Notes under the pieces: model-generated
Databases searched by the model: none
Told to the model about the DNA's origin: nothing
Seen by the model: the letters and a program-made list of their open reading frames with translations, nothing else
From: Terriglobia bacterium
GTDB taxonomy: Bacteria > Acidobacteriota > Terriglobia > Acidiferrales > UBA7541
DNA length: 43,311 bases
Direction: 5' to 3'
Assembly: GCA_020072765.1 (NCBI GenBank)
Contig: JAIQGD010000009.1
Coordinates: 1-43,311, forward strand
Translations under genes and position numbers: made by a program
In this document: in pieces, positions 1 to 43,311 of the stretch
Numbering within the stretch: position 1 is the first letter of the stretch
Layout: every line of letters starts with the position of its first letter

Positions 1-221
1 GCATGTACGACTCGCTGAGCTACGCGCATCGCCAGCACCACGCCATCGTGCAAGCGCTGGAGAGCGGCGAAGGAGCCAGGGCTGCATCTCTCATGTACGA
101 GCACGCGTACGAAACCAAAACCAGCACGAACATGGCCCGGAGGGCGTGGCGCTCGGGTTCCGAAGAGGGGGGCAGGCCCTCCCCGTTAGAACCAGGGTCC
201 CAAGATAAACCGCAGAGCTAA
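1..221 (+). CDS. GntR-family transcriptional regulator, C-terminal fragment (FCD domain)
   Basis: Only the last 70 or so residues lie in the window; the reading frame is open at the left edge, so the ATG at position 3 is probably internal. The visible part has the pattern of the last helices of an FCD (FadR C-terminal) effector domain: an H-x-x-I-x-x-A-L helix, a small loop with Gly-Glu-Gly, then A-A-x-L-M-x-x-H. In GntR/FadR-type repressors this domain binds a small acidic ligand, often through a metal held by histidines. The last 25 or so residues are polar and unstructured. The DNA-binding domain is outside the window, so target and ligand are unknown. Family assignment is moderate because so little is visible. 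Confidence 0.6.
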   Translation, partial: MYDSLSYAHRQHHAIVQALESGEGARAASLMYEHAYETKTSTNMARRAWRSGSEEGGRPSPLEPGSQDKPQS

Positions 222-254
222 CCGCCTTCGTGCTGTCCCCTTCGAAATTCCGAT

Positions 255-1697
255 TTAGTGCGGCAAATCCGGGGAGCTCGGGAGCGTCTGGGCCATCAGA
301 CCGGTCTTTTCTGCGGCCGGCCCCATGACCATGAGGAGCACCTTCCCGTCCGAGTAATAGGCTCCTCCCGTAGCGGTAGTGGCTTGCCGCACGACGTCCG
401 CTGGCACCAGATAGCCGATCGTCGAGCTGACCTGAACTTCCCTCAAAAGCTTGCCCACCAACTCGCGCTCGGCGTCCACATTCGGATCGATTTCGTGAGT
501 GATGCCGGTGAACGAACGCTTGTCCCTTTCCACTCCGATGTCATGGGTCGCCGCACCCACCCAGACGGGAACGCCATTCAAATCGTCATCGGTCCTCCAG
601 ATCCGGATATGGTGACGCCGGGTCATCTTGGACGCGGGATCTTCCATGGCCAGACCGAAGTCCTGCGGCCGTCCAAACAGGTAGAGCCGGCTCATGGGCA
701 TGGCGACCTGATTCTTGGGGTGCCTCACGGCGTGAAAGACGGCATGGCCCTTCGAGTGGAGGGTCGTGACCCACCCCGCCTGCCTGAATGCCACCTCGAT
801 TTGTTCCTGGGTCCCGACAAACATGAGGTTGATCATGTCGCCTTCGTTTCCGCTCGAATCCAGGATGCGTCGCGGAATCGATTCAATGATCTCCTGGGCG
901 GAAACGCGGGAATGACCGGAAATCGCAGCCGATCTATCGCGGCTCGCCGCGCGGGCCGAAAGGAGAGCTGCTTTCCCCTGGGGGAGCCGGGCGGAAACAT
1001 TTTCGATCTTCCCGAGGTCTACCAGGACATCTCCGTTGACGTACGCGGTGAGACTGGCGCCCTTCAGCAGCACGCACTCCTTGCCGTGCATCAGCAGCAA
1101 GATTGGTGCGGCGGGATAGAAAGCCCGTGCCGTGACCGCCATTCCCGTGGCCATGCGGTTCGAATGACTGCCACCGCGAACCTGGGTGGTGGCGCGCACC
1201 GGAGCTTGCTCGCCGCTGGCCAGACCAACGGACTCCAGGACGATGCCCAGCTCGCCCCCGCGCGCCAGGCGGCGCTTGCGCTTGACCTCAGAAACCATCC
1301 CTTGAACCATCGTGCCTCTAGGAATGACCGGGACTCCTTCCACCAGGATGTCTTGAACGACCCTGAACTCGACCAAGTCGCCCTTCCTGGCCTCGGCGGA
1401 GGAAACTGATTCGACGGCACGCATCGGGATGGCAGTTCCGTCAGCGAGGATCGGCCGGCGGGAGCGAACCGGCGCGTAGCCCGAGGACAAAGGCCCCGCT
1501 GCCGTCGAAGACGCCAACTCGACAGCCTCTCCGTCGGTGGCCCCCTGATGTGGACGCCCAGGAGCGTCCGGGCCGATCAGGGCTGTTCTTCCGGAGGAAC
1601 TTGTGGATAAGGCCTGTGCTTCGGTGAACGAAGGCGTCGCGCTAAACATCAGCAGGCCACAGAAAAGCGATAGGCTCAGGCAGGGGCATCTCCGCAA
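255..1697 (-). CDS. Secreted LssY_C-domain protein
   Basis: Predicted exported protein of 480 residues. I choose the TTG start because GGAGG lies five bases upstream and because it gives a clean signal peptide (RRCPCLSLSLFCGLLMFSA, then a polar region). An upstream ATG at 1835 would bury this signal behind 46 residues. Residues about 83-225 form a beta-rich domain, with the phrases GTAIPMRAVESVSS and IPRGTMVQGMVSEVKR, resembling domains in acidobacterial secreted proteins and TrbI/VirB10-like pores. Residues about 285-455 match the LssY C-terminal domain (WVTTLHSKGHAVFHAV, RPQDFGLAMED, RRHHIRIWR, VWVGAATHDIGVE). In LssY proteins this domain follows a PAP2 phosphatase; here there is none. Biochemical role unknown. 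Domain call good, function unassigned. Confidence 0.75.
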   Translation of the reverse strand: MRRCPCLSLSLFCGLLMFSATPSFTEAQALSTSSSGRTALIGPDAPGRPHQGATDGEAVELASSTAAGPLSSGYAPVRSRRPILADGTAIPMRAVESVSSAEARKGDLVEFRVVQDILVEGVPVIPRGTMVQGMVSEVKRKRRLARGGELGIVLESVGLASGEQAPVRATTQVRGGSHSNRMATGMAVTARAFYPAAPILLLMHGKECVLLKGASLTAYVNGDVLVDLGKIENVSARLPQGKAALLSARAASRDRSAAISGHSRVSAQEIIESIPRRILDSSGNEGDMINLMFVGTQEQIEVAFRQAGWVTTLHSKGHAVFHAVRHPKNQVAMPMSRLYLFGRPQDFGLAMEDPASKMTRRHHIRIWRTDDDLNGVPVWVGAATHDIGVERDKRSFTGITHEIDPNVDAERELVGKLLREVQVSSTIGYLVPADVVRQATTATGGAYYSDGKVLLMVMGPAAEKTGLMAQTLPSSPDLPH

Positions 1698-2112
1698 GCG
1701 TACCTCCAGGAATCCATTGTTTGCTTTAGTAGGCTGCAAGGATACTGGCGTCCGGGATCCCTGGCTACTGGCCTCAAGGGTCAGTCCCCCAAGAAAAATG
1801 CCTGCAGAAGAACCGAATAACCTTTGTTGTCTCAATTAGATGGATAATTTTGGCGACGGCAGAAAAAATGGACGCCCGGACGTCGAGGCCCGCAGGTACA
1901 GGGAGACTGAAAATCCCGGCGTTGGCAGAAGCGAGGGCGCTTCCCGGAAAATCGGCGCCGGCCGGCTGCCAGTGCAGTTGGCGATCACCTCGGGCATGCT
2001 CCCGGACCTTAGGACGCCAACCGCGGTTGGCGGTTTTGCACGGTTGAGCGAAACGCAGCATGAACGACAGGCATATCTCGGTTCCCTTTCCTTCTTCGAC
2101 TCGAACAGCTTC
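1698..2112. other. Non-coding stretch between the LssY_C and phosphatidyltransferase genes
   Basis: I see no convincing gene here. The frames that stay open have no plausible start, composition or family pattern. The segment contains an 18-bp perfect palindrome, listed separately. It presumably carries the promoter of the LssY_C gene, which reads leftward, but I could not pick out a good -35/-10 pair. Confidence 0.5.
2015..2032. repeat. 18-bp perfect palindrome
   Basis: CGCCAACCGCGGTTGGCG is its own reverse complement. On the plus strand it is followed by GTTTTGC, a poor T-tract. It sits about 80 bp beyond the end of the leftward phosphatidyltransferase gene. It could be a terminator hairpin or a binding site for a dimeric protein; the sequence alone does not decide. 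Confidence 0.4.
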
Positions 2113-2880
2113 TCAATCCGTCTGCCCGCGGTGCGTCTCCTGCCGGTAGAGTTTGGCGGTGTGCCACGCGGCGGTGACGCCCAGCATGCCGGCCATGCCG
2201 CACATGGCCACGATGCCGCCGGCATCGAATAGCCGGTAGGACATTCCCGGCACCTTGGCGTGGGGATGAAACCACAACGCCAGGTTGCCCAGCGCCAGCA
2301 GAATCCGGATCTCCGTGGGCCCGAACTTCGCGAACGACAGCCGGAACACTCCCAGGGTGTAGGACGCGAGATACGATTCGATGGAGAGGAGCAGAAACGC
2401 CACCAGCATGCCGATGGCGATCCGCCAATCGACGTAGGTCGAAACCCCCAGGCCGCCCATGAGGAACAGCGCTCCCAGCGAGTCGATCATGTGGTCCACG
2501 TAGAAGCCGTAGCGGGGCCGCTGGCAGTTGCGGACGCGCGCCAGGGTTCCATCCAGGCTGTCTCCAAACCAGTTGACCGCCAGGCATACGGTGGCCAGCA
2601 GCAGGCCGATAGGGTTCCAGCGCGCGAATAGGTAGCTGCCGCCCGCCAGAAACATGGCCGCGAAACCGAGCAGGGTCAGATGGTCGGAGTTGATCCGCGC
2701 GGGCATGCGCGCGGCCAGCCAGAGCAATGTCTTGCGCTCCAGCCCCGAGGTAAAACTTTCTTGAATGCGCGTCGCATTCTGGAATGCCAGGGGGCGGGAT
2801 TCGGCCGGAGGCAATTTCCACTCGGTGCTGCCGGTGGCGCGAGAAGCTGCGGATTCGATGACCAGTGGCTTTACGGACAT
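2113..2880 (-). CDS. CDP-alcohol phosphatidyltransferase family membrane protein
   Basis: Integral membrane enzyme of the CDP-alcohol phosphotransferase family, which transfers a phosphoalcohol from a CDP-linked donor to an alcohol acceptor in phospholipid synthesis. The signature D-x2-D-G-x2-A-R-x9-G-x3-D-x3-D is complete: D107, D110, G111, A114, R115, G125, D129, D133. These residues hold the two catalytic metal ions. Five or six hydrophobic segments follow the 60-residue soluble N-terminus. AGGAGG lies eight bases before the ATG. The acceptor (glycerol phosphate, inositol, serine or other) cannot be told from the motif. The leftward START-like gene lies just upstream (about 50 bp), so the two may be co-transcribed, which would fit a lipid role. 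Confidence 0.85.
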   Translation of the reverse strand: MSVKPLVIESAASRATGSTEWKLPPAESRPLAFQNATRIQESFTSGLERKTLLWLAARMPARINSDHLTLLGFAAMFLAGGSYLFARWNPIGLLLATVCLAVNWFGDSLDGTLARVRNCQRPRYGFYVDHMIDSLGALFLMGGLGVSTYVDWRIAIGMLVAFLLLSIESYLASYTLGVFRLSFAKFGPTEIRILLALGNLALWFHPHAKVPGMSYRLFDAGGIVAMCGMAGMLGVTAAWHTAKLYRQETHRGQTD

Positions 2881-2933
2881 TTTCTATTCCTCCTTAGGCG
2901 ATTCGATCCTTCCGCGACGATTCCTTCCACAAG

Positions 2934-3842
2934 CTATGGCCGGCCCTCGGGACCGCGGGCCGGCGCCAGCTGACTGTTGTATGGCTTCGCCAGGGCGGCG
3001 CGCGTGGCGCTCAGAGTGAAGCGCAGCGACTCGACGGGAATGTCTTCGATGAACGGCCGGACCAGCCACCCGAGTCCCGGCGGAATGTCGCGCGTGAGCG
3101 AAATGGCGTTGCACTGAACGTAGGCGCCGCCATCGGCTTCGAAGAAGCGCCAGTAGGTGTACAGCCGCCAGAGAAACCCGCGATCGTCGCCGGCGGGCCG
3201 GTCGTGCTCGCGCGGCGTTTCCGCGTCGTCCACTTCGGCGATGCGCGTGCTGTAGGAACGCGACCACGCATGCGCGGCATCGAGCCGCGTGTAGCGGACG
3301 TCGTATTCCGTGTCGAAGACCACGGTGACCACGCGCACGCGCTTCAGACGCAGGAAGACGCGGAAGTCGTCTCCGGAACGCTCCAGCAGCTTCGCCTGCA
3401 AAACTTCGGGGCGATAATACGTGGCGTCGTGGTCGTAATCCTGCAGGAGGGCCAGCACCTGCGGCAGCGAAGCCCCCGGGATGAACGCGATCCCGATCCA
3501 ATCGTGGATCAGCCCGCCCGGAACGGAATGGGCTTCCTGGGAGGCATCCCCCGAAAGGCGCTCGGTAATGACTTGCCCTTGCCGCAGGCGGGCGTACGCC
3601 TCACTGCGGCCCGGTTCGGGCAGGGCGTCAATCCGCAGAAACTTGTTTCTCGCCGCCAGTTCCTGGCTCATGCGCGCTTCGCTCGAGCGCACGTACTGCT
3701 CGAAGGCTTTCACCGTTTCTGTCTTGAGCTGCGCGGATTGGGCTGGTCGAGCCGTGGCGGCCCAACCGCCCAGCAGCACCGCGATGACGGGCCAGAGTTT
3801 GATGAAGCAGTGCCGGGCGGGTCGTTGCTTCTTGGTCTGCAT
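2934..3842 (-). CDS. Exported START-like (SRPBCC-type) protein
   Basis: About 302 residues. I place the start at the ATG giving MQTKKQRPARHCFIKLWP plus a hydrophobic segment ending in A-Q-S-A, a standard signal peptide. In-frame alternatives lie upstream (GTG at 3914, ATG at 3893), and none of the three has a strong Shine-Dalgarno, so the start is uncertain. The mature part has the look of a helix-grip START/SRPBCC domain: HDWIGIAFIPGASLPQVLALLQDYDHDATYYRPEV-type opening, then alternating beta strands (VVTVVFDTEYDVRYT) and a long C-terminal helix (PVESLRFTLSATRAALA). Such domains bind lipids or other hydrophobic ligands. It is divergent from the winged-helix regulator and precedes the phosphatidyltransferase gene. 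Ligand unknown. Confidence 0.65.
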   Translation of the reverse strand: MQTKKQRPARHCFIKLWPVIAVLLGGWAATARPAQSAQLKTETVKAFEQYVRSSEARMSQELAARNKFLRIDALPEPGRSEAYARLRQGQVITERLSGDASQEAHSVPGGLIHDWIGIAFIPGASLPQVLALLQDYDHDATYYRPEVLQAKLLERSGDDFRVFLRLKRVRVVTVVFDTEYDVRYTRLDAAHAWSRSYSTRIAEVDDAETPREHDRPAGDDRGFLWRLYTYWRFFEADGGAYVQCNAISLTRDIPPGLGWLVRPFIEDIPVESLRFTLSATRAALAKPYNSQLAPARGPEGRP

Positions 3843-3988
3843 GCGCGGAATATCGCGCGAGAGCACAGGAAAGGTCAATCGTCTGGAGATCATTTGCGAT
3901 AAGGCGCGGCTCACGTCATAACATTCGCAAAATCAACCGCTTGAGGGCCATTCTCATTTAGAATGAGGACCGATTTCCGGAGACCCGT

Positions 3989-4876
3989 GTGGACGAAGCG
4001 CAACGCGACACCCGAATCTTCCGCTTCGGCATATTTGAGCTCGATGGCAGTAGCGGAGAACTCCGCCGCGAGGGCAAGGAGCTGCCCCGGCTGCGCGATC
4101 AGGCGCTGCAGATACTGCTCACGCTGCTGGAACGGCCGCGGACCATCGTCACGCGCGAGGAACTCCACCGGCGGCTCTGGCCCTCGGACACTTTCGTGGA
4201 CTTCGATCACGGGTTGAACACGGCGATCAACCAGCTGCGGAATGCCCTGGGTGATTCGGCCGCGAACCCCCGCTTCATCCAGACGCTGCCCCGCCGCGGA
4301 TACCGTTTTATTGCCCCGGTGGAAATCGCGGCTCACGCGGGTGCCGCGCTGGACTCCGGCGTAGGTGTGCCGGCCAACCCGAGCGCTTCTCTGCCGGGAA
4401 CAGGTAGCGCCGATGAACCGACCGCGCAGGCGGCTCCCGCATCCATCCTCAGCAGCGCCCAGGAACTGCCCCGCGTTTCGAGCGGAATTGTGCGGATTCT
4501 CTTCTCCCTCATCCAAGTGATGTATCTGGGCTTTTACGTCGCGTCATTGGCGCGGCTCTCCGAGGTGGAGATCATTCTGGCGCGGACTGGCAATCCCGCT
4601 CTCCCGCTTCTGGTGACCCTGATCGTCACGGCGGCGGTGGGAATTCCCATCCGGCTGTATCTGCTTTCGGGGGCGGCGTTCAACTATCGCGGGCTGAGCA
4701 CGAAGTTTCAGAAGCTGTTCCCGTTTATCCTCCTGCTCGACGGGCTGTGGGCGCTCGCTCCCTTCCTGATCGCGCCGCAAATCGGCATGGGGCTGGCCCT
4801 GGCCGCCACCGCCGCGCTCCTCTATCTGCCCTTCGCGCAACGCAGCCTGCTGCTGATGGGTATGGCGGAAGCATGA
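3989..4876 (+). CDS. Membrane-anchored winged-helix (OmpR/CadC-type) regulator
   Basis: The protein has 295 residues. Residues 8-110 form an OmpR/PhoB-type winged helix (FRFGIFELD, LLERPRTIVTREELHRRLW, LRNALGD, FIQTLPRRGYRFIAPV). The GYRF wing is typical of the large acidobacterial CadC-like group. A proline/alanine linker (about 112-165) follows, then four hydrophobic segments at about 168-188, 204-224, 242-262 and 264-282. Most relatives carry TPR or WD40 repeats after the DNA-binding domain; here there is only a four-helix membrane domain. It therefore probably binds DNA at the membrane and senses a membrane or lipid state. The GTG start has GGAG six bases upstream. It is divergent from the START-like gene, with about 150 bp between them, a likely target promoter. 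Signal unknown. Confidence 0.85.
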   Translation: MDEAQRDTRIFRFGIFELDGSSGELRREGKELPRLRDQALQILLTLLERPRTIVTREELHRRLWPSDTFVDFDHGLNTAINQLRNALGDSAANPRFIQTLPRRGYRFIAPVEIAAHAGAALDSGVGVPANPSASLPGTGSADEPTAQAAPASILSSAQELPRVSSGIVRILFSLIQVMYLGFYVASLARLSEVEIILARTGNPALPLLVTLIVTAAVGIPIRLYLLSGAAFNYRGLSTKFQKLFPFILLLDGLWALAPFLIAPQIGMGLALAATAALLYLPFAQRSLLLMGMAEA

Positions 4877-4902
4877 TGGAAACGCTCTAGGTTCTGTAGA
4901 GG

Positions 4903-4925
4903 CCGGTCCCGGTGTGTGGGACCGG
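4903..4925 (+). terminator. Possible hairpin terminator of the regulator gene
   Basis: CCGGTCCC and GGGACCGG form a perfect 8-bp stem around a 7-base loop, starting 26 bases after the regulator's stop. There is no T-tract, so it may only slow polymerase or act with Rho. Confidence 0.35.
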
Positions 4926-4993
4926 GCATGTCTCGCTGCAGAGACTCAGAGGAAGAGCGGAGAGAAAGTCGGAGTAGTGTCGGCGCTGAAACA

Positions 4994-5037
4994 GCGGCGC
5001 GCGGGCAGGTCGGGCACGCCCTTCCTGCCCGCGCCGC
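4994..5037. terminator. Long GC hairpin between convergent genes
   Basis: Arms GCGGCGCGCGGGCAGG and CCTGCCCGCGCCGC pair over 14 bp with one 2-base bulge, around a 14-base loop. It lies between the ends of two convergent genes and could stop transcription from both sides. No T-tract follows on either strand, so the call is tentative. Confidence 0.4.
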
Positions 5038-5061
5038 AATGCTAACGAGAGGCGGGACGCT

Positions 5062-5532
5062 TCACTTCTTGCCGCGTTTTTTGGGGGCCGCGCCCTGGCG
5101 CATGCGGGCCATCATCTGGCGCATGTTTTCATTCGTGCCGGGGGCGCGCTGTTCGCGCCAGGCTTCCAGACGCTGGACGTGCTTTTCCAGATTGGCGAAC
5201 AGGTGGGGATTCTTGTAGGCGGCGCGCCACGCGGCGATGAACGGCCGCACGCGTTCGAATACAATCCACTGCTCGCCGGTGTTCTCGAAGAAGAAATCCT
5301 CGTCCATCAGCCCGCGGTTCACGATGCTGGCCACCATCTCCCAGTAGCTGAGCACCATGCGCGAATAGGCGCTCTGCTTGCTGCCCATGGGCGCCTGCTT
5401 GTACATGTCCTCGAGCGACGTGGGATGAAAATTGCCGACGTACCATTCCCGCGCCTGGCGCATCACCGGCTCGCGCCGCGTATCGTACAGTTTCAACAGC
5501 AAGTCCACCTGCTCGTGCGTCACTGCTCCCAT
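5062..5532 (-). CDS. Conserved hypothetical helical protein
   Basis: The protein has 156 residues, is mostly alpha-helical, and has no signal peptide or membrane segment. The start is secure: GAGGAGG lies five bases before the ATG. The body is rich in aromatic residues and charge (LLLKLYDTRREPVMRQAREW, YSRMVLSYWEMVASIVNRG, FERVRPFIAAWRAAY), and the C-terminus is basic (AAPKKRGKK). The pattern is faintly like DUF4760-type proteins, but I would not rely on that. It is convergent with the winged-helix regulator and lies about 60 bp downstream of the leftward MscS gene, so it may share that transcript. Function unknown. Confidence 0.65.
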   Translation of the reverse strand: MGAVTHEQVDLLLKLYDTRREPVMRQAREWYVGNFHPTSLEDMYKQAPMGSKQSAYSRMVLSYWEMVASIVNRGLMDEDFFFENTGEQWIVFERVRPFIAAWRAAYKNPHLFANLEKHVQRLEAWREQRAPGTNENMRQMMARMRQGAAPKKRGKK

Positions 5533-5594
5533 CAGTTCCTCCTCGTGGAAAGTTAAAGGCGTACGGCTGTCCTACGAATGGCTGGGAAACGAAA

Positions 5595-6452
5595 TCATGT
5601 CTGCGCCGGCGGGGCGGCGCCGTGGAGTTCCACCTTCTGCGTCTGGCTCAGCGGGATGCGCGCCTCCTCGAAGCCCAGCTTGATGCGCCGCCGGAGTTCG
5701 CGCGCCACGTCGTCCTTGCGGTTCAGCGCCGTCCGGACTTGTAGCCGAAGGGTTGTGCCCTCCAGGGACAACGATTCCACGCCGAGCACGCGCGGGCCTT
5801 CGATCAGCGCGGGCGACCAATCGGCGTCGTTGCGGAACTCGCCGGCAATTTTCTCCAGCGCGGCCAGGGCGTGCCCGGCCAGCTCGTCGGAAGGCACGGT
5901 CACGTCCACAAAGGCCTGGGACCAGTCGCGGTTCAAATTGGCCACCTGGCCGACCAGCGAGTTCGGGATGGTGACGATCGCGCCGCTGATGTTGCGCAGC
6001 ACCGTCCGGCGCAGCGTCAAATGCTCGACGCGGCCCGTCTCGCCGTTCAACTGGATGAGGTCGCCGACCACATATTGGTCCTCGAAGACGATGAAGAAGC
6101 CATTGATCAGGTCCTTCACCAGCGTCTGCGCGCCGAAGCCGAACGCCAAGCTGGCCACCGCCGCGGCCGCGGCCACCGGCGTGACGTTGAAGCCAAACTC
6201 GGGCAGGGCCATCAGAATCGCCACGGCCACGATGATGGACCGCAGGACGCCGTAGAGCAGGCCGGCCATCGTGCGTGTCTGCTGTTCGCGCATCTGCGCC
6301 ACGCGCGAGGGCGTTTTCGAGCTTTGCACCAGGCGCGTCGTCACCGCCTTGAGAATGCGCACCAGGACGATGGCAATCAGCGCAATCACCAGCACGCGCA
6401 AGCCTCGCGCCCCGGCGGTTTCCATCCAATGCTTGAGCGAATCGGTCATCAT
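5595..6452 (-). CDS. MscS-family small-conductance mechanosensitive channel
   Basis: The protein has 285 residues, the size of a minimal MscS. Three N-terminal membrane helices (about 17-35, 63-84, 90-118) end in the pore helix VAAAAAVASLAFGFGAQTLVKDLINGFFIVFED, the Gly/Ala-rich TM3 that lines MscS pores. The beta domain follows (YVVGDLIQLNGETGRVEHLTLRRTVLRNISGAIVTIPNS), then the alpha/beta C-terminal domain. The protein opens under membrane tension to release solutes during hypo-osmotic shock. The first residues read MMTDSLKHW, so either of two adjacent ATGs could be used. It is next to the unknown 156-residue gene on the same strand. Confident family call; ion selectivity not predictable. 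Confidence 0.92.
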   Translation of the reverse strand: MMTDSLKHWMETAGARGLRVLVIALIAIVLVRILKAVTTRLVQSSKTPSRVAQMREQQTRTMAGLLYGVLRSIIVAVAILMALPEFGFNVTPVAAAAAVASLAFGFGAQTLVKDLINGFFIVFEDQYVVGDLIQLNGETGRVEHLTLRRTVLRNISGAIVTIPNSLVGQVANLNRDWSQAFVDVTVPSDELAGHALAALEKIAGEFRNDADWSPALIEGPRVLGVESLSLEGTTLRLQVRTALNRKDDVARELRRRIKLGFEEARIPLSQTQKVELHGAAPPAQT

Positions 6453-6569
6453 GAGGAGCCGAATTATACCACTCGCCTGGGGCAGTTCTGGCCATGTCTG
6501 TGCGCGGGGCGGCGCGCCCGGGGACCCGCCGCCTCCCGGCCTTGGCGCGCCCTTCGTGCGGGGATTGCT

Positions 6570-6598
6570 TTGCCAGCGTGCGCGAAGCAGAGTAAAAT
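6570..6598 (+). promoter_or_regulatory. Sigma70-type promoter for tRNA-Arg
   Basis: TTGCCA, a 17-base spacer, then TAAAAT: five of six matches to each consensus hexamer with the ideal spacing. Transcription should begin near 6605, about 40 bases before the tRNA. The leader contains a perfect 7-bp hairpin (CAGCGGC, loop ACTTG, GCCGCTG at 6607-6625), possibly a processing feature. Confidence 0.7.
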
Positions 6599-6645
6599 TA
6601 GGGTTGCAGCGGCACTTGGCCGCTGGCTTCCTGGTTTCCCAATAC

Positions 6646-6722
6646 GCGCCCGTAGCTCAGATGGATAGAGCACTAGCCTCCGGAGCTAGGGGTCGGGGGT
6701 TCGAACCCCTCCGGGCGCGCCA
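6646..6722 (+). tRNA. tRNA-Arg, anticodon CCG
   Basis: The cloverleaf can be written out completely. Acceptor stem GCGCCCG pairs with CGGGCGC, followed by discriminator G and an encoded CCA. The D arm is GCTC/GAGC. The anticodon stem CTAGC/GCTAG encloses loop CTCCGGA, with anticodon CCG at 6680-6682. The variable loop is GGGTC. The T arm GGGGG-TTCGAAC-CCCTC has one G-U pair. Anticodon CCG reads the arginine codon CGG, useful in this GC-rich genome. Confidence 0.97.
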
Positions 6723-6971
6723 TTTCTCACTGCCTGATTTTCCATGACTGCGGCAGCCGCCATTCCGATCATCCCGCACCGCATGCCAGGCTCAGTCCGC
6801 AACCATGGCCCGCTCAGCTGCTCGGCGGGGTTCGCATCGCCTCCCCTGCCGCGGCCTGCTCCGACGATTCCCAGGGCGTGGGTTGTTGGTTCTTAAGGCA
6901 ATATTGGCCAACCGCCGATGGACAAGCCGAGACGCCACAGCGTCTAATGGACGTTGCATCGGACAGCTCTG

Positions 6972-7766
6972 ATGGCCCCATTCGACAAAACCTCGGACAA
7001 GCCCAAGGTTGTGGTGGTCATGCCGGCCTACAATGCGGCGAAAACCCTGAAGATCACCTATGAGGCCATTCCCCATCAAGCCATCGACCAGATTATCCTG
7101 GTCGACGATGGCAGCACGGACCGCACCCTGGAGATCGCGCGGGACTTGAACCTCACCGCCTTCGTTCACACGCGCAACTACGGTTACGGGGCCAACCAGA
7201 AGACCTGCTATACCGAGGCCCTCAACGAAGGCGCCGACATCGTAGTGATGCTCCACCCCGACTACCAGTACGATCCGACCTTGCTGCCGGAAGTCCTGGC
7301 TCCGATCAAAGCCGGTGACGCCGATATCGTGTTGGGCTCTCGCTTCCTGATGGGGAAGACCGTCGAACAGGGTATGCCGTGGTGGAAGTACCTGGGCAAC
7401 CGATTCCTCACCACCCTGGAAAATTGGGCCCTCGGGCTTCGCCTGTCGGAGTATCACACCGGCTACCGCGCGTTCAGCCGCCGCGCTCTGGAGGAGATTC
7501 CGTTCTATTTGAACTCGGACAAATTCGTCTTCGATCAGGAAATGCTCGTGCAAGCCGCTCATCTGCGTTTCCGCATCCGGGAAGTGCCCGTTCCGACGAA
7601 GTATTTTCCGGAAGCATCCAAGGCGAGTTTCGTGGACAGCGTGATTTATGGCTTGAGTATCCTGCTTCTCCTGGGCCGCTTCCTGGCCCACAAAACATCC
7701 CTTGTCCAACTGCGCCAATTCCAATCGCTGCATTCCAGATATAGACGGGCGGAGCACCTGGCTTGA
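6972..7766 (+). CDS. Family 2 glycosyltransferase
   Basis: A GT-A fold transferase of about 264 residues. The opening VVVVMPAYNAAKTL, the DDGSTDRTL motif and MLHPDYQYDP (the D-x-D-like metal and nucleotide-sugar site) are standard for GT2. A hydrophobic stretch near the C-terminus (VIYGLSILLLLGRFL) probably associates with the membrane, as in DPM1/GtrB-type polyprenyl-phosphate sugar transferases. I prefer the ATG giving MAPFDK; a TTG 18 bases upstream is also possible and neither has a strong ribosome site. Its stop overlaps the start of the methyltransferase gene by four bases, and that gene overlaps the GT39-like gene, so the three form one translationally coupled unit. Likely substrate: a lipid-linked sugar; exact sugar unknown. 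Confidence 0.88.
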   Translation: MAPFDKTSDKPKVVVVMPAYNAAKTLKITYEAIPHQAIDQIILVDDGSTDRTLEIARDLNLTAFVHTRNYGYGANQKTCYTEALNEGADIVVMLHPDYQYDPTLLPEVLAPIKAGDADIVLGSRFLMGKTVEQGMPWWKYLGNRFLTTLENWALGLRLSEYHTGYRAFSRRALEEIPFYLNSDKFVFDQEMLVQAAHLRFRIREVPVPTKYFPEASKASFVDSVIYGLSILLLLGRFLAHKTSLVQLRQFQSLHSRYRRAEHLA

Positions 7767-8494
7767 ACACGCCGGCTTCTGTCTATGAATACAAGGCCTT
7801 CAAGTACAGCAGCCATGACTGGATCCTGAAACTTGTTCCGTCGGAAAACAAACGCCTCCGGATTCTCGATGTCGGGACCGCGGGAGGTTATCTGGGCAAG
7901 GCCTTGCGGGCCCGGGGCCACTCTGTCTCCGGCATTGAGAATGACGCAGCCCGGGCGGAACAGGCCAAGGGCTATTACGATTCCCTTCAGGTGGCGGATC
8001 TGGAGACCTACGACTTTCCGTACCGGGACGAATTCGACTACATTCTATTCGCCGACGTCCTCGAGCATCTGCGCGATCCTGCCGCCGTCTTGCGCCGGTG
8101 CCTTCCGGCGCTGAAGAACTCCGGGAAGCTGATCATCTCCGTCCCCAATGTAGCCAACGTGGTGATTCGGCTCAGCCTGCTGTTCGGCAGATTCGACTAC
8201 ATGGACCGGGGGATCCTGGACCGGACCCATCTCCGCTTTTTCACGCGGCGCAGCCTTATCGCCATGTTGCGCGAAGCCTCGTGCGAGGTGGGCGGGCTGG
8301 TGGCGACTCCTCTGCCCTGGCAACTGGTACTGCCCTTCACGGGCCAGAAAGTCTTCGCACCGCTCCATGAGGCGTTATATCTGCTGACGCGATGTTGGAA
8401 GGCCGGACTTGGCTATCAGTTCGTGATTACGGCGGCGCCCAACCATCCGGAACTCTCGGGCGGTTCCACGCATAACCATGCCCTCAACGCATAA
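7763..8494 (+). CDS. SAM-dependent methyltransferase (Methyltransf_23 type)
   Basis: The protein has 243 residues and a class I Rossmann fold. Motif I is ILDVGTAGGYLGKALRARG, the acidic end of strand 2 is SGIEND, and motif IV is FDYILFADVLEHLRDP. The segment PNVANVVIRLSLLFGRFDYMDRGILDRTHLRFFT is the usual signature of the group that sits in polysaccharide and glycolipid gene clusters. It starts with TTG, overlapping the GT2 stop in TTGA. Its own 3' end overlaps the following membrane transferase by 17 bases. It probably methylates a sugar or lipid-linked intermediate made by its neighbours; the acceptor cannot be inferred. Confidence 0.88.
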   Translation: MNTPASVYEYKAFKYSSHDWILKLVPSENKRLRILDVGTAGGYLGKALRARGHSVSGIENDAARAEQAKGYYDSLQVADLETYDFPYRDEFDYILFADVLEHLRDPAAVLRRCLPALKNSGKLIISVPNVANVVIRLSLLFGRFDYMDRGILDRTHLRFFTRRSLIAMLREASCEVGGLVATPLPWQLVLPFTGQKVFAPLHEALYLLTRCWKAGLGYQFVITAAPNHPELSGGSTHNHALNA

Positions 8495-10217
8495 CGAACC
8501 GGCACGGTCCAGAGCCGCGGCCGGCGACGAACCGGACCCCCCTCACAATCTTTCGCCCGGAACGCGCGACCTCGCCGCACTCCAGGAGCACAACTTCGTC
8601 GAACGCTGGCTCCAGGATCATCTCACCGCCGTGGCGGCGATGGTCGTTGCGGCCGGGTTTGTGATTCGGCTAGTTGTTGCCGGCCAAGGTTTCTTCAATC
8701 CGGACGAAGCGATTCACTACACGCTGTTTCACCAGCGGTCGATATTTCTCGCCTACAAAGCCAGCCTCACCAACGCACACCCGCCGCTCATTTATTTCCT
8801 CCTCTACTTCTGGCAACTTCTGGGACGCTCCGAGGTCATGCTTCGTTTGCCGTCTGTGCTGGCGGGAACGGCGTTCTGCTGGTGGACCTTCCGATGGGTG
8901 GGAATTTGCTTCAGCAAAACGGCGAGTCTCATGGCCCTGGTCATCGTCTCTTTTTCGCCGGCGTTGATCGACCTTTCCGCGGAACTCCGGGAGTACGCTC
9001 TCTTGCTTTGTTTCGTGGCCGCCGCGCTGTACTACCTGGAGCTGGCTTTTCGGGATAATTCCGTTCGCCACCTGGTGTATTTCAGCGTCGCTCTCTACCT
9101 GGCGATCCTTTCGCATTACTCGGCGGCGTTCGTGGTTCTGGCGGCCGGTCTCTACGCCCTGGTGCGCTTCGCGGCGGCCCGGTCCCCGCGCCCCATACTG
9201 GCTGCCTGGGTGACGGGACAGGCTGGCGCGGCGGCCATTTATGGATTGCTCTATGTGACGCACCTATCCAAGCTCCACAGCTCCATTCCGTTTTGGGCTG
9301 CACCGTTCAATTCGTACTTGTTCCATGGCGCCACTCTCCATGGCGGAATCGCGGATATTTTCACATTCCTGCTGCGAAGCACGCCCGACATCTTTTTGTA
9401 TCTCTTCGCGCAAACCTACGTCGCCAACCTATTCCTTGCGCTCTGGATCGTCAGTCTGGCTATCCTGTTCGTGTATGGAATGATCCCGGGCCGGACTTAT
9501 CCCCGCTCCGGCCAGTTGGCCCTCCTGCTGGGGCTGCCCTTTGTGGCGATTTGGGGCGCCGCGCTTGCCGGCAAATATCCTTACGTCGGCAGCCGCCATA
9601 CCGTTTTTCTGGCCCCCTTTGTCGTCGCGGCCGTGAGCGCGCTGCTCGCCTCGATGGCCAACCAAAAGCTCTGGAGAGGCCTGTTGATTGCGGGCCTCTT
9701 GATGGGCGTCTCCAACGCGTGGGGGCACTCGCCGGAAGCGCTCAGCACACCAGCAAACCAAAGACGCGCCTGGATGAGCGCGGCGGTAAAGGCGATGCAG
9801 CAATCCATCCCGCGGAGCGATCTCGTCTTGGTCGATTACCAGAGCAGCTCCGCCATCGAATACTATTTGTGCGCCGCGACAGACATTCGCACCTATCCGG
9901 ACCCCCAGGGAGACTTTGTTCCCTTGAGCTGTAGCGGACATTCCATCGTGTCCCTGGACGAGCGCTCCTGGGAATTACGAGCCGGTAATTTTTCCTCGGC
10001 GTTTGAACGCCTGGCTCACCAATATGGGCTGAAGCCCGGAGATCGAGTTTGGGTTTTTCAGACAGGTTGGGGAGTGAACCTGGCTGCGGAGTTGCAGCGT
10101 TACCCGCAATTTCGCTGTCTTGCCCCCCAGCGATTCGGGGACAATATCGCGATTATTCCCTTTGAGGTCGGCCCAACGCTATTGCCCGCCATACCGGGAA
10201 CGCACTGCGCACAGTGA
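8478..10217 (+). CDS. GT39/PMT-like membrane glycosyltransferase
   Basis: A polytopic membrane protein of 579 residues. After a 45-residue soluble start there are about ten to twelve hydrophobic segments, then a soluble C-terminal domain (from about residue 425). The first outside loop carries FFNPDEAIHYTLFHQRS, matching the acidic loop-1 motif of GT-C enzymes such as ArnT and PMT (usually F-x-x-D-E), and NAHPPLIYFLLYFW is the family's usual second motif. Such enzymes move sugars from polyprenyl-phosphate donors to acceptors on the outer face of the membrane. Its partners are the GT2, which could load the lipid carrier, and a methyltransferase. Acceptor unknown. Confidence 0.85.
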   Translation: MPSTHNEPARSRAAAGDEPDPPHNLSPGTRDLAALQEHNFVERWLQDHLTAVAAMVVAAGFVIRLVVAGQGFFNPDEAIHYTLFHQRSIFLAYKASLTNAHPPLIYFLLYFWQLLGRSEVMLRLPSVLAGTAFCWWTFRWVGICFSKTASLMALVIVSFSPALIDLSAELREYALLLCFVAAALYYLELAFRDNSVRHLVYFSVALYLAILSHYSAAFVVLAAGLYALVRFAAARSPRPILAAWVTGQAGAAAIYGLLYVTHLSKLHSSIPFWAAPFNSYLFHGATLHGGIADIFTFLLRSTPDIFLYLFAQTYVANLFLALWIVSLAILFVYGMIPGRTYPRSGQLALLLGLPFVAIWGAALAGKYPYVGSRHTVFLAPFVVAAVSALLASMANQKLWRGLLIAGLLMGVSNAWGHSPEALSTPANQRRAWMSAAVKAMQQSIPRSDLVLVDYQSSSAIEYYLCAATDIRTYPDPQGDFVPLSCSGHSIVSLDERSWELRAGNFSSAFERLAHQYGLKPGDRVWVFQTGWGVNLAAELQRYPQFRCLAPQRFGDNIAIIPFEVGPTLLPAIPGTHCAQ

Positions 10218-10441
10218 ATCGCGGCGTGCGTCGCGGAACGCTTTGGCGCGGGAACACCACAGGCCCTGTTCGCGCCAATGCAACGCCAACCGTCCAGGCT
10301 CTTGCCCAGCCGTTCCTTCTTATGCGCCTGGCAAGGACCACGTCCCACAATTTCCATGGCACAAAGTCCCATCCCCGGTAGTACCACCGGGCCATTGTTG
10401 CCGAATGGTGCAATCGGCAGACTTGTCCTGGGGGAACGAAC

Positions 10442-10846
10442 ATGTTAATCGCAGCGCTGATTGTGACGCTTTCGCTGGTGACGATGCTGCAGTTCGCCCT
10501 GTTATCCTGGCGGGCCGAGCTGGCGCGTATTGCGGCGCAACCGCTGCCCCTGGGATTGGACACGCCCGGGGCGCCTGCTCGTAACTTACTGCAATCGAAC
10601 GACTTCCATCGCCTTCACGCCTACCAGGAGGTCTGCCCCGACTTGACCGGCAGCGATGGGCCCAAGCTTCGCGCCGTGTACCGGTATTACCGCTTCGTGC
10701 AATCTGTGAACGCGTTGGCTGAAGCCGTCCTTCCCAAGGGATGGGCGCAAGGGGAGATCGAACTGTGTGGCCGCTACGCCCGAGTGGTACTCTGCCAGCG
10801 TCTGGCGCACAACCGGGCCCTGCTCAACGAATTCCGCTCCTGCTAA
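10442..10846 (+). CDS. Small membrane-anchored hypothetical protein
   Basis: The protein has 134 residues. An N-terminal hydrophobic helix (MLIAALIVTLSLVTMLQFALLSW) is followed by a soluble helical part with HAYQEVCPDLTG, AVYRYYRFVQSVNALAEAV and four cysteines. A GGGG run lies about seven bases before the ATG. The hydrophobic segment has no clear cleavage site, so I expect a membrane anchor and not a secreted protein. It follows the glycosyltransferase unit on the same strand after a gap of 224 bases, so co-transcription is possible but not certain. I do not recognise the family. Confidence 0.6.
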   Translation: MLIAALIVTLSLVTMLQFALLSWRAELARIAAQPLPLGLDTPGAPARNLLQSNDFHRLHAYQEVCPDLTGSDGPKLRAVYRYYRFVQSVNALAEAVLPKGWAQGEIELCGRYARVVLCQRLAHNRALLNEFRSC

Positions 10847-10948
10847 CCGTCTCTGGGGTAGACCACCGGGCTGGCCAGCGCGCCCTGGGCGCAGGGAGTC
10901 TCCCTGCAACAGTTCAGAACCTCCCCAAAGGTACTATTTATCTACACC

Positions 10949-10968
10949 ATACTTTTTCGATAAAGTAT
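10949..10968. promoter_or_regulatory. Inverted repeat upstream of the PilZ-like gene
   Basis: ATACTTT and AAAGTAT are perfect inverted arms around a 6-base centre, ending four bases before the next gene's ATG. The surrounding 45 bases are strikingly AT-rich for this sequence. The position would suit an operator, or a hairpin masking the translation start. No clear Shine-Dalgarno is seen for that gene. Confidence 0.45.
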
Positions 10969-10972
10969 CGTT

Positions 10973-11659
10973 ATGGTGCAAAGACAAGCCGGTGAATCCT
11001 CCCGCCTGCAAACCAGCAATAAGCGCCGGAGTGTGCGCTTTGCCTTAGGCGTACCCCTGGATGTGGCGTGGCAGGCCGATAACGTCGTCGCCAGAGAAAC
11101 CGCGGAAACTCTGGAGGTGAACGTTTACGGGGCGGTCCTGCGGATGGCGACCCATCCCCCGGCCGGGACCCGGATCGAGTTGACCAATCGCCTTTCCCAG
11201 GAAGTGGCGCCGGCGCAAGTGACGGGCGTGCGCCCCTCGAAACCGGGTGGGGTGGCAGTGGAGCTTCTAACGCCCAGCGAGACGTTCTGGGGCGTCACCT
11301 ATCGGCTCAAGAAGGCGGCGACGGACCTGCGCGTTCTGGAAGACGAACTGAAATCCGGTGGATCCGATCCACGGGTTTTGCAGGAGTTCCGTGACGCCGT
11401 GGACCACGTGCGGAAAAGCGCCTGGGCCGTGTACGAGTGGCAGGACCGTCAGCTCAAAAACAAGGATGCAGGAACCGTCCTTTCGCTGCTGACCACCGAA
11501 CGCATGCGCCGCGCCACGCAATTGAACGAAACCATCGTCGCGGACCTGAACGCGTCCCAATTGACCCCGCAAACTCCCGGAATCGCGGCGTTCGCGAAAG
11601 CCGTTCGGCGAATCTGGCAGCGATTGAAAGACCTGGGAATTGAGAGCACGCAGGAATAA
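10973..11659 (+). CDS. PilZ-like domain protein with helical C-terminus
   Basis: The protein has 228 residues. Residues about 17-105 resemble a PilZ domain: an N-terminal R-R-x-x-R (KRRSVRFALGVPLDV) and a central LEVNVYGAVLRM where c-di-GMP-binding PilZ proteins have D/N-x-S-x-x-G. Here the serine position is Tyr/Val-like, so ligand binding is doubtful. Residues about 110-225 are long amphipathic helices with many charged residues. Acidobacteria have many such PilZ-like proteins of unknown output. The start lies next to an AT-rich inverted repeat. It is convergent with the tannase-like gene, with a small hairpin (11664-11681) in between. Confidence 0.6.
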   Translation: MVQRQAGESSRLQTSNKRRSVRFALGVPLDVAWQADNVVARETAETLEVNVYGAVLRMATHPPAGTRIELTNRLSQEVAPAQVTGVRPSKPGGVAVELLTPSETFWGVTYRLKKAATDLRVLEDELKSGGSDPRVLQEFRDAVDHVRKSAWAVYEWQDRQLKNKDAGTVLSLLTTERMRRATQLNETIVADLNASQLTPQTPGIAAFAKAVRRIWQRLKDLGIESTQE

Positions 11660-11663
11660 AGCG

Positions 11664-11681
11664 GCTGGGATGCCTCCCAGC
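11664..11681 (+). terminator. Small hairpin after the PilZ-like gene
   Basis: GCTGGGA and TCCCAGC form a perfect 7-bp stem with loop TGCC, a few bases after the stop codon. There is no T-tract, so this is a tentative call. Confidence 0.3.
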
Positions 11682-11828
11682 GGAATCCTCCCCCACAGCG
11701 ATCGCAGCGTCCTCGGCTTGCAGGCGCGGATTTTTGCCGGCGTTCGTGACGCAGAGGCGAGTGCCCTGGGCCATTGAGGAATCCGTCGGACGGTTGCGGG
11801 TGCTGCTGCCGGAGCTACTTCTCGTCGC

Positions 11829-13412
11829 TCACCGCTTCGGAAGCCCACAGGTGAAATTGGCGGCGTCGGTCGCGTCGCCAGTCCCCTTGTAGATGGCCAC
11901 CTGCGGGTAGGGACACGCGGGATGCGTGCGGTCCACATGGCCCGCGACGCGGTGCGAATTGATGATCTTGTCCGGCGCCACGCCGGTTTCGCGCCATTTT
12001 TGGACCACCTCCATGGCATCGAAGGTCCCGTTATTGTTCATGCCGAAGCCGGGGCACATCCCCATCCCTGGCACCATGAACAAGCGGAAGAAATCGTGCG
12101 TCTGGCTGGGGCCACCCATGGCCGCCAGGGCGCTGTTGTAATAGTCGATGGCGCTGCGCGGGGGAATAATCGCCTCATCCCAGGATTCGTACAGCAGCAG
12201 CTTTCCTCCGCGCGCCTTGAAGGCCTTGAGGTTCGGATCAAACGAGTCCACCAGCGCCCCCACCTTCGACTCGGCCAGGCGCGTATCGCGATCCGCATCG
12301 AACGCGCGAAAGTCCCAGTCCGGGTTTCCGAAGACCATCATCTTGAAGAAACCGGTGCTGATGCTGAGCGGCTCGGGGCCCGCGGCCATCAAGCCCCAGC
12401 CCAACTCGCTGCCCGGATCGAAGCCGGGATAGATGGGCGTGCCGTCGGCGAACTTCGGTCCGGCGTAGATCAGCTTGGCGGTTTCCACCTGGGCCGCGGT
12501 CAGGCAGGAGGCATAGTCCGCCTCGCCGGGGCACTGGATGGTTTTCGGATCAAAGTGGCAGCGCGTGGGGTCCTCGATGAAGCCGTCGCGCACGCCATCC
12601 AGCGCGTCGCAGGCGTCGAGCGCCGCGCGATGGATCACCGGATATTTGCTGGGTGGAATGTAGCCGGGCGCCTTCACTCCGTTCTTGAGGGAGACCCAGG
12701 TGATGTATTCCGAGGCAGCCTGGAGATGGGTGATGCGGTAAGCTGGGTCGCCGGCGGCGATGCCGTCAAAATCCTCGGGATAACGCTGCGCCTCGGTGAG
12801 CGCCTGGTTGCCGCCCTCGTGGCAACTGTTCCAGAAGGATAACTTCGCGGGCTGGCCGTAAAACGCCTGCACCAGCTGCTTGGCCGCGACGGTCGTCTCG
12901 TGGATGGCGCGGTGCCCCCAGTCGGCAATCTTTTCCGGATGACCGATGGCCCAGGTGTCGGGCGCTTCGCTGGTGGCGCCGGCGTCGTTGTGCCCGGTGT
13001 CCGAGGCCGCTGTGGCCGAGCCGCGCGCGATCTCCCGGGTCAAACCCCCGTAGCTGATGGAACCAATGAATCCGGGGTTTCCGATGCCCACGTAGTTCCC
13101 GCTCCAGTTCGCGGCGATGGGGAGCCACACCTCAAAGGAAATATGCGAATCACTGGAGGGCGCCGCGAAGGCCACCACGCGGCAGAACGGCACCGCCACC
13201 TTCAGGCCCGCGGGAGTGCCGAAGCGCCCCGGAGTGCTGGGCACCTCGAAGTCCGGCGGGGTGTGGATGGACGCCGCCAGCGTAATCGTGACGTTCGGTA
13301 TCTTGAGAGACGCCAGACTTTCACACGACTGCTGCGCCGAAGCAGGCGCCGGAACCAGCAGCAAACCCGCCAGCAGAGCCGGAAACAAAAATCGAAGCAG
13401 ATGATGTCTCAT
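11829..13412 (-). CDS. Tannase/feruloyl-esterase-fold secreted protein with replaced catalytic triad
   Basis: The protein has 527 residues. The ATG has GAGGAGG just upstream and opens a classic signal peptide (RHHLLRFLFPALLAGLLLV, A-S-A-Q). The family scaffold is clear: W-x-G-N-Y-V-G-I-G-N-P-G-F, A-A-S-D-T-G-H, G-I-A-A-G-D-P-A, and the calcium-site loop DALDGVRDGFIEDPTRCHFDP. The active site is abnormal. The nucleophile motif C-S-x-G-G reads C-H-E-G-G (His198). The usual H-G-W-A-D of the acid loop reads E-S-W-D-E (Glu413). The catalytic His before the paired Cys (G-H-C) reads G-M-C (Met452). The two cysteines that normally form the disulfide between nucleophile and His (C197, C453) remain. 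It is therefore either a binding protein or an enzyme with different chemistry. Last gene of a leftward four-gene series. Confidence 0.85.
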   Translation of the reverse strand: MRHHLLRFLFPALLAGLLLVPAPASAQQSCESLASLKIPNVTITLAASIHTPPDFEVPSTPGRFGTPAGLKVAVPFCRVVAFAAPSSDSHISFEVWLPIAANWSGNYVGIGNPGFIGSISYGGLTREIARGSATAASDTGHNDAGATSEAPDTWAIGHPEKIADWGHRAIHETTVAAKQLVQAFYGQPAKLSFWNSCHEGGNQALTEAQRYPEDFDGIAAGDPAYRITHLQAASEYITWVSLKNGVKAPGYIPPSKYPVIHRAALDACDALDGVRDGFIEDPTRCHFDPKTIQCPGEADYASCLTAAQVETAKLIYAGPKFADGTPIYPGFDPGSELGWGLMAAGPEPLSISTGFFKMMVFGNPDWDFRAFDADRDTRLAESKVGALVDSFDPNLKAFKARGGKLLLYESWDEAIIPPRSAIDYYNSALAAMGGPSQTHDFFRLFMVPGMGMCPGFGMNNNGTFDAMEVVQKWRETGVAPDKIINSHRVAGHVDRTHPACPYPQVAIYKGTGDATDAANFTCGLPKR

Positions 13413-13527
13413 GAAGATACCTCCTCGTGCGCTGGACTTCTCGTGGGCCACTCCGCTTGCGCCCCGCATCCTACGCCCGGCCCCCTCGGCGCACAAGCGC
13501 AAACGGGCTGCGTCGTAGCAGGCCGGG

Positions 13528-14487
13528 TCAGTAACGGCCCGACCGGCACCATTCGATGAACGCGCCGACACCGCGCTGCAAATCGCAGGGCTCGAATCCG
13601 AACTCCTCGCGGTAGCGCTCCATGGGCACGTCGTGAATCGGGCGCGCGGCCGGCATCGCCGGACCCAGCGAGATCTGGGCCTGGGGCAAATGGGCCTTCA
13701 CGGCGTCGGCAAACTCCTGCATCGAGGAGGTCCGCGTGTTCATGAGGTTATAGATGTAATGCCGGGGCTGCGCGGCCTGGTGGACCAGCGCGGTGGCCAC
13801 GCCGACGTCCTTCGCATACACCATCGGAAAGCTCAGATTCGCGGGAACCTTCGGCAACTCGGTGCGCTGCCCGGCCAGAGCCCCGGCCACCATCGCGTAA
13901 AACGAGTCCGAGCCGCGCGAGGAGGCCGGGCCGTACACCAGGCCGACGCGCAGGCTGACGAAACTCATTCCGTACGTTTTGGCGTAGAGCAACGCGATCT
14001 GCTCGCACGCCTTCTTGGTATTGGAGATCGGCGCGAACGTCACCGTGGGCAGGTACGCGTCTTCATGCCAATCCTCGGGCTGCCCCGGCAAAGCGTCGTA
14101 GTTGCTGCCCGAGCTGATGAAGGTGACGCGGCGCAAGCCATGCAGCCGGGCGGCCTCGAAGATGTTCACCGACCCATTGACCTGCACATCCACGAGATGG
14201 TGCAGGCTGTTATCAGCCACGGTGTAGGGCCCGCCCGCCAGGTCGGTGCTCGCAAAGGCGCCGTGCACGATGCTATCCACGCCGTGCTTCTTGACCAGGC
14301 CGAGCAGAAACGGCAGGTCCTGCACCGTCCCGACTTCCTGCACGATGTGGCTATCCCAGTAATCTTTCAGCAGCGGCGGGCAGGAAATGGCGCGGCGCTG
14401 CATGATCAGAACCTTTTCGCCGCGCTCGGCCAGACAGCGGGCCATATGCTGCCCGAGAAATCCACCGCCACCGGTCAGAAGTATCAT
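13528..14487 (-). CDS. NAD(P)-dependent epimerase/dehydratase (extended SDR) lacking the catalytic Tyr
   Basis: The protein has 319 residues, normal for extended SDRs. The nucleotide site TGGGGFLGQH (G-x-x-G-x-x-G) is intact, and GSVNIFEAARLHGLRRVTFISSGSNY matches the strand leading to the catalytic Ser/Thr. In family members the next motif is P-Y-x-x-x-K; here it reads PISNTKKACE, so the proton-donating Tyr is replaced by Ile154 while Lys158 and the following Glu remain. RVGLVYGP and the C-terminal substrate region are conserved. It may bind NAD(P) without the usual oxidation step, or use Tyr130 from the nearby SNYD. Sixteen bases separate it from the M24-fold gene upstream, so the two are very likely co-transcribed. 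Confidence 0.85.
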   Translation of the reverse strand: MILLTGGGGFLGQHMARCLAERGEKVLIMQRRAISCPPLLKDYWDSHIVQEVGTVQDLPFLLGLVKKHGVDSIVHGAFASTDLAGGPYTVADNSLHHLVDVQVNGSVNIFEAARLHGLRRVTFISSGSNYDALPGQPEDWHEDAYLPTVTFAPISNTKKACEQIALLYAKTYGMSFVSLRVGLVYGPASSRGSDSFYAMVAGALAGQRTELPKVPANLSFPMVYAKDVGVATALVHQAAQPRHYIYNLMNTRTSSMQEFADAVKAHLPQAQISLGPAMPAARPIHDVPMERYREEFGFEPCDLQRGVGAFIEWCRSGRY

Positions 14488-14503
14488 GGCTTTCTCTTTC
14501 GCC

Positions 14504-15802
14504 TCAATCGACCATCACCAGACACTGCCGGGATTTGTTCAGCAGCAGGGGTTCGCCAGCGGTGCACATGACCGTGTTGCCCAGGCCGTGGCCCACGAAT
14601 TTGCCGGGCTCGGTGTGATGAATCCACGGCATGAGAATGAATCCGATCCCCGGCTCCAGGTCCACGGAGGGGTGTTCGAACGATCGTTCGAAATCGAGGG
14701 TCTGGCAGGCGAAATGCGATCCCAGTTTTCCGCCGCTGAGTTGCGGGGCCAACTTCTCACCCAGCTGGTCAATCTCGCGGTTGTTGGCGCCGGGACGGAA
14801 GGCCTCGAACTGCGCGGCGTAGATCGCCCGGTTGACCTCGAGGAATTGCAGGAAGTCCTTGTGGGGCGCCGATCCCAGCCAGACCGGCACGGCGAGTTGC
14901 GTGCAGTAGCCCTTGTACGACGCGGTCAGCTCATTGAGAAAGACCTCGCCCCGTTGCAGCTTCCTCCCGGTGCCCAGACTCAGCAGGCCCAGCGTGGGCC
15001 ACTTGCCCGAGCCCAGCAGTTGAAAACCTCCTGGGTTGCAACCGGCCAGGACCGCGGCGTTGTCCGCCGCGAGATAGAGTTCGCGTTCGGTCACCCCGGG
15101 GCGCACGGCGTCCAGCAGCGCCTCCATGGCCTTATCCGCGCAATAGCCGGAGCGGCGGTAGAATTTGATTTCTTCGGCGCTCTTGACCAGCCGCACCTCA
15201 TTCATCAGATCATCGGCGTCCACGAACTTCGCATGCGGCACTTCCTTCTGCAGTTCGCGCAAGGCGTTGGCCGGAAACACGCGCTCGATGGCCAGACCGA
15301 CCGTTTTCCCGTCGAACCCCAGCTCCTTGACCTTCTTCGCGACAAAAGGCTCGAAATACGCGCCGTTCCCCGTGCCCGGCTTGAGCGGCGTGCCTTCCAG
15401 CGCGATAGGAGCAGTGGGTGATAGCCCGCGCTGGCTGAACACACCCTGCTTGTAGAAAACGACGGGATCTCCCTGCAGCGGGAACACTGCGAACCACGGC
15501 TCCAGCCAGATATCCAGGCCCGTGACGTAGCGCAGATTGGCTTGCTCGCCGTTGAACCAGCCGGTGTTGCCGGTGACCACCAGGCATGCCAGCCCGCGCT
15601 TGTCCATCGCCGCGCGCATCTGTTCATAGCGCCGCAGGTACTCGCCGCGCGAAAACGTCAGGTCGCCGGCAATATCCTTGTCGAGCGTGACGCCTTTCTT
15701 GCGATAGTCCCGGCGGGACATCACAGCGTCCATTGCGTGGCGGGATGAAATGGAAGTTGCACGGCGCGCTCGCTGCTTTCTCAGTCGCTTTTTACCGGCC
15801 AT
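14504..15802 (-). CDS. M24-fold (aminopeptidase P/creatinase-like) protein without the metal site
   Basis: The protein has 432 residues. The start is set by GGAGGAG nine bases upstream; a long open region upstream of it is not protein-like. The N-terminal creatinase domain (about 50-205) and C-terminal pita-bread domain (about 210-432) are both recognisable (E-I-x-x-x-R-x-x-G-x-x-A-D-K-A, R-P-G-V-T-E-R-E-L, L-E-P-G). M24 peptidases bind two metals with D, D, H, E, E. Here the aligned positions are Glu291, Gln302, His363, Met391 and Gly408, so a dinuclear metal centre is unlikely. Creatinase is a known metal-free member that keeps a catalytic His, as this protein does, but it also keeps the EP-motif Glu that is Met here. 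The substrate is therefore unknown. Second gene of the four-gene series. Confidence 0.82.
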   Translation of the reverse strand: MAGKKRLRKQRARRATSISSRHAMDAVMSRRDYRKKGVTLDKDIAGDLTFSRGEYLRRYEQMRAAMDKRGLACLVVTGNTGWFNGEQANLRYVTGLDIWLEPWFAVFPLQGDPVVFYKQGVFSQRGLSPTAPIALEGTPLKPGTGNGAYFEPFVAKKVKELGFDGKTVGLAIERVFPANALRELQKEVPHAKFVDADDLMNEVRLVKSAEEIKFYRRSGYCADKAMEALLDAVRPGVTERELYLAADNAAVLAGCNPGGFQLLGSGKWPTLGLLSLGTGRKLQRGEVFLNELTASYKGYCTQLAVPVWLGSAPHKDFLQFLEVNRAIYAAQFEAFRPGANNREIDQLGEKLAPQLSGGKLGSHFACQTLDFERSFEHPSVDLEPGIGFILMPWIHHTEPGKFVGHGLGNTVMCTAGEPLLLNKSRQCLVMVD

Positions 15803-15855
15803 CGTTGCTTCTCCTCCGGGCGCCATTCGAATCGCGAACGGGCCCCCGCACTGCC

Positions 15856-16440
15856 TTACTTCAAGCGCGCTTCCAGCATCGCTCGCAGCTCCTGGAGAGT
15901 CGCATGGCGCCAGCTGGCAGCGTGCTCCCAGGTCACTTCGGTCAGCCGGGCGATGGCCGCCTGGCGCTCGGGAGTGCCCTCCGGGGCCGCCTTCATGGCG
16001 GCGATGAAGGGCGCCAGCAACTCCGCGGCCATCTTCGGCCTCTCGATCCAGTGACAAAGATACTGGTGGTGGCGGTCGTAAAAGACCACCACCGGAATCG
16101 AGGCGGACTTACCGTTCTTGAGAAACTCATTCATGAGGTCCATGTTCTTGTCGCGGAAGAACAGGCGGATTTCCATCCCCGTCCGCTCGGCGATCTTCGC
16201 GACCACGGGGAGACCCCGCCAGACATCGGGGCACCAGTGCTCTCCCAGGACCAGCGCCTTCAGGCCGTGCTTCTCCACCAGAGCCTGGAGCGCGGCGAGG
16301 TCTTCGGCCTGCGGGACGTACTCATCGTAGTGGCGCTGAAATTCCGCGTGGCGCTCGGGAATCGCCGCCATCCACTCGCGGAACGAACCCAGGCCCGTCT
16401 GGAAGCGTTCGGGAGTTACCACCGATGAACCCGTGATCAT
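15856..16440 (-). CDS. Thioredoxin-fold protein with a single-Cys active site
   Basis: The protein has 194 residues from the ATG preceded by AGAGGG. It resembles the Thioredoxin_9-type group: a helical N-terminal half, then KALVLGEHWCPDVWRGLPVVAKIAE, a strand with FFRDKN, the cis-proline loop SIPVVVF (Pro116) and a C-terminal helix. The usual W-C-x-x-C or W-C-x-D-C redox pair reads W-C-P-D-V, so only Cys70 remains and disulfide exchange would need a partner cysteine. No signal peptide is visible. It is the first gene of the leftward series (thioredoxin-like, M24-fold, SDR, tannase-like) and divergent from the GAF-phosphorylase gene, 282 bp away. Confidence 0.78.
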   Translation of the reverse strand: MITGSSVVTPERFQTGLGSFREWMAAIPERHAEFQRHYDEYVPQAEDLAALQALVEKHGLKALVLGEHWCPDVWRGLPVVAKIAERTGMEIRLFFRDKNMDLMNEFLKNGKSASIPVVVFYDRHHQYLCHWIERPKMAAELLAPFIAAMKAAPEGTPERQAAIARLTEVTWEHAASWRHATLQELRAMLEARLK

Positions 16441-16686
16441 GGTTCCCTCTTTCAACTTCGTCGTTTCACCAAGCGGCCCGCAGTATAGCGCCCGCACCCG
16501 GCGTCACGAAAGCGTCATGTCATGGGCTTTCCCAAGCGCCCGCAGGTCCCCTGCTGCGGTGAAGGTTAGGCAGCCCCGGTAAGCGATCACGGGCAAGTTG
16601 TACCCACGAGCAAGAATTTCGATTAGACTTGGTGTGCGCCGGATTCCGGAGTTTCCGCGTGCAGGGGCGCCGGAGGCGCGATAGCG

Positions 16687-16703
16687 CTTCGATGGAATCG
16701 AAG
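16687..16703. promoter_or_regulatory. Inverted repeat ahead of the GAF-phosphorylase gene
   Basis: CTTCGAT and ATCGAAG flank GGA, giving a perfect 17-bp inverted repeat 19 bases before the ATG. It could be an operator for the divergent region or a short hairpin in the leader. No T-tract. Confidence 0.35.
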
Positions 16704-16722
16704 GGAAGACAAAACCTACGAC

Positions 16723-19383
16723 ATGAGTGACCCCGCTTCCGTACACGATGCCAGCCACGTCCTGACCCACGAGGAAATCGCGAACCTGAGAGAAGAGGGC
16801 GGCAAGCTCGCCGAGACTCTGATGAACGTCGTGGCGCTGATTGCCAAACGTTTCCGGACAGACGTCTGTTCGGTCTACTTGCTCGAACCCGATCGCACCA
16901 CGCTGGTGCTGGCCGCGACAGTCGGCCTGCGCGCCGAATGCGTCGGCACGTTGCGCATGACGATCCACGAAGGCCTGACGGGCCTGGTGGCCGAGCAGGT
17001 GCTCCCGCTCGCCGTGCGGTACGTGAAATCCCATCCGCGCTTCAAGTACTTCAAGGAGGCCTCCGAGGATATCTACGAAACGTTCCTCGGGGTGCCGCTG
17101 ATCGACCGTGGGGTGCTGCAAGGCGTCCTCGTGGTGCAGACCATCGAGCCGCGCGTGTTTCGCGACGACGAAATCCACATGCTGGTGGAAGCCGCCGCGC
17201 AGGTCGCTCCCGTCGTGAGCGAGGCCCGCACGCTCGATCGCTTCATCGCGCCCATTGAAGAGCGGCTCTGGTCGCTGGCCCGCAACCTGTGGTGGAGCTG
17301 GGACCACGACTCCGCCAACTTGTTCCTGGATCTCGACCCCGCCCGCTGGCGCACGCTCAATCACAACCCCATCTCGCTGCTGGCGAAGACGCCGCTCGAG
17401 GATATGGAGCGCCGCGCCGAAGAAATGGTCTTGCACAGCCGGATCAACTACGCCTACCGCCGCCTGGGTGAGTATCTGGGAAACGACCGGACCTGGGGCG
17501 CCCGGCACGCCGGTGTTTTGGGGGCGCGTCCGGTGGCGTATTTCTCGGCGGAATTCGGATTGCACGAGTCGCTCCCGATCTATTCCGGCGGCTTGGGCGT
17601 CCTCGCGGGCGACCACATCAAGAGCGCCTCCGACCTGGGCATTCCCCTGGTCGGCGTCGGCTTGTTTTACGGCCAAGGATATTTCCGGCAATGGCTCGAT
17701 CGAAACGGCTGGCAACAGGAGGAGTACCGCCAAACCGATGTGGATGAGCTACCCATGGAACCAGCCATCGGGACCAACGGCGAACCGGTGAAAGTGCAGA
17801 TCGAAACGCGCGGCGAGCTGATTCGCGCCAAAGTCTGGCGCGTGAAAGTGGGCCGCTGCGACCTGCTTCTGCTGGACTCCAACGTCGAAGGAAACGCTCC
17901 CGAGGATCGCGACCTCACCTCGCGGCTGTACGGCGGGGACCAGCGCGTCCGCATCCGCCAGGAGCTCCTGCTCGGCATCGGCGGCTTCCGCGCGCTGAAG
18001 GCCATGGGTATCACGCCCGGCGTGCTCCACCTGAACGAAGGCCACAGCGCTTTCGTGGTGCTCGAAGCGGCGCGCCATCGCATGGAGGAGGAGGGCCTGA
18101 ACTTCGACGTGGCCGCGCCGCGCGTTTCCCGCGAGGTCGTCTTCACCACGCACACGCCCGTGGCCGCGGGCCACGACCGCTTCGGCGCCGAGCTGATCGA
18201 GGAGCATCTCGGGCCGCTCCGCGAGACGCTCGGTCTTTCGCACGACAGCCTCATGGGACTCGGGCGCGAAAATCCCAACGATTATCAGGAAGGTTTTTCG
18301 ATGACCGTGCTGGGCCTGCGGCTGTCGCGGCGCGCCAACGCGGTTTCGGCGCTGCACGGCGAGGCCTCCCGGGCCATGTGGAAGGGCCTCGCTCCCGGCG
18401 GGCCCGCGGACACCATTTCCATCGGGCACATCACCAACGGCGTGCACGTCCCGTCGTGGCTTTCGCCGCAGATGTTCCGCCTCTACGACCGCCACCTGGG
18501 AACGGGCTGGCACGAGCACAGCAGCGACGCCAAAATCTGGGAAGGCATCGAGAACGTCGACGACGGCGAGCTGTGGGAAACCCACGTCAGCTTGAAATTG
18601 CAGCTGCTCGAATTTGTGCGCCGCCGCGCCGTGAAACAGGCGGAACGCCGCCGCGAATCCCCTGAGGTCCTCCAACGACTCGGCCGCATGCTCACGCCTG
18701 ATGCGCTCACCATCGGGTTTGCGCGCCGCTTCGCCACCTACAAGAGAGCCAATCTCATCCTGGAGGACATCGACCGGCTGGCCTCCATGGTCAACGATCC
18801 CAAGCGCCCCATCCAGTTCGTTTTTGCCGGCAAGGCCCACCCGCTCGACGAGCCTGGCAAACGTGTCCTGCAGCAGATCGCCGAGTTCATGCGCGACCCG
18901 CGCTTTGCCGATAAGTTCGCCTTCGTCGAGGATTACGACATCAACGTCGGGCGCCATCTCGTGCAGGGTGTGGATGTCTGGCTGAATAATCCCCGCCGGC
19001 CCCTGGAAGCCTCCGGCACCAGCGGCCAGAAGGTGGTGTTGAACGGCGGCTTGAATCTCTCCGTCCTCGACGGCTGGTGGGCGGAAGCCTACGACGGGCT
19101 CAACGGCTTCGCCATCGGAACCGGGCGGACGCATTCGGACCTGCGCGCCCACGACCTGCGCGACGCCGAGGATCTCTACCGCGTGCTGCGCGACGAAGTC
19201 ATCCCGCTCTACTACCAGCGCGACCGCGACGGCCTGCCGCGCGGCTGGATCAAGCGCATGAAGCGAACCATTCGCACCCTCGGCTGGCGCTTCAACGCCG
19301 ACCGCATGGTCATGGACTACACGCAGAAGTGCTACGTCCCCGCGGCGGGCGGCACCTCCAGCGACATGTCTCCCACGGTATAA
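16723..19383 (+). CDS. glgP: GAF domain fused to alpha-glucan (glycogen) phosphorylase
   Basis: The protein has 886 residues. Residues about 20-170 form a GAF domain close to that of PtsP (RFRTDVCSVYLLEPDRTTLVLAATVGL, GLTGLVAEQ, FLGVPLIDRGVLQGVLVVQT). Residues about 176-870 are a GT35 phosphorylase of the short Thermotoga/archaeal type (EERLWSLARNLWWSWD, VAYFSAEFGLHESLPIYSGGLGVLAGDH, HLNEGHSAF, GFARRFATYKRANLI). The PLP lysine is Lys770 in SGQKVVLNGG, inside EASGTSGxK. The enzyme releases glucose-1-phosphate from alpha-glucans in the cytoplasm. Short phosphorylases lack the usual allosteric sites, so the GAF domain is a likely new regulatory input, perhaps a small ligand or nitrogen/PTS signal by analogy with PtsP. 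The ATG is at the beginning of the GAF reading frame with no gap, so the fusion is real in this sequence. Confidence 0.92.
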   Translation: MSDPASVHDASHVLTHEEIANLREEGGKLAETLMNVVALIAKRFRTDVCSVYLLEPDRTTLVLAATVGLRAECVGTLRMTIHEGLTGLVAEQVLPLAVRYVKSHPRFKYFKEASEDIYETFLGVPLIDRGVLQGVLVVQTIEPRVFRDDEIHMLVEAAAQVAPVVSEARTLDRFIAPIEERLWSLARNLWWSWDHDSANLFLDLDPARWRTLNHNPISLLAKTPLEDMERRAEEMVLHSRINYAYRRLGEYLGNDRTWGARHAGVLGARPVAYFSAEFGLHESLPIYSGGLGVLAGDHIKSASDLGIPLVGVGLFYGQGYFRQWLDRNGWQQEEYRQTDVDELPMEPAIGTNGEPVKVQIETRGELIRAKVWRVKVGRCDLLLLDSNVEGNAPEDRDLTSRLYGGDQRVRIRQELLLGIGGFRALKAMGITPGVLHLNEGHSAFVVLEAARHRMEEEGLNFDVAAPRVSREVVFTTHTPVAAGHDRFGAELIEEHLGPLRETLGLSHDSLMGLGRENPNDYQEGFSMTVLGLRLSRRANAVSALHGEASRAMWKGLAPGGPADTISIGHITNGVHVPSWLSPQMFRLYDRHLGTGWHEHSSDAKIWEGIENVDDGELWETHVSLKLQLLEFVRRRAVKQAERRRESPEVLQRLGRMLTPDALTIGFARRFATYKRANLILEDIDRLASMVNDPKRPIQFVFAGKAHPLDEPGKRVLQQIAEFMRDPRFADKFAFVEDYDINVGRHLVQGVDVWLNNPRRPLEASGTSGQKVVLNGGLNLSVLDGWWAEAYDGLNGFAIGTGRTHSDLRAHDLRDAEDLYRVLRDEVIPLYYQRDRDGLPRGWIKRMKRTIRTLGWRFNADRMVMDYTQKCYVPAAGGTSSDMSPTV

Positions 19384-19561
19384 CCCCGCCGCCCCCAGTG
19401 CGCGCTAAATCACGTGCGCCCTCTTAGGTGGCGGGTGTATAAGAAAGTCTCCGGAGCTTTCTAGCTTCCCGCGCCCTGCCATCCGGCCCAGAGCCTCCGC
19501 CAGCAACAGCCCTGTGCCGGCCTGTGGTCCGGGCAACAACTCTCCGGACAAGGAGACGGCC

Positions 19562-19825
19562 ATGAAGCCTGTGAATCCTCACAAAGCGGGCCTGGTGCTC
19601 GGCGCGCTGCTCGGTGGATGGCATTTTCTGTGGGCCACGTTGGTGGCGCTGGGCTGGGCGCAGCCCGTCATCAATTTCGTTTTCTGGATGCACTTCATCA
19701 AGCCGATCTACGTGATTGGCCCCTTCCACGCCGGCGTCGCCGCGCTCCTCATCGCCGTGACGGCGGCCACCGGCTACGTCATCGGGTACATCTTCGGCGT
19801 GCTGTGGAACCAGATCCATCGCTAG
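19562..19825 (+). CDS. Small membrane protein
   Basis: The protein has 87 residues from an ATG with GGAG eight bases upstream. Two hydrophobic helices are clear ([24 protein letters not shown] and [26 protein letters not shown]), with a less certain third in between ([18 protein letters not shown]). The pattern resembles small inner-membrane proteins found widely in soil bacteria. It follows the phosphorylase gene after 178 bp; an imperfect hairpin around CTCCGGAG (about 19440-19462) may separate the two transcripts. No function can be given. Confidence 0.65.
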
Positions 19826-19833
19826 GGGGCACG

Positions 19834-20118
19834 TCAGCGCGCTGCCAGCCGGCGCTGGATTTCGCGCTCGAATTGGGGGAAGTAGCGGCCGATCTCGGTC
19901 AGATCAAATTGGGCGAGGATCGATTCCTTGGGCTCGTGCTCCAGCAGGAATTCGAACGACCGCCGCACCAGTTCGGCCGGCTCGACCGCTCCCTTGGCCA
20001 GCCGGTCGTAATCCCCTGGTTTTAGCGTGACGCGGTGCGCGGACTGGCTCGCGCCCTCGCTGATGCGGACGCGAAACGCGCCGCCGCCGAGGTCTTGCAC
20101 GTCAATGTTCGCGGCCAT
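19834..20118 (-). CDS. Conserved hypothetical protein, 94 residues
   Basis: Small soluble protein; the ATG has GGAG close upstream. The N-terminal half is beta-rich (MAANIDVQDLGGGAFRVRIS) and ends in a phrase about a basic segment (HRVTLKPGDYDRLAKG). The C-terminal half is helical (PAELVRRSFEFLLEHEPKESILAQFDLTEI) and finishes with EREIQRRLAAR. This two-part layout is seen in uncharacterised bacterial proteins next to metabolic genes. It is convergent with the small membrane protein, only eight bases away, and lies 74 bp downstream of the hotdog thioesterase on the same strand, so it is probably the last gene of that transcript. Function unknown. Confidence 0.65.
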   Translation of the reverse strand: MAANIDVQDLGGGAFRVRISEGASQSAHRVTLKPGDYDRLAKGAVEPAELVRRSFEFLLEHEPKESILAQFDLTEIGRYFPQFEREIQRRLAAR

Positions 20119-20192
20119 ATTGCTCTCCGGGGCCTGCCATTCTGATCCCGCGCAGGCGGCCTCCACCCGCGCACGCCCAGACGCCCCGCGCA

Positions 20193-20636
20193 TCAATCGG
20201 CCGAAACCGCCGTGGGATGCGTGAAGCGCTGCTTCACTTCGTCCGGGATGGGCTGGCTCTTGAACGTCACCGGGCCTTCGCCGGCCACGCGCGTCACCCA
20301 GACGCGCTTTTCGAAAATCTCCAGGCCGAGGACGCCGTCGGGCCGGAAGACTTGGTGCTGGACCGTGAAGCTGCTGCGCCCCCATTCGGTGATGGAGGTT
20401 TCGTAGACGACCTCGTCGCCGAAATCCGACGGGATGATGAACCGCGCGCGCAAATCCACCAGGGGGACGCCAATAATATTGTAGGTCTTGAGCATCACCG
20501 GCTTGAACAGCCCGGCTTTCGCGAACAACGCGTTCGTGCAGGCGTCTCCGTACTCGAGGTAGCGCGGGAAGAACACGGTTCCGGCCGCGTCGCAATCTCC
20601 CCACTCGATTTGAATCCGCCGTTGGTTCGTCAACAT
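20193..20636 (-). CDS. 4-hydroxybenzoyl-CoA-type acyl-CoA thioesterase (hotdog fold)
   Basis: The protein has 147 residues with a single hotdog domain. The N-terminal IEWGDCDAAGTVFFPRYLEYGD carries the catalytic Asp of the 4-hydroxybenzoyl-CoA thioesterase/YbgC group (usually W-x-D-x-D-x-x-G-x-x-Y/F). Next come the long helix ACTNALFAKAG and the strands LVDLRARFIIPSDFGDEVVYETSITEWGRSSFTVQHQVF. These enzymes hydrolyse aromatic or short acyl-CoA esters in the cytoplasm. AGGGAG precedes the ATG. The next gene upstream on the same strand is a feruloyl-CoA-synthase-type ligase, 241 bp away across a palindromic repeat; ligase plus thioesterase suggests aromatic acyl-CoA metabolism. The natural substrate is not known. 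Confidence 0.85.
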   Translation of the reverse strand: MLTNQRRIQIEWGDCDAAGTVFFPRYLEYGDACTNALFAKAGLFKPVMLKTYNIIGVPLVDLRARFIIPSDFGDEVVYETSITEWGRSSFTVQHQVFRPDGVLGLEIFEKRVWVTRVAGEGPVTFKSQPIPDEVKQRFTHPTAVSAD

Positions 20637-20720
20637 GCTGTAACTCTCCCTTCCAGGGGTTCAAGATGCCGTGCCAATGAATCTCGCCATTAACCGGTTG
20701 CCGAAAAACCCACCACCATG

Positions 20721-20850
20721 TCATTCCGAACCCCGGTCGCAGTTTGACCGGGGTGAGGAATCTGCTTTTTGCTTGAGGTTGGTGCGAAAAGCAGATCCCT
20801 CGTTCCGCAAAACCATCCGGAACGCAAACAACGCGCTCCGCTCGGGATGA
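20721..20850. repeat. Palindromic dispersed-type repeat element
   Basis: About 130 bp of nested inverted repeats between two genes. The ends are TCATTCCG and CGGGATGA. Inner arms at 20755-20772 (GAGGAATCTGCTTTTTGC) and 20784-20801 (GCGAAAAGCAGATCCCTC) pair with two mismatches. A separate perfect 9-bp hairpin (ACCCCGGTC/GACCGGGGT) lies at 20730-20754. The wording (cattccgaac, gaggaatctgct, gggatgacacg) is like the repeats scattered through many acidobacterial genomes whose chance translation gives VIPSGAR. I cannot confirm other copies from one window. Confidence 0.6.
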
Positions 20851-20877
20851 CACGCAAACAACTTTTTCCACAAACCA

Positions 20878-22752
20878 TTAGATGCTGAGCCGCCGGCCGG
20901 ACGCTTCCGGCGCGTAGAGTTCCTCGACCAGATCGGCGCGCCGCTCCAGCACGGCGCGCTGATTCAGCGAACCTTTGTCCGTCACCTCGCCCTCGTCCAG
21001 CGAGGGCGGCTCCTCCACCAGAATGGCGCGCACCACGCGGTTCGAACTTCCCGTGGCCTCCTTCGCCAAACCGCGGAGCAGCGATTGAAAATGCGCCCGC
21101 ACAGCCTCGTGGCGGAAAACGGTTTCCGGCGCGGCATCCTTGGGCAGCTCCGGGGCCAGCGCACGGCAGGCGTCCGAGTCGGCAAAGATCAGGATGGAGA
21201 TGAAGTCCCGGTCGTGCCCGGCGATCACCGCGTCGCGGACCAGCGGCGCGAGCGCCGCCAAAATGTTCGCGCGCAAAGGGCCGACGCTGACCCAGGTGCC
21301 GTTCCCCAGCTTGAAATCCTCGGTCAACCGCCCGTCAAACAGCAGCCCTTTGTTCACGTCCTCCGGATCGACGAATCGCACGGCGTCGCCGAACGAATAA
21401 AATCCCTCCTCGTCGAACACGTTGCGCGTCAATTCCGGCTGGCGCCAGTAGCCTGGGGTGACGTTCGGCCCGCGCACGCGCGCCTCCAGCTTGTCGCCGC
21501 ACGGCACCAGCTTCAACTCCACCCCCGGCACGGGAATCCCGATCGTTCCCGCCCGGTCAGTCTCCCAGGTAGTCTGGATCGCCATGGGCGAGGTTTCCGT
21601 CGAGCCCAGCCCCGTGGCCATAATGATGCGCTCGCCGCAGGTCTCGTAAGCCAGCTGGCGGTAGGCGTCCCAGACCGGCTGCGAAAGCCCCGCCCCGGCG
21701 TAGAACATCAGCCCGAGACGGCGGAAGAAAGTTTTGCACAGCTCGCGATCGGCGCGCAGGAAGGGCAGCAGATCGTCATAGCCCTTGGGCACGTTCAGGT
21801 AGATGGTGTTGGAAATTTCGCGCAGATTGCGCACCGTCTTCTCAATCGAACCCGGGCCGGGCTTGCCGTCGTCAATGTAAAACGTCCCGCCGTGATACAC
21901 GCACACGCCCACGTCGTGATTGCCGCCGAAGACATGGTTCCACGGCAGCCAGTCCACCAGGACGGGCGGCTCGTCCTCCATAAATCGAAACACTTGCGCG
22001 ATCATCTGCTGGTTGCTGCAAATCATCCGGTGCGTGGTAATCACACCCTTGGGGACGCCGGTCGAGCCCGAGGTAAACAGGAATTTCGCGGGACTGTCCG
22101 GGTCGATGCGCTGATGGGCCGCCTCGACCGCCGGGGTCACCTTGGTTTCCAGCAGGTCGGCAAACAGGCTGGTCTTGCGGCGGTCCGGGGGCGCCGCCGT
22201 GGCCACCACTTCGACGTGCTCGCCCACCACGGCTTCCAGGGCGCGGGCGTAACGCGTGCCGTCGGCGACAAACACCATGCCCGGCGTGAGAATGTTTAGC
22301 GTATGGCGCAGCTTGCTAAAATCCTTGGAAATGAGCGAATACGGGGGCGAGATGGGCGCCGTGGGAATGCCCACATGCTGGCCGGCCATGGTCAGCAGGA
22401 AGTGCTCGAAATCATTCTCGGAAAGAATCGCCACCGGCCGCTCGACGGAAAGGCCGCGGTCCAGCAAGGCCTGGCCGATGCTCTGGATCGACTCCCACGC
22501 CTGGCCGTAAGTGAGATTGCGCCATGCGCCGTCGGCCCCTCCGCGCTTGGCCATGCACACGCGCTCCGGAGCCACCGTGGCCCAATGCCGCAGCCGGTCG
22601 GTCAGCACCTTGATGTAGGGCCGCAGCGCTTCCTCGGCCTTGATCAGGATGACGCCCCCGGGAAGCCGCTGCATGGTCGCCCCCGACGTGCGCAGGCGCA
22701 CCTGGCGGACCCCCGTAGCGCTCTTCTGCTGTGGATGACTGCCGCTGGTCAT
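20878..22752 (-). CDS. Feruloyl-CoA synthase-type AMP-dependent ligase
   Basis: The protein has 624 residues. ANL superfamily motifs are intact: FTSGSTGVPKGVITTHRM (A3), the Asn/His-rich DWLPWNHVFGGNHD, TGLGSTETSP (A5) and GYWRQPELT. The C-terminal phrase GEVTDKGSLNQRAVLERRADLVEELY is typical of the feruloyl-CoA synthase (Fcs) subgroup, as is the N-terminal GGVILIKAEEALRPYIKVLTDRLRHWA. Such enzymes activate ferulate, other hydroxycinnamates or benzoate-like acids to CoA esters with ATP. The chosen ATG has GGAGGA immediately upstream; a longer reading frame is less likely. A hotdog thioesterase lies downstream. Exact acid unknown; benzoate or cinnamate derivatives are most plausible. Confidence 0.85.
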   Translation of the reverse strand: MTSGSHPQQKSATGVRQVRLRTSGATMQRLPGGVILIKAEEALRPYIKVLTDRLRHWATVAPERVCMAKRGGADGAWRNLTYGQAWESIQSIGQALLDRGLSVERPVAILSENDFEHFLLTMAGQHVGIPTAPISPPYSLISKDFSKLRHTLNILTPGMVFVADGTRYARALEAVVGEHVEVVATAAPPDRRKTSLFADLLETKVTPAVEAAHQRIDPDSPAKFLFTSGSTGVPKGVITTHRMICSNQQMIAQVFRFMEDEPPVLVDWLPWNHVFGGNHDVGVCVYHGGTFYIDDGKPGPGSIEKTVRNLREISNTIYLNVPKGYDDLLPFLRADRELCKTFFRRLGLMFYAGAGLSQPVWDAYRQLAYETCGERIIMATGLGSTETSPMAIQTTWETDRAGTIGIPVPGVELKLVPCGDKLEARVRGPNVTPGYWRQPELTRNVFDEEGFYSFGDAVRFVDPEDVNKGLLFDGRLTEDFKLGNGTWVSVGPLRANILAALAPLVRDAVIAGHDRDFISILIFADSDACRALAPELPKDAAPETVFRHEAVRAHFQSLLRGLAKEATGSSNRVVRAILVEEPPSLDEGEVTDKGSLNQRAVLERRADLVEELYAPEASGRRLSI

Positions 22753-22887
22753 CTTCCTCCGCCTGCTTTTCGCTGGCGCGCTTCGAAACACTCCGCGAAC
22801 GATCGTGGAGTTATTTTACGGGAGCCCCGTACCCCCGTCAATTCTAATGCGGTACCACAATGCCTTAATTCCCGGACCTCGAGGCCC

Positions 22888-23568
22888 TCACCCGCCCTTC
22901 GCCGCCAGATAGGCGCGCAAATCATCCGCCTGCACGGTCCAGCCGAAGAAGGATTCCACGTTGAACAGCGTGGCCTCGTACAGGTTGCGGCCCCCCGCCG
23001 CCATGGTTCCGTCGGCCAGCAGGATCGGCCAGTAATCGAGGAAATAGGCGTCGCGCAGCGTCGACTCCACGCAGACGTTGGCGGCAATGCCCGCGAAAAT
23101 AAGATACTGAATGCCGCGCACGCGCAATTGCGAATCCAGCGTCGTCCCGGCAAAACCGCTGTAGCGCGTCTTGGTGACCACCAGGTCGCCCGGCTGCGGC
23201 GCCAACTCGTCCACGATGGCGAAATCCCAGCCCCCTTCGGTCAACAGCTTGCCCTTCAGCTCCGGCCGGGCGTTCATCAGGCACATGGCCGTCTCTTTGT
23301 AATAGTTGGGGGAGCGCGGGCCGCCGGCGTTGCTCAGGTCCGGCTTGTACCCCACCTGGACGTGGACGATCGGCACTCCCGCCGCGCGCGCTGCATCCAT
23401 TACCCCGCGGATCGTCCGCACCACCGCCGGAGCGCCCGACAGATCGGCGCCCGCCAGATCCAGCGTCCCGCCCTTGCTGGCAAAGGCGTTCTGCATGTCC
23501 ACAATCACCAGCGCCGCGCGCTCCAGCGCAATATCAATCGGCTCGGGTCGGGCGTTCAGTTTCGGCAT
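22888..23568 (-). CDS. Isochorismatase-fold cysteine hydrolase, RutB-like
   Basis: The protein has 226 residues, and the ATG is preceded by AGGA. The catalytic triad of the family is complete: Asp24 in ALVIVDMQNAF, Lys133 in VTKTRYSGF, and Cys166 in GIAANVCVEST; the cis-peptide preceding the Cys is also in place. The wording over the whole length (GGPRSPNYYKE, WDFAIVDELAPQPGD, LFNVESFFGW) is close to RutB, which hydrolyses ureidoacrylate during pyrimidine breakdown, and to related amidases. No other rut genes are visible, so an amidase on a different carbamoyl or ureido substrate is as likely. The neighbouring leftward ligase gene starts 136 bp downstream. Confidence 0.85.
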   Translation of the reverse strand: MPKLNARPEPIDIALERAALVIVDMQNAFASKGGTLDLAGADLSGAPAVVRTIRGVMDAARAAGVPIVHVQVGYKPDLSNAGGPRSPNYYKETAMCLMNARPELKGKLLTEGGWDFAIVDELAPQPGDLVVTKTRYSGFAGTTLDSQLRVRGIQYLIFAGIAANVCVESTLRDAYFLDYWPILLADGTMAAGGRNLYEATLFNVESFFGWTVQADDLRAYLAAKGG

Positions 23569-23848
23569 GCTCTTCCTTCGCGGGCCCGGCGCGAGTTGTC
23601 CGGCATCGGCCGGACAACGATGAAGCGGTTTCCGCTCGGGGCGCGCCTGGTACGGTCTCCTGGAGTCTGGACCCTGAACGATCTCGGGAACATCTTCGGC
23701 AGGATTGGAAACTACCACGCCCGCCGCATTCCGCAGGGTCAATTTAGGCCGGGAGAATACTACAACCACACAGGTGATGCAATCCGGCGAGGAAAGTCCC
23801 CTGGGGAAAGACGCTTCCAGCCCGGCGCAATGCGGGCGGGAATCGCCG

Positions 23849-25417
23849 CTATTTCTCGCGGGGGTGAATCTGGACCAACGCCGAGCCGTGGGCCGCGGCC
23901 GCGGCTGCCTTCCCCACACCGGGAGACCCTGTCTGCGATGCTGGGCGATCGGCACTTCGCGCCGGCAGGACAAACGGAGGCGGCGGGTTCTCCGGGCGGC
24001 TATCGCGCTTGAGAAACAGGTTGATCCACGAACTGGTTCCCTTGAGCGAAAGATTCCGGGGCGGAATCACCACCCGCAAGTCGTCCACGCGCCCGGCGGC
24101 TTTGGCGCGTTCGTACACATCGTTCCAAATGCAACGCTGGTCCACCACTTCGCATTTGCCGTCGAGCGTGAGCGTGCCGCCGCACGGCCCGTTGCGCATC
24201 CCCTTCGGGCACGTCTGCGGGCAGACGTATTCCATCAGCCCCAGCACACAATTGCCGCAGGCCTGGCATCCGAACAGCGGCGCCTTGACGGCAAATTCCA
24301 GCCGCTCCAGGCTCTGGGCCGCGCCCGGCCGCTTGTCAATCCAGCTGCAAACCGCCGCCAGGGCGCTTTGCAGCTTGCTCTCTTTTTTCACCGGAAACAT
24401 GCGCCCCAGCGTGTCCAAAATGCGCGGCACCCACTTCCGCGGCGGCGGCGCGCTGGCCGGAGTTTCGTAGACGAAGAAACCGCCCTTGGGCGCGAAGGTC
24501 ATCTCCTCGGCGCACTGTTCCCACTGCGGAGCCAGGGCTTCGGAACGGCGAATGATCCAGCGCACGTGATCGGCGCGATGATCGCCGCCCAGATACGCCC
24601 CGGCGTAGCCGAGCCCGCGGAGAATGGCCACCAGCCGGGCGGCGCGTTCCAGCCGCGCGGCCTGGCCCTTGTCCGCCGCCTTGGCCTCCTCCCGAACTTT
24701 CTCCAGCAGCTCCGGAGAGACCCAGCAACCCGGCGGCTTTCCCTTGGCCATCCCTTCGGCCTGTTTGGGAGGAAGCACATAGGCGCTGCCCAGAATGGGG
24801 ATGCGCAGATTGCGTTCGTCCAGATAGCGCTTCAGCTCGGCGTACTTGCGGGCGTCAAAACCGAGCTGCGTGATGGCCCAGTTCGCGCCGGCGGCAATCT
24901 TCTTTTCCAGCTTCAGATACTGATAGGCGCAGTCGGCTTCCGTGTATTTGAATGGCGACACCGCCGCGGCGATCCAGAACTTCATGCCCCCCTGCCGCAT
25001 CTCTGCGATCAAGGAAATCAGCTGGACGGAATCGAGGGCGAAGTGTTGCGCCGGCTGATCGGAGGAGCCGGCCTTGGGATAATCCCCGGAGAGCGCGAAA
25101 ACATTTTCCAGGCCCAGGGCATGCAGGTCCTGCAGCGCGCTGCGCGCGCTGGCGCGGTCCCGGCCCACGCACGTCAGGTGAATGTTGGGGGTAAGCCCCC
25201 GCGCGCGCGCCGCCGTCCCCACGCGAATCGGGTCGTGCCCCATCGAGCCGCCGGCGTAACTGGTGATGCTCCCGGCCACCACGCCGGGCACCTGCGCCAG
25301 TTGCGAGGCCACCTCCAACAGCTTGGCTTCGCGGGTCAGGGCGCTGGCCACCAGCTCGACGACGTAGCAGAACTTCCCGCTGGTCAGCGCCTCCCGCAGG
25401 GGATTCGATGCGGCCAT
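23849..25417 (-). CDS. metF: Methylenetetrahydrofolate reductase with MetV-like Cys-rich C-terminal domain
   Basis: The protein has 522 residues. Residues about 10-305 are an MTHFR TIM barrel (VVELVASA, THxxG-like ITSYAGGSMGHDP, NVFALSGDYP, FWIAAAVSPFK, ANWAITQLGFDA). Residues about 370-455 are the MTHFR C-terminal/MetV-type domain, with cysteines at 384, 387, 390, 399, 403, 412, 422 and 429 in a C-x2-C-x2-C plus CPKGMRNGPCGG arrangement that binds metal, probably zinc or Fe-S. In acetogens MetV is a separate subunit; here it is joined to MetF. The last 70 residues are low-complexity. The ATG lies one base after the stop of the MetE gene (TGA-A-ATG), so the pair is coupled. It supplies methyl-THF; the electron donor is uncertain. 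Confidence 0.88.
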   Translation of the reverse strand: MAASNPLREALTSGKFCYVVELVASALTREAKLLEVASQLAQVPGVVAGSITSYAGGSMGHDPIRVGTAARARGLTPNIHLTCVGRDRASARSALQDLHALGLENVFALSGDYPKAGSSDQPAQHFALDSVQLISLIAEMRQGGMKFWIAAAVSPFKYTEADCAYQYLKLEKKIAAGANWAITQLGFDARKYAELKRYLDERNLRIPILGSAYVLPPKQAEGMAKGKPPGCWVSPELLEKVREEAKAADKGQAARLERAARLVAILRGLGYAGAYLGGDHRADHVRWIIRRSEALAPQWEQCAEEMTFAPKGGFFVYETPASAPPPRKWVPRILDTLGRMFPVKKESKLQSALAAVCSWIDKRPGAAQSLERLEFAVKAPLFGCQACGNCVLGLMEYVCPQTCPKGMRNGPCGGTLTLDGKCEVVDQRCIWNDVYERAKAAGRVDDLRVVIPPRNLSLKGTSSWINLFLKRDSRPENPPPPFVLPARSADRPASQTGSPGVGKAAAAAAHGSALVQIHPREK

Positions 25418-25418
25418 T

Positions 25419-26420
25419 TCAGCGTCCCAGCTCCTGCCGCACGATCTTCGCCCCCTGCACCATGGCGCGCAGCTTGGCAAACGCCACGTTCCGCGGCAGA
25501 TGGAACAGCCCGCAATCGGGGAGGACCAACATCCGCTCGGGAGGAATCACCTGGGCGGCTTTGCGGATCCGCGCCGCCACGATATCCGGCGTCTCGATAT
25601 CCTCGGTCTTGACGTCAATCACGCCCACGCCCAATTCAAACGGCGCGGGAAACTTCCGGAACAGCTCCAGGTCCTCGCCGCCACGCCGCGCGAATTCCAG
25701 GGACAGCTGCTGCACCTTCGCGTCCAGAATCCGCGGGAACAGGTACTGGTAGCTGCCCGCCCAGGACGGCTTGCCGTAGCGGTTGCCGTAGCAGACGTGC
25801 AGGGCGATGCGGGCCTCCACGCCTTCCACCAGCGTGTTCAGGACACCCACGCCCCAGGACAAATCCTCGGGAAAACCCGAGTAGTACGGCTCGTCGATTT
25901 GAATGAACTTGGCCCCCGCCTTCACCAGATCCTTCAGTTCCAGGTTCAGCACGCGGGCGATGTCGGTGGCCAGCGCTTCCTCGCTGGGATAGAACTTGTT
26001 GCGGATGCGCTTGGTCAGCGAATGCGGGCCGGTGATGCAGATCTTGGTTTCGCGCTCGGTGTTCTCGCGCAAGAACCGGAAATCCGCCGCCAGGCCCAGC
26101 GACGCCATGGGAATCTTCCCCACCACCTCGCTGTCGTAAAAATCGTAGTAAAACTTCTTCGAGCCGCGATCGATCTGCACCCCGGGCAGCCGCTCGATGA
26201 AGTAATCGATCATGTTGTCCCGGCGCAGCTCTCCATCCGTGATGATGTCCAGGCCGGCAATCTCCTGATCCTTGATGGCCGCCTTCACCACCGTGTCGTG
26301 AATCTCGTCGAGTTCCTGCCGGCTGATCCGCCGGGCAAAATACTCGGTCTTGAGCCGCTCCAGCCAGCTGGGCATCGAGTAGCTGCCCACCACCGTCGTC
26401 GGAAGAATCGGAAGAGTCAT
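25419..26420 (-). CDS. Core-type cobalamin-independent methionine synthase (short MetE)
   Basis: The protein has 333 residues and corresponds only to the catalytic C-terminal barrel of MetE (about 750 residues). Zinc ligands are present: His208 and Cys210 in ALHVCYG, a Glu in LEFAR (about 242), and Cys303 in VLPDCGLFHLP. The substrate motif QIDEPYYSGFP and the opening TTVVGSYSMP are also there. Full-length MetE needs its N-terminal half to bind methyl-THF triglutamate, so short forms such as the archaeal and Mes families use other methyl donors. This gene directly precedes and is coupled to the MTHFR gene, and is five bases after a methyltransferase-like gene. The donor may be methyl-THF through a partner or a corrinoid protein, not determined here. 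Confidence 0.88.
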   Translation of the reverse strand: MTLPILPTTVVGSYSMPSWLERLKTEYFARRISRQELDEIHDTVVKAAIKDQEIAGLDIITDGELRRDNMIDYFIERLPGVQIDRGSKKFYYDFYDSEVVGKIPMASLGLAADFRFLRENTERETKICITGPHSLTKRIRNKFYPSEEALATDIARVLNLELKDLVKAGAKFIQIDEPYYSGFPEDLSWGVGVLNTLVEGVEARIALHVCYGNRYGKPSWAGSYQYLFPRILDAKVQQLSLEFARRGGEDLELFRKFPAPFELGVGVIDVKTEDIETPDIVAARIRKAAQVIPPERMLVLPDCGLFHLPRNVAFAKLRAMVQGAKIVRQELGR

Positions 26421-26425
26421 TGGTC

Positions 26426-27877
26426 TTACTCCCGCTGTGTCGTGTAGAGGACCGAAGTCCGGGACCCGGGCCGATAGTGGAACGGCGCGAAATGGACGTC
26501 GTAGCCGGCCCGCTCGGCCACCTCGCGCAACAGTGTGCCATTGACCCAGTTCACAATCGAGCCTTCCAGCTTCCCGGGCCCATGGAACCCCATCGAATAT
26601 TCGTTGAGATCCGTGACGAAAATATCCTGGACCTGCAGGTAACCCCTCGGGTGCAGCAACGGCAAGGTATTGCGAAAGCTTTCCAGCGCGCCGGAACTCA
26701 GGTGAAACCGCAAATCGCTGGGCGCGTTCCGCAGAATCTCCTCCAACTGCGAGGAACTCAGTTCCGCCGGGAAGGGAGATTCCCGCAGGTCCTCCAGATT
26801 CACGATGCGCTCCTCCAGACGGAGCGACGCCCAGACTTCCTGCCAGAACTTCGCGCCCTGGCTGGCATCCGCCAAGCATTCGGGCCCCACATCGAGCAGG
26901 CGCGTCACCGTCTTGGCCACTTCCGCCGCCGGCACCTCGCACAGCTGGGCAATCCGCGCCACGTCGGCCACCGGCAGGTAGGCGCGCACCTGCACCCAGT
27001 AAATCCGCCCGTCGCGCCGCACGATTTCCTCGTCCGGCAGGTTGTCGTACATGTTGCTGGCATGGACGTGCAGGATTTTGTGGCGCAAAAAGGAAAGCGT
27101 GCGGATGGGATCGAGCGCATCCAGCGCGATAAAACTGCACAGATCCAGATGCATGCGCACCGCGGGCCGCGACCGCTCCAGCGTCGTCAGCGAGTAATCC
27201 CCCAGCAGAAACCGCAGCCGGGGATAAAAGTTCGTGCTGCGTTCGTGGTCCAGATCGAGAAAACGGTCCAGCCACAGGCCCGCCCGCGTTCCCATCCCCA
27301 CGCCCATCTCCAGGACAAAGATCTCCTCCGGCAATTGCTTCCGGCTCTCCATGTCCTTCAGCAGCGTCCAGAAATCCGCCACCGTATCCGAGATCGCCTG
27401 CGGATTATGCCCGTCGGACTGCCCGCCCGGCAGCGCCTGCTCGTACTCCCGGCCGGTCGCCTGCTCCCACTCCTTCAAGCGATACCAGTAGAGCCGGTTG
27501 AATTCCCACGCGATGCTCTTGCGAAATGAGCAGAACTCCTCCAGGTACAGCCGGTCCTGGCCCGCGCGCCGCTCCGCGGTGGCCGGGCTCAGCGCCCGTT
27601 GCACCGGCTCGCGCAGCGAACCCGGCGCCACCTGCCGCCCGTCAATGCGAATCTCCAGCGGAAGCGCGGTGCCGTCCCGGTCCTCGGGCGCGCGCATCAC
27701 CGTCACGGCCTCGCGAAAGTTCTGCCGGTACTGGATCCAATCCAGATGAATCTGCAGGCGGGCGAATTGCGCGGCATCGAGCTGCCCCTCCTCCAGCAAC
27801 GACAGAAGCGTTCCCACCACCTCGCTGGTGGCCGGGACGGCCGAATCGCGCCGCGTATGATTCAAATGCAGGATCAT
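26426..27877 (-). CDS. MidA-like SAM-dependent methyltransferase
   Basis: About 483 residues. The SAM-binding motif reads IFVLEMGVGMGTRAGLWLDRFL, and LRFLLGDYSLTTLERSRP gives the strand-2 region; HVHASNMYDNLP follows. This combination is like MidA/NDUFAF7-type (Methyltransf_28) proteins, which methylate an arginine in a complex-I subunit in mitochondria. I place the start at an ATG giving MILHLNHTRRD; a TTG 60 bases upstream is also possible. Neither has a strong ribosome site. It is the first gene of a tight leftward unit (methyltransferase, core MetE, MTHFR), with only five bases to the MetE gene. A link to methionine or SAM supply is inferred from position only; its target is unknown. Confidence 0.7.
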   Translation of the reverse strand: MILHLNHTRRDSAVPATSEVVGTLLSLLEEGQLDAAQFARLQIHLDWIQYRQNFREAVTVMRAPEDRDGTALPLEIRIDGRQVAPGSLREPVQRALSPATAERRAGQDRLYLEEFCSFRKSIAWEFNRLYWYRLKEWEQATGREYEQALPGGQSDGHNPQAISDTVADFWTLLKDMESRKQLPEEIFVLEMGVGMGTRAGLWLDRFLDLDHERSTNFYPRLRFLLGDYSLTTLERSRPAVRMHLDLCSFIALDALDPIRTLSFLRHKILHVHASNMYDNLPDEEIVRRDGRIYWVQVRAYLPVADVARIAQLCEVPAAEVAKTVTRLLDVGPECLADASQGAKFWQEVWASLRLEERIVNLEDLRESPFPAELSSSQLEEILRNAPSDLRFHLSSGALESFRNTLPLLHPRGYLQVQDIFVTDLNEYSMGFHGPGKLEGSIVNWVNGTLLREVAERAGYDVHFAPFHYRPGSRTSVLYTTQRE

Positions 27878-28080
27878 CGGTTGAGCCCAGAGATGCCTGT
27901 CTTCGCCCCGGATCAGGCCGGTTGCCGCCGCCCCCAAAAAGTACAGAAGCTTAGCCTATTCCTCGCCTTCCGTCAGCAAAATCTCCTCGGGTGGGAGAGC
28001 CTCCTCGCATCGGATCCCCTTGGCGAAGTTGAAATGCATCCGTCCGAAGCGGCAGGAGGAGATGGCCGCCCGGCCGATAC

Positions 28081-28413
28081 TTACAGCTTTCCCCAAAAAG
28101 CGAACGCCACCGCGCCCACCAGAAACAGGAACGACACGGCATGATTCCATTTGATGCCTTCACCCAGATACGACCACGCGAAGACGACGAACACGCAGAG
28201 CGTGATCACTTCCTGGATGATTTTCAACTGAAACGCCGTAAATTCCCCGTAACCGATGCGGTTCGCCGGGACTTGAAAACAGTATTCCGCGAACGCGATC
28301 AGCCAGCTCACCACGATGGTAGCGAAAAGCGGAGCCTTGCGGTATTTCAGATGGCCGTACCAGGCAGTGGTCATGAAGATGTTGGAACAAACCAGAAGCA
28401 GGATGGTTTTCAT
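28081..28413 (-). CDS. DMT-family (DUF486) small membrane protein
   Basis: The protein has 110 residues with four hydrophobic segments: ILLLVCSNIFMTTAWYGHL, LFATIVVSWLIAFAEYCFQV, LKIIQEVITLCVFVVFAWSYL and HAVSFLFLVGAVAFAFWG. The phrases WLIAFAEYCFQVPANRIGYG and LKIIQEVITL are the hallmark of the DUF486 family, a group distantly related to drug/metabolite transporters. GAGGA lies just before the ATG. The length is typical of the family. No role or substrate has been established; it is usually found as an isolated gene, as here. Confidence 0.88.
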   Translation of the reverse strand: MKTILLLVCSNIFMTTAWYGHLKYRKAPLFATIVVSWLIAFAEYCFQVPANRIGYGEFTAFQLKIIQEVITLCVFVVFAWSYLGEGIKWNHAVSFLFLVGAVAFAFWGKL

Positions 28414-28578
28414 GGGTCCTCAAATCGTATCACGGCCGAGATAACGAGGTTGGTACAGCAACGATCCGCCCGGTCAGGGCTCTGGCGATGGCCGAATCGC
28501 CACCCGGCCGGAAGGAACTGGCTGCTGAAATGCATCCTTCCCTCCGATGCATCCAATCGGGCCGCCATCCATGCGCGC

Positions 28579-28818
28579 TCAGCAGCAGCGGGAGACGCTG
28601 GAATAGCGGCGGCGCAGCGCGTCGAGATAGAACTCGGCGGGCGACAGCAGGGCCGGCGCCGCATCCCCTGCGACCCCGGAAAGCGCCTCCCGGCGGGCGC
28701 AGCGCAGGTAATTTTCATACGCGGCATCGCCGCTCACCTGCCGCAGCCAGGACCACGCGCGCCGCGCACGGATACCGAGCGGCTGCCACCCTCGCGCGAT
28801 CGTATCGAAGACGTTCAT
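28579..28818 (-). CDS. YbdD/YjiX-family small protein
   Basis: The protein has 79 residues. WSWLRQVSGDAAYENYLRCARRE is the family pattern, followed by SPAEFYLDALRRRYS and the typical ending in paired cysteines (RCC). This family almost always follows a CstA-type transporter, and that holds here: its ATG is five bases after the stop of the cstA-like gene, with AGAGG across the junction. The family is thought to help CstA/BtsT work in the uptake of pyruvate or peptides, but no mechanism is known. The relative order and the tiny gap make the assignment confident. Confidence 0.85.
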   Translation of the reverse strand: MNVFDTIARGWQPLGIRARRAWSWLRQVSGDAAYENYLRCARREALSGVAGDAAPALLSPAEFYLDALRRRYSSVSRCC

Positions 28819-28823
28819 GTCCT

Positions 28824-30887
28824 CTAATCCCCTTCGGCCCAGCGCGTCGCCACATACGGCGCTTCGTGCAGCGCCGCACTCTCGCCCCCGCGCAGGATGA
28901 CGATCCATCCCAGGATGGCCTCGACCGCGAGCACCACCACCATTGCGGCGAGCACTCCCGTGACCACCGCGTCCAGGCGATTATTGAAAATCAGCCGCTG
29001 GGTCGTCGCGACTTGCGCCGCCGGTATGGCCCCGGAAGAAATCTGCCCGGCCAGCACGCGCGCCTGCGCCAGAAAGCCGAGGCGCGGGCTGGGATCGAAA
29101 ATCTTCTGGTAGCTCGCGGTCATGGTGACGATCACGAGCCAAACCATCGGGACCAGCGTCACCCAAATCCGCCGCGCATGCCCCATCTTCAGCAGGATCG
29201 TCGTGGCCACCACCAGCGCCACGGCGGCGAGCAGTTGGTTGGCGATGCCGAACAGCGGCCACAGCGAATTGATCCCGCCCAGCGGGTCCTGCACGCCCTG
29301 CCACAGAAAGTAGCCCCACGCGCCCACCATCAGCCCGCTGGTCGCCAGAATTCCGGGCGTCGAGCCGCGCTGCCCCAGCGGCTTCCAGACGTGTCCGGCA
29401 AGGTCCTGCACCATGAAGCGCCCCACGCGCGTGCCGGCGTCGAGTACCGTGAGGATGAACAGCGCCTCGAACATGATGGCGAAGTGATACCAGATGCCCA
29501 GCAGGCGCTCTCCGCCGATCGTCCCGCTGAAAATCTGCGCCATGCCGACGGCCAGCGAGGGCGCGCCGCCCGTGCGGTCCAGCAGCGTGTGTTCGCCCAC
29601 GCGCTGCGCCAGCAACGTCATCGCTTGCGGGTCGAGCGCGAAACCCCACGAGCCAATCGTCCGGGCCGCTTCGCCCGCCGTCTTGCCCACAATTCCCGCG
29701 GGGCTGTTGATGGCGAAATAGACGCCGGGCTGCAGCGCGCAGGCCGCAATCATGGCCATCACGCCCACGAACGACTCCATCAGCATCGAGCCGTATCCCA
29801 CCAGGCGCGCGTGGCCCTCGCGCCGGATCATTTTCGGCGTGGTCCCGGAGGCAATCAGCGCGTGAAAACCGCTCACCGCTCCGCACGCAATGGTGATGAA
29901 ACAGAAGGGAAAGATTTTTCCGGCGAACACGGGCCCGCTGCCGTCCACGAAGCGCGTCAGCGCGGGCATCTGCAGTGTGGGCCGCACGAACAGCACGCCC
30001 GTCGCCAGCGCCAGGATCGCGCCCACCTTGATGAACGCGCTCAGATAGTCCCGCGGCGCGAGCAACAGCCACACCGGCAGCGTCGAGGCCGCATAGCCGT
30101 AGGCGATAATGGCGATCGCCAGCGCCGGCGCCGACAGCGTGAACGCCCGCGACCACCCCGGCGACAGGCTCACCCACTGCCCCGCCACCACCGCCAAGGC
30201 CACCAGCACGACTCCCCCGAACGTCGCCTCCAGCACCCGGCCCGGCCGCAGATACCGCAGGTAGATCCCCATCAGCACCGCAATGGGAATGGTCATCGCC
30301 AGCGTGAACGTCCCCCACGGCGATTCCCGGAGCGCCTTCACCACCACCAGCGCGATCACCGCCAGAAGGATCACCATGATGGCGAGCACGGCCACCAGCG
30401 CGATCATCCCGCCGCGCTTGGACACCTCTTCCCGGGCGATCTGTCCCAGGGATTTTCCGTCGCGCCGGATCGAACAGAACAGGATCGTGAAATCCTGGAC
30501 GCACCCGCCCAGCGCCGCCCCGGCGATGAGCCACAGCGTTCCCGGCAGATAGCCGAACTGCGCCGCGAGCGTGGGCCCCACCAGCGGCCCCGGTCCGGCA
30601 ATCGCGGCGAAGTGGTGCCCGAGCACCACCCATTTGTTCGTGGCGACGTAGTCGCGGCCGTCCTCGAGGCGTTCGGCGGGCGTGGCGCGGCTATCGTCGA
30701 GCGCAAAAATCCGGGCGGCGAGGAACGCGGAATAAAAACGATAGGCGACCAGATAGGTGCACACCGCCGCCACCACGAACCACACGGCGTTGAGCGGCTC
30801 GCCCCGCTCGAAGGCAATGGCTGCCAGCGCGCCGCCGCCCCCGAGCGCGATCGCCGTCCACAACAGTCCCTTCAGGATCGGTTTCAT
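28824..30887 (-). CDS. cstA: CstA-family carbon starvation transporter
   Basis: The protein has 687 residues with about sixteen hydrophobic segments. Typical CstA wording: DGRDYVATNKWVVLGHHFAAIAGPGPLVGPTLAAQFGYLPGTLW near the N-terminus, then QDFTILFCSIRRDGKSLGQIAREEV, then FITIACGAVSGFHALIASGTTPKMI. CstA/BtsT proteins are inner-membrane carriers for pyruvate and small peptides, induced during starvation. The gene pairs with the ybdD-like gene downstream, as in Escherichia coli. There is no strong ribosome site, only a GGC-rich leader. The next gene upstream, a Cys-rich small protein, is 82 bp away on the same strand. Confidence 0.93.
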   Translation of the reverse strand: MKPILKGLLWTAIALGGGGALAAIAFERGEPLNAVWFVVAAVCTYLVAYRFYSAFLAARIFALDDSRATPAERLEDGRDYVATNKWVVLGHHFAAIAGPGPLVGPTLAAQFGYLPGTLWLIAGAALGGCVQDFTILFCSIRRDGKSLGQIAREEVSKRGGMIALVAVLAIMVILLAVIALVVVKALRESPWGTFTLAMTIPIAVLMGIYLRYLRPGRVLEATFGGVVLVALAVVAGQWVSLSPGWSRAFTLSAPALAIAIIAYGYAASTLPVWLLLAPRDYLSAFIKVGAILALATGVLFVRPTLQMPALTRFVDGSGPVFAGKIFPFCFITIACGAVSGFHALIASGTTPKMIRREGHARLVGYGSMLMESFVGVMAMIAACALQPGVYFAINSPAGIVGKTAGEAARTIGSWGFALDPQAMTLLAQRVGEHTLLDRTGGAPSLAVGMAQIFSGTIGGERLLGIWYHFAIMFEALFILTVLDAGTRVGRFMVQDLAGHVWKPLGQRGSTPGILATSGLMVGAWGYFLWQGVQDPLGGINSLWPLFGIANQLLAAVALVVATTILLKMGHARRIWVTLVPMVWLVIVTMTASYQKIFDPSPRLGFLAQARVLAGQISSGAIPAAQVATTQRLIFNNRLDAVVTGVLAAMVVVLAVEAILGWIVILRGGESAALHEAPYVATRWAEGD

Positions 30888-30969
30888 GATTTGGCCGCCC
30901 GATGCCCGCGCATCCTACGCAATGCGCAAGGCAGCGTCAACCGTGCGGTGGGCTGCGGCCCCCAGTCGG

Positions 30970-31149
30970 CTACGCGTAGGCCTGGCGGCACGATTCGTGT
31001 TCGCGGCACGTGGGCGCGCAGTTCGTTTTGTCGATGAGGATGTAGTTGCGGCAGCCCGCGCAGACGACGCCGTAAATCGTCTCGCTGAACTGCTCGTGGG
31101 TGGTTGCTGCCGTGTGCTCGCTGCGTGCCTGCTGCCGGTTGATGGCCAT
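30970..31149 (-). CDS. Small Cys-rich (zinc-ribbon-like) protein, 59 residues
   Basis: The short frame gives MAINRQQARSEHT... with VCAGCRNYILIDKTNCAPTC, then REHESCRQAYA. The cysteines C-x2-C ... C-x3-C plus H and a final C could hold one zinc or two half-sites. It has no family name that I recognise. The -10-like TATAAT (31156-31161 on the other strand) ends six bases before the ATG, so the mRNA may be leaderless; there is no ribosome site. It sits eight bases downstream of the Tat-like gene on the same strand and upstream of cstA, so it may instead be read through from that operon. A real gene is supported by the conserved-looking Cys spacing. Confidence 0.55.
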   Translation of the reverse strand: MAINRQQARSEHTAATTHEQFSETIYGVVCAGCRNYILIDKTNCAPTCREHESCRQAYA

Positions 31150-31156
31150 GGGGACA

Positions 31157-31477
31157 TTATACGTAAACGTGCCGCCGGCGGAACTCCTCTTCGCTCAGAT
31201 CCTCGACCGGCGCGGCCGAGCGCGCCCCCGCTGGCGGACGATAGGCTTGCGCCCGGCCCGTGGTGTCGAGATAGAGACGGTCCATGAAAAACGTCGCGAC
31301 GGCGCCACGCCGTTCGTCATACGCGGCGGGCCAATCCGCGCACAGCAGTCGCGCCGGAGCATAGACGAGGGCTGCTCCGGCCAGGGCGCTTGCCGTGGCG
31401 GCGCGCGCGATAAAAGCGCGGCGCGTCAGCAGCATGCCCGGAGTGGCCGCCAATTCTTCGTTCCTTTCGTCGCTCAT
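31157..31477 (-). CDS. Small Tat-type exported protein
   Basis: The protein has 106 residues. After 17 polar residues comes LTRRAFIARAATASALAGAALVYAPARLLCA, a twin-arginine leader (R-R-A-F-I) with an alanine-rich hydrophobic part. The mature segment is about 60 residues and contains MDRLYLDTTGRAQAYRPP. Its ATG overlaps the stop of the carotenoid oxygenase gene by four bases (ATGA), so the two are translationally coupled. Tat export usually carries folded, often cofactor-bearing proteins; a partner or accessory role for the oxygenase-linked pathway is a guess from position. I do not recognise the family. Confidence 0.65.
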   Translation of the reverse strand: MSDERNEELAATPGMLLTRRAFIARAATASALAGAALVYAPARLLCADWPAAYDERRGAVATFFMDRLYLDTTGRAQAYRPPAGARSAAPVEDLSEEEFRRRHVYV

Positions 31478-32937
31478 GCGAATGGCAACTCGTCCTCGTT
31501 CACCCAGCGCCCGTGCACTTGCGAGGTGGCGCGGAAGGGCAGGATCACGCGGGCCACGTCGCCCTCCTCCAGACGCTGCGCATCGGCGATCACCAGCTCC
31601 GAACGCATCTCCGCGAAATTCGACGCCACGCCGATCAGATAGCCGTCGCCTTCGGGAGCATTCTTGCGGCGCGGCACGAAACAGACCTCCTGCAGGCTGT
31701 GCGTATCGCCCGCAAAATAGCGGTTCATCTTGCCCGTGGCCAGATCGAAACGCCCGTAGGAATTGTTCACGCGCAGCGACAGATTGCCGGCGCGGCTCTC
31801 GTCAAACGGGCGGTTGCGGTCGTTGAACCCGGTGTACGCATAGCGGTACGGCAGCGAGGTGTAGCGGTCATCGATGCGGCCCAGATCGCTGACGTTCATC
31901 GAGAACAGCGTTTCTTCCCTAGCGCCGTCGTCCTTCGAATTCAGGTCGAAAGTGTAGCGCCGAATGTAGGCGCGGCCCCTTTGCGGATCCCACGGCGTGC
32001 CGTCCACCGACGGGAAAAACGGAAACGGATTCGAATCATATGTCGGCGCTTCCAGAATCACCTTGCTGCCTTCGTCGCGCGCGTTCAGCGTGTGCACGGT
32101 CGCGCGCGCGGGCGCCTGGAACCAGCGGATGTCTTTGGCCTCGCCATCGCGCGGCACCACTCCCACATACGCCGGCGCTTTTCCGTCCCATCCCCAGTGG
32201 ACTTTTCCTTCCTTGAGGCGCTCCATGCTCGTGACGTATCCGAAGACCGGGATGAGCACGTGCTTCGGCGTGATGGCGATGTCGTGCACCATGCTGATGT
32301 AAGGCGCCTTGAACCGCAGCTCGCGCGTGACGTGCCCCGTCTTGTCGATGGTGTATAGAAAGACGTCGTTCGATTCCAGTCCCGTGGCCTCGTAGCCGTA
32401 GCAGATCATCTCGCCGGTGACGGGATCGATCTTGGGGTGCGCCGTGAACGTCAGGCTTTTGTACTTTCCGTGGAAATTCCACGGGCCGATGGTTTCCAGC
32501 GTCCGGGGATCGATCTCGTACGGCAGCGCGTCTTCCTTCAAGGCGAAGAGCTTGCCGGCAAACGCGAGCGGGGTCGTGTTGGCGACCGTGCGGTCCACCT
32601 TCGGAGCGCTCGGATCGTCGGTGAAGGGATTGCGGTATTTTCCGAAGAGCTGCTTGTGGGCGGCGAGGTCGGCGCGGAATCGCGGCGTCTTCACCCACCG
32701 GCCCTTGTAATCCACGACGCCGTTCTTGAAGCGGAACATGCTGATGTAGCCGTCCACGCTGAACGGAGAATCGTCGCTGTATTTCGGCGGGTAGAGCCAG
32801 TCGCCCCCCAGCCGCACGAACGCCCCGTTGATCTCCGCGGGAATCTTTCCGATCACCTCGCAGTCATACACGTCGGCTTCAAAGCGCGTGGGTGCGAAAA
32901 ATCCCTTCATCGTGGGCTGATTCGAGAAATCGGCCAT
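31474..32937 (-). CDS. Carotenoid/lignostilbene-type cleavage oxygenase
   Basis: The protein has 487 residues, of the RPE65/carotenoid cleavage oxygenase family (seven-bladed propeller). The four iron-binding histidines are present: His167 (TFTAHPK), His218 (MVHDIA), His282 (ATVHTLNA) and His475 (QVHGRWV). The family's early motif (NGAFVRLGGDWLYPPKYSDD, VDGYISMFRFKNG) resembles bacterial lignostilbene dioxygenases more than plant carotenoid enzymes. Such enzymes use O2 and Fe(II) to cut a carbon-carbon double bond. No signal peptide. It lies in a tight unit between a secreted DUF8021-like gene and a Tat-exported small protein. The substrate, a stilbene, phenylpropene or carotenoid, cannot be chosen from the sequence. 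Confidence 0.9.
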   Translation of the reverse strand: MADFSNQPTMKGFFAPTRFEADVYDCEVIGKIPAEINGAFVRLGGDWLYPPKYSDDSPFSVDGYISMFRFKNGVVDYKGRWVKTPRFRADLAAHKQLFGKYRNPFTDDPSAPKVDRTVANTTPLAFAGKLFALKEDALPYEIDPRTLETIGPWNFHGKYKSLTFTAHPKIDPVTGEMICYGYEATGLESNDVFLYTIDKTGHVTRELRFKAPYISMVHDIAITPKHVLIPVFGYVTSMERLKEGKVHWGWDGKAPAYVGVVPRDGEAKDIRWFQAPARATVHTLNARDEGSKVILEAPTYDSNPFPFFPSVDGTPWDPQRGRAYIRRYTFDLNSKDDGAREETLFSMNVSDLGRIDDRYTSLPYRYAYTGFNDRNRPFDESRAGNLSLRVNNSYGRFDLATGKMNRYFAGDTHSLQEVCFVPRRKNAPEGDGYLIGVASNFAEMRSELVIADAQRLEEGDVARVILPFRATSQVHGRWVNEDELPFA

Positions 32938-32979
32938 CGGTGAATCTTCCTTTCCCGGTGGCGGCCACCGCGCCGCCGG

Positions 32980-33987
32980 TCAGCGTGCCTGGGATACCCA
33001 GGGAGACGGCATGTTGTAGGGAACCGTGATGAACACACTTTCCGCGTGGCGGATCTTGCCGCCGAGAATCTTGAAGATCTCCAGCGCGCAAAACGAATGC
33101 GGCATCTTCACGGGCGAGGGGTGCGTCGCCCCATCGGTGGTCGTGTAGGTTTCCAGCCGCCCCGAGTGGTCGATGAACACCGCCGCGAGGACGAGGCCCC
33201 GTTCCTCATCCACCAGCGGGAAGCGCCGGTCGCGCAGCCGGTCGTCCCACCGGTAATTGCCCAGCTTGAAACCTTCGTCGCACGTATACCGGCCGAACGC
33301 CGAGTAGTTGGATTTCGGGTCGGGATGCGGGTCGCTGGCGGTCCACACGCCGTTTTCCCGCCGGCTGCAATCCGGCGTGAAATACGTGAAGATCTGCCCG
33401 TCGTTGAGCTGCAGCGTGCTGAAATAGCCGTCGGCCAGAGAGATCATCCGCGCGCGCGGCGTGCGCTGCTCCGGCGGCACGTCTTCGCTCAGCACCGGCA
33501 CCGCCGTCAGCGAAGCCGGGTCGCCGAACGGGCCGGGGCCCAGGCCCTTGCGATCGATGATCGTTTCAACTTCGGAGATCTTGCGGTCTTCCACCTTCAT
33601 CCGCAGGGCGAAAAACGAGGGGTTGCCGTGCTCCTCCACCACCCCGAAGAACGCCGCCTGGCCGCTGGCCGGGTCCGCCGCCCGCAGATCGTACGCCGTC
33701 CTGCCGTTGATCGTGCCCCACAGCCCGTCGCCAATCTGCAGCGCCACATTGTTCTCGGTGAACTTGACCGTCTTGGCCCACGGCACGCGCGAGGGATCTT
33801 TGGCTAGCAGCCCATCCAGATACGCATCGACCAAACCGTACAGGCATTTCCGGTCGCAATCGTCGGCCGGGACCGCGCTTTCCCGCCGATGGATGTCTTG
33901 GCCCTGGCTGGACGGGACGAGGAGGCTGCCGAAGAAGAAGCAAATGATACCGAGCGCGGCTACGATCGAAGTTTTTCCCCGCATCAC
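32980..33987 (-). CDS. Secreted DUF8021-like protein (two NTF2-like parts)
   Basis: The protein has 335 residues. Signal peptide: SIVAALGIICFFFGSLLVPSSQGQ. The mature protein begins with CDRKCLYGLVDAYLDGLLAKDPSRVPWAKTVKFTENNVALQIGDGLWGT, a pattern I associate with the DUF8021 family, including the paired cysteines. A second, similar half (LADGYFSTLQLNDG, YFTPDCSRRENG) suggests a duplicated NTF2/SnoaL-like cone. Such folds often bind small hydrophobic molecules. GGGG lies before the ATG. It directly precedes the carotenoid/lignostilbene oxygenase (42 bp), and the order secreted binding protein, oxygenase, exported small protein suggests one pathway. Activity unknown. Confidence 0.78.
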   Translation of the reverse strand: MMRGKTSIVAALGIICFFFGSLLVPSSQGQDIHRRESAVPADDCDRKCLYGLVDAYLDGLLAKDPSRVPWAKTVKFTENNVALQIGDGLWGTINGRTAYDLRAADPASGQAAFFGVVEEHGNPSFFALRMKVEDRKISEVETIIDRKGLGPGPFGDPASLTAVPVLSEDVPPEQRTPRARMISLADGYFSTLQLNDGQIFTYFTPDCSRRENGVWTASDPHPDPKSNYSAFGRYTCDEGFKLGNYRWDDRLRDRRFPLVDEERGLVLAAVFIDHSGRLETYTTTDGATHPSPVKMPHSFCALEIFKILGGKIRHAESVFITVPYNMPSPWVSQAR

Positions 33988-34097
33988 TGGAATCCCCCTG
34001 ATTCGCGCGTAGTTTGCCCGCTGTCAGGGCGCATCCTAGCAGATCAGGACGATCGCGTGGTAGGGATTCAGGCGTGGGACATCATGCCCCCGGCTGG

Positions 34098-34328
34098 CTA
34101 ATTCCGCGCGCAGCCACAGGAGCCGCCGCAACAGCCGCCGCCTCCGGACGACCCGGAAGAAGAACCGCCCGAGGATTTGCCGCCGTTGGCCGGCGCCGCG
34201 AAAACGGAAAGCTGGATGGTGTGCTTGCCGCTCGTGCATTTCGGGCAGGTGACCTTCGTGTTCCCGTTCATCACGATCCGCTCGTAGTGCTCGCCGCAAT
34301 CATCGCAAATGTATTCGTATATCGGCAT
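34098..34328 (-). CDS. FmdB-type zinc-ribbon protein
   Basis: The protein has 76 residues. MPIYEYICDDCGEHYERIV and CPKC form the FmdB/CxxC_CxxC_SSSS zinc ribbon that binds one zinc. The tail is rich in Gly, Ser and Cys and ends CGGSCGCARN, commonly seen in this family. AGGAG lies eight bases before the ATG. A sigma70-like promoter is visible upstream (see next entry). The role is unclear: homologues were first named as regulators of formamidase, but most are of unknown function. The Cys-rich tail could be a second metal site. Confidence 0.85.
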   Translation of the reverse strand: MPIYEYICDDCGEHYERIVMNGNTKVTCPKCTSGKHTIQLSVFAAPANGGKSSGGSSSGSSGGGGCCGGSCGCARN

Positions 34329-34354
34329 GGGGAGACTCCTCGCTTCTCCTGCCT

Positions 34355-34383
34355 ATTATATCGCGGATTGCCATGCGGGTCAG
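34355..34383 (-). promoter_or_regulatory. Likely promoter of the FmdB-type gene
   Basis: On the minus strand, CTGACC (four of six to the -35 consensus), 17 bases, then TATAAT, a perfect -10, ending 26 bases before the ATG. It overlaps the stop codon of the upstream gene. Confidence 0.6.
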
Positions 34384-34625
34384 TCCATCCACTCCATGCC
34401 AGTGTGCCACGAAGAATACACATAGCCGAACAGCACGACGAGCACGCAGATGGCAACCGCGGTCAAACCGATGGTCAGCAACTTCTGCCGCGGCCCCCAA
34501 TCCACTCCATATTTTGAACGGCGCCACATCCATGCCAGAGCCGCGAACGCGGGCAGGCAGTAGACGCCAAGAAGCAAAAGATATCCTACGGACACTTGTG
34601 CCCAATCGATGAGTTGTTCGCTCAC
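34380..34625 (-). CDS. Small membrane protein
   Basis: The protein has 81 residues with two hydrophobic segments (VSVGYLLLLGVYCLPAFAALAWMW and IGLTAVAICVLVVLFGYVYS). The central linker RRSKYGVDWGPRQK is basic and aromatic. The last part FGYVYSSWHTGMEWMD resembles FGYVSRTVEHG of the next small gene, so the two may be related. No known family. Stop and start of neighbouring genes are close but not overlapping. Confidence 0.6.
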   Translation of the reverse strand: MSEQLIDWAQVSVGYLLLLGVYCLPAFAALAWMWRRSKYGVDWGPRQKLLTIGLTAVAICVLVVLFGYVYSSWHTGMEWMD

Positions 34626-34664
34626 AAGGCGCTCCCCCGAGCCAACGGCGGCTGCGGATGGGCG

Positions 34665-34874
34665 TTACGGCGCCGCCTGCTCCAGGCCCGCGTCGGAGCG
34701 ATGCGTCGCAGGGATGCCATGCTCCACGGTCCTGCTGACGTAACCGAAGAAAAGACCGAGCAGGCCCAGAGCACATAGAAGCAGGCCGACCGTTCGCAGC
34801 CTGTCCTTCCAACTATGTTCGCTACGGCTGAACGATTCCGCCGAAGAAAATCCCAGCGCAAGACGGTTTTTCAT
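34665..34874 (-). CDS. Small membrane protein, possible relative of its neighbour
   Basis: The protein has 69 residues: a polar N-terminus (NRLALGFSSAESFSRSEHSWKD), one hydrophobic helix (TVGLLLCALGLLGLFFGYV) and a short polar C-terminus. The join FFGYVSRTVEHGI is similar to FGYVYSSWHTGME of the gene 39 bases downstream, suggesting an old duplication, although the rest differs. There is no clear ribosome site. I recognise no family; the case for coding rests on length, membrane segment and the similarity. Confidence 0.5.
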   Translation of the reverse strand: MKNRLALGFSSAESFSRSEHSWKDRLRTVGLLLCALGLLGLFFGYVSRTVEHGIPATHRSDAGLEQAAP

Positions 34875-34954
34875 GTTGGCGTCCTCTGGAACTTATAGAC
34901 ACCATTTTCCCAGCATTGTTTCGGCGGCTCGGGCAGGTGTTGCCGGCTTATGAA

Positions 34955-34990
34955 AAAGCAACAGCCCCGGCCGGAGCCGGGGCTGTTGGC
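34955..34990 (-). terminator. Intrinsic terminator of the radical SAM gene
   Basis: CAACAGCCCCGGC and GCCGGGGCTGTTG form a perfect 13-bp GC-rich stem around a 4-base loop, followed on the minus strand by CTTTTTC. It lies 34 bases after the stop of the radical SAM gene. The stem, the loop and the T-tract fit a textbook Rho-independent terminator, the best one in the window. Confidence 0.9.
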
Positions 34991-35023
34991 ACTACCTGTT
35001 AGATTGCGCTTGCCGCGATGGGC

Positions 35024-37180
35024 CTAGTCGCCGGCCACGGGTGTGGCTTCCGACTCGGTCGCCTTGGCCGCGCCGTTGCCATTGCCGTTGGCCGGTTTCA
35101 CCGGAGCCCCCGGAACGGCGATGCGGATCTGGTCCATGGAGCCGATCTGCACAACCGTTTCCTGGGGCTTTTTCAGCACAAGCTCTTCGTAGATGCGGCG
35201 CACCTTGGCCGCTTCCTCGATGGCCTTCTTGCGGCGGATGCGGTCTTCCTCGGCGGCGGTCACCGGGATGTCGTGCTCGATGTGGCGCACGCGGTTGGCA
35301 TCCTCGGCGTCGATGCGCAGCGAGTGCTCGTAGCTATCGAGATCCACCGACTTGTTCTTGGCGTAGATCTCGTGCTTGCCGTGCGTCTTGTACCACTGCG
35401 CGACCGTCGCGTTCTTGTACATGTTCTCGATGATCTTCCGCCAGCCCACGCCCGTGTTGTACGCGCAGAAGGAGATTTCGCCCTGCTGCGTCGCGTACGG
35501 GATGATGCACATTTCCGTGCGCCGGAAATCGTAGTTGAACAGATCCTGGAACCACATCCCGGCGATGAACAGGAAGTTCCACGGATCTTCGTTGCGCCGC
35601 CGCATGGCGTCTTCGTAGGTGCGTTCGGGATTGGTGCGCCCGTACTTCTTGTCCGAGTCCTTCGAAAGCGCCCAGGTCTTGTCGAATTTGCGCCACAGGT
35701 CTTTGAGCTTGAGGCTGGGCGGCGCCTGGAACGGCTTGTAGTTCTTCAGCAGCGCCAGCGCCATCATGAAGTTCGAAAAACCCTTGCCGCGCGCCGCGTC
35801 CGTGATGGTCGTGACGTCCGCAGTAAGCTGCTGCGCGTCCAGGAACCGCGGCACCGGCGCCCACTCCTTGGTGTTCTTGTTGATCATCATCGCCGTGCCC
35901 ACGCCGCAGTTCGGATGGCAGCCGCACGATAGCGAGCCCCACTGCGAGTCCGGCCCGTGCACCAGGTCGGAAAAGCCCGCGAACGTCGAAACGAACGAGA
36001 TCGGGAACCAATCGCGCGTCGGCTCGATCTTCCCCACCTGCTTGCTGACGTCCTGCCCCAGGTGCGACAGCGTGTACCGCTGGCGGATGCGCCGCTCCGG
36101 CGTGATGTCCTCATCGCGCCCGGTGAACGATACCGGCTGGAACGACACGAACGAAATCTTCTTCGGGTTTTCCATCGCGAACTTCACGATCGGCCCGACC
36201 TGGTCGTTGTTCACGTTGTTGACGATGGTCGTCACCAGCACGATCTCCACGCCCGCCTCGTGCAGGTTCTCGATGGCCCGCAGCTTCACATCAAACAGAT
36301 TGCCCACTTGACGGTGGCCGTTGGCGTCGTTGCCGATGCCGTCAAACTGCAGGTAAACGTAGCGCAGCCCGGCTTCGAACGCCTTCTTCGCGAACTCCTT
36401 GCTCTTGGCGAACTCGATGCCGTTGGTGGCCGCCTGCACGCTGTTGTAGCCCACCTTCCGCGCGTAGCGCACCGCGTCGAAAAAGTGCGGGTGCAGCGTC
36501 GGCTCGCCGCCCGAAAACTGAACGGACATCTGCCGCCGCGGCTTGATCTTCAGCGCGTTGTCCAGCACTTCCTGGATCTCTTCCCAGCTCAGCTCGTGGA
36601 CGTAGCCCACTTGGTTCGCGTCCATGAAGCAGGGATCGCACATCATGTTGCAGCGGTTGGTCAGGTCAATCGTCAGCACCGCGCCGCGCCCGTGCTTCAC
36701 CGTGCTCGATCCGTGCCGGTGCAGGTCCGCGTCGTTGTGCGCCGCGATGTCCCGCCCCGGAAAATTCTTCTCGATCCACTCCAGGAATTTGGCGTCAATG
36801 GCCATCAGGTCTTCGTAGCTTCCGTGGATGGGGCACTCCTTCACCATCCAGACCTCGCCGTCGCGCTCGATGATCTGCGCCTTGATCTCCCCGACCTTCT
36901 CGTGCACCAGGTCGGTCCAGTCCTTCTTGCCGTTCATGATGGCTTCGCGCGCTTCCTTGACGCAGTCCGGGCACAGCGAGTCGGTGGTGCGCGGCCAGCC
37001 CAGCTGCGGCTTGGTCTTCTCCCACGACTTCTGCAGCGGCTTCTCGGACCATTTCGGCGTGAACGATGGATTAGGATTATGCTTGTTGAACAGCTGGATG
37101 GCGTTGAACGTCATCCCGGCCGTCTTGCACAGCGCCCAGTCAAATGTTTTCCACAACTGGTTGCCGACTGTCTTTGCCAT
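35024..37180 (-). CDS. Large radical SAM enzyme, Tes/membrane-spanning-lipid-synthase-like
   Basis: The protein has 718 residues. Start ATG (MAKTVGNQLW) follows AAGGAGAGG. An N-terminal zinc-ribbon-like part has C70-x2-C73 and C116-x2-H119 (LCPDC, VKECPIHG), the layout of archaeal tetraether synthase Tes. The radical SAM cluster is C177-x3-C181-x2-C184 (LTNRCNMMCDPCF) with FSGGEPTLHP at 222-231. Further cysteines, 419, 421, 425 (SCGCHPNCG), and 558 and 572 are candidates for auxiliary clusters. The C-terminal 100 residues are charged, then Gly/Asn/Ala low-complexity. Tes joins lipid tails to make membrane-spanning lipids, and Acidobacteria make branched tetraethers. This reading is family-based, not shown; other MoaA/SPASM-type uses are possible. 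It has its own terminator and no operon partner. Confidence 0.85.
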   Translation of the reverse strand: MAKTVGNQLWKTFDWALCKTAGMTFNAIQLFNKHNPNPSFTPKWSEKPLQKSWEKTKPQLGWPRTTDSLCPDCVKEAREAIMNGKKDWTDLVHEKVGEIKAQIIERDGEVWMVKECPIHGSYEDLMAIDAKFLEWIEKNFPGRDIAAHNDADLHRHGSSTVKHGRGAVLTIDLTNRCNMMCDPCFMDANQVGYVHELSWEEIQEVLDNALKIKPRRQMSVQFSGGEPTLHPHFFDAVRYARKVGYNSVQAATNGIEFAKSKEFAKKAFEAGLRYVYLQFDGIGNDANGHRQVGNLFDVKLRAIENLHEAGVEIVLVTTIVNNVNNDQVGPIVKFAMENPKKISFVSFQPVSFTGRDEDITPERRIRQRYTLSHLGQDVSKQVGKIEPTRDWFPISFVSTFAGFSDLVHGPDSQWGSLSCGCHPNCGVGTAMMINKNTKEWAPVPRFLDAQQLTADVTTITDAARGKGFSNFMMALALLKNYKPFQAPPSLKLKDLWRKFDKTWALSKDSDKKYGRTNPERTYEDAMRRRNEDPWNFLFIAGMWFQDLFNYDFRRTEMCIIPYATQQGEISFCAYNTGVGWRKIIENMYKNATVAQWYKTHGKHEIYAKNKSVDLDSYEHSLRIDAEDANRVRHIEHDIPVTAAEEDRIRRKKAIEEAAKVRRIYEELVLKKPQETVVQIGSMDQIRIAVPGAPVKPANGNGNGAAKATESEATPVAGD

Positions 37181-37929
37181 GATCCTGCACCTCTCCTTAT
37201 AATTCCCGTAAACTTGAATGACCTGATCGCCGATACCCCGCGCCCCCGCGAGGGAGGAATGAGCCCTACGGGCTGGCCGACACCCGTAACCGAATACACT
37301 AGCAGAGTTTGTGCCTATTCCAAGAAGCCGTCTAGGTTGATGCATCCAAAGGTACAAATCAGGGGTCGAACGGCATCCACGCGCCCCCAACGGGACAGGT
37401 CCTGGTACTCACTGTGCCGCAAGGGAGCAGCCCAGCCCTTGTTCTCGAGGCTGGAAACTAGAGGCTCGAGGCTAGGGAAGTAGATTGGGCAGGGCGGGTG
37501 GCGCAGCGTTCGGGCTTTTGATCTTGCGGGTGCCCTACCCTCGCTTTTTGAGGGTGGGGCTTTTCTCTTAGCTCCCACGACGAAATCAGATGCTCTCTTT
37601 CAATCCACCGGGCCGGCACCGATAAGAATGTTTCCTCGTCCGGCGTGGAAGGCATCGCCTCTCTATGCCTCCGTGCCTCGGTGGCTACCCGCGTTGACCG
37701 CTCCCGCGCACGTCGCCTAGAACTAAGACTCACGATGTTTGAAACGCTAACTGAAAAATTACAGCGCGCGGAAGCGAACGCCCTGCTACTGGGCGGGCGT
37801 CGATCCCTTCGCGCCCCGGCGAGTCCCCGCGCCCACCAGGCATCCCGATTGCCCGAAAGGGCCATCTTTAGTAGTCTCTACGATTGCACTTATGCCGCCG
37901 GCCGAGCTTGCGGATACAGGGGTGGTCAT
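37181..37929. other. Non-coding region between the radical SAM gene and the lipoprotein
   Basis: No convincing gene. It contains the divergent 5' regions of both neighbours. From 37444 to 37476 there are repeats of the word GAGGCT, twice within CTCGAGGCT. A 29-bp hairpin element lies at 37532-37560. A stretch near 37640-37700 translates into phrases such as CLRASVA often seen in non-coding GC-rich repeats; I do not treat it as protein. The lipoprotein's own promoter should lie in the right half. Confidence 0.5.
37532..37566 (+). terminator. Hairpin with T-tract, possible terminator or palindromic repeat
   Basis: GCCCTACCCTC, loop GCTTTTT, GAGGGTGGGGC: an 11-bp stem with one G-T pair, followed by TTTTCTC. 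It has the form of a rightward intrinsic terminator, but no rightward gene ends before it. It may be a copy of a dispersed palindrome like those in other Acidobacteria; a genome-wide count would decide. Confidence 0.4.
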
Positions 37930-40329
37930 TTGCAGGGTCCATTGCGTCTCTCATTCTGGTGGCTGGTCTGTTGCGCGGCGATCCTGTTGGCCTCTTGCCA
38001 GGTCCAGATCAAATATCCGGCGCCGGCGATCAAGTCGCTCAGTCCCTCCAGCATTGAGGCCGGACAGCCGGCGTTTATCCTGACCGTCAACGGAGGGAGT
38101 TTCACGCCGGCCTCGACGGTCCTGTGGAATGGAACCCAGCGCAGCTCGCTGTTTGTCACCACCTCCCAATTGACCGCGCAAATCTTTGCCAGCGATATCC
38201 AGAATGCCGGCACGGCGCAGGTCAGCGTCGATACGCCGTCGCCCGGCGGCGGCATCAGCCAGTCGCTGACGTTTACGATCAATCCGGCTCCCAACCCCAT
38301 CCCGCAAATTACCTCGCTGTCTCCCTCGGGAGTGACCACCGGCAGCGGACAGTTCACGCTCGTGGTGCGCGGAAATAATTTCGTTTCGCCGTCCATCGTG
38401 ATGGTCAACAGCGCCAGCCGCCCGACGAACTTCGTGAATTCCACCTATCTCCAGGCCACGATTTATGCCTCCGACGTGTCGACCGGCGGTTCGTTGCCGA
38501 TTACGGTGCTGAACCCGACACCCGGCGGCGGCAGCTCCAATGTGTTTATGCTGAGCGTCACCAATCCCGTGCCGTCCATCACCTCGATCAACCCGGCGGC
38601 CATTCAGGCCGGCACCGCCGCCACCGGGCTGCTGGTTAGCGGGGCGGGGTTCGTGCCCAACTCCGTGGTGCTGCTCAACGGCGCCCCGCGCACGACCACC
38701 TTCACCAGTTTCGCGCAGGTCTCCATTTTGCTGACGGCAGGCGACCTCGCGCAGGGCGGCGTGGATCAGGTGCAGGTGCAAAACCCGGCTCCGGGCGGCG
38801 GCACTTCCAATATCGCGGCGCTGTCCATCAATGCCTCCGACACGTCGGGCTTGCCCATTATCGTGGACCTGGCCCCGGACGGCAGCCAGGCCAACGCCGG
38901 CGTCTGCGGCGCCACCTGCTCGGGAACTCCGACGCTGGCCACCGCCGGTCCCGCGGTGAGCCAGACCGGCCAGTTCGTCGCCTTTGCGTCCACTTCGACC
39001 AACCTGCTCACGACCACCACCAACGGCACCAGCGACATCTTCCTCCGCGACACGTGTCTCGGCTCGACTGGTTGCACGCCCAAGACCTCGTGGGTCAACC
39101 GCGCGGCCGACGGCAGCGTGGCCGATGCGCCCAGCAGCGAGCCTTCCCTCGATAGCAGCGCGGCGCACGTGGCCTACACCTCCACGGCCAGCAACCTCAC
39201 CAACTACGTAGTCGTGTCGGGAGGAAAGCGGCAGGTGTATTGGCAGGCCCCCTGCCTGGCGGGCGCAACCTGCGCGGCGGCCAACGCGCCGGTGCTGATT
39301 TCGATCGACCCGCTGGGCAACGCGGGCGATGGCGACAGTTACAGTCCCTCGGTCAGCGCCGATGGGCGCTACGTGGCGTTCGCATCACTGGCGACCAAAC
39401 TGGCGAGCAATGGCGCGGTGGCGGACGGCGTAACGCCGCAGATCTACGTCCGCGATACCTGCAATCTCGTTCCGCCGGCGACCGGCACGTGCGTTCCCAC
39501 AACCTATCTGGTGTCCACGGCCGATGGCGTGACTCCCGGCGACGGCCCCAGCGCGCATCCGGCCATCGCCAATACCGGGCTGTACGTCGCCTTCTCTTCC
39601 ACGGCCACCAATCTTGGCGCCACCGCGCCGAATCCCTCGGCCGTGCAGGAAGTTTTTGTCCAATCCACGTGCATCACGGCGGCAGCGGGCTGCGTAGCGG
39701 CGACCAATCTGGTTTCCACGCCCGACAGTGTGACAGACGGCGATCTCGCCAGCATCGAGCCATCCATTTCAAACGACGGCCGCTTTATTGCCTTTGCCTC
39801 GCTCGCCACCAACCTGGGCGTTTCCGCCGGCGGCGTGCAGCAGATTTATGTGGCCGATACGTGCGCGGGCGTCGCTGCCGCCACGCCGCCCACGTGCTCG
39901 CCGTTCAGCGCTCCCAAGTTGGTGTCCTCTCCGGATACCACCGCGAATCCCGCGACCATCGCCAACGCCCCCAGCGAAAACCCCAGCATCAATCAGTGCG
40001 GCAGCGTCGCGAGCACGTGTCACACGGGCCAGCTCATCGCCTTTTCCACCAAGGCGTCGAATCTGGGTGGCCTCGTGCAAGCCGGCGCCGCAAATATTTT
40101 CGTGCGCAACACCTGCGAGGGACTTCCCAGTGCGACTCCCTGCACGCCGTCGCTGGCATTGGCCAGCCAGCCTCCCGGCATCGCACCCGCTCCGGCGAAT
40201 GGCAGCAGCATCATGCCGGCGATCAGCGGCGATGGCAAAATAGTCGGTTTTCTTTCCGCCGCCACCAATCTCGTCTCCGCCGACACCAACGCCATGGAAG
40301 ACGTCTTTCTCGCCGCGACTTCCTTCTGA
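37930..40329 (+). CDS. Lipoprotein with TIG repeats and a WD40-like propeller
   Basis: About 799 residues from a TTG start with GGGGTGG just upstream; an earlier start in a non-protein-like region is less likely. SFWWLVCCAAILLASC gives a signal peptide II lipobox (L-A-S-C, Cys23), so it is probably an outer-membrane lipoprotein. Residues about 30-310 hold three IPT/TIG immunoglobulin-like domains (P-x-I-x-S-L-x-P-S-S/G, then G-x-x-V-x-N-P-x-P-G-G-G). The rest (about 320-799) is a beta-propeller with repeated blades of the type SxDGRYVAFAS..TNL and IFxRDTCxG, close to PD40/TolB-type blades. Cysteine pairs inside the blades suggest disulfides. Such proteins are abundant in Acidobacteria; ligand unknown. 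It is convergent with the carboxypeptidase-regulatory-like gene. Confidence 0.82.
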   Translation: MQGPLRLSFWWLVCCAAILLASCQVQIKYPAPAIKSLSPSSIEAGQPAFILTVNGGSFTPASTVLWNGTQRSSLFVTTSQLTAQIFASDIQNAGTAQVSVDTPSPGGGISQSLTFTINPAPNPIPQITSLSPSGVTTGSGQFTLVVRGNNFVSPSIVMVNSASRPTNFVNSTYLQATIYASDVSTGGSLPITVLNPTPGGGSSNVFMLSVTNPVPSITSINPAAIQAGTAATGLLVSGAGFVPNSVVLLNGAPRTTTFTSFAQVSILLTAGDLAQGGVDQVQVQNPAPGGGTSNIAALSINASDTSGLPIIVDLAPDGSQANAGVCGATCSGTPTLATAGPAVSQTGQFVAFASTSTNLLTTTTNGTSDIFLRDTCLGSTGCTPKTSWVNRAADGSVADAPSSEPSLDSSAAHVAYTSTASNLTNYVVVSGGKRQVYWQAPCLAGATCAAANAPVLISIDPLGNAGDGDSYSPSVSADGRYVAFASLATKLASNGAVADGVTPQIYVRDTCNLVPPATGTCVPTTYLVSTADGVTPGDGPSAHPAIANTGLYVAFSSTATNLGATAPNPSAVQEVFVQSTCITAAAGCVAATNLVSTPDSVTDGDLASIEPSISNDGRFIAFASLATNLGVSAGGVQQIYVADTCAGVAAATPPTCSPFSAPKLVSSPDTTANPATIANAPSENPSINQCGSVASTCHTGQLIAFSTKASNLGGLVQAGAANIFVRNTCEGLPSATPCTPSLALASQPPGIAPAPANGSSIMPAISGDGKIVGFLSAATNLVSADTNAMEDVFLAATSF

Positions 40330-40359
40330 CATTCTGTTCGTCTTATGGTGCGGCCGGTC

Positions 40360-40710
40360 CTACGCCGGTTTTTTCCGCGCGGTGGCCAGGTGCAGGGTGA
40401 CCTCGGTCTGCTTGCCGGTGACTACCTCGATGTTGTGCTTCCACGGGCTCCACGCGCCGTTGTGGTACGCGCGCACGTCGTAGTAGCCGTGGGCTAGTTG
40501 GGGGAAGAAGAAGCGGCCCTGCGCATTGGTGGTTTCCGTCGTGGGATGCCGGCCGTCGGCGGTCTGCAGCGTGACGGTAGCATCGGCCACGGGCTTGCCA
40601 TGGACGTCCAGCACGGTTCCCGCAATCGTTCCGGTTCCCGCGCCCGCGCTGGGCAGGGCTGCGACGACCAGGGTCACGAGCAGCAAAAGCAGCAGCGTAG
40701 ATCGCCTCAT
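40360..40710 (-). CDS. Secreted carboxypeptidase-regulatory-like domain protein
   Basis: The protein has 116 residues. AGGAGG lies eight bases before the ATG, and RRSTLLLLLLVTLVVAALPSAGAG is a signal peptide. The mature protein is a single transthyretin-like beta-sandwich: TIAGTVLDVHGKPVADATVTLQT, TTNAQGRFFFPQLAHGYYDVRAYHNG. This CarboxypepD_reg fold occurs in TonB-dependent receptors and secreted scaffolds. Alone, as here, it is probably a carbohydrate- or protein-binding module. It ends about 30 bp from the convergent propeller lipoprotein; its upstream neighbour on the same strand is the next gene. Confidence 0.8.
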   Translation of the reverse strand: MRRSTLLLLLLVTLVVAALPSAGAGTGTIAGTVLDVHGKPVADATVTLQTADGRHPTTETTNAQGRFFFPQLAHGYYDVRAYHNGAWSPWKHNIEVVTGKQTEVTLHLATARKKPA

Positions 40711-40885
40711 CGGAGAAGCCTCCTGTTCCTAGTTTAAGGGCAGCCGGCGCTGCGGGCTGGACTGGACGGTGGGGACTTGCGTGTGCGGCACCTGTTCGGC
40801 GGTACAGGGTATGAGCCACCATGGCAGACGGCAGTCCCGGAAGTTTCGCAGGGAGTAGGGTCGGGGAATCCTGCCGGCCGGGGCA

Positions 40886-41851
40886 TCAAGGATTTTCGCG
40901 GAAGGGTTTCCCGGTAGCCAGCTCGTCGCGCGCCACGGCCAGGGCGTCGCGGAGCGAACCGATGTAGCGGTAGCGGCTGGCTTCGATGGTCTGGTGCTGC
41001 TCGAAGGGGAACAGGAATTTTCGGCCGGAGAAGTCATACTCGTAGCGCATCGGAAGCCAGACGCCCGGCGCCACCTCCGCCTGTTCCATGGCCACCAGGC
41101 CCCCGCGATAGAGCTTGCCGAGGATGCCGGCGCCGAAGGAAATGTCACTGGTCACGTGAGCTTCTCCCCGTACGAGTTGGATGGTTTCGCGATCCACCCA
41201 GGTTTTGGCGGTGACATGCGTCAGGGCGTCCTGAAACATGGAACGAGAGCGGAAGCTCGGGTTGGGGCGCAGCTCGAAGACGTCGCAGGCGCGTCCGTTC
41301 CGCGCCTCGCGCCCCACCCAGGTGGTGAGGTAGGCTTGGCCCGCCGCCTCCACGAACTGGGCGCGTTCGCGCTTGCGCTTGGCGTATTTTTCCGCGGCGG
41401 TCCGGGCGCGCGAATCGTTGGGCCGCGACATCATTTCCAGAATGCTCTCCCAGAGCTGCATCTGGCGGCGATATTCCGCGGGTTCCACCAGCTTGTCGCC
41501 ATTCTTCACCAGGATTCGCAGCGTGCCCCCGCCGGTGGGCACCACCCGATAGGTCCGGTCTTCGGTCGAGCGGGATTTCGCGGTGGTAGTGCGATCGATA
41601 TAGCGTTCCAGGCGTTCGTACTGATCGAGGACTTCGTCGTTGTTGTGCTGATTGGCCATGAGCTTTTCAGCCCGGGCGTGTATTTCGGCCTCCGACGGAG
41701 CATCGGCGGGAGCGCCGGCCGGCGCTTCCCCTTCCTGCGAGGATGAGGAGGATGCGGGAGACGAAGAGGCAGCGGGAGCCTGAGCCGCCGGCATCGCGTC
41801 GGCCAGAAGCAGCGAAGCGAGTAGGATCGAGATGGCGAATCGCAAGGGCAT
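40886..41851 (-). CDS. Secreted protein, acidobacterial hypothetical family
   Basis: The protein has 321 residues from an ATG; the frame stays open upstream, but that part is not protein-like. A signal peptide (RFAISILLASLLLADAMPAAQA) is followed by an Ala/Ser/Pro-rich linker with about 20 small residues, then a helical domain (EAEIHARAEKLMANQHNNDEVLDQYERLERYI), then beta strands (RTYRVVPTGGGTLRILVKNG). The C-terminal half (VTAKTWVDRETIQLVRGEAHVTSDISFGAGI, PMRYEYDFSGRKFLFPFEQHQ) resembles an LolA/outer-membrane lipoprotein-sorting-like beta sheet. I recognise the general type, common in Acidobacteria, but no function. There is no strong ribosome site. Confidence 0.65.
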   Translation of the reverse strand: MPLRFAISILLASLLLADAMPAAQAPAASSSPASSSSSQEGEAPAGAPADAPSEAEIHARAEKLMANQHNNDEVLDQYERLERYIDRTTTAKSRSTEDRTYRVVPTGGGTLRILVKNGDKLVEPAEYRRQMQLWESILEMMSRPNDSRARTAAEKYAKRKRERAQFVEAAGQAYLTTWVGREARNGRACDVFELRPNPSFRSRSMFQDALTHVTAKTWVDRETIQLVRGEAHVTSDISFGAGILGKLYRGGLVAMEQAEVAPGVWLPMRYEYDFSGRKFLFPFEQHQTIEASRYRYIGSLRDALAVARDELATGKPFRENP

Positions 41852-41967
41852 ATTGTGGCGCGTCCGTGGGATTCTCCGGGATCTGTTTCGGTTGCACGCG
41901 CAGGATGATTGTACCCGTCTTTTTGGACGCGCGCCGAGCGGGGCATGCGATCCCGGAGAAGGCTGAA

Positions 41968-42910
41968 TTATTTGGAGACCGGGGCTCGCGTCCGTGGTGG
42001 CGGCGGAATGACTACCGGGCTCTTCGGGTTGAGGCGCGATTTTCCCCCTGGCTCGAACACATAGGCATATCCTTCGGGATCCACAGGAATCCCCGGCAGC
42101 AGCCCGGCATCGCGCAACTCGGCGGTCGCGGAGGGGTAGCGTCCGAAGCGCTTCTGGTAGGTTTCCGCAAGAGCGTCGAGATTGAACTCGTCCTGTTGCG
42201 CTTTCAGGGCCTTCATCATCTCCTCGGCTCTTTTGCGGACGGCGGGGTCCTTGGTGGACGACAAGATTTCCGACCAGATCATGCGCGAGGTGTCCAGCGA
42301 TCCGCCCTTTTCTTCGATGCGGGCGGCCATCATCTTCAGCCAGGATGGAGCTTTGGGATTCTTGCTGGCTTCGAGATACGCCGCGGAAGCGTGCGGATAA
42401 TCCTGCAGCCACCAGTAATAAAGAAAGCCGAGATCCGCATACAGATGCCACTCATCGGGATTGGCCGCGATCCCGCGCTGGACCAGTGCGACGGCCAGAT
42501 CCGGGCGGTTGGCGCCCCAGTCCGGCTCGGAGAGGAAAATCGCGCCGAAGCGGTACGCCGCCATGAGCTTGGGATCGAGCGTGGTGGTGATATCCAGCAG
42601 CGGCCAGAGCAAGTCGAATTGCGCGCCGCGCTTGCCGAAGCGCTCGCCGTAGTATTGAACGGCGCGGGTCCAATACACATCCGCGAGCAGCGCGTCGTAG
42701 CCCACAATACACATCCGCGAGCAGCGCGTCGTAGCCCAGGCTGAGCCGCTTCAGAGTGGCGGGGGAGCGCAGGAGCAACTCTTCGTGTTGTTGCGATGCG
42801 GTGCGCGTGCGCGCGTCGATGCGCATCTGTAGGATCACGATGGCCGTCAGGATGACCGGCAGGGTGGCCAGGGGCGTCCACAGCGAGCGAGTTGGGCGGG
42901 CGCGGCTCAC
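41968..42910 (-). pseudogene. Membrane-anchored TPR-like protein, broken by a 34-bp tandem duplication
   Basis: Read as one gene, it starts with GTG (MSRARPTRSLW) and has a hydrophobic anchor (LATLPVILTAIVILQM). It continues to LKRLSLGYDALLADVYW, then a helical TPR-like part (GIAANPDEWHLYADLGFLYYWWLQDYPHASAAYLEAS) and a proline-rich end. At 42671-42738 a 34-bp unit is present twice in tandem, so GYDALLADVY is encoded once in each frame and the reading frame shifts. Removing one copy gives an intact 302-residue frame. As it stands, the N-terminal part ends soon after, and the downstream part (ATG at 42714) would lack the membrane anchor. The start overlaps the stop of the permease gene by four bases (GTGA). 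It is either a recent mutation, phase variation or an assembly error. Confidence 0.8.
42671..42738. repeat. Exact 34-bp tandem duplication
   Basis: The unit beginning CAATACACATCCGCGAGCAG and ending in CGTAGCCCA appears at 42671-42704 and again at 42705-42738 without a mismatch. Since 34 is not a multiple of three, it shifts the reading frame of the gene it lies in. The core GCGAGCAGCGCGTCG is itself partly repetitive, which would favour slippage. Confidence 0.97.
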
Positions 42911-43311
42911 TTCAAATCACGACGGGAAAAGATGGCCGAGGCGGCGACCAAAAGCAGCGCCACATAGAGCGCCGCATACAGCGTGTTCTGCCCGGCCAGC
43001 GCCGCGGGAATGGATTCCCCATGCGCCGCGGCGGCGATGGCGTTGAAATTGTGGAAGTTCGGGACGATGTAATACAGGACATGCGTCACGCCCTTGAGGA
43101 CCGGACTGTGCGTGAGGGCCCCGACGTCGCGAATGGCCTGGGCAAACACGCCGGCGACGTAAATGCCCAGCCTGAACAGCGTGGACAGCATGGGGCTGGA
43201 AAAACAGGAGAAAAACAGGGCCAGCGCGGTCACCAGCGCCAGCTCGAGCAAAATAAAATAGACGGCCACCAGGATCGACGCGTCCGCGCGCACGAACGGC
43301 CGCCCGACGTA
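42907..43311 (-). CDS. ABC-2 type transporter permease, C-terminal fragment
   Basis: The frame is open at the right edge, so the true start lies outside the window; the visible part is about 134 residues. Hydrophobic segments: ILVAVYFILLELALVTALALFFSCF, then STLFRLGIYVAGVFA, then LYAALYVALLLVAASAIFSRRDLK. The sequence LYYIVPNFHNFNAIAAAAHG is typical of ABC-2 permeases before the last membrane helix. The arrangement permease, membrane-anchored TPR-like protein, exported protein hints at one export or envelope unit. The substrate is unknown. Its stop codon overlaps the start of the next gene by four bases. Confidence 0.75.
   Translation of the reverse strand, partial: YVGRPFVRADASILVAVYFILLELALVTALALFFSCFSSPMLSTLFRLGIYVAGVFAQAIRDVGALTHSPVLKGVTHVLYYIVPNFHNFNAIAAAAHGESIPAALAGQNTLYAALYVALLLVAASAIFSRRDLK

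Follow-up and report, generated by a model that had tools for sequence, protein, structure and literature searches.

We found that the four leftward genes between positions 11829 and 16440 probably do not form a system of four pseudoenzymes; rather, a compact unit of three genes appears to lie beside an independent tannase gene typical of its genus, and the active site of the clade to which this tannase belongs has probably been remodelled as a whole. As judged from sequence, the parsimonious account would be chance adjacency, with three proteins that are ordinary for their subfamilies lying beside a single unusual tannase. The genes lie in a 43,311-nucleotide stretch of DNA, here called the window, and the features referred to below are as follows.

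15856-16440, minus strand: TRX, a Thioredoxin_9 protein with the motif WCPDV (PF14595, 98.7 bits, cut-off 25).
14504-15802, minus strand: M24, a creatinase/DoeA-like pita-bread protein without dinuclear metal ligands (PF00557 and PF01321).
13528-14487, minus strand: SDR, an extended SDR or epimerase-like protein with TGGGGFLG, Ile in place of the catalytic Tyr, and the Lys kept (Pfam PF01370, 6e-26).
11829-13412, minus strand, ATG at 13412: TAN, a tannase/feruloyl-esterase-fold protein of 527 aa (PF07519, 340.7 bits, cut-off 29.8).
12819-12821, minus strand: codon of His198 of TAN, at the nucleophile elbow (canonical Ser; counted from the ATG at 13412).
12174-12176, minus strand: codon of Glu413 of TAN (triad Asp in canonical proteins; counted from the ATG at 13412).
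12057-12059, minus strand: codon of Met452 of TAN, beside the retained Cys453 (triad His in canonical proteins; counted from the ATG at 13412).
11664-11681, minus strand: possible intrinsic terminator downstream of TAN (7-bp stem, consensus match only).

An initial annotation had described four leftward genes with gaps of about 53, 16 and 115 bp, and the coordinates bear this out, with 53 bp between TRX and M24, 16 bp between M24 and SDR, and 115 bp between SDR and TAN, all on the minus strand. Its assignment of thioredoxin-like, M24, extended SDR and tannase folds likewise held, each gene scoring above the cut-off of its Pfam family (Thioredoxin_9, Peptidase_M24 with Creatinase_N, Epimerase, and Tannase). 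Third-position GC was high in all four and matched that of the adjoining genes, so all four appear to be real genes whose composition is native. The host probably belongs to Candidatus Acidoferrales (Acidobacteriota), since tannase matches with the same coordinates turned up in genomes of its genus and in named MAGs of this group. Terminator-type consensus matches such as the one 3' of TAN are no commoner than in shuffled sequence. Upstream of TAN, where a shared leader or promoter was sought, the ribosome-binding region was the only part that aligned, and no sigma-70-like promoter was found. Elsewhere the window encodes a lignostilbene-dioxygenase-like protein, a PRK12582 acyl-CoA synthetase and a thioesterase, along with methyl-THF genes.

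The same annotation had held that all four proteins lost their active sites. Alignment recovered most of the altered residues it listed, namely WCPDV in TRX, the E, Q, M and G of M24, the Ile of SDR and the His, Glu and Met of TAN, while the His given for M24 was incorrect, that ligand position being Q367. The interpretation was not borne out for three of the four genes, as the changes in TRX, M24 and SDR were ordinary within their nearest subfamilies. Among 30 Thioredoxin_9 loci sampled across the phylum (window copy included), WCxxC was found in none; the motif was WC[GPH]D[AVSG], with CSDS in three divergent members, and all seven aligned homologues from the same genus or family had WC[GS]DV. 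On these alignments WC[GPS]DV is the standard Thioredoxin_9 motif in Acidobacteriota, and WCPDV is no departure from it. The solved relative PA1234 has WCPDC, and a second Cys therefore exists elsewhere in the wider family. When aligned with its nearest relatives, the window M24 protein had E291, Q302, Q367, M391 and G408 at the five ligand positions and thus lacked the dinuclear metal ligands D,D,H,E,E of the canonical rows. The corresponding residues were E,Q,W,E,G in a Haladaptatus relative (L048), E,P,Y,M,T in a DoeA (L051), and E,P,Y,H,S in a further relative (L050). Its best NCBIfam match was ectoine hydrolase DoeA at 82.8 bits, below the equivalog cut-off of 613, and related PDB structures were 6TWJ/6TWK (DoeA) and 1CHM (creatinase). 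Creatinase works without metal. DoeA and creatinase are working enzymes, and missing metal ligands therefore do not make a dead M24 protein; judging by the aligned residues, the ligand changes are a subfamily trait common to DoeA-like enzymes. The window SDR retains the Gly-rich nucleotide-binding motif TGGGGFLG at its N-terminus, and its YxxxK pair aligned as IxxxK, with Tyr changed to Ile and the Lys kept. Ile and Lys were also present in the three best-scoring full-length relatives (L058, L059, L061), a small sample drawn from few aligned relatives, and more distant SDRs of the same genome retain Tyr. The Tyr to Ile change thus appears ordinary within the nearest subfamily.

For the tannase, the reported change of Ser/Asp/His to His/Glu/Met was confirmed, and the triple replacement proved to be fixed in a clade that spans phyla and is under selection. 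In the reference structure 6G21 the triad is S169, D381 and H421, with a C168/C422 disulfide and G91 in the oxyanion hole (PMC6461665). TAN has H198, E413 and M452 at the aligned triad positions, and so no Ser-Asp-His triad, while C168/C422 correspond to C197/C453 and G91 to G114. The nucleophile position was His in all 21 members of the clade (H clade; CAC in 18, CAT in 3) and Ser in all 14 canonical relatives. At the acid position we observed Glu in 20 of 21 (GAG in 13, GAA in 7) against Asp in 14 of 14, and at the base position Met in 19 of 21 against His in 14 of 14. The Cys pair of the CS-D-HC motif (C197 and C453, a disulfide presumed from sequence) was retained in 21 of 21, as was Asn202, and the oxyanion-hole Gly (G114) in 20 of 21. 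TAN also carries the lid motif DALDGVRDG, which is calcium-binding in known structures. With residues this uniform across the alignment, chance is excluded for the tannase replacements.

H-type tannases were found by a class-level search and a genome scan in the genus of the window (within Candidatus Acidoferrales) and in two gammaproteobacterial MAGs; the scan used two exact peptides as query and may have missed H-type relatives of greater divergence. A 35-sequence tree placed all 21 H-type proteins in one clade (support 0.997), whose sister comprised canonical S-D-H tannases of the same genus. Pairwise omega within the H clade was 0.06-0.19, indicating purifying selection, and both synonymous codons are in use for the His and for the Glu; these residues are thus held by selection and not by recent ancestry. 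Fourteen sites were fixed differently between the H clade and its canonical sister, many of them in the active site. Among them, G196S, S198H, T199E, K202N, D413E and H452M fall within active-site motifs, G113P adjoins the oxyanion Gly, and A222D and N225Y follow the elbow at a short distance. A tandem gammaproteobacterial copy (L079, 9587-11152) has kept the His and has Ser and Gly at the other two aligned triad positions, and hence the Glu/Met pair is not strictly required. An internal stop in one sequence (L011) was rejected as the ordinary terminal stop. The AlphaFold model of TAN, built with 21 sequences, had a mean pLDDT of 83.8 and a pTM of 0.85. It matched feruloyl esterases with a VIA Z of about 41 and MHETase with about 33, one example being 8BHH (VIA Z 41.7, 481 residues, rmsd 2.5), and Foldseek agreed with a feruloyl-esterase-type fold. 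The N-terminus of TAN is signal-peptide-like.

We also examined the neighbourhoods of the tannase genes. Of 15 acidobacterial H-type loci, 5 had a cytochrome c homologue no more than 1.5 kb from the tannase, two of these together with a quinoprotein dehydrogenase, and at a further H-type locus (L077) a cytochrome c and a quinoprotein dehydrogenase were present about 2.4 kb away. None of 13 canonical tannase loci, viewed mostly within 1.5-kb flanks, had a cytochrome c neighbour (Fisher p 0.044); because the loci are related, we regard this association as suggestive. The quinoproteins of one locus (L075) were above the cut-off for the PQQ-dependent methanol/ethanol dehydrogenase family and scored best as 'acido-empty-quinoprotein group A', below the cut-off of that group. 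Neighbours at the gammaproteobacterial locus L079 include an FAD-linked oxidase, an AMP-dependent ligase and a canonical tannase. The window TAN has no cytochrome or quinoprotein neighbour. Further along from TAN the window contig carries aromatic-catabolism-like genes.

Four altered proteins in one unit had been taken to indicate a single undescribed system, a step that loses its support where the TRX, M24 and SDR motifs are subfamily norms, and a joint conservation of altered residues and gene order was absent from everything searched. No close M24 relative was found among 60 relatives, in 395 other genomes of the phylum at E<=1e-40 or in plasmids, and none was confirmed in the genome collection by a peptide-pattern search; a close SDR relative was absent from 385 other phylum genomes at 1e-28. 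None of the flanks of 17 separately fetched tannase loci contained M24, SDR or TRX homologues, and these loci shared with the window only the tannase, plus weak similarity to an acyl-CoA synthetase. The four-gene set was thus not found together in any other genome or locus examined, a result that holds for the sampled genomes and the thresholds given, and without co-occurrence we consider the arrangement a feature of the window genome and not a conserved system in anything examined. An alternative is that the four genes form one pathway operon in which repurposed folds act in sequence, for example in the breakdown of lignin-derived or amidated aromatics. They do share a strand and short gaps, and because the lignostilbene-dioxygenase-like, PRK12582 acyl-CoA synthetase, thioesterase and methyl-THF genes are in the same window, aromatic catabolism near them is plausible. 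However, the gene order was conserved nowhere that we found, TAN, at a distance of 115 bp, has a ribosome-binding region of its own and occurs alone elsewhere, and in all but one of the four proteins the altered active site is a subfamily trait, which together make a single pathway unlikely. The TRX-M24-SDR trio may be one transcription unit. It appears peculiar to the window genome and, given its patchy presence, was possibly acquired horizontally; as a counterpoint, its codon-position GC looks native. The 115-bp gap between SDR and TAN is compatible with co-transcription of all four genes.

For the tannase clade itself, an artefact of alignment would place canonical residues at shifted positions, an outcome that the initial annotation had named as fatal to its reading. 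In the window copy Asp412 precedes Glu413, and Ser196, two residues ahead of His198, is invariant. Position 412, however, was D in 7, Q in 7, E in 5 and N in 2 sequences and hence is not conserved, we saw neither Asp nor His conserved at a shifted position, and the alignment is anchored by C197, G200 and C453. Ser196 stands in place of the small Gly of the elbow, a position from which the side chain normally faces away from the pocket in alpha/beta hydrolases. Asp412 and Ser196 were accordingly rejected as displaced catalytic residues, the former as variable and the latter for its place at the elbow Gly, and we regard misalignment as highly improbable. A more serious contender, to which we would give a substantial chance though short of an even one, is that the H clade consists of true pseudoenzymes, proteins that bind or scaffold in the periplasm with the aromatic-ester pocket intact and perform no chemistry. 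All three triad residues have been replaced, and the fold, the disulfide cysteines and the lid calcium motif are retained as expected of a binding protein, but the substitutions are specific ones that stay invariant (His 21/21, Glu 20/21, Asn202 21/21) and do not drift, and A222D and N225Y are fixed alongside them, which argues for a selected function, with binding still compatible. We read the TAN clade as having a remodelled periplasmic active site and not a decayed one, since the new residues are invariant, numerous and clustered. His198 occupies the nucleophile elbow, and with Met standing where canonical tannases have His, Glu413, whose side chain exceeds that of Asp by one methylene, could come within reach of it. 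The Gly of the oxyanion hole, the cysteines C197 and C453 and the calcium motif of the lid are all retained. Within the periplasm such a His-Glu pair could serve as the general base for a substrate that is phenolic or ester-like, and in some lineages the TAN-type protein might work beside a cytochrome c/quinoprotein oxidation module. At a minimum the protein would bind a phenolic or ester-like substrate. From the residue patterns we somewhat favour catalysis of some kind over pure binding and have low confidence in any particular reaction. A fuller proposal, which we put forward tentatively and hold to be rather doubtful, is a new catalytic type in the alpha/beta-hydrolase fold, exported, with the elbow His and Glu413 (perhaps with Asp222/Tyr225) carrying out non-serine chemistry on lignin-derived or phenolic compounds, and linked, in certain lineages, with a quinoprotein/cytochrome c module of the periplasm. 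We found no description of a tannase-family pseudoenzyme or of a His-for-Ser variant in the open-access literature, which is weak evidence.

The TRX, M24 and SDR proteins show how textbook motifs can mislead, as residues that look odd can be the norm of a subfamily. TAN presents a clean natural experiment, in which the whole triad was swapped and has since been maintained by selection across two phyla, next to canonical sister genes of the same genus, and it is well suited to asking if the pocket of a serine hydrolase can be adapted to different chemistry or to a binding role. The tannase family also includes esterases of plant polymers and plastic monomers. Current annotation would name the H-type proteins tannases or feruloyl esterases and would probably be wrong about their activity.

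Compared with known systems, the window TRX shares the WCxD motif of Thioredoxin_9 (PF14595, 98.7 bits) and is otherwise ordinary, with Pro (WCPD) where Gly is usual. The actinobacterial Ile-Lys extended SDRs (L058, L059, L061) are about 30% identical to the window SDR over their full length but occur in other gene contexts. DoeA (6TWJ/6TWK) and creatinase (1CHM) have the M24 pita-bread fold in common with the window M24 protein, and the aligned DoeA rows are likewise without dinuclear metal ligands and carry Glu at the first of the ligand positions, although identity is about 25% and the window protein is far under the DoeA cut-off. The sister clade, made up of canonical tannases from the same Acidoferrales genus (L030-L039), has 53-58% of residues identical and, unlike the H-type proteins, keeps GCSTGG, HGWxD and GMxHC. 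Finally, the solved members of PF07519 (AoFaeB 3WMT, 6G21, FoFaeC 6FAT and MHETase 6QG9) have the whole fold in common with TAN (VIA Z 33-42), together with the lid, the calcium motif, the oxyanion Gly and the Cys pair of CS-D-HC, whereas TAN is about 28-31% identical to them and differs in having His, Glu and Met as its triad and in fixed changes around the pocket.

Tandem pairs of H-type tannases, in which His replaces the nucleophile Ser, were observed in a gammaproteobacterial locus (L079, 7959-11155) and an acidobacterial MAG (L066, 8001-11372). The second tannase of L079 carries the motif SCHNGG, is without the Glu and Met of the H-type triad, and is a further divergence step. Cytochrome c genes were found near H-type tannases at L065, L071, L073, L074, L075 and L077, three of which additionally contained quinoprotein (PQQ-type) dehydrogenases.

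The window also contained a carbohydrate phosphorylase (16723-19383) with an N-terminal GAF domain plus DUF3417, and aromatic-catabolism-like genes in series (20196-32937, minus strand):

31477-32937 (-), lignostilbene-dioxygenase-like protein (537 bits, below the cut-off of 800)
within 20196-32937 (-), PRK12582 acyl-CoA synthetase (809 bits, above the cut-off of 777)
within 20196-32937 (-), CstA
within 20196-32937 (-), MetE-like
within 20196-32937 (-), MTHFR + DUF5981
within 20196-32937 (-), 4HBT thioesterase

This run possibly has a role in lignin-derived aromatics with methyl-group transfer.
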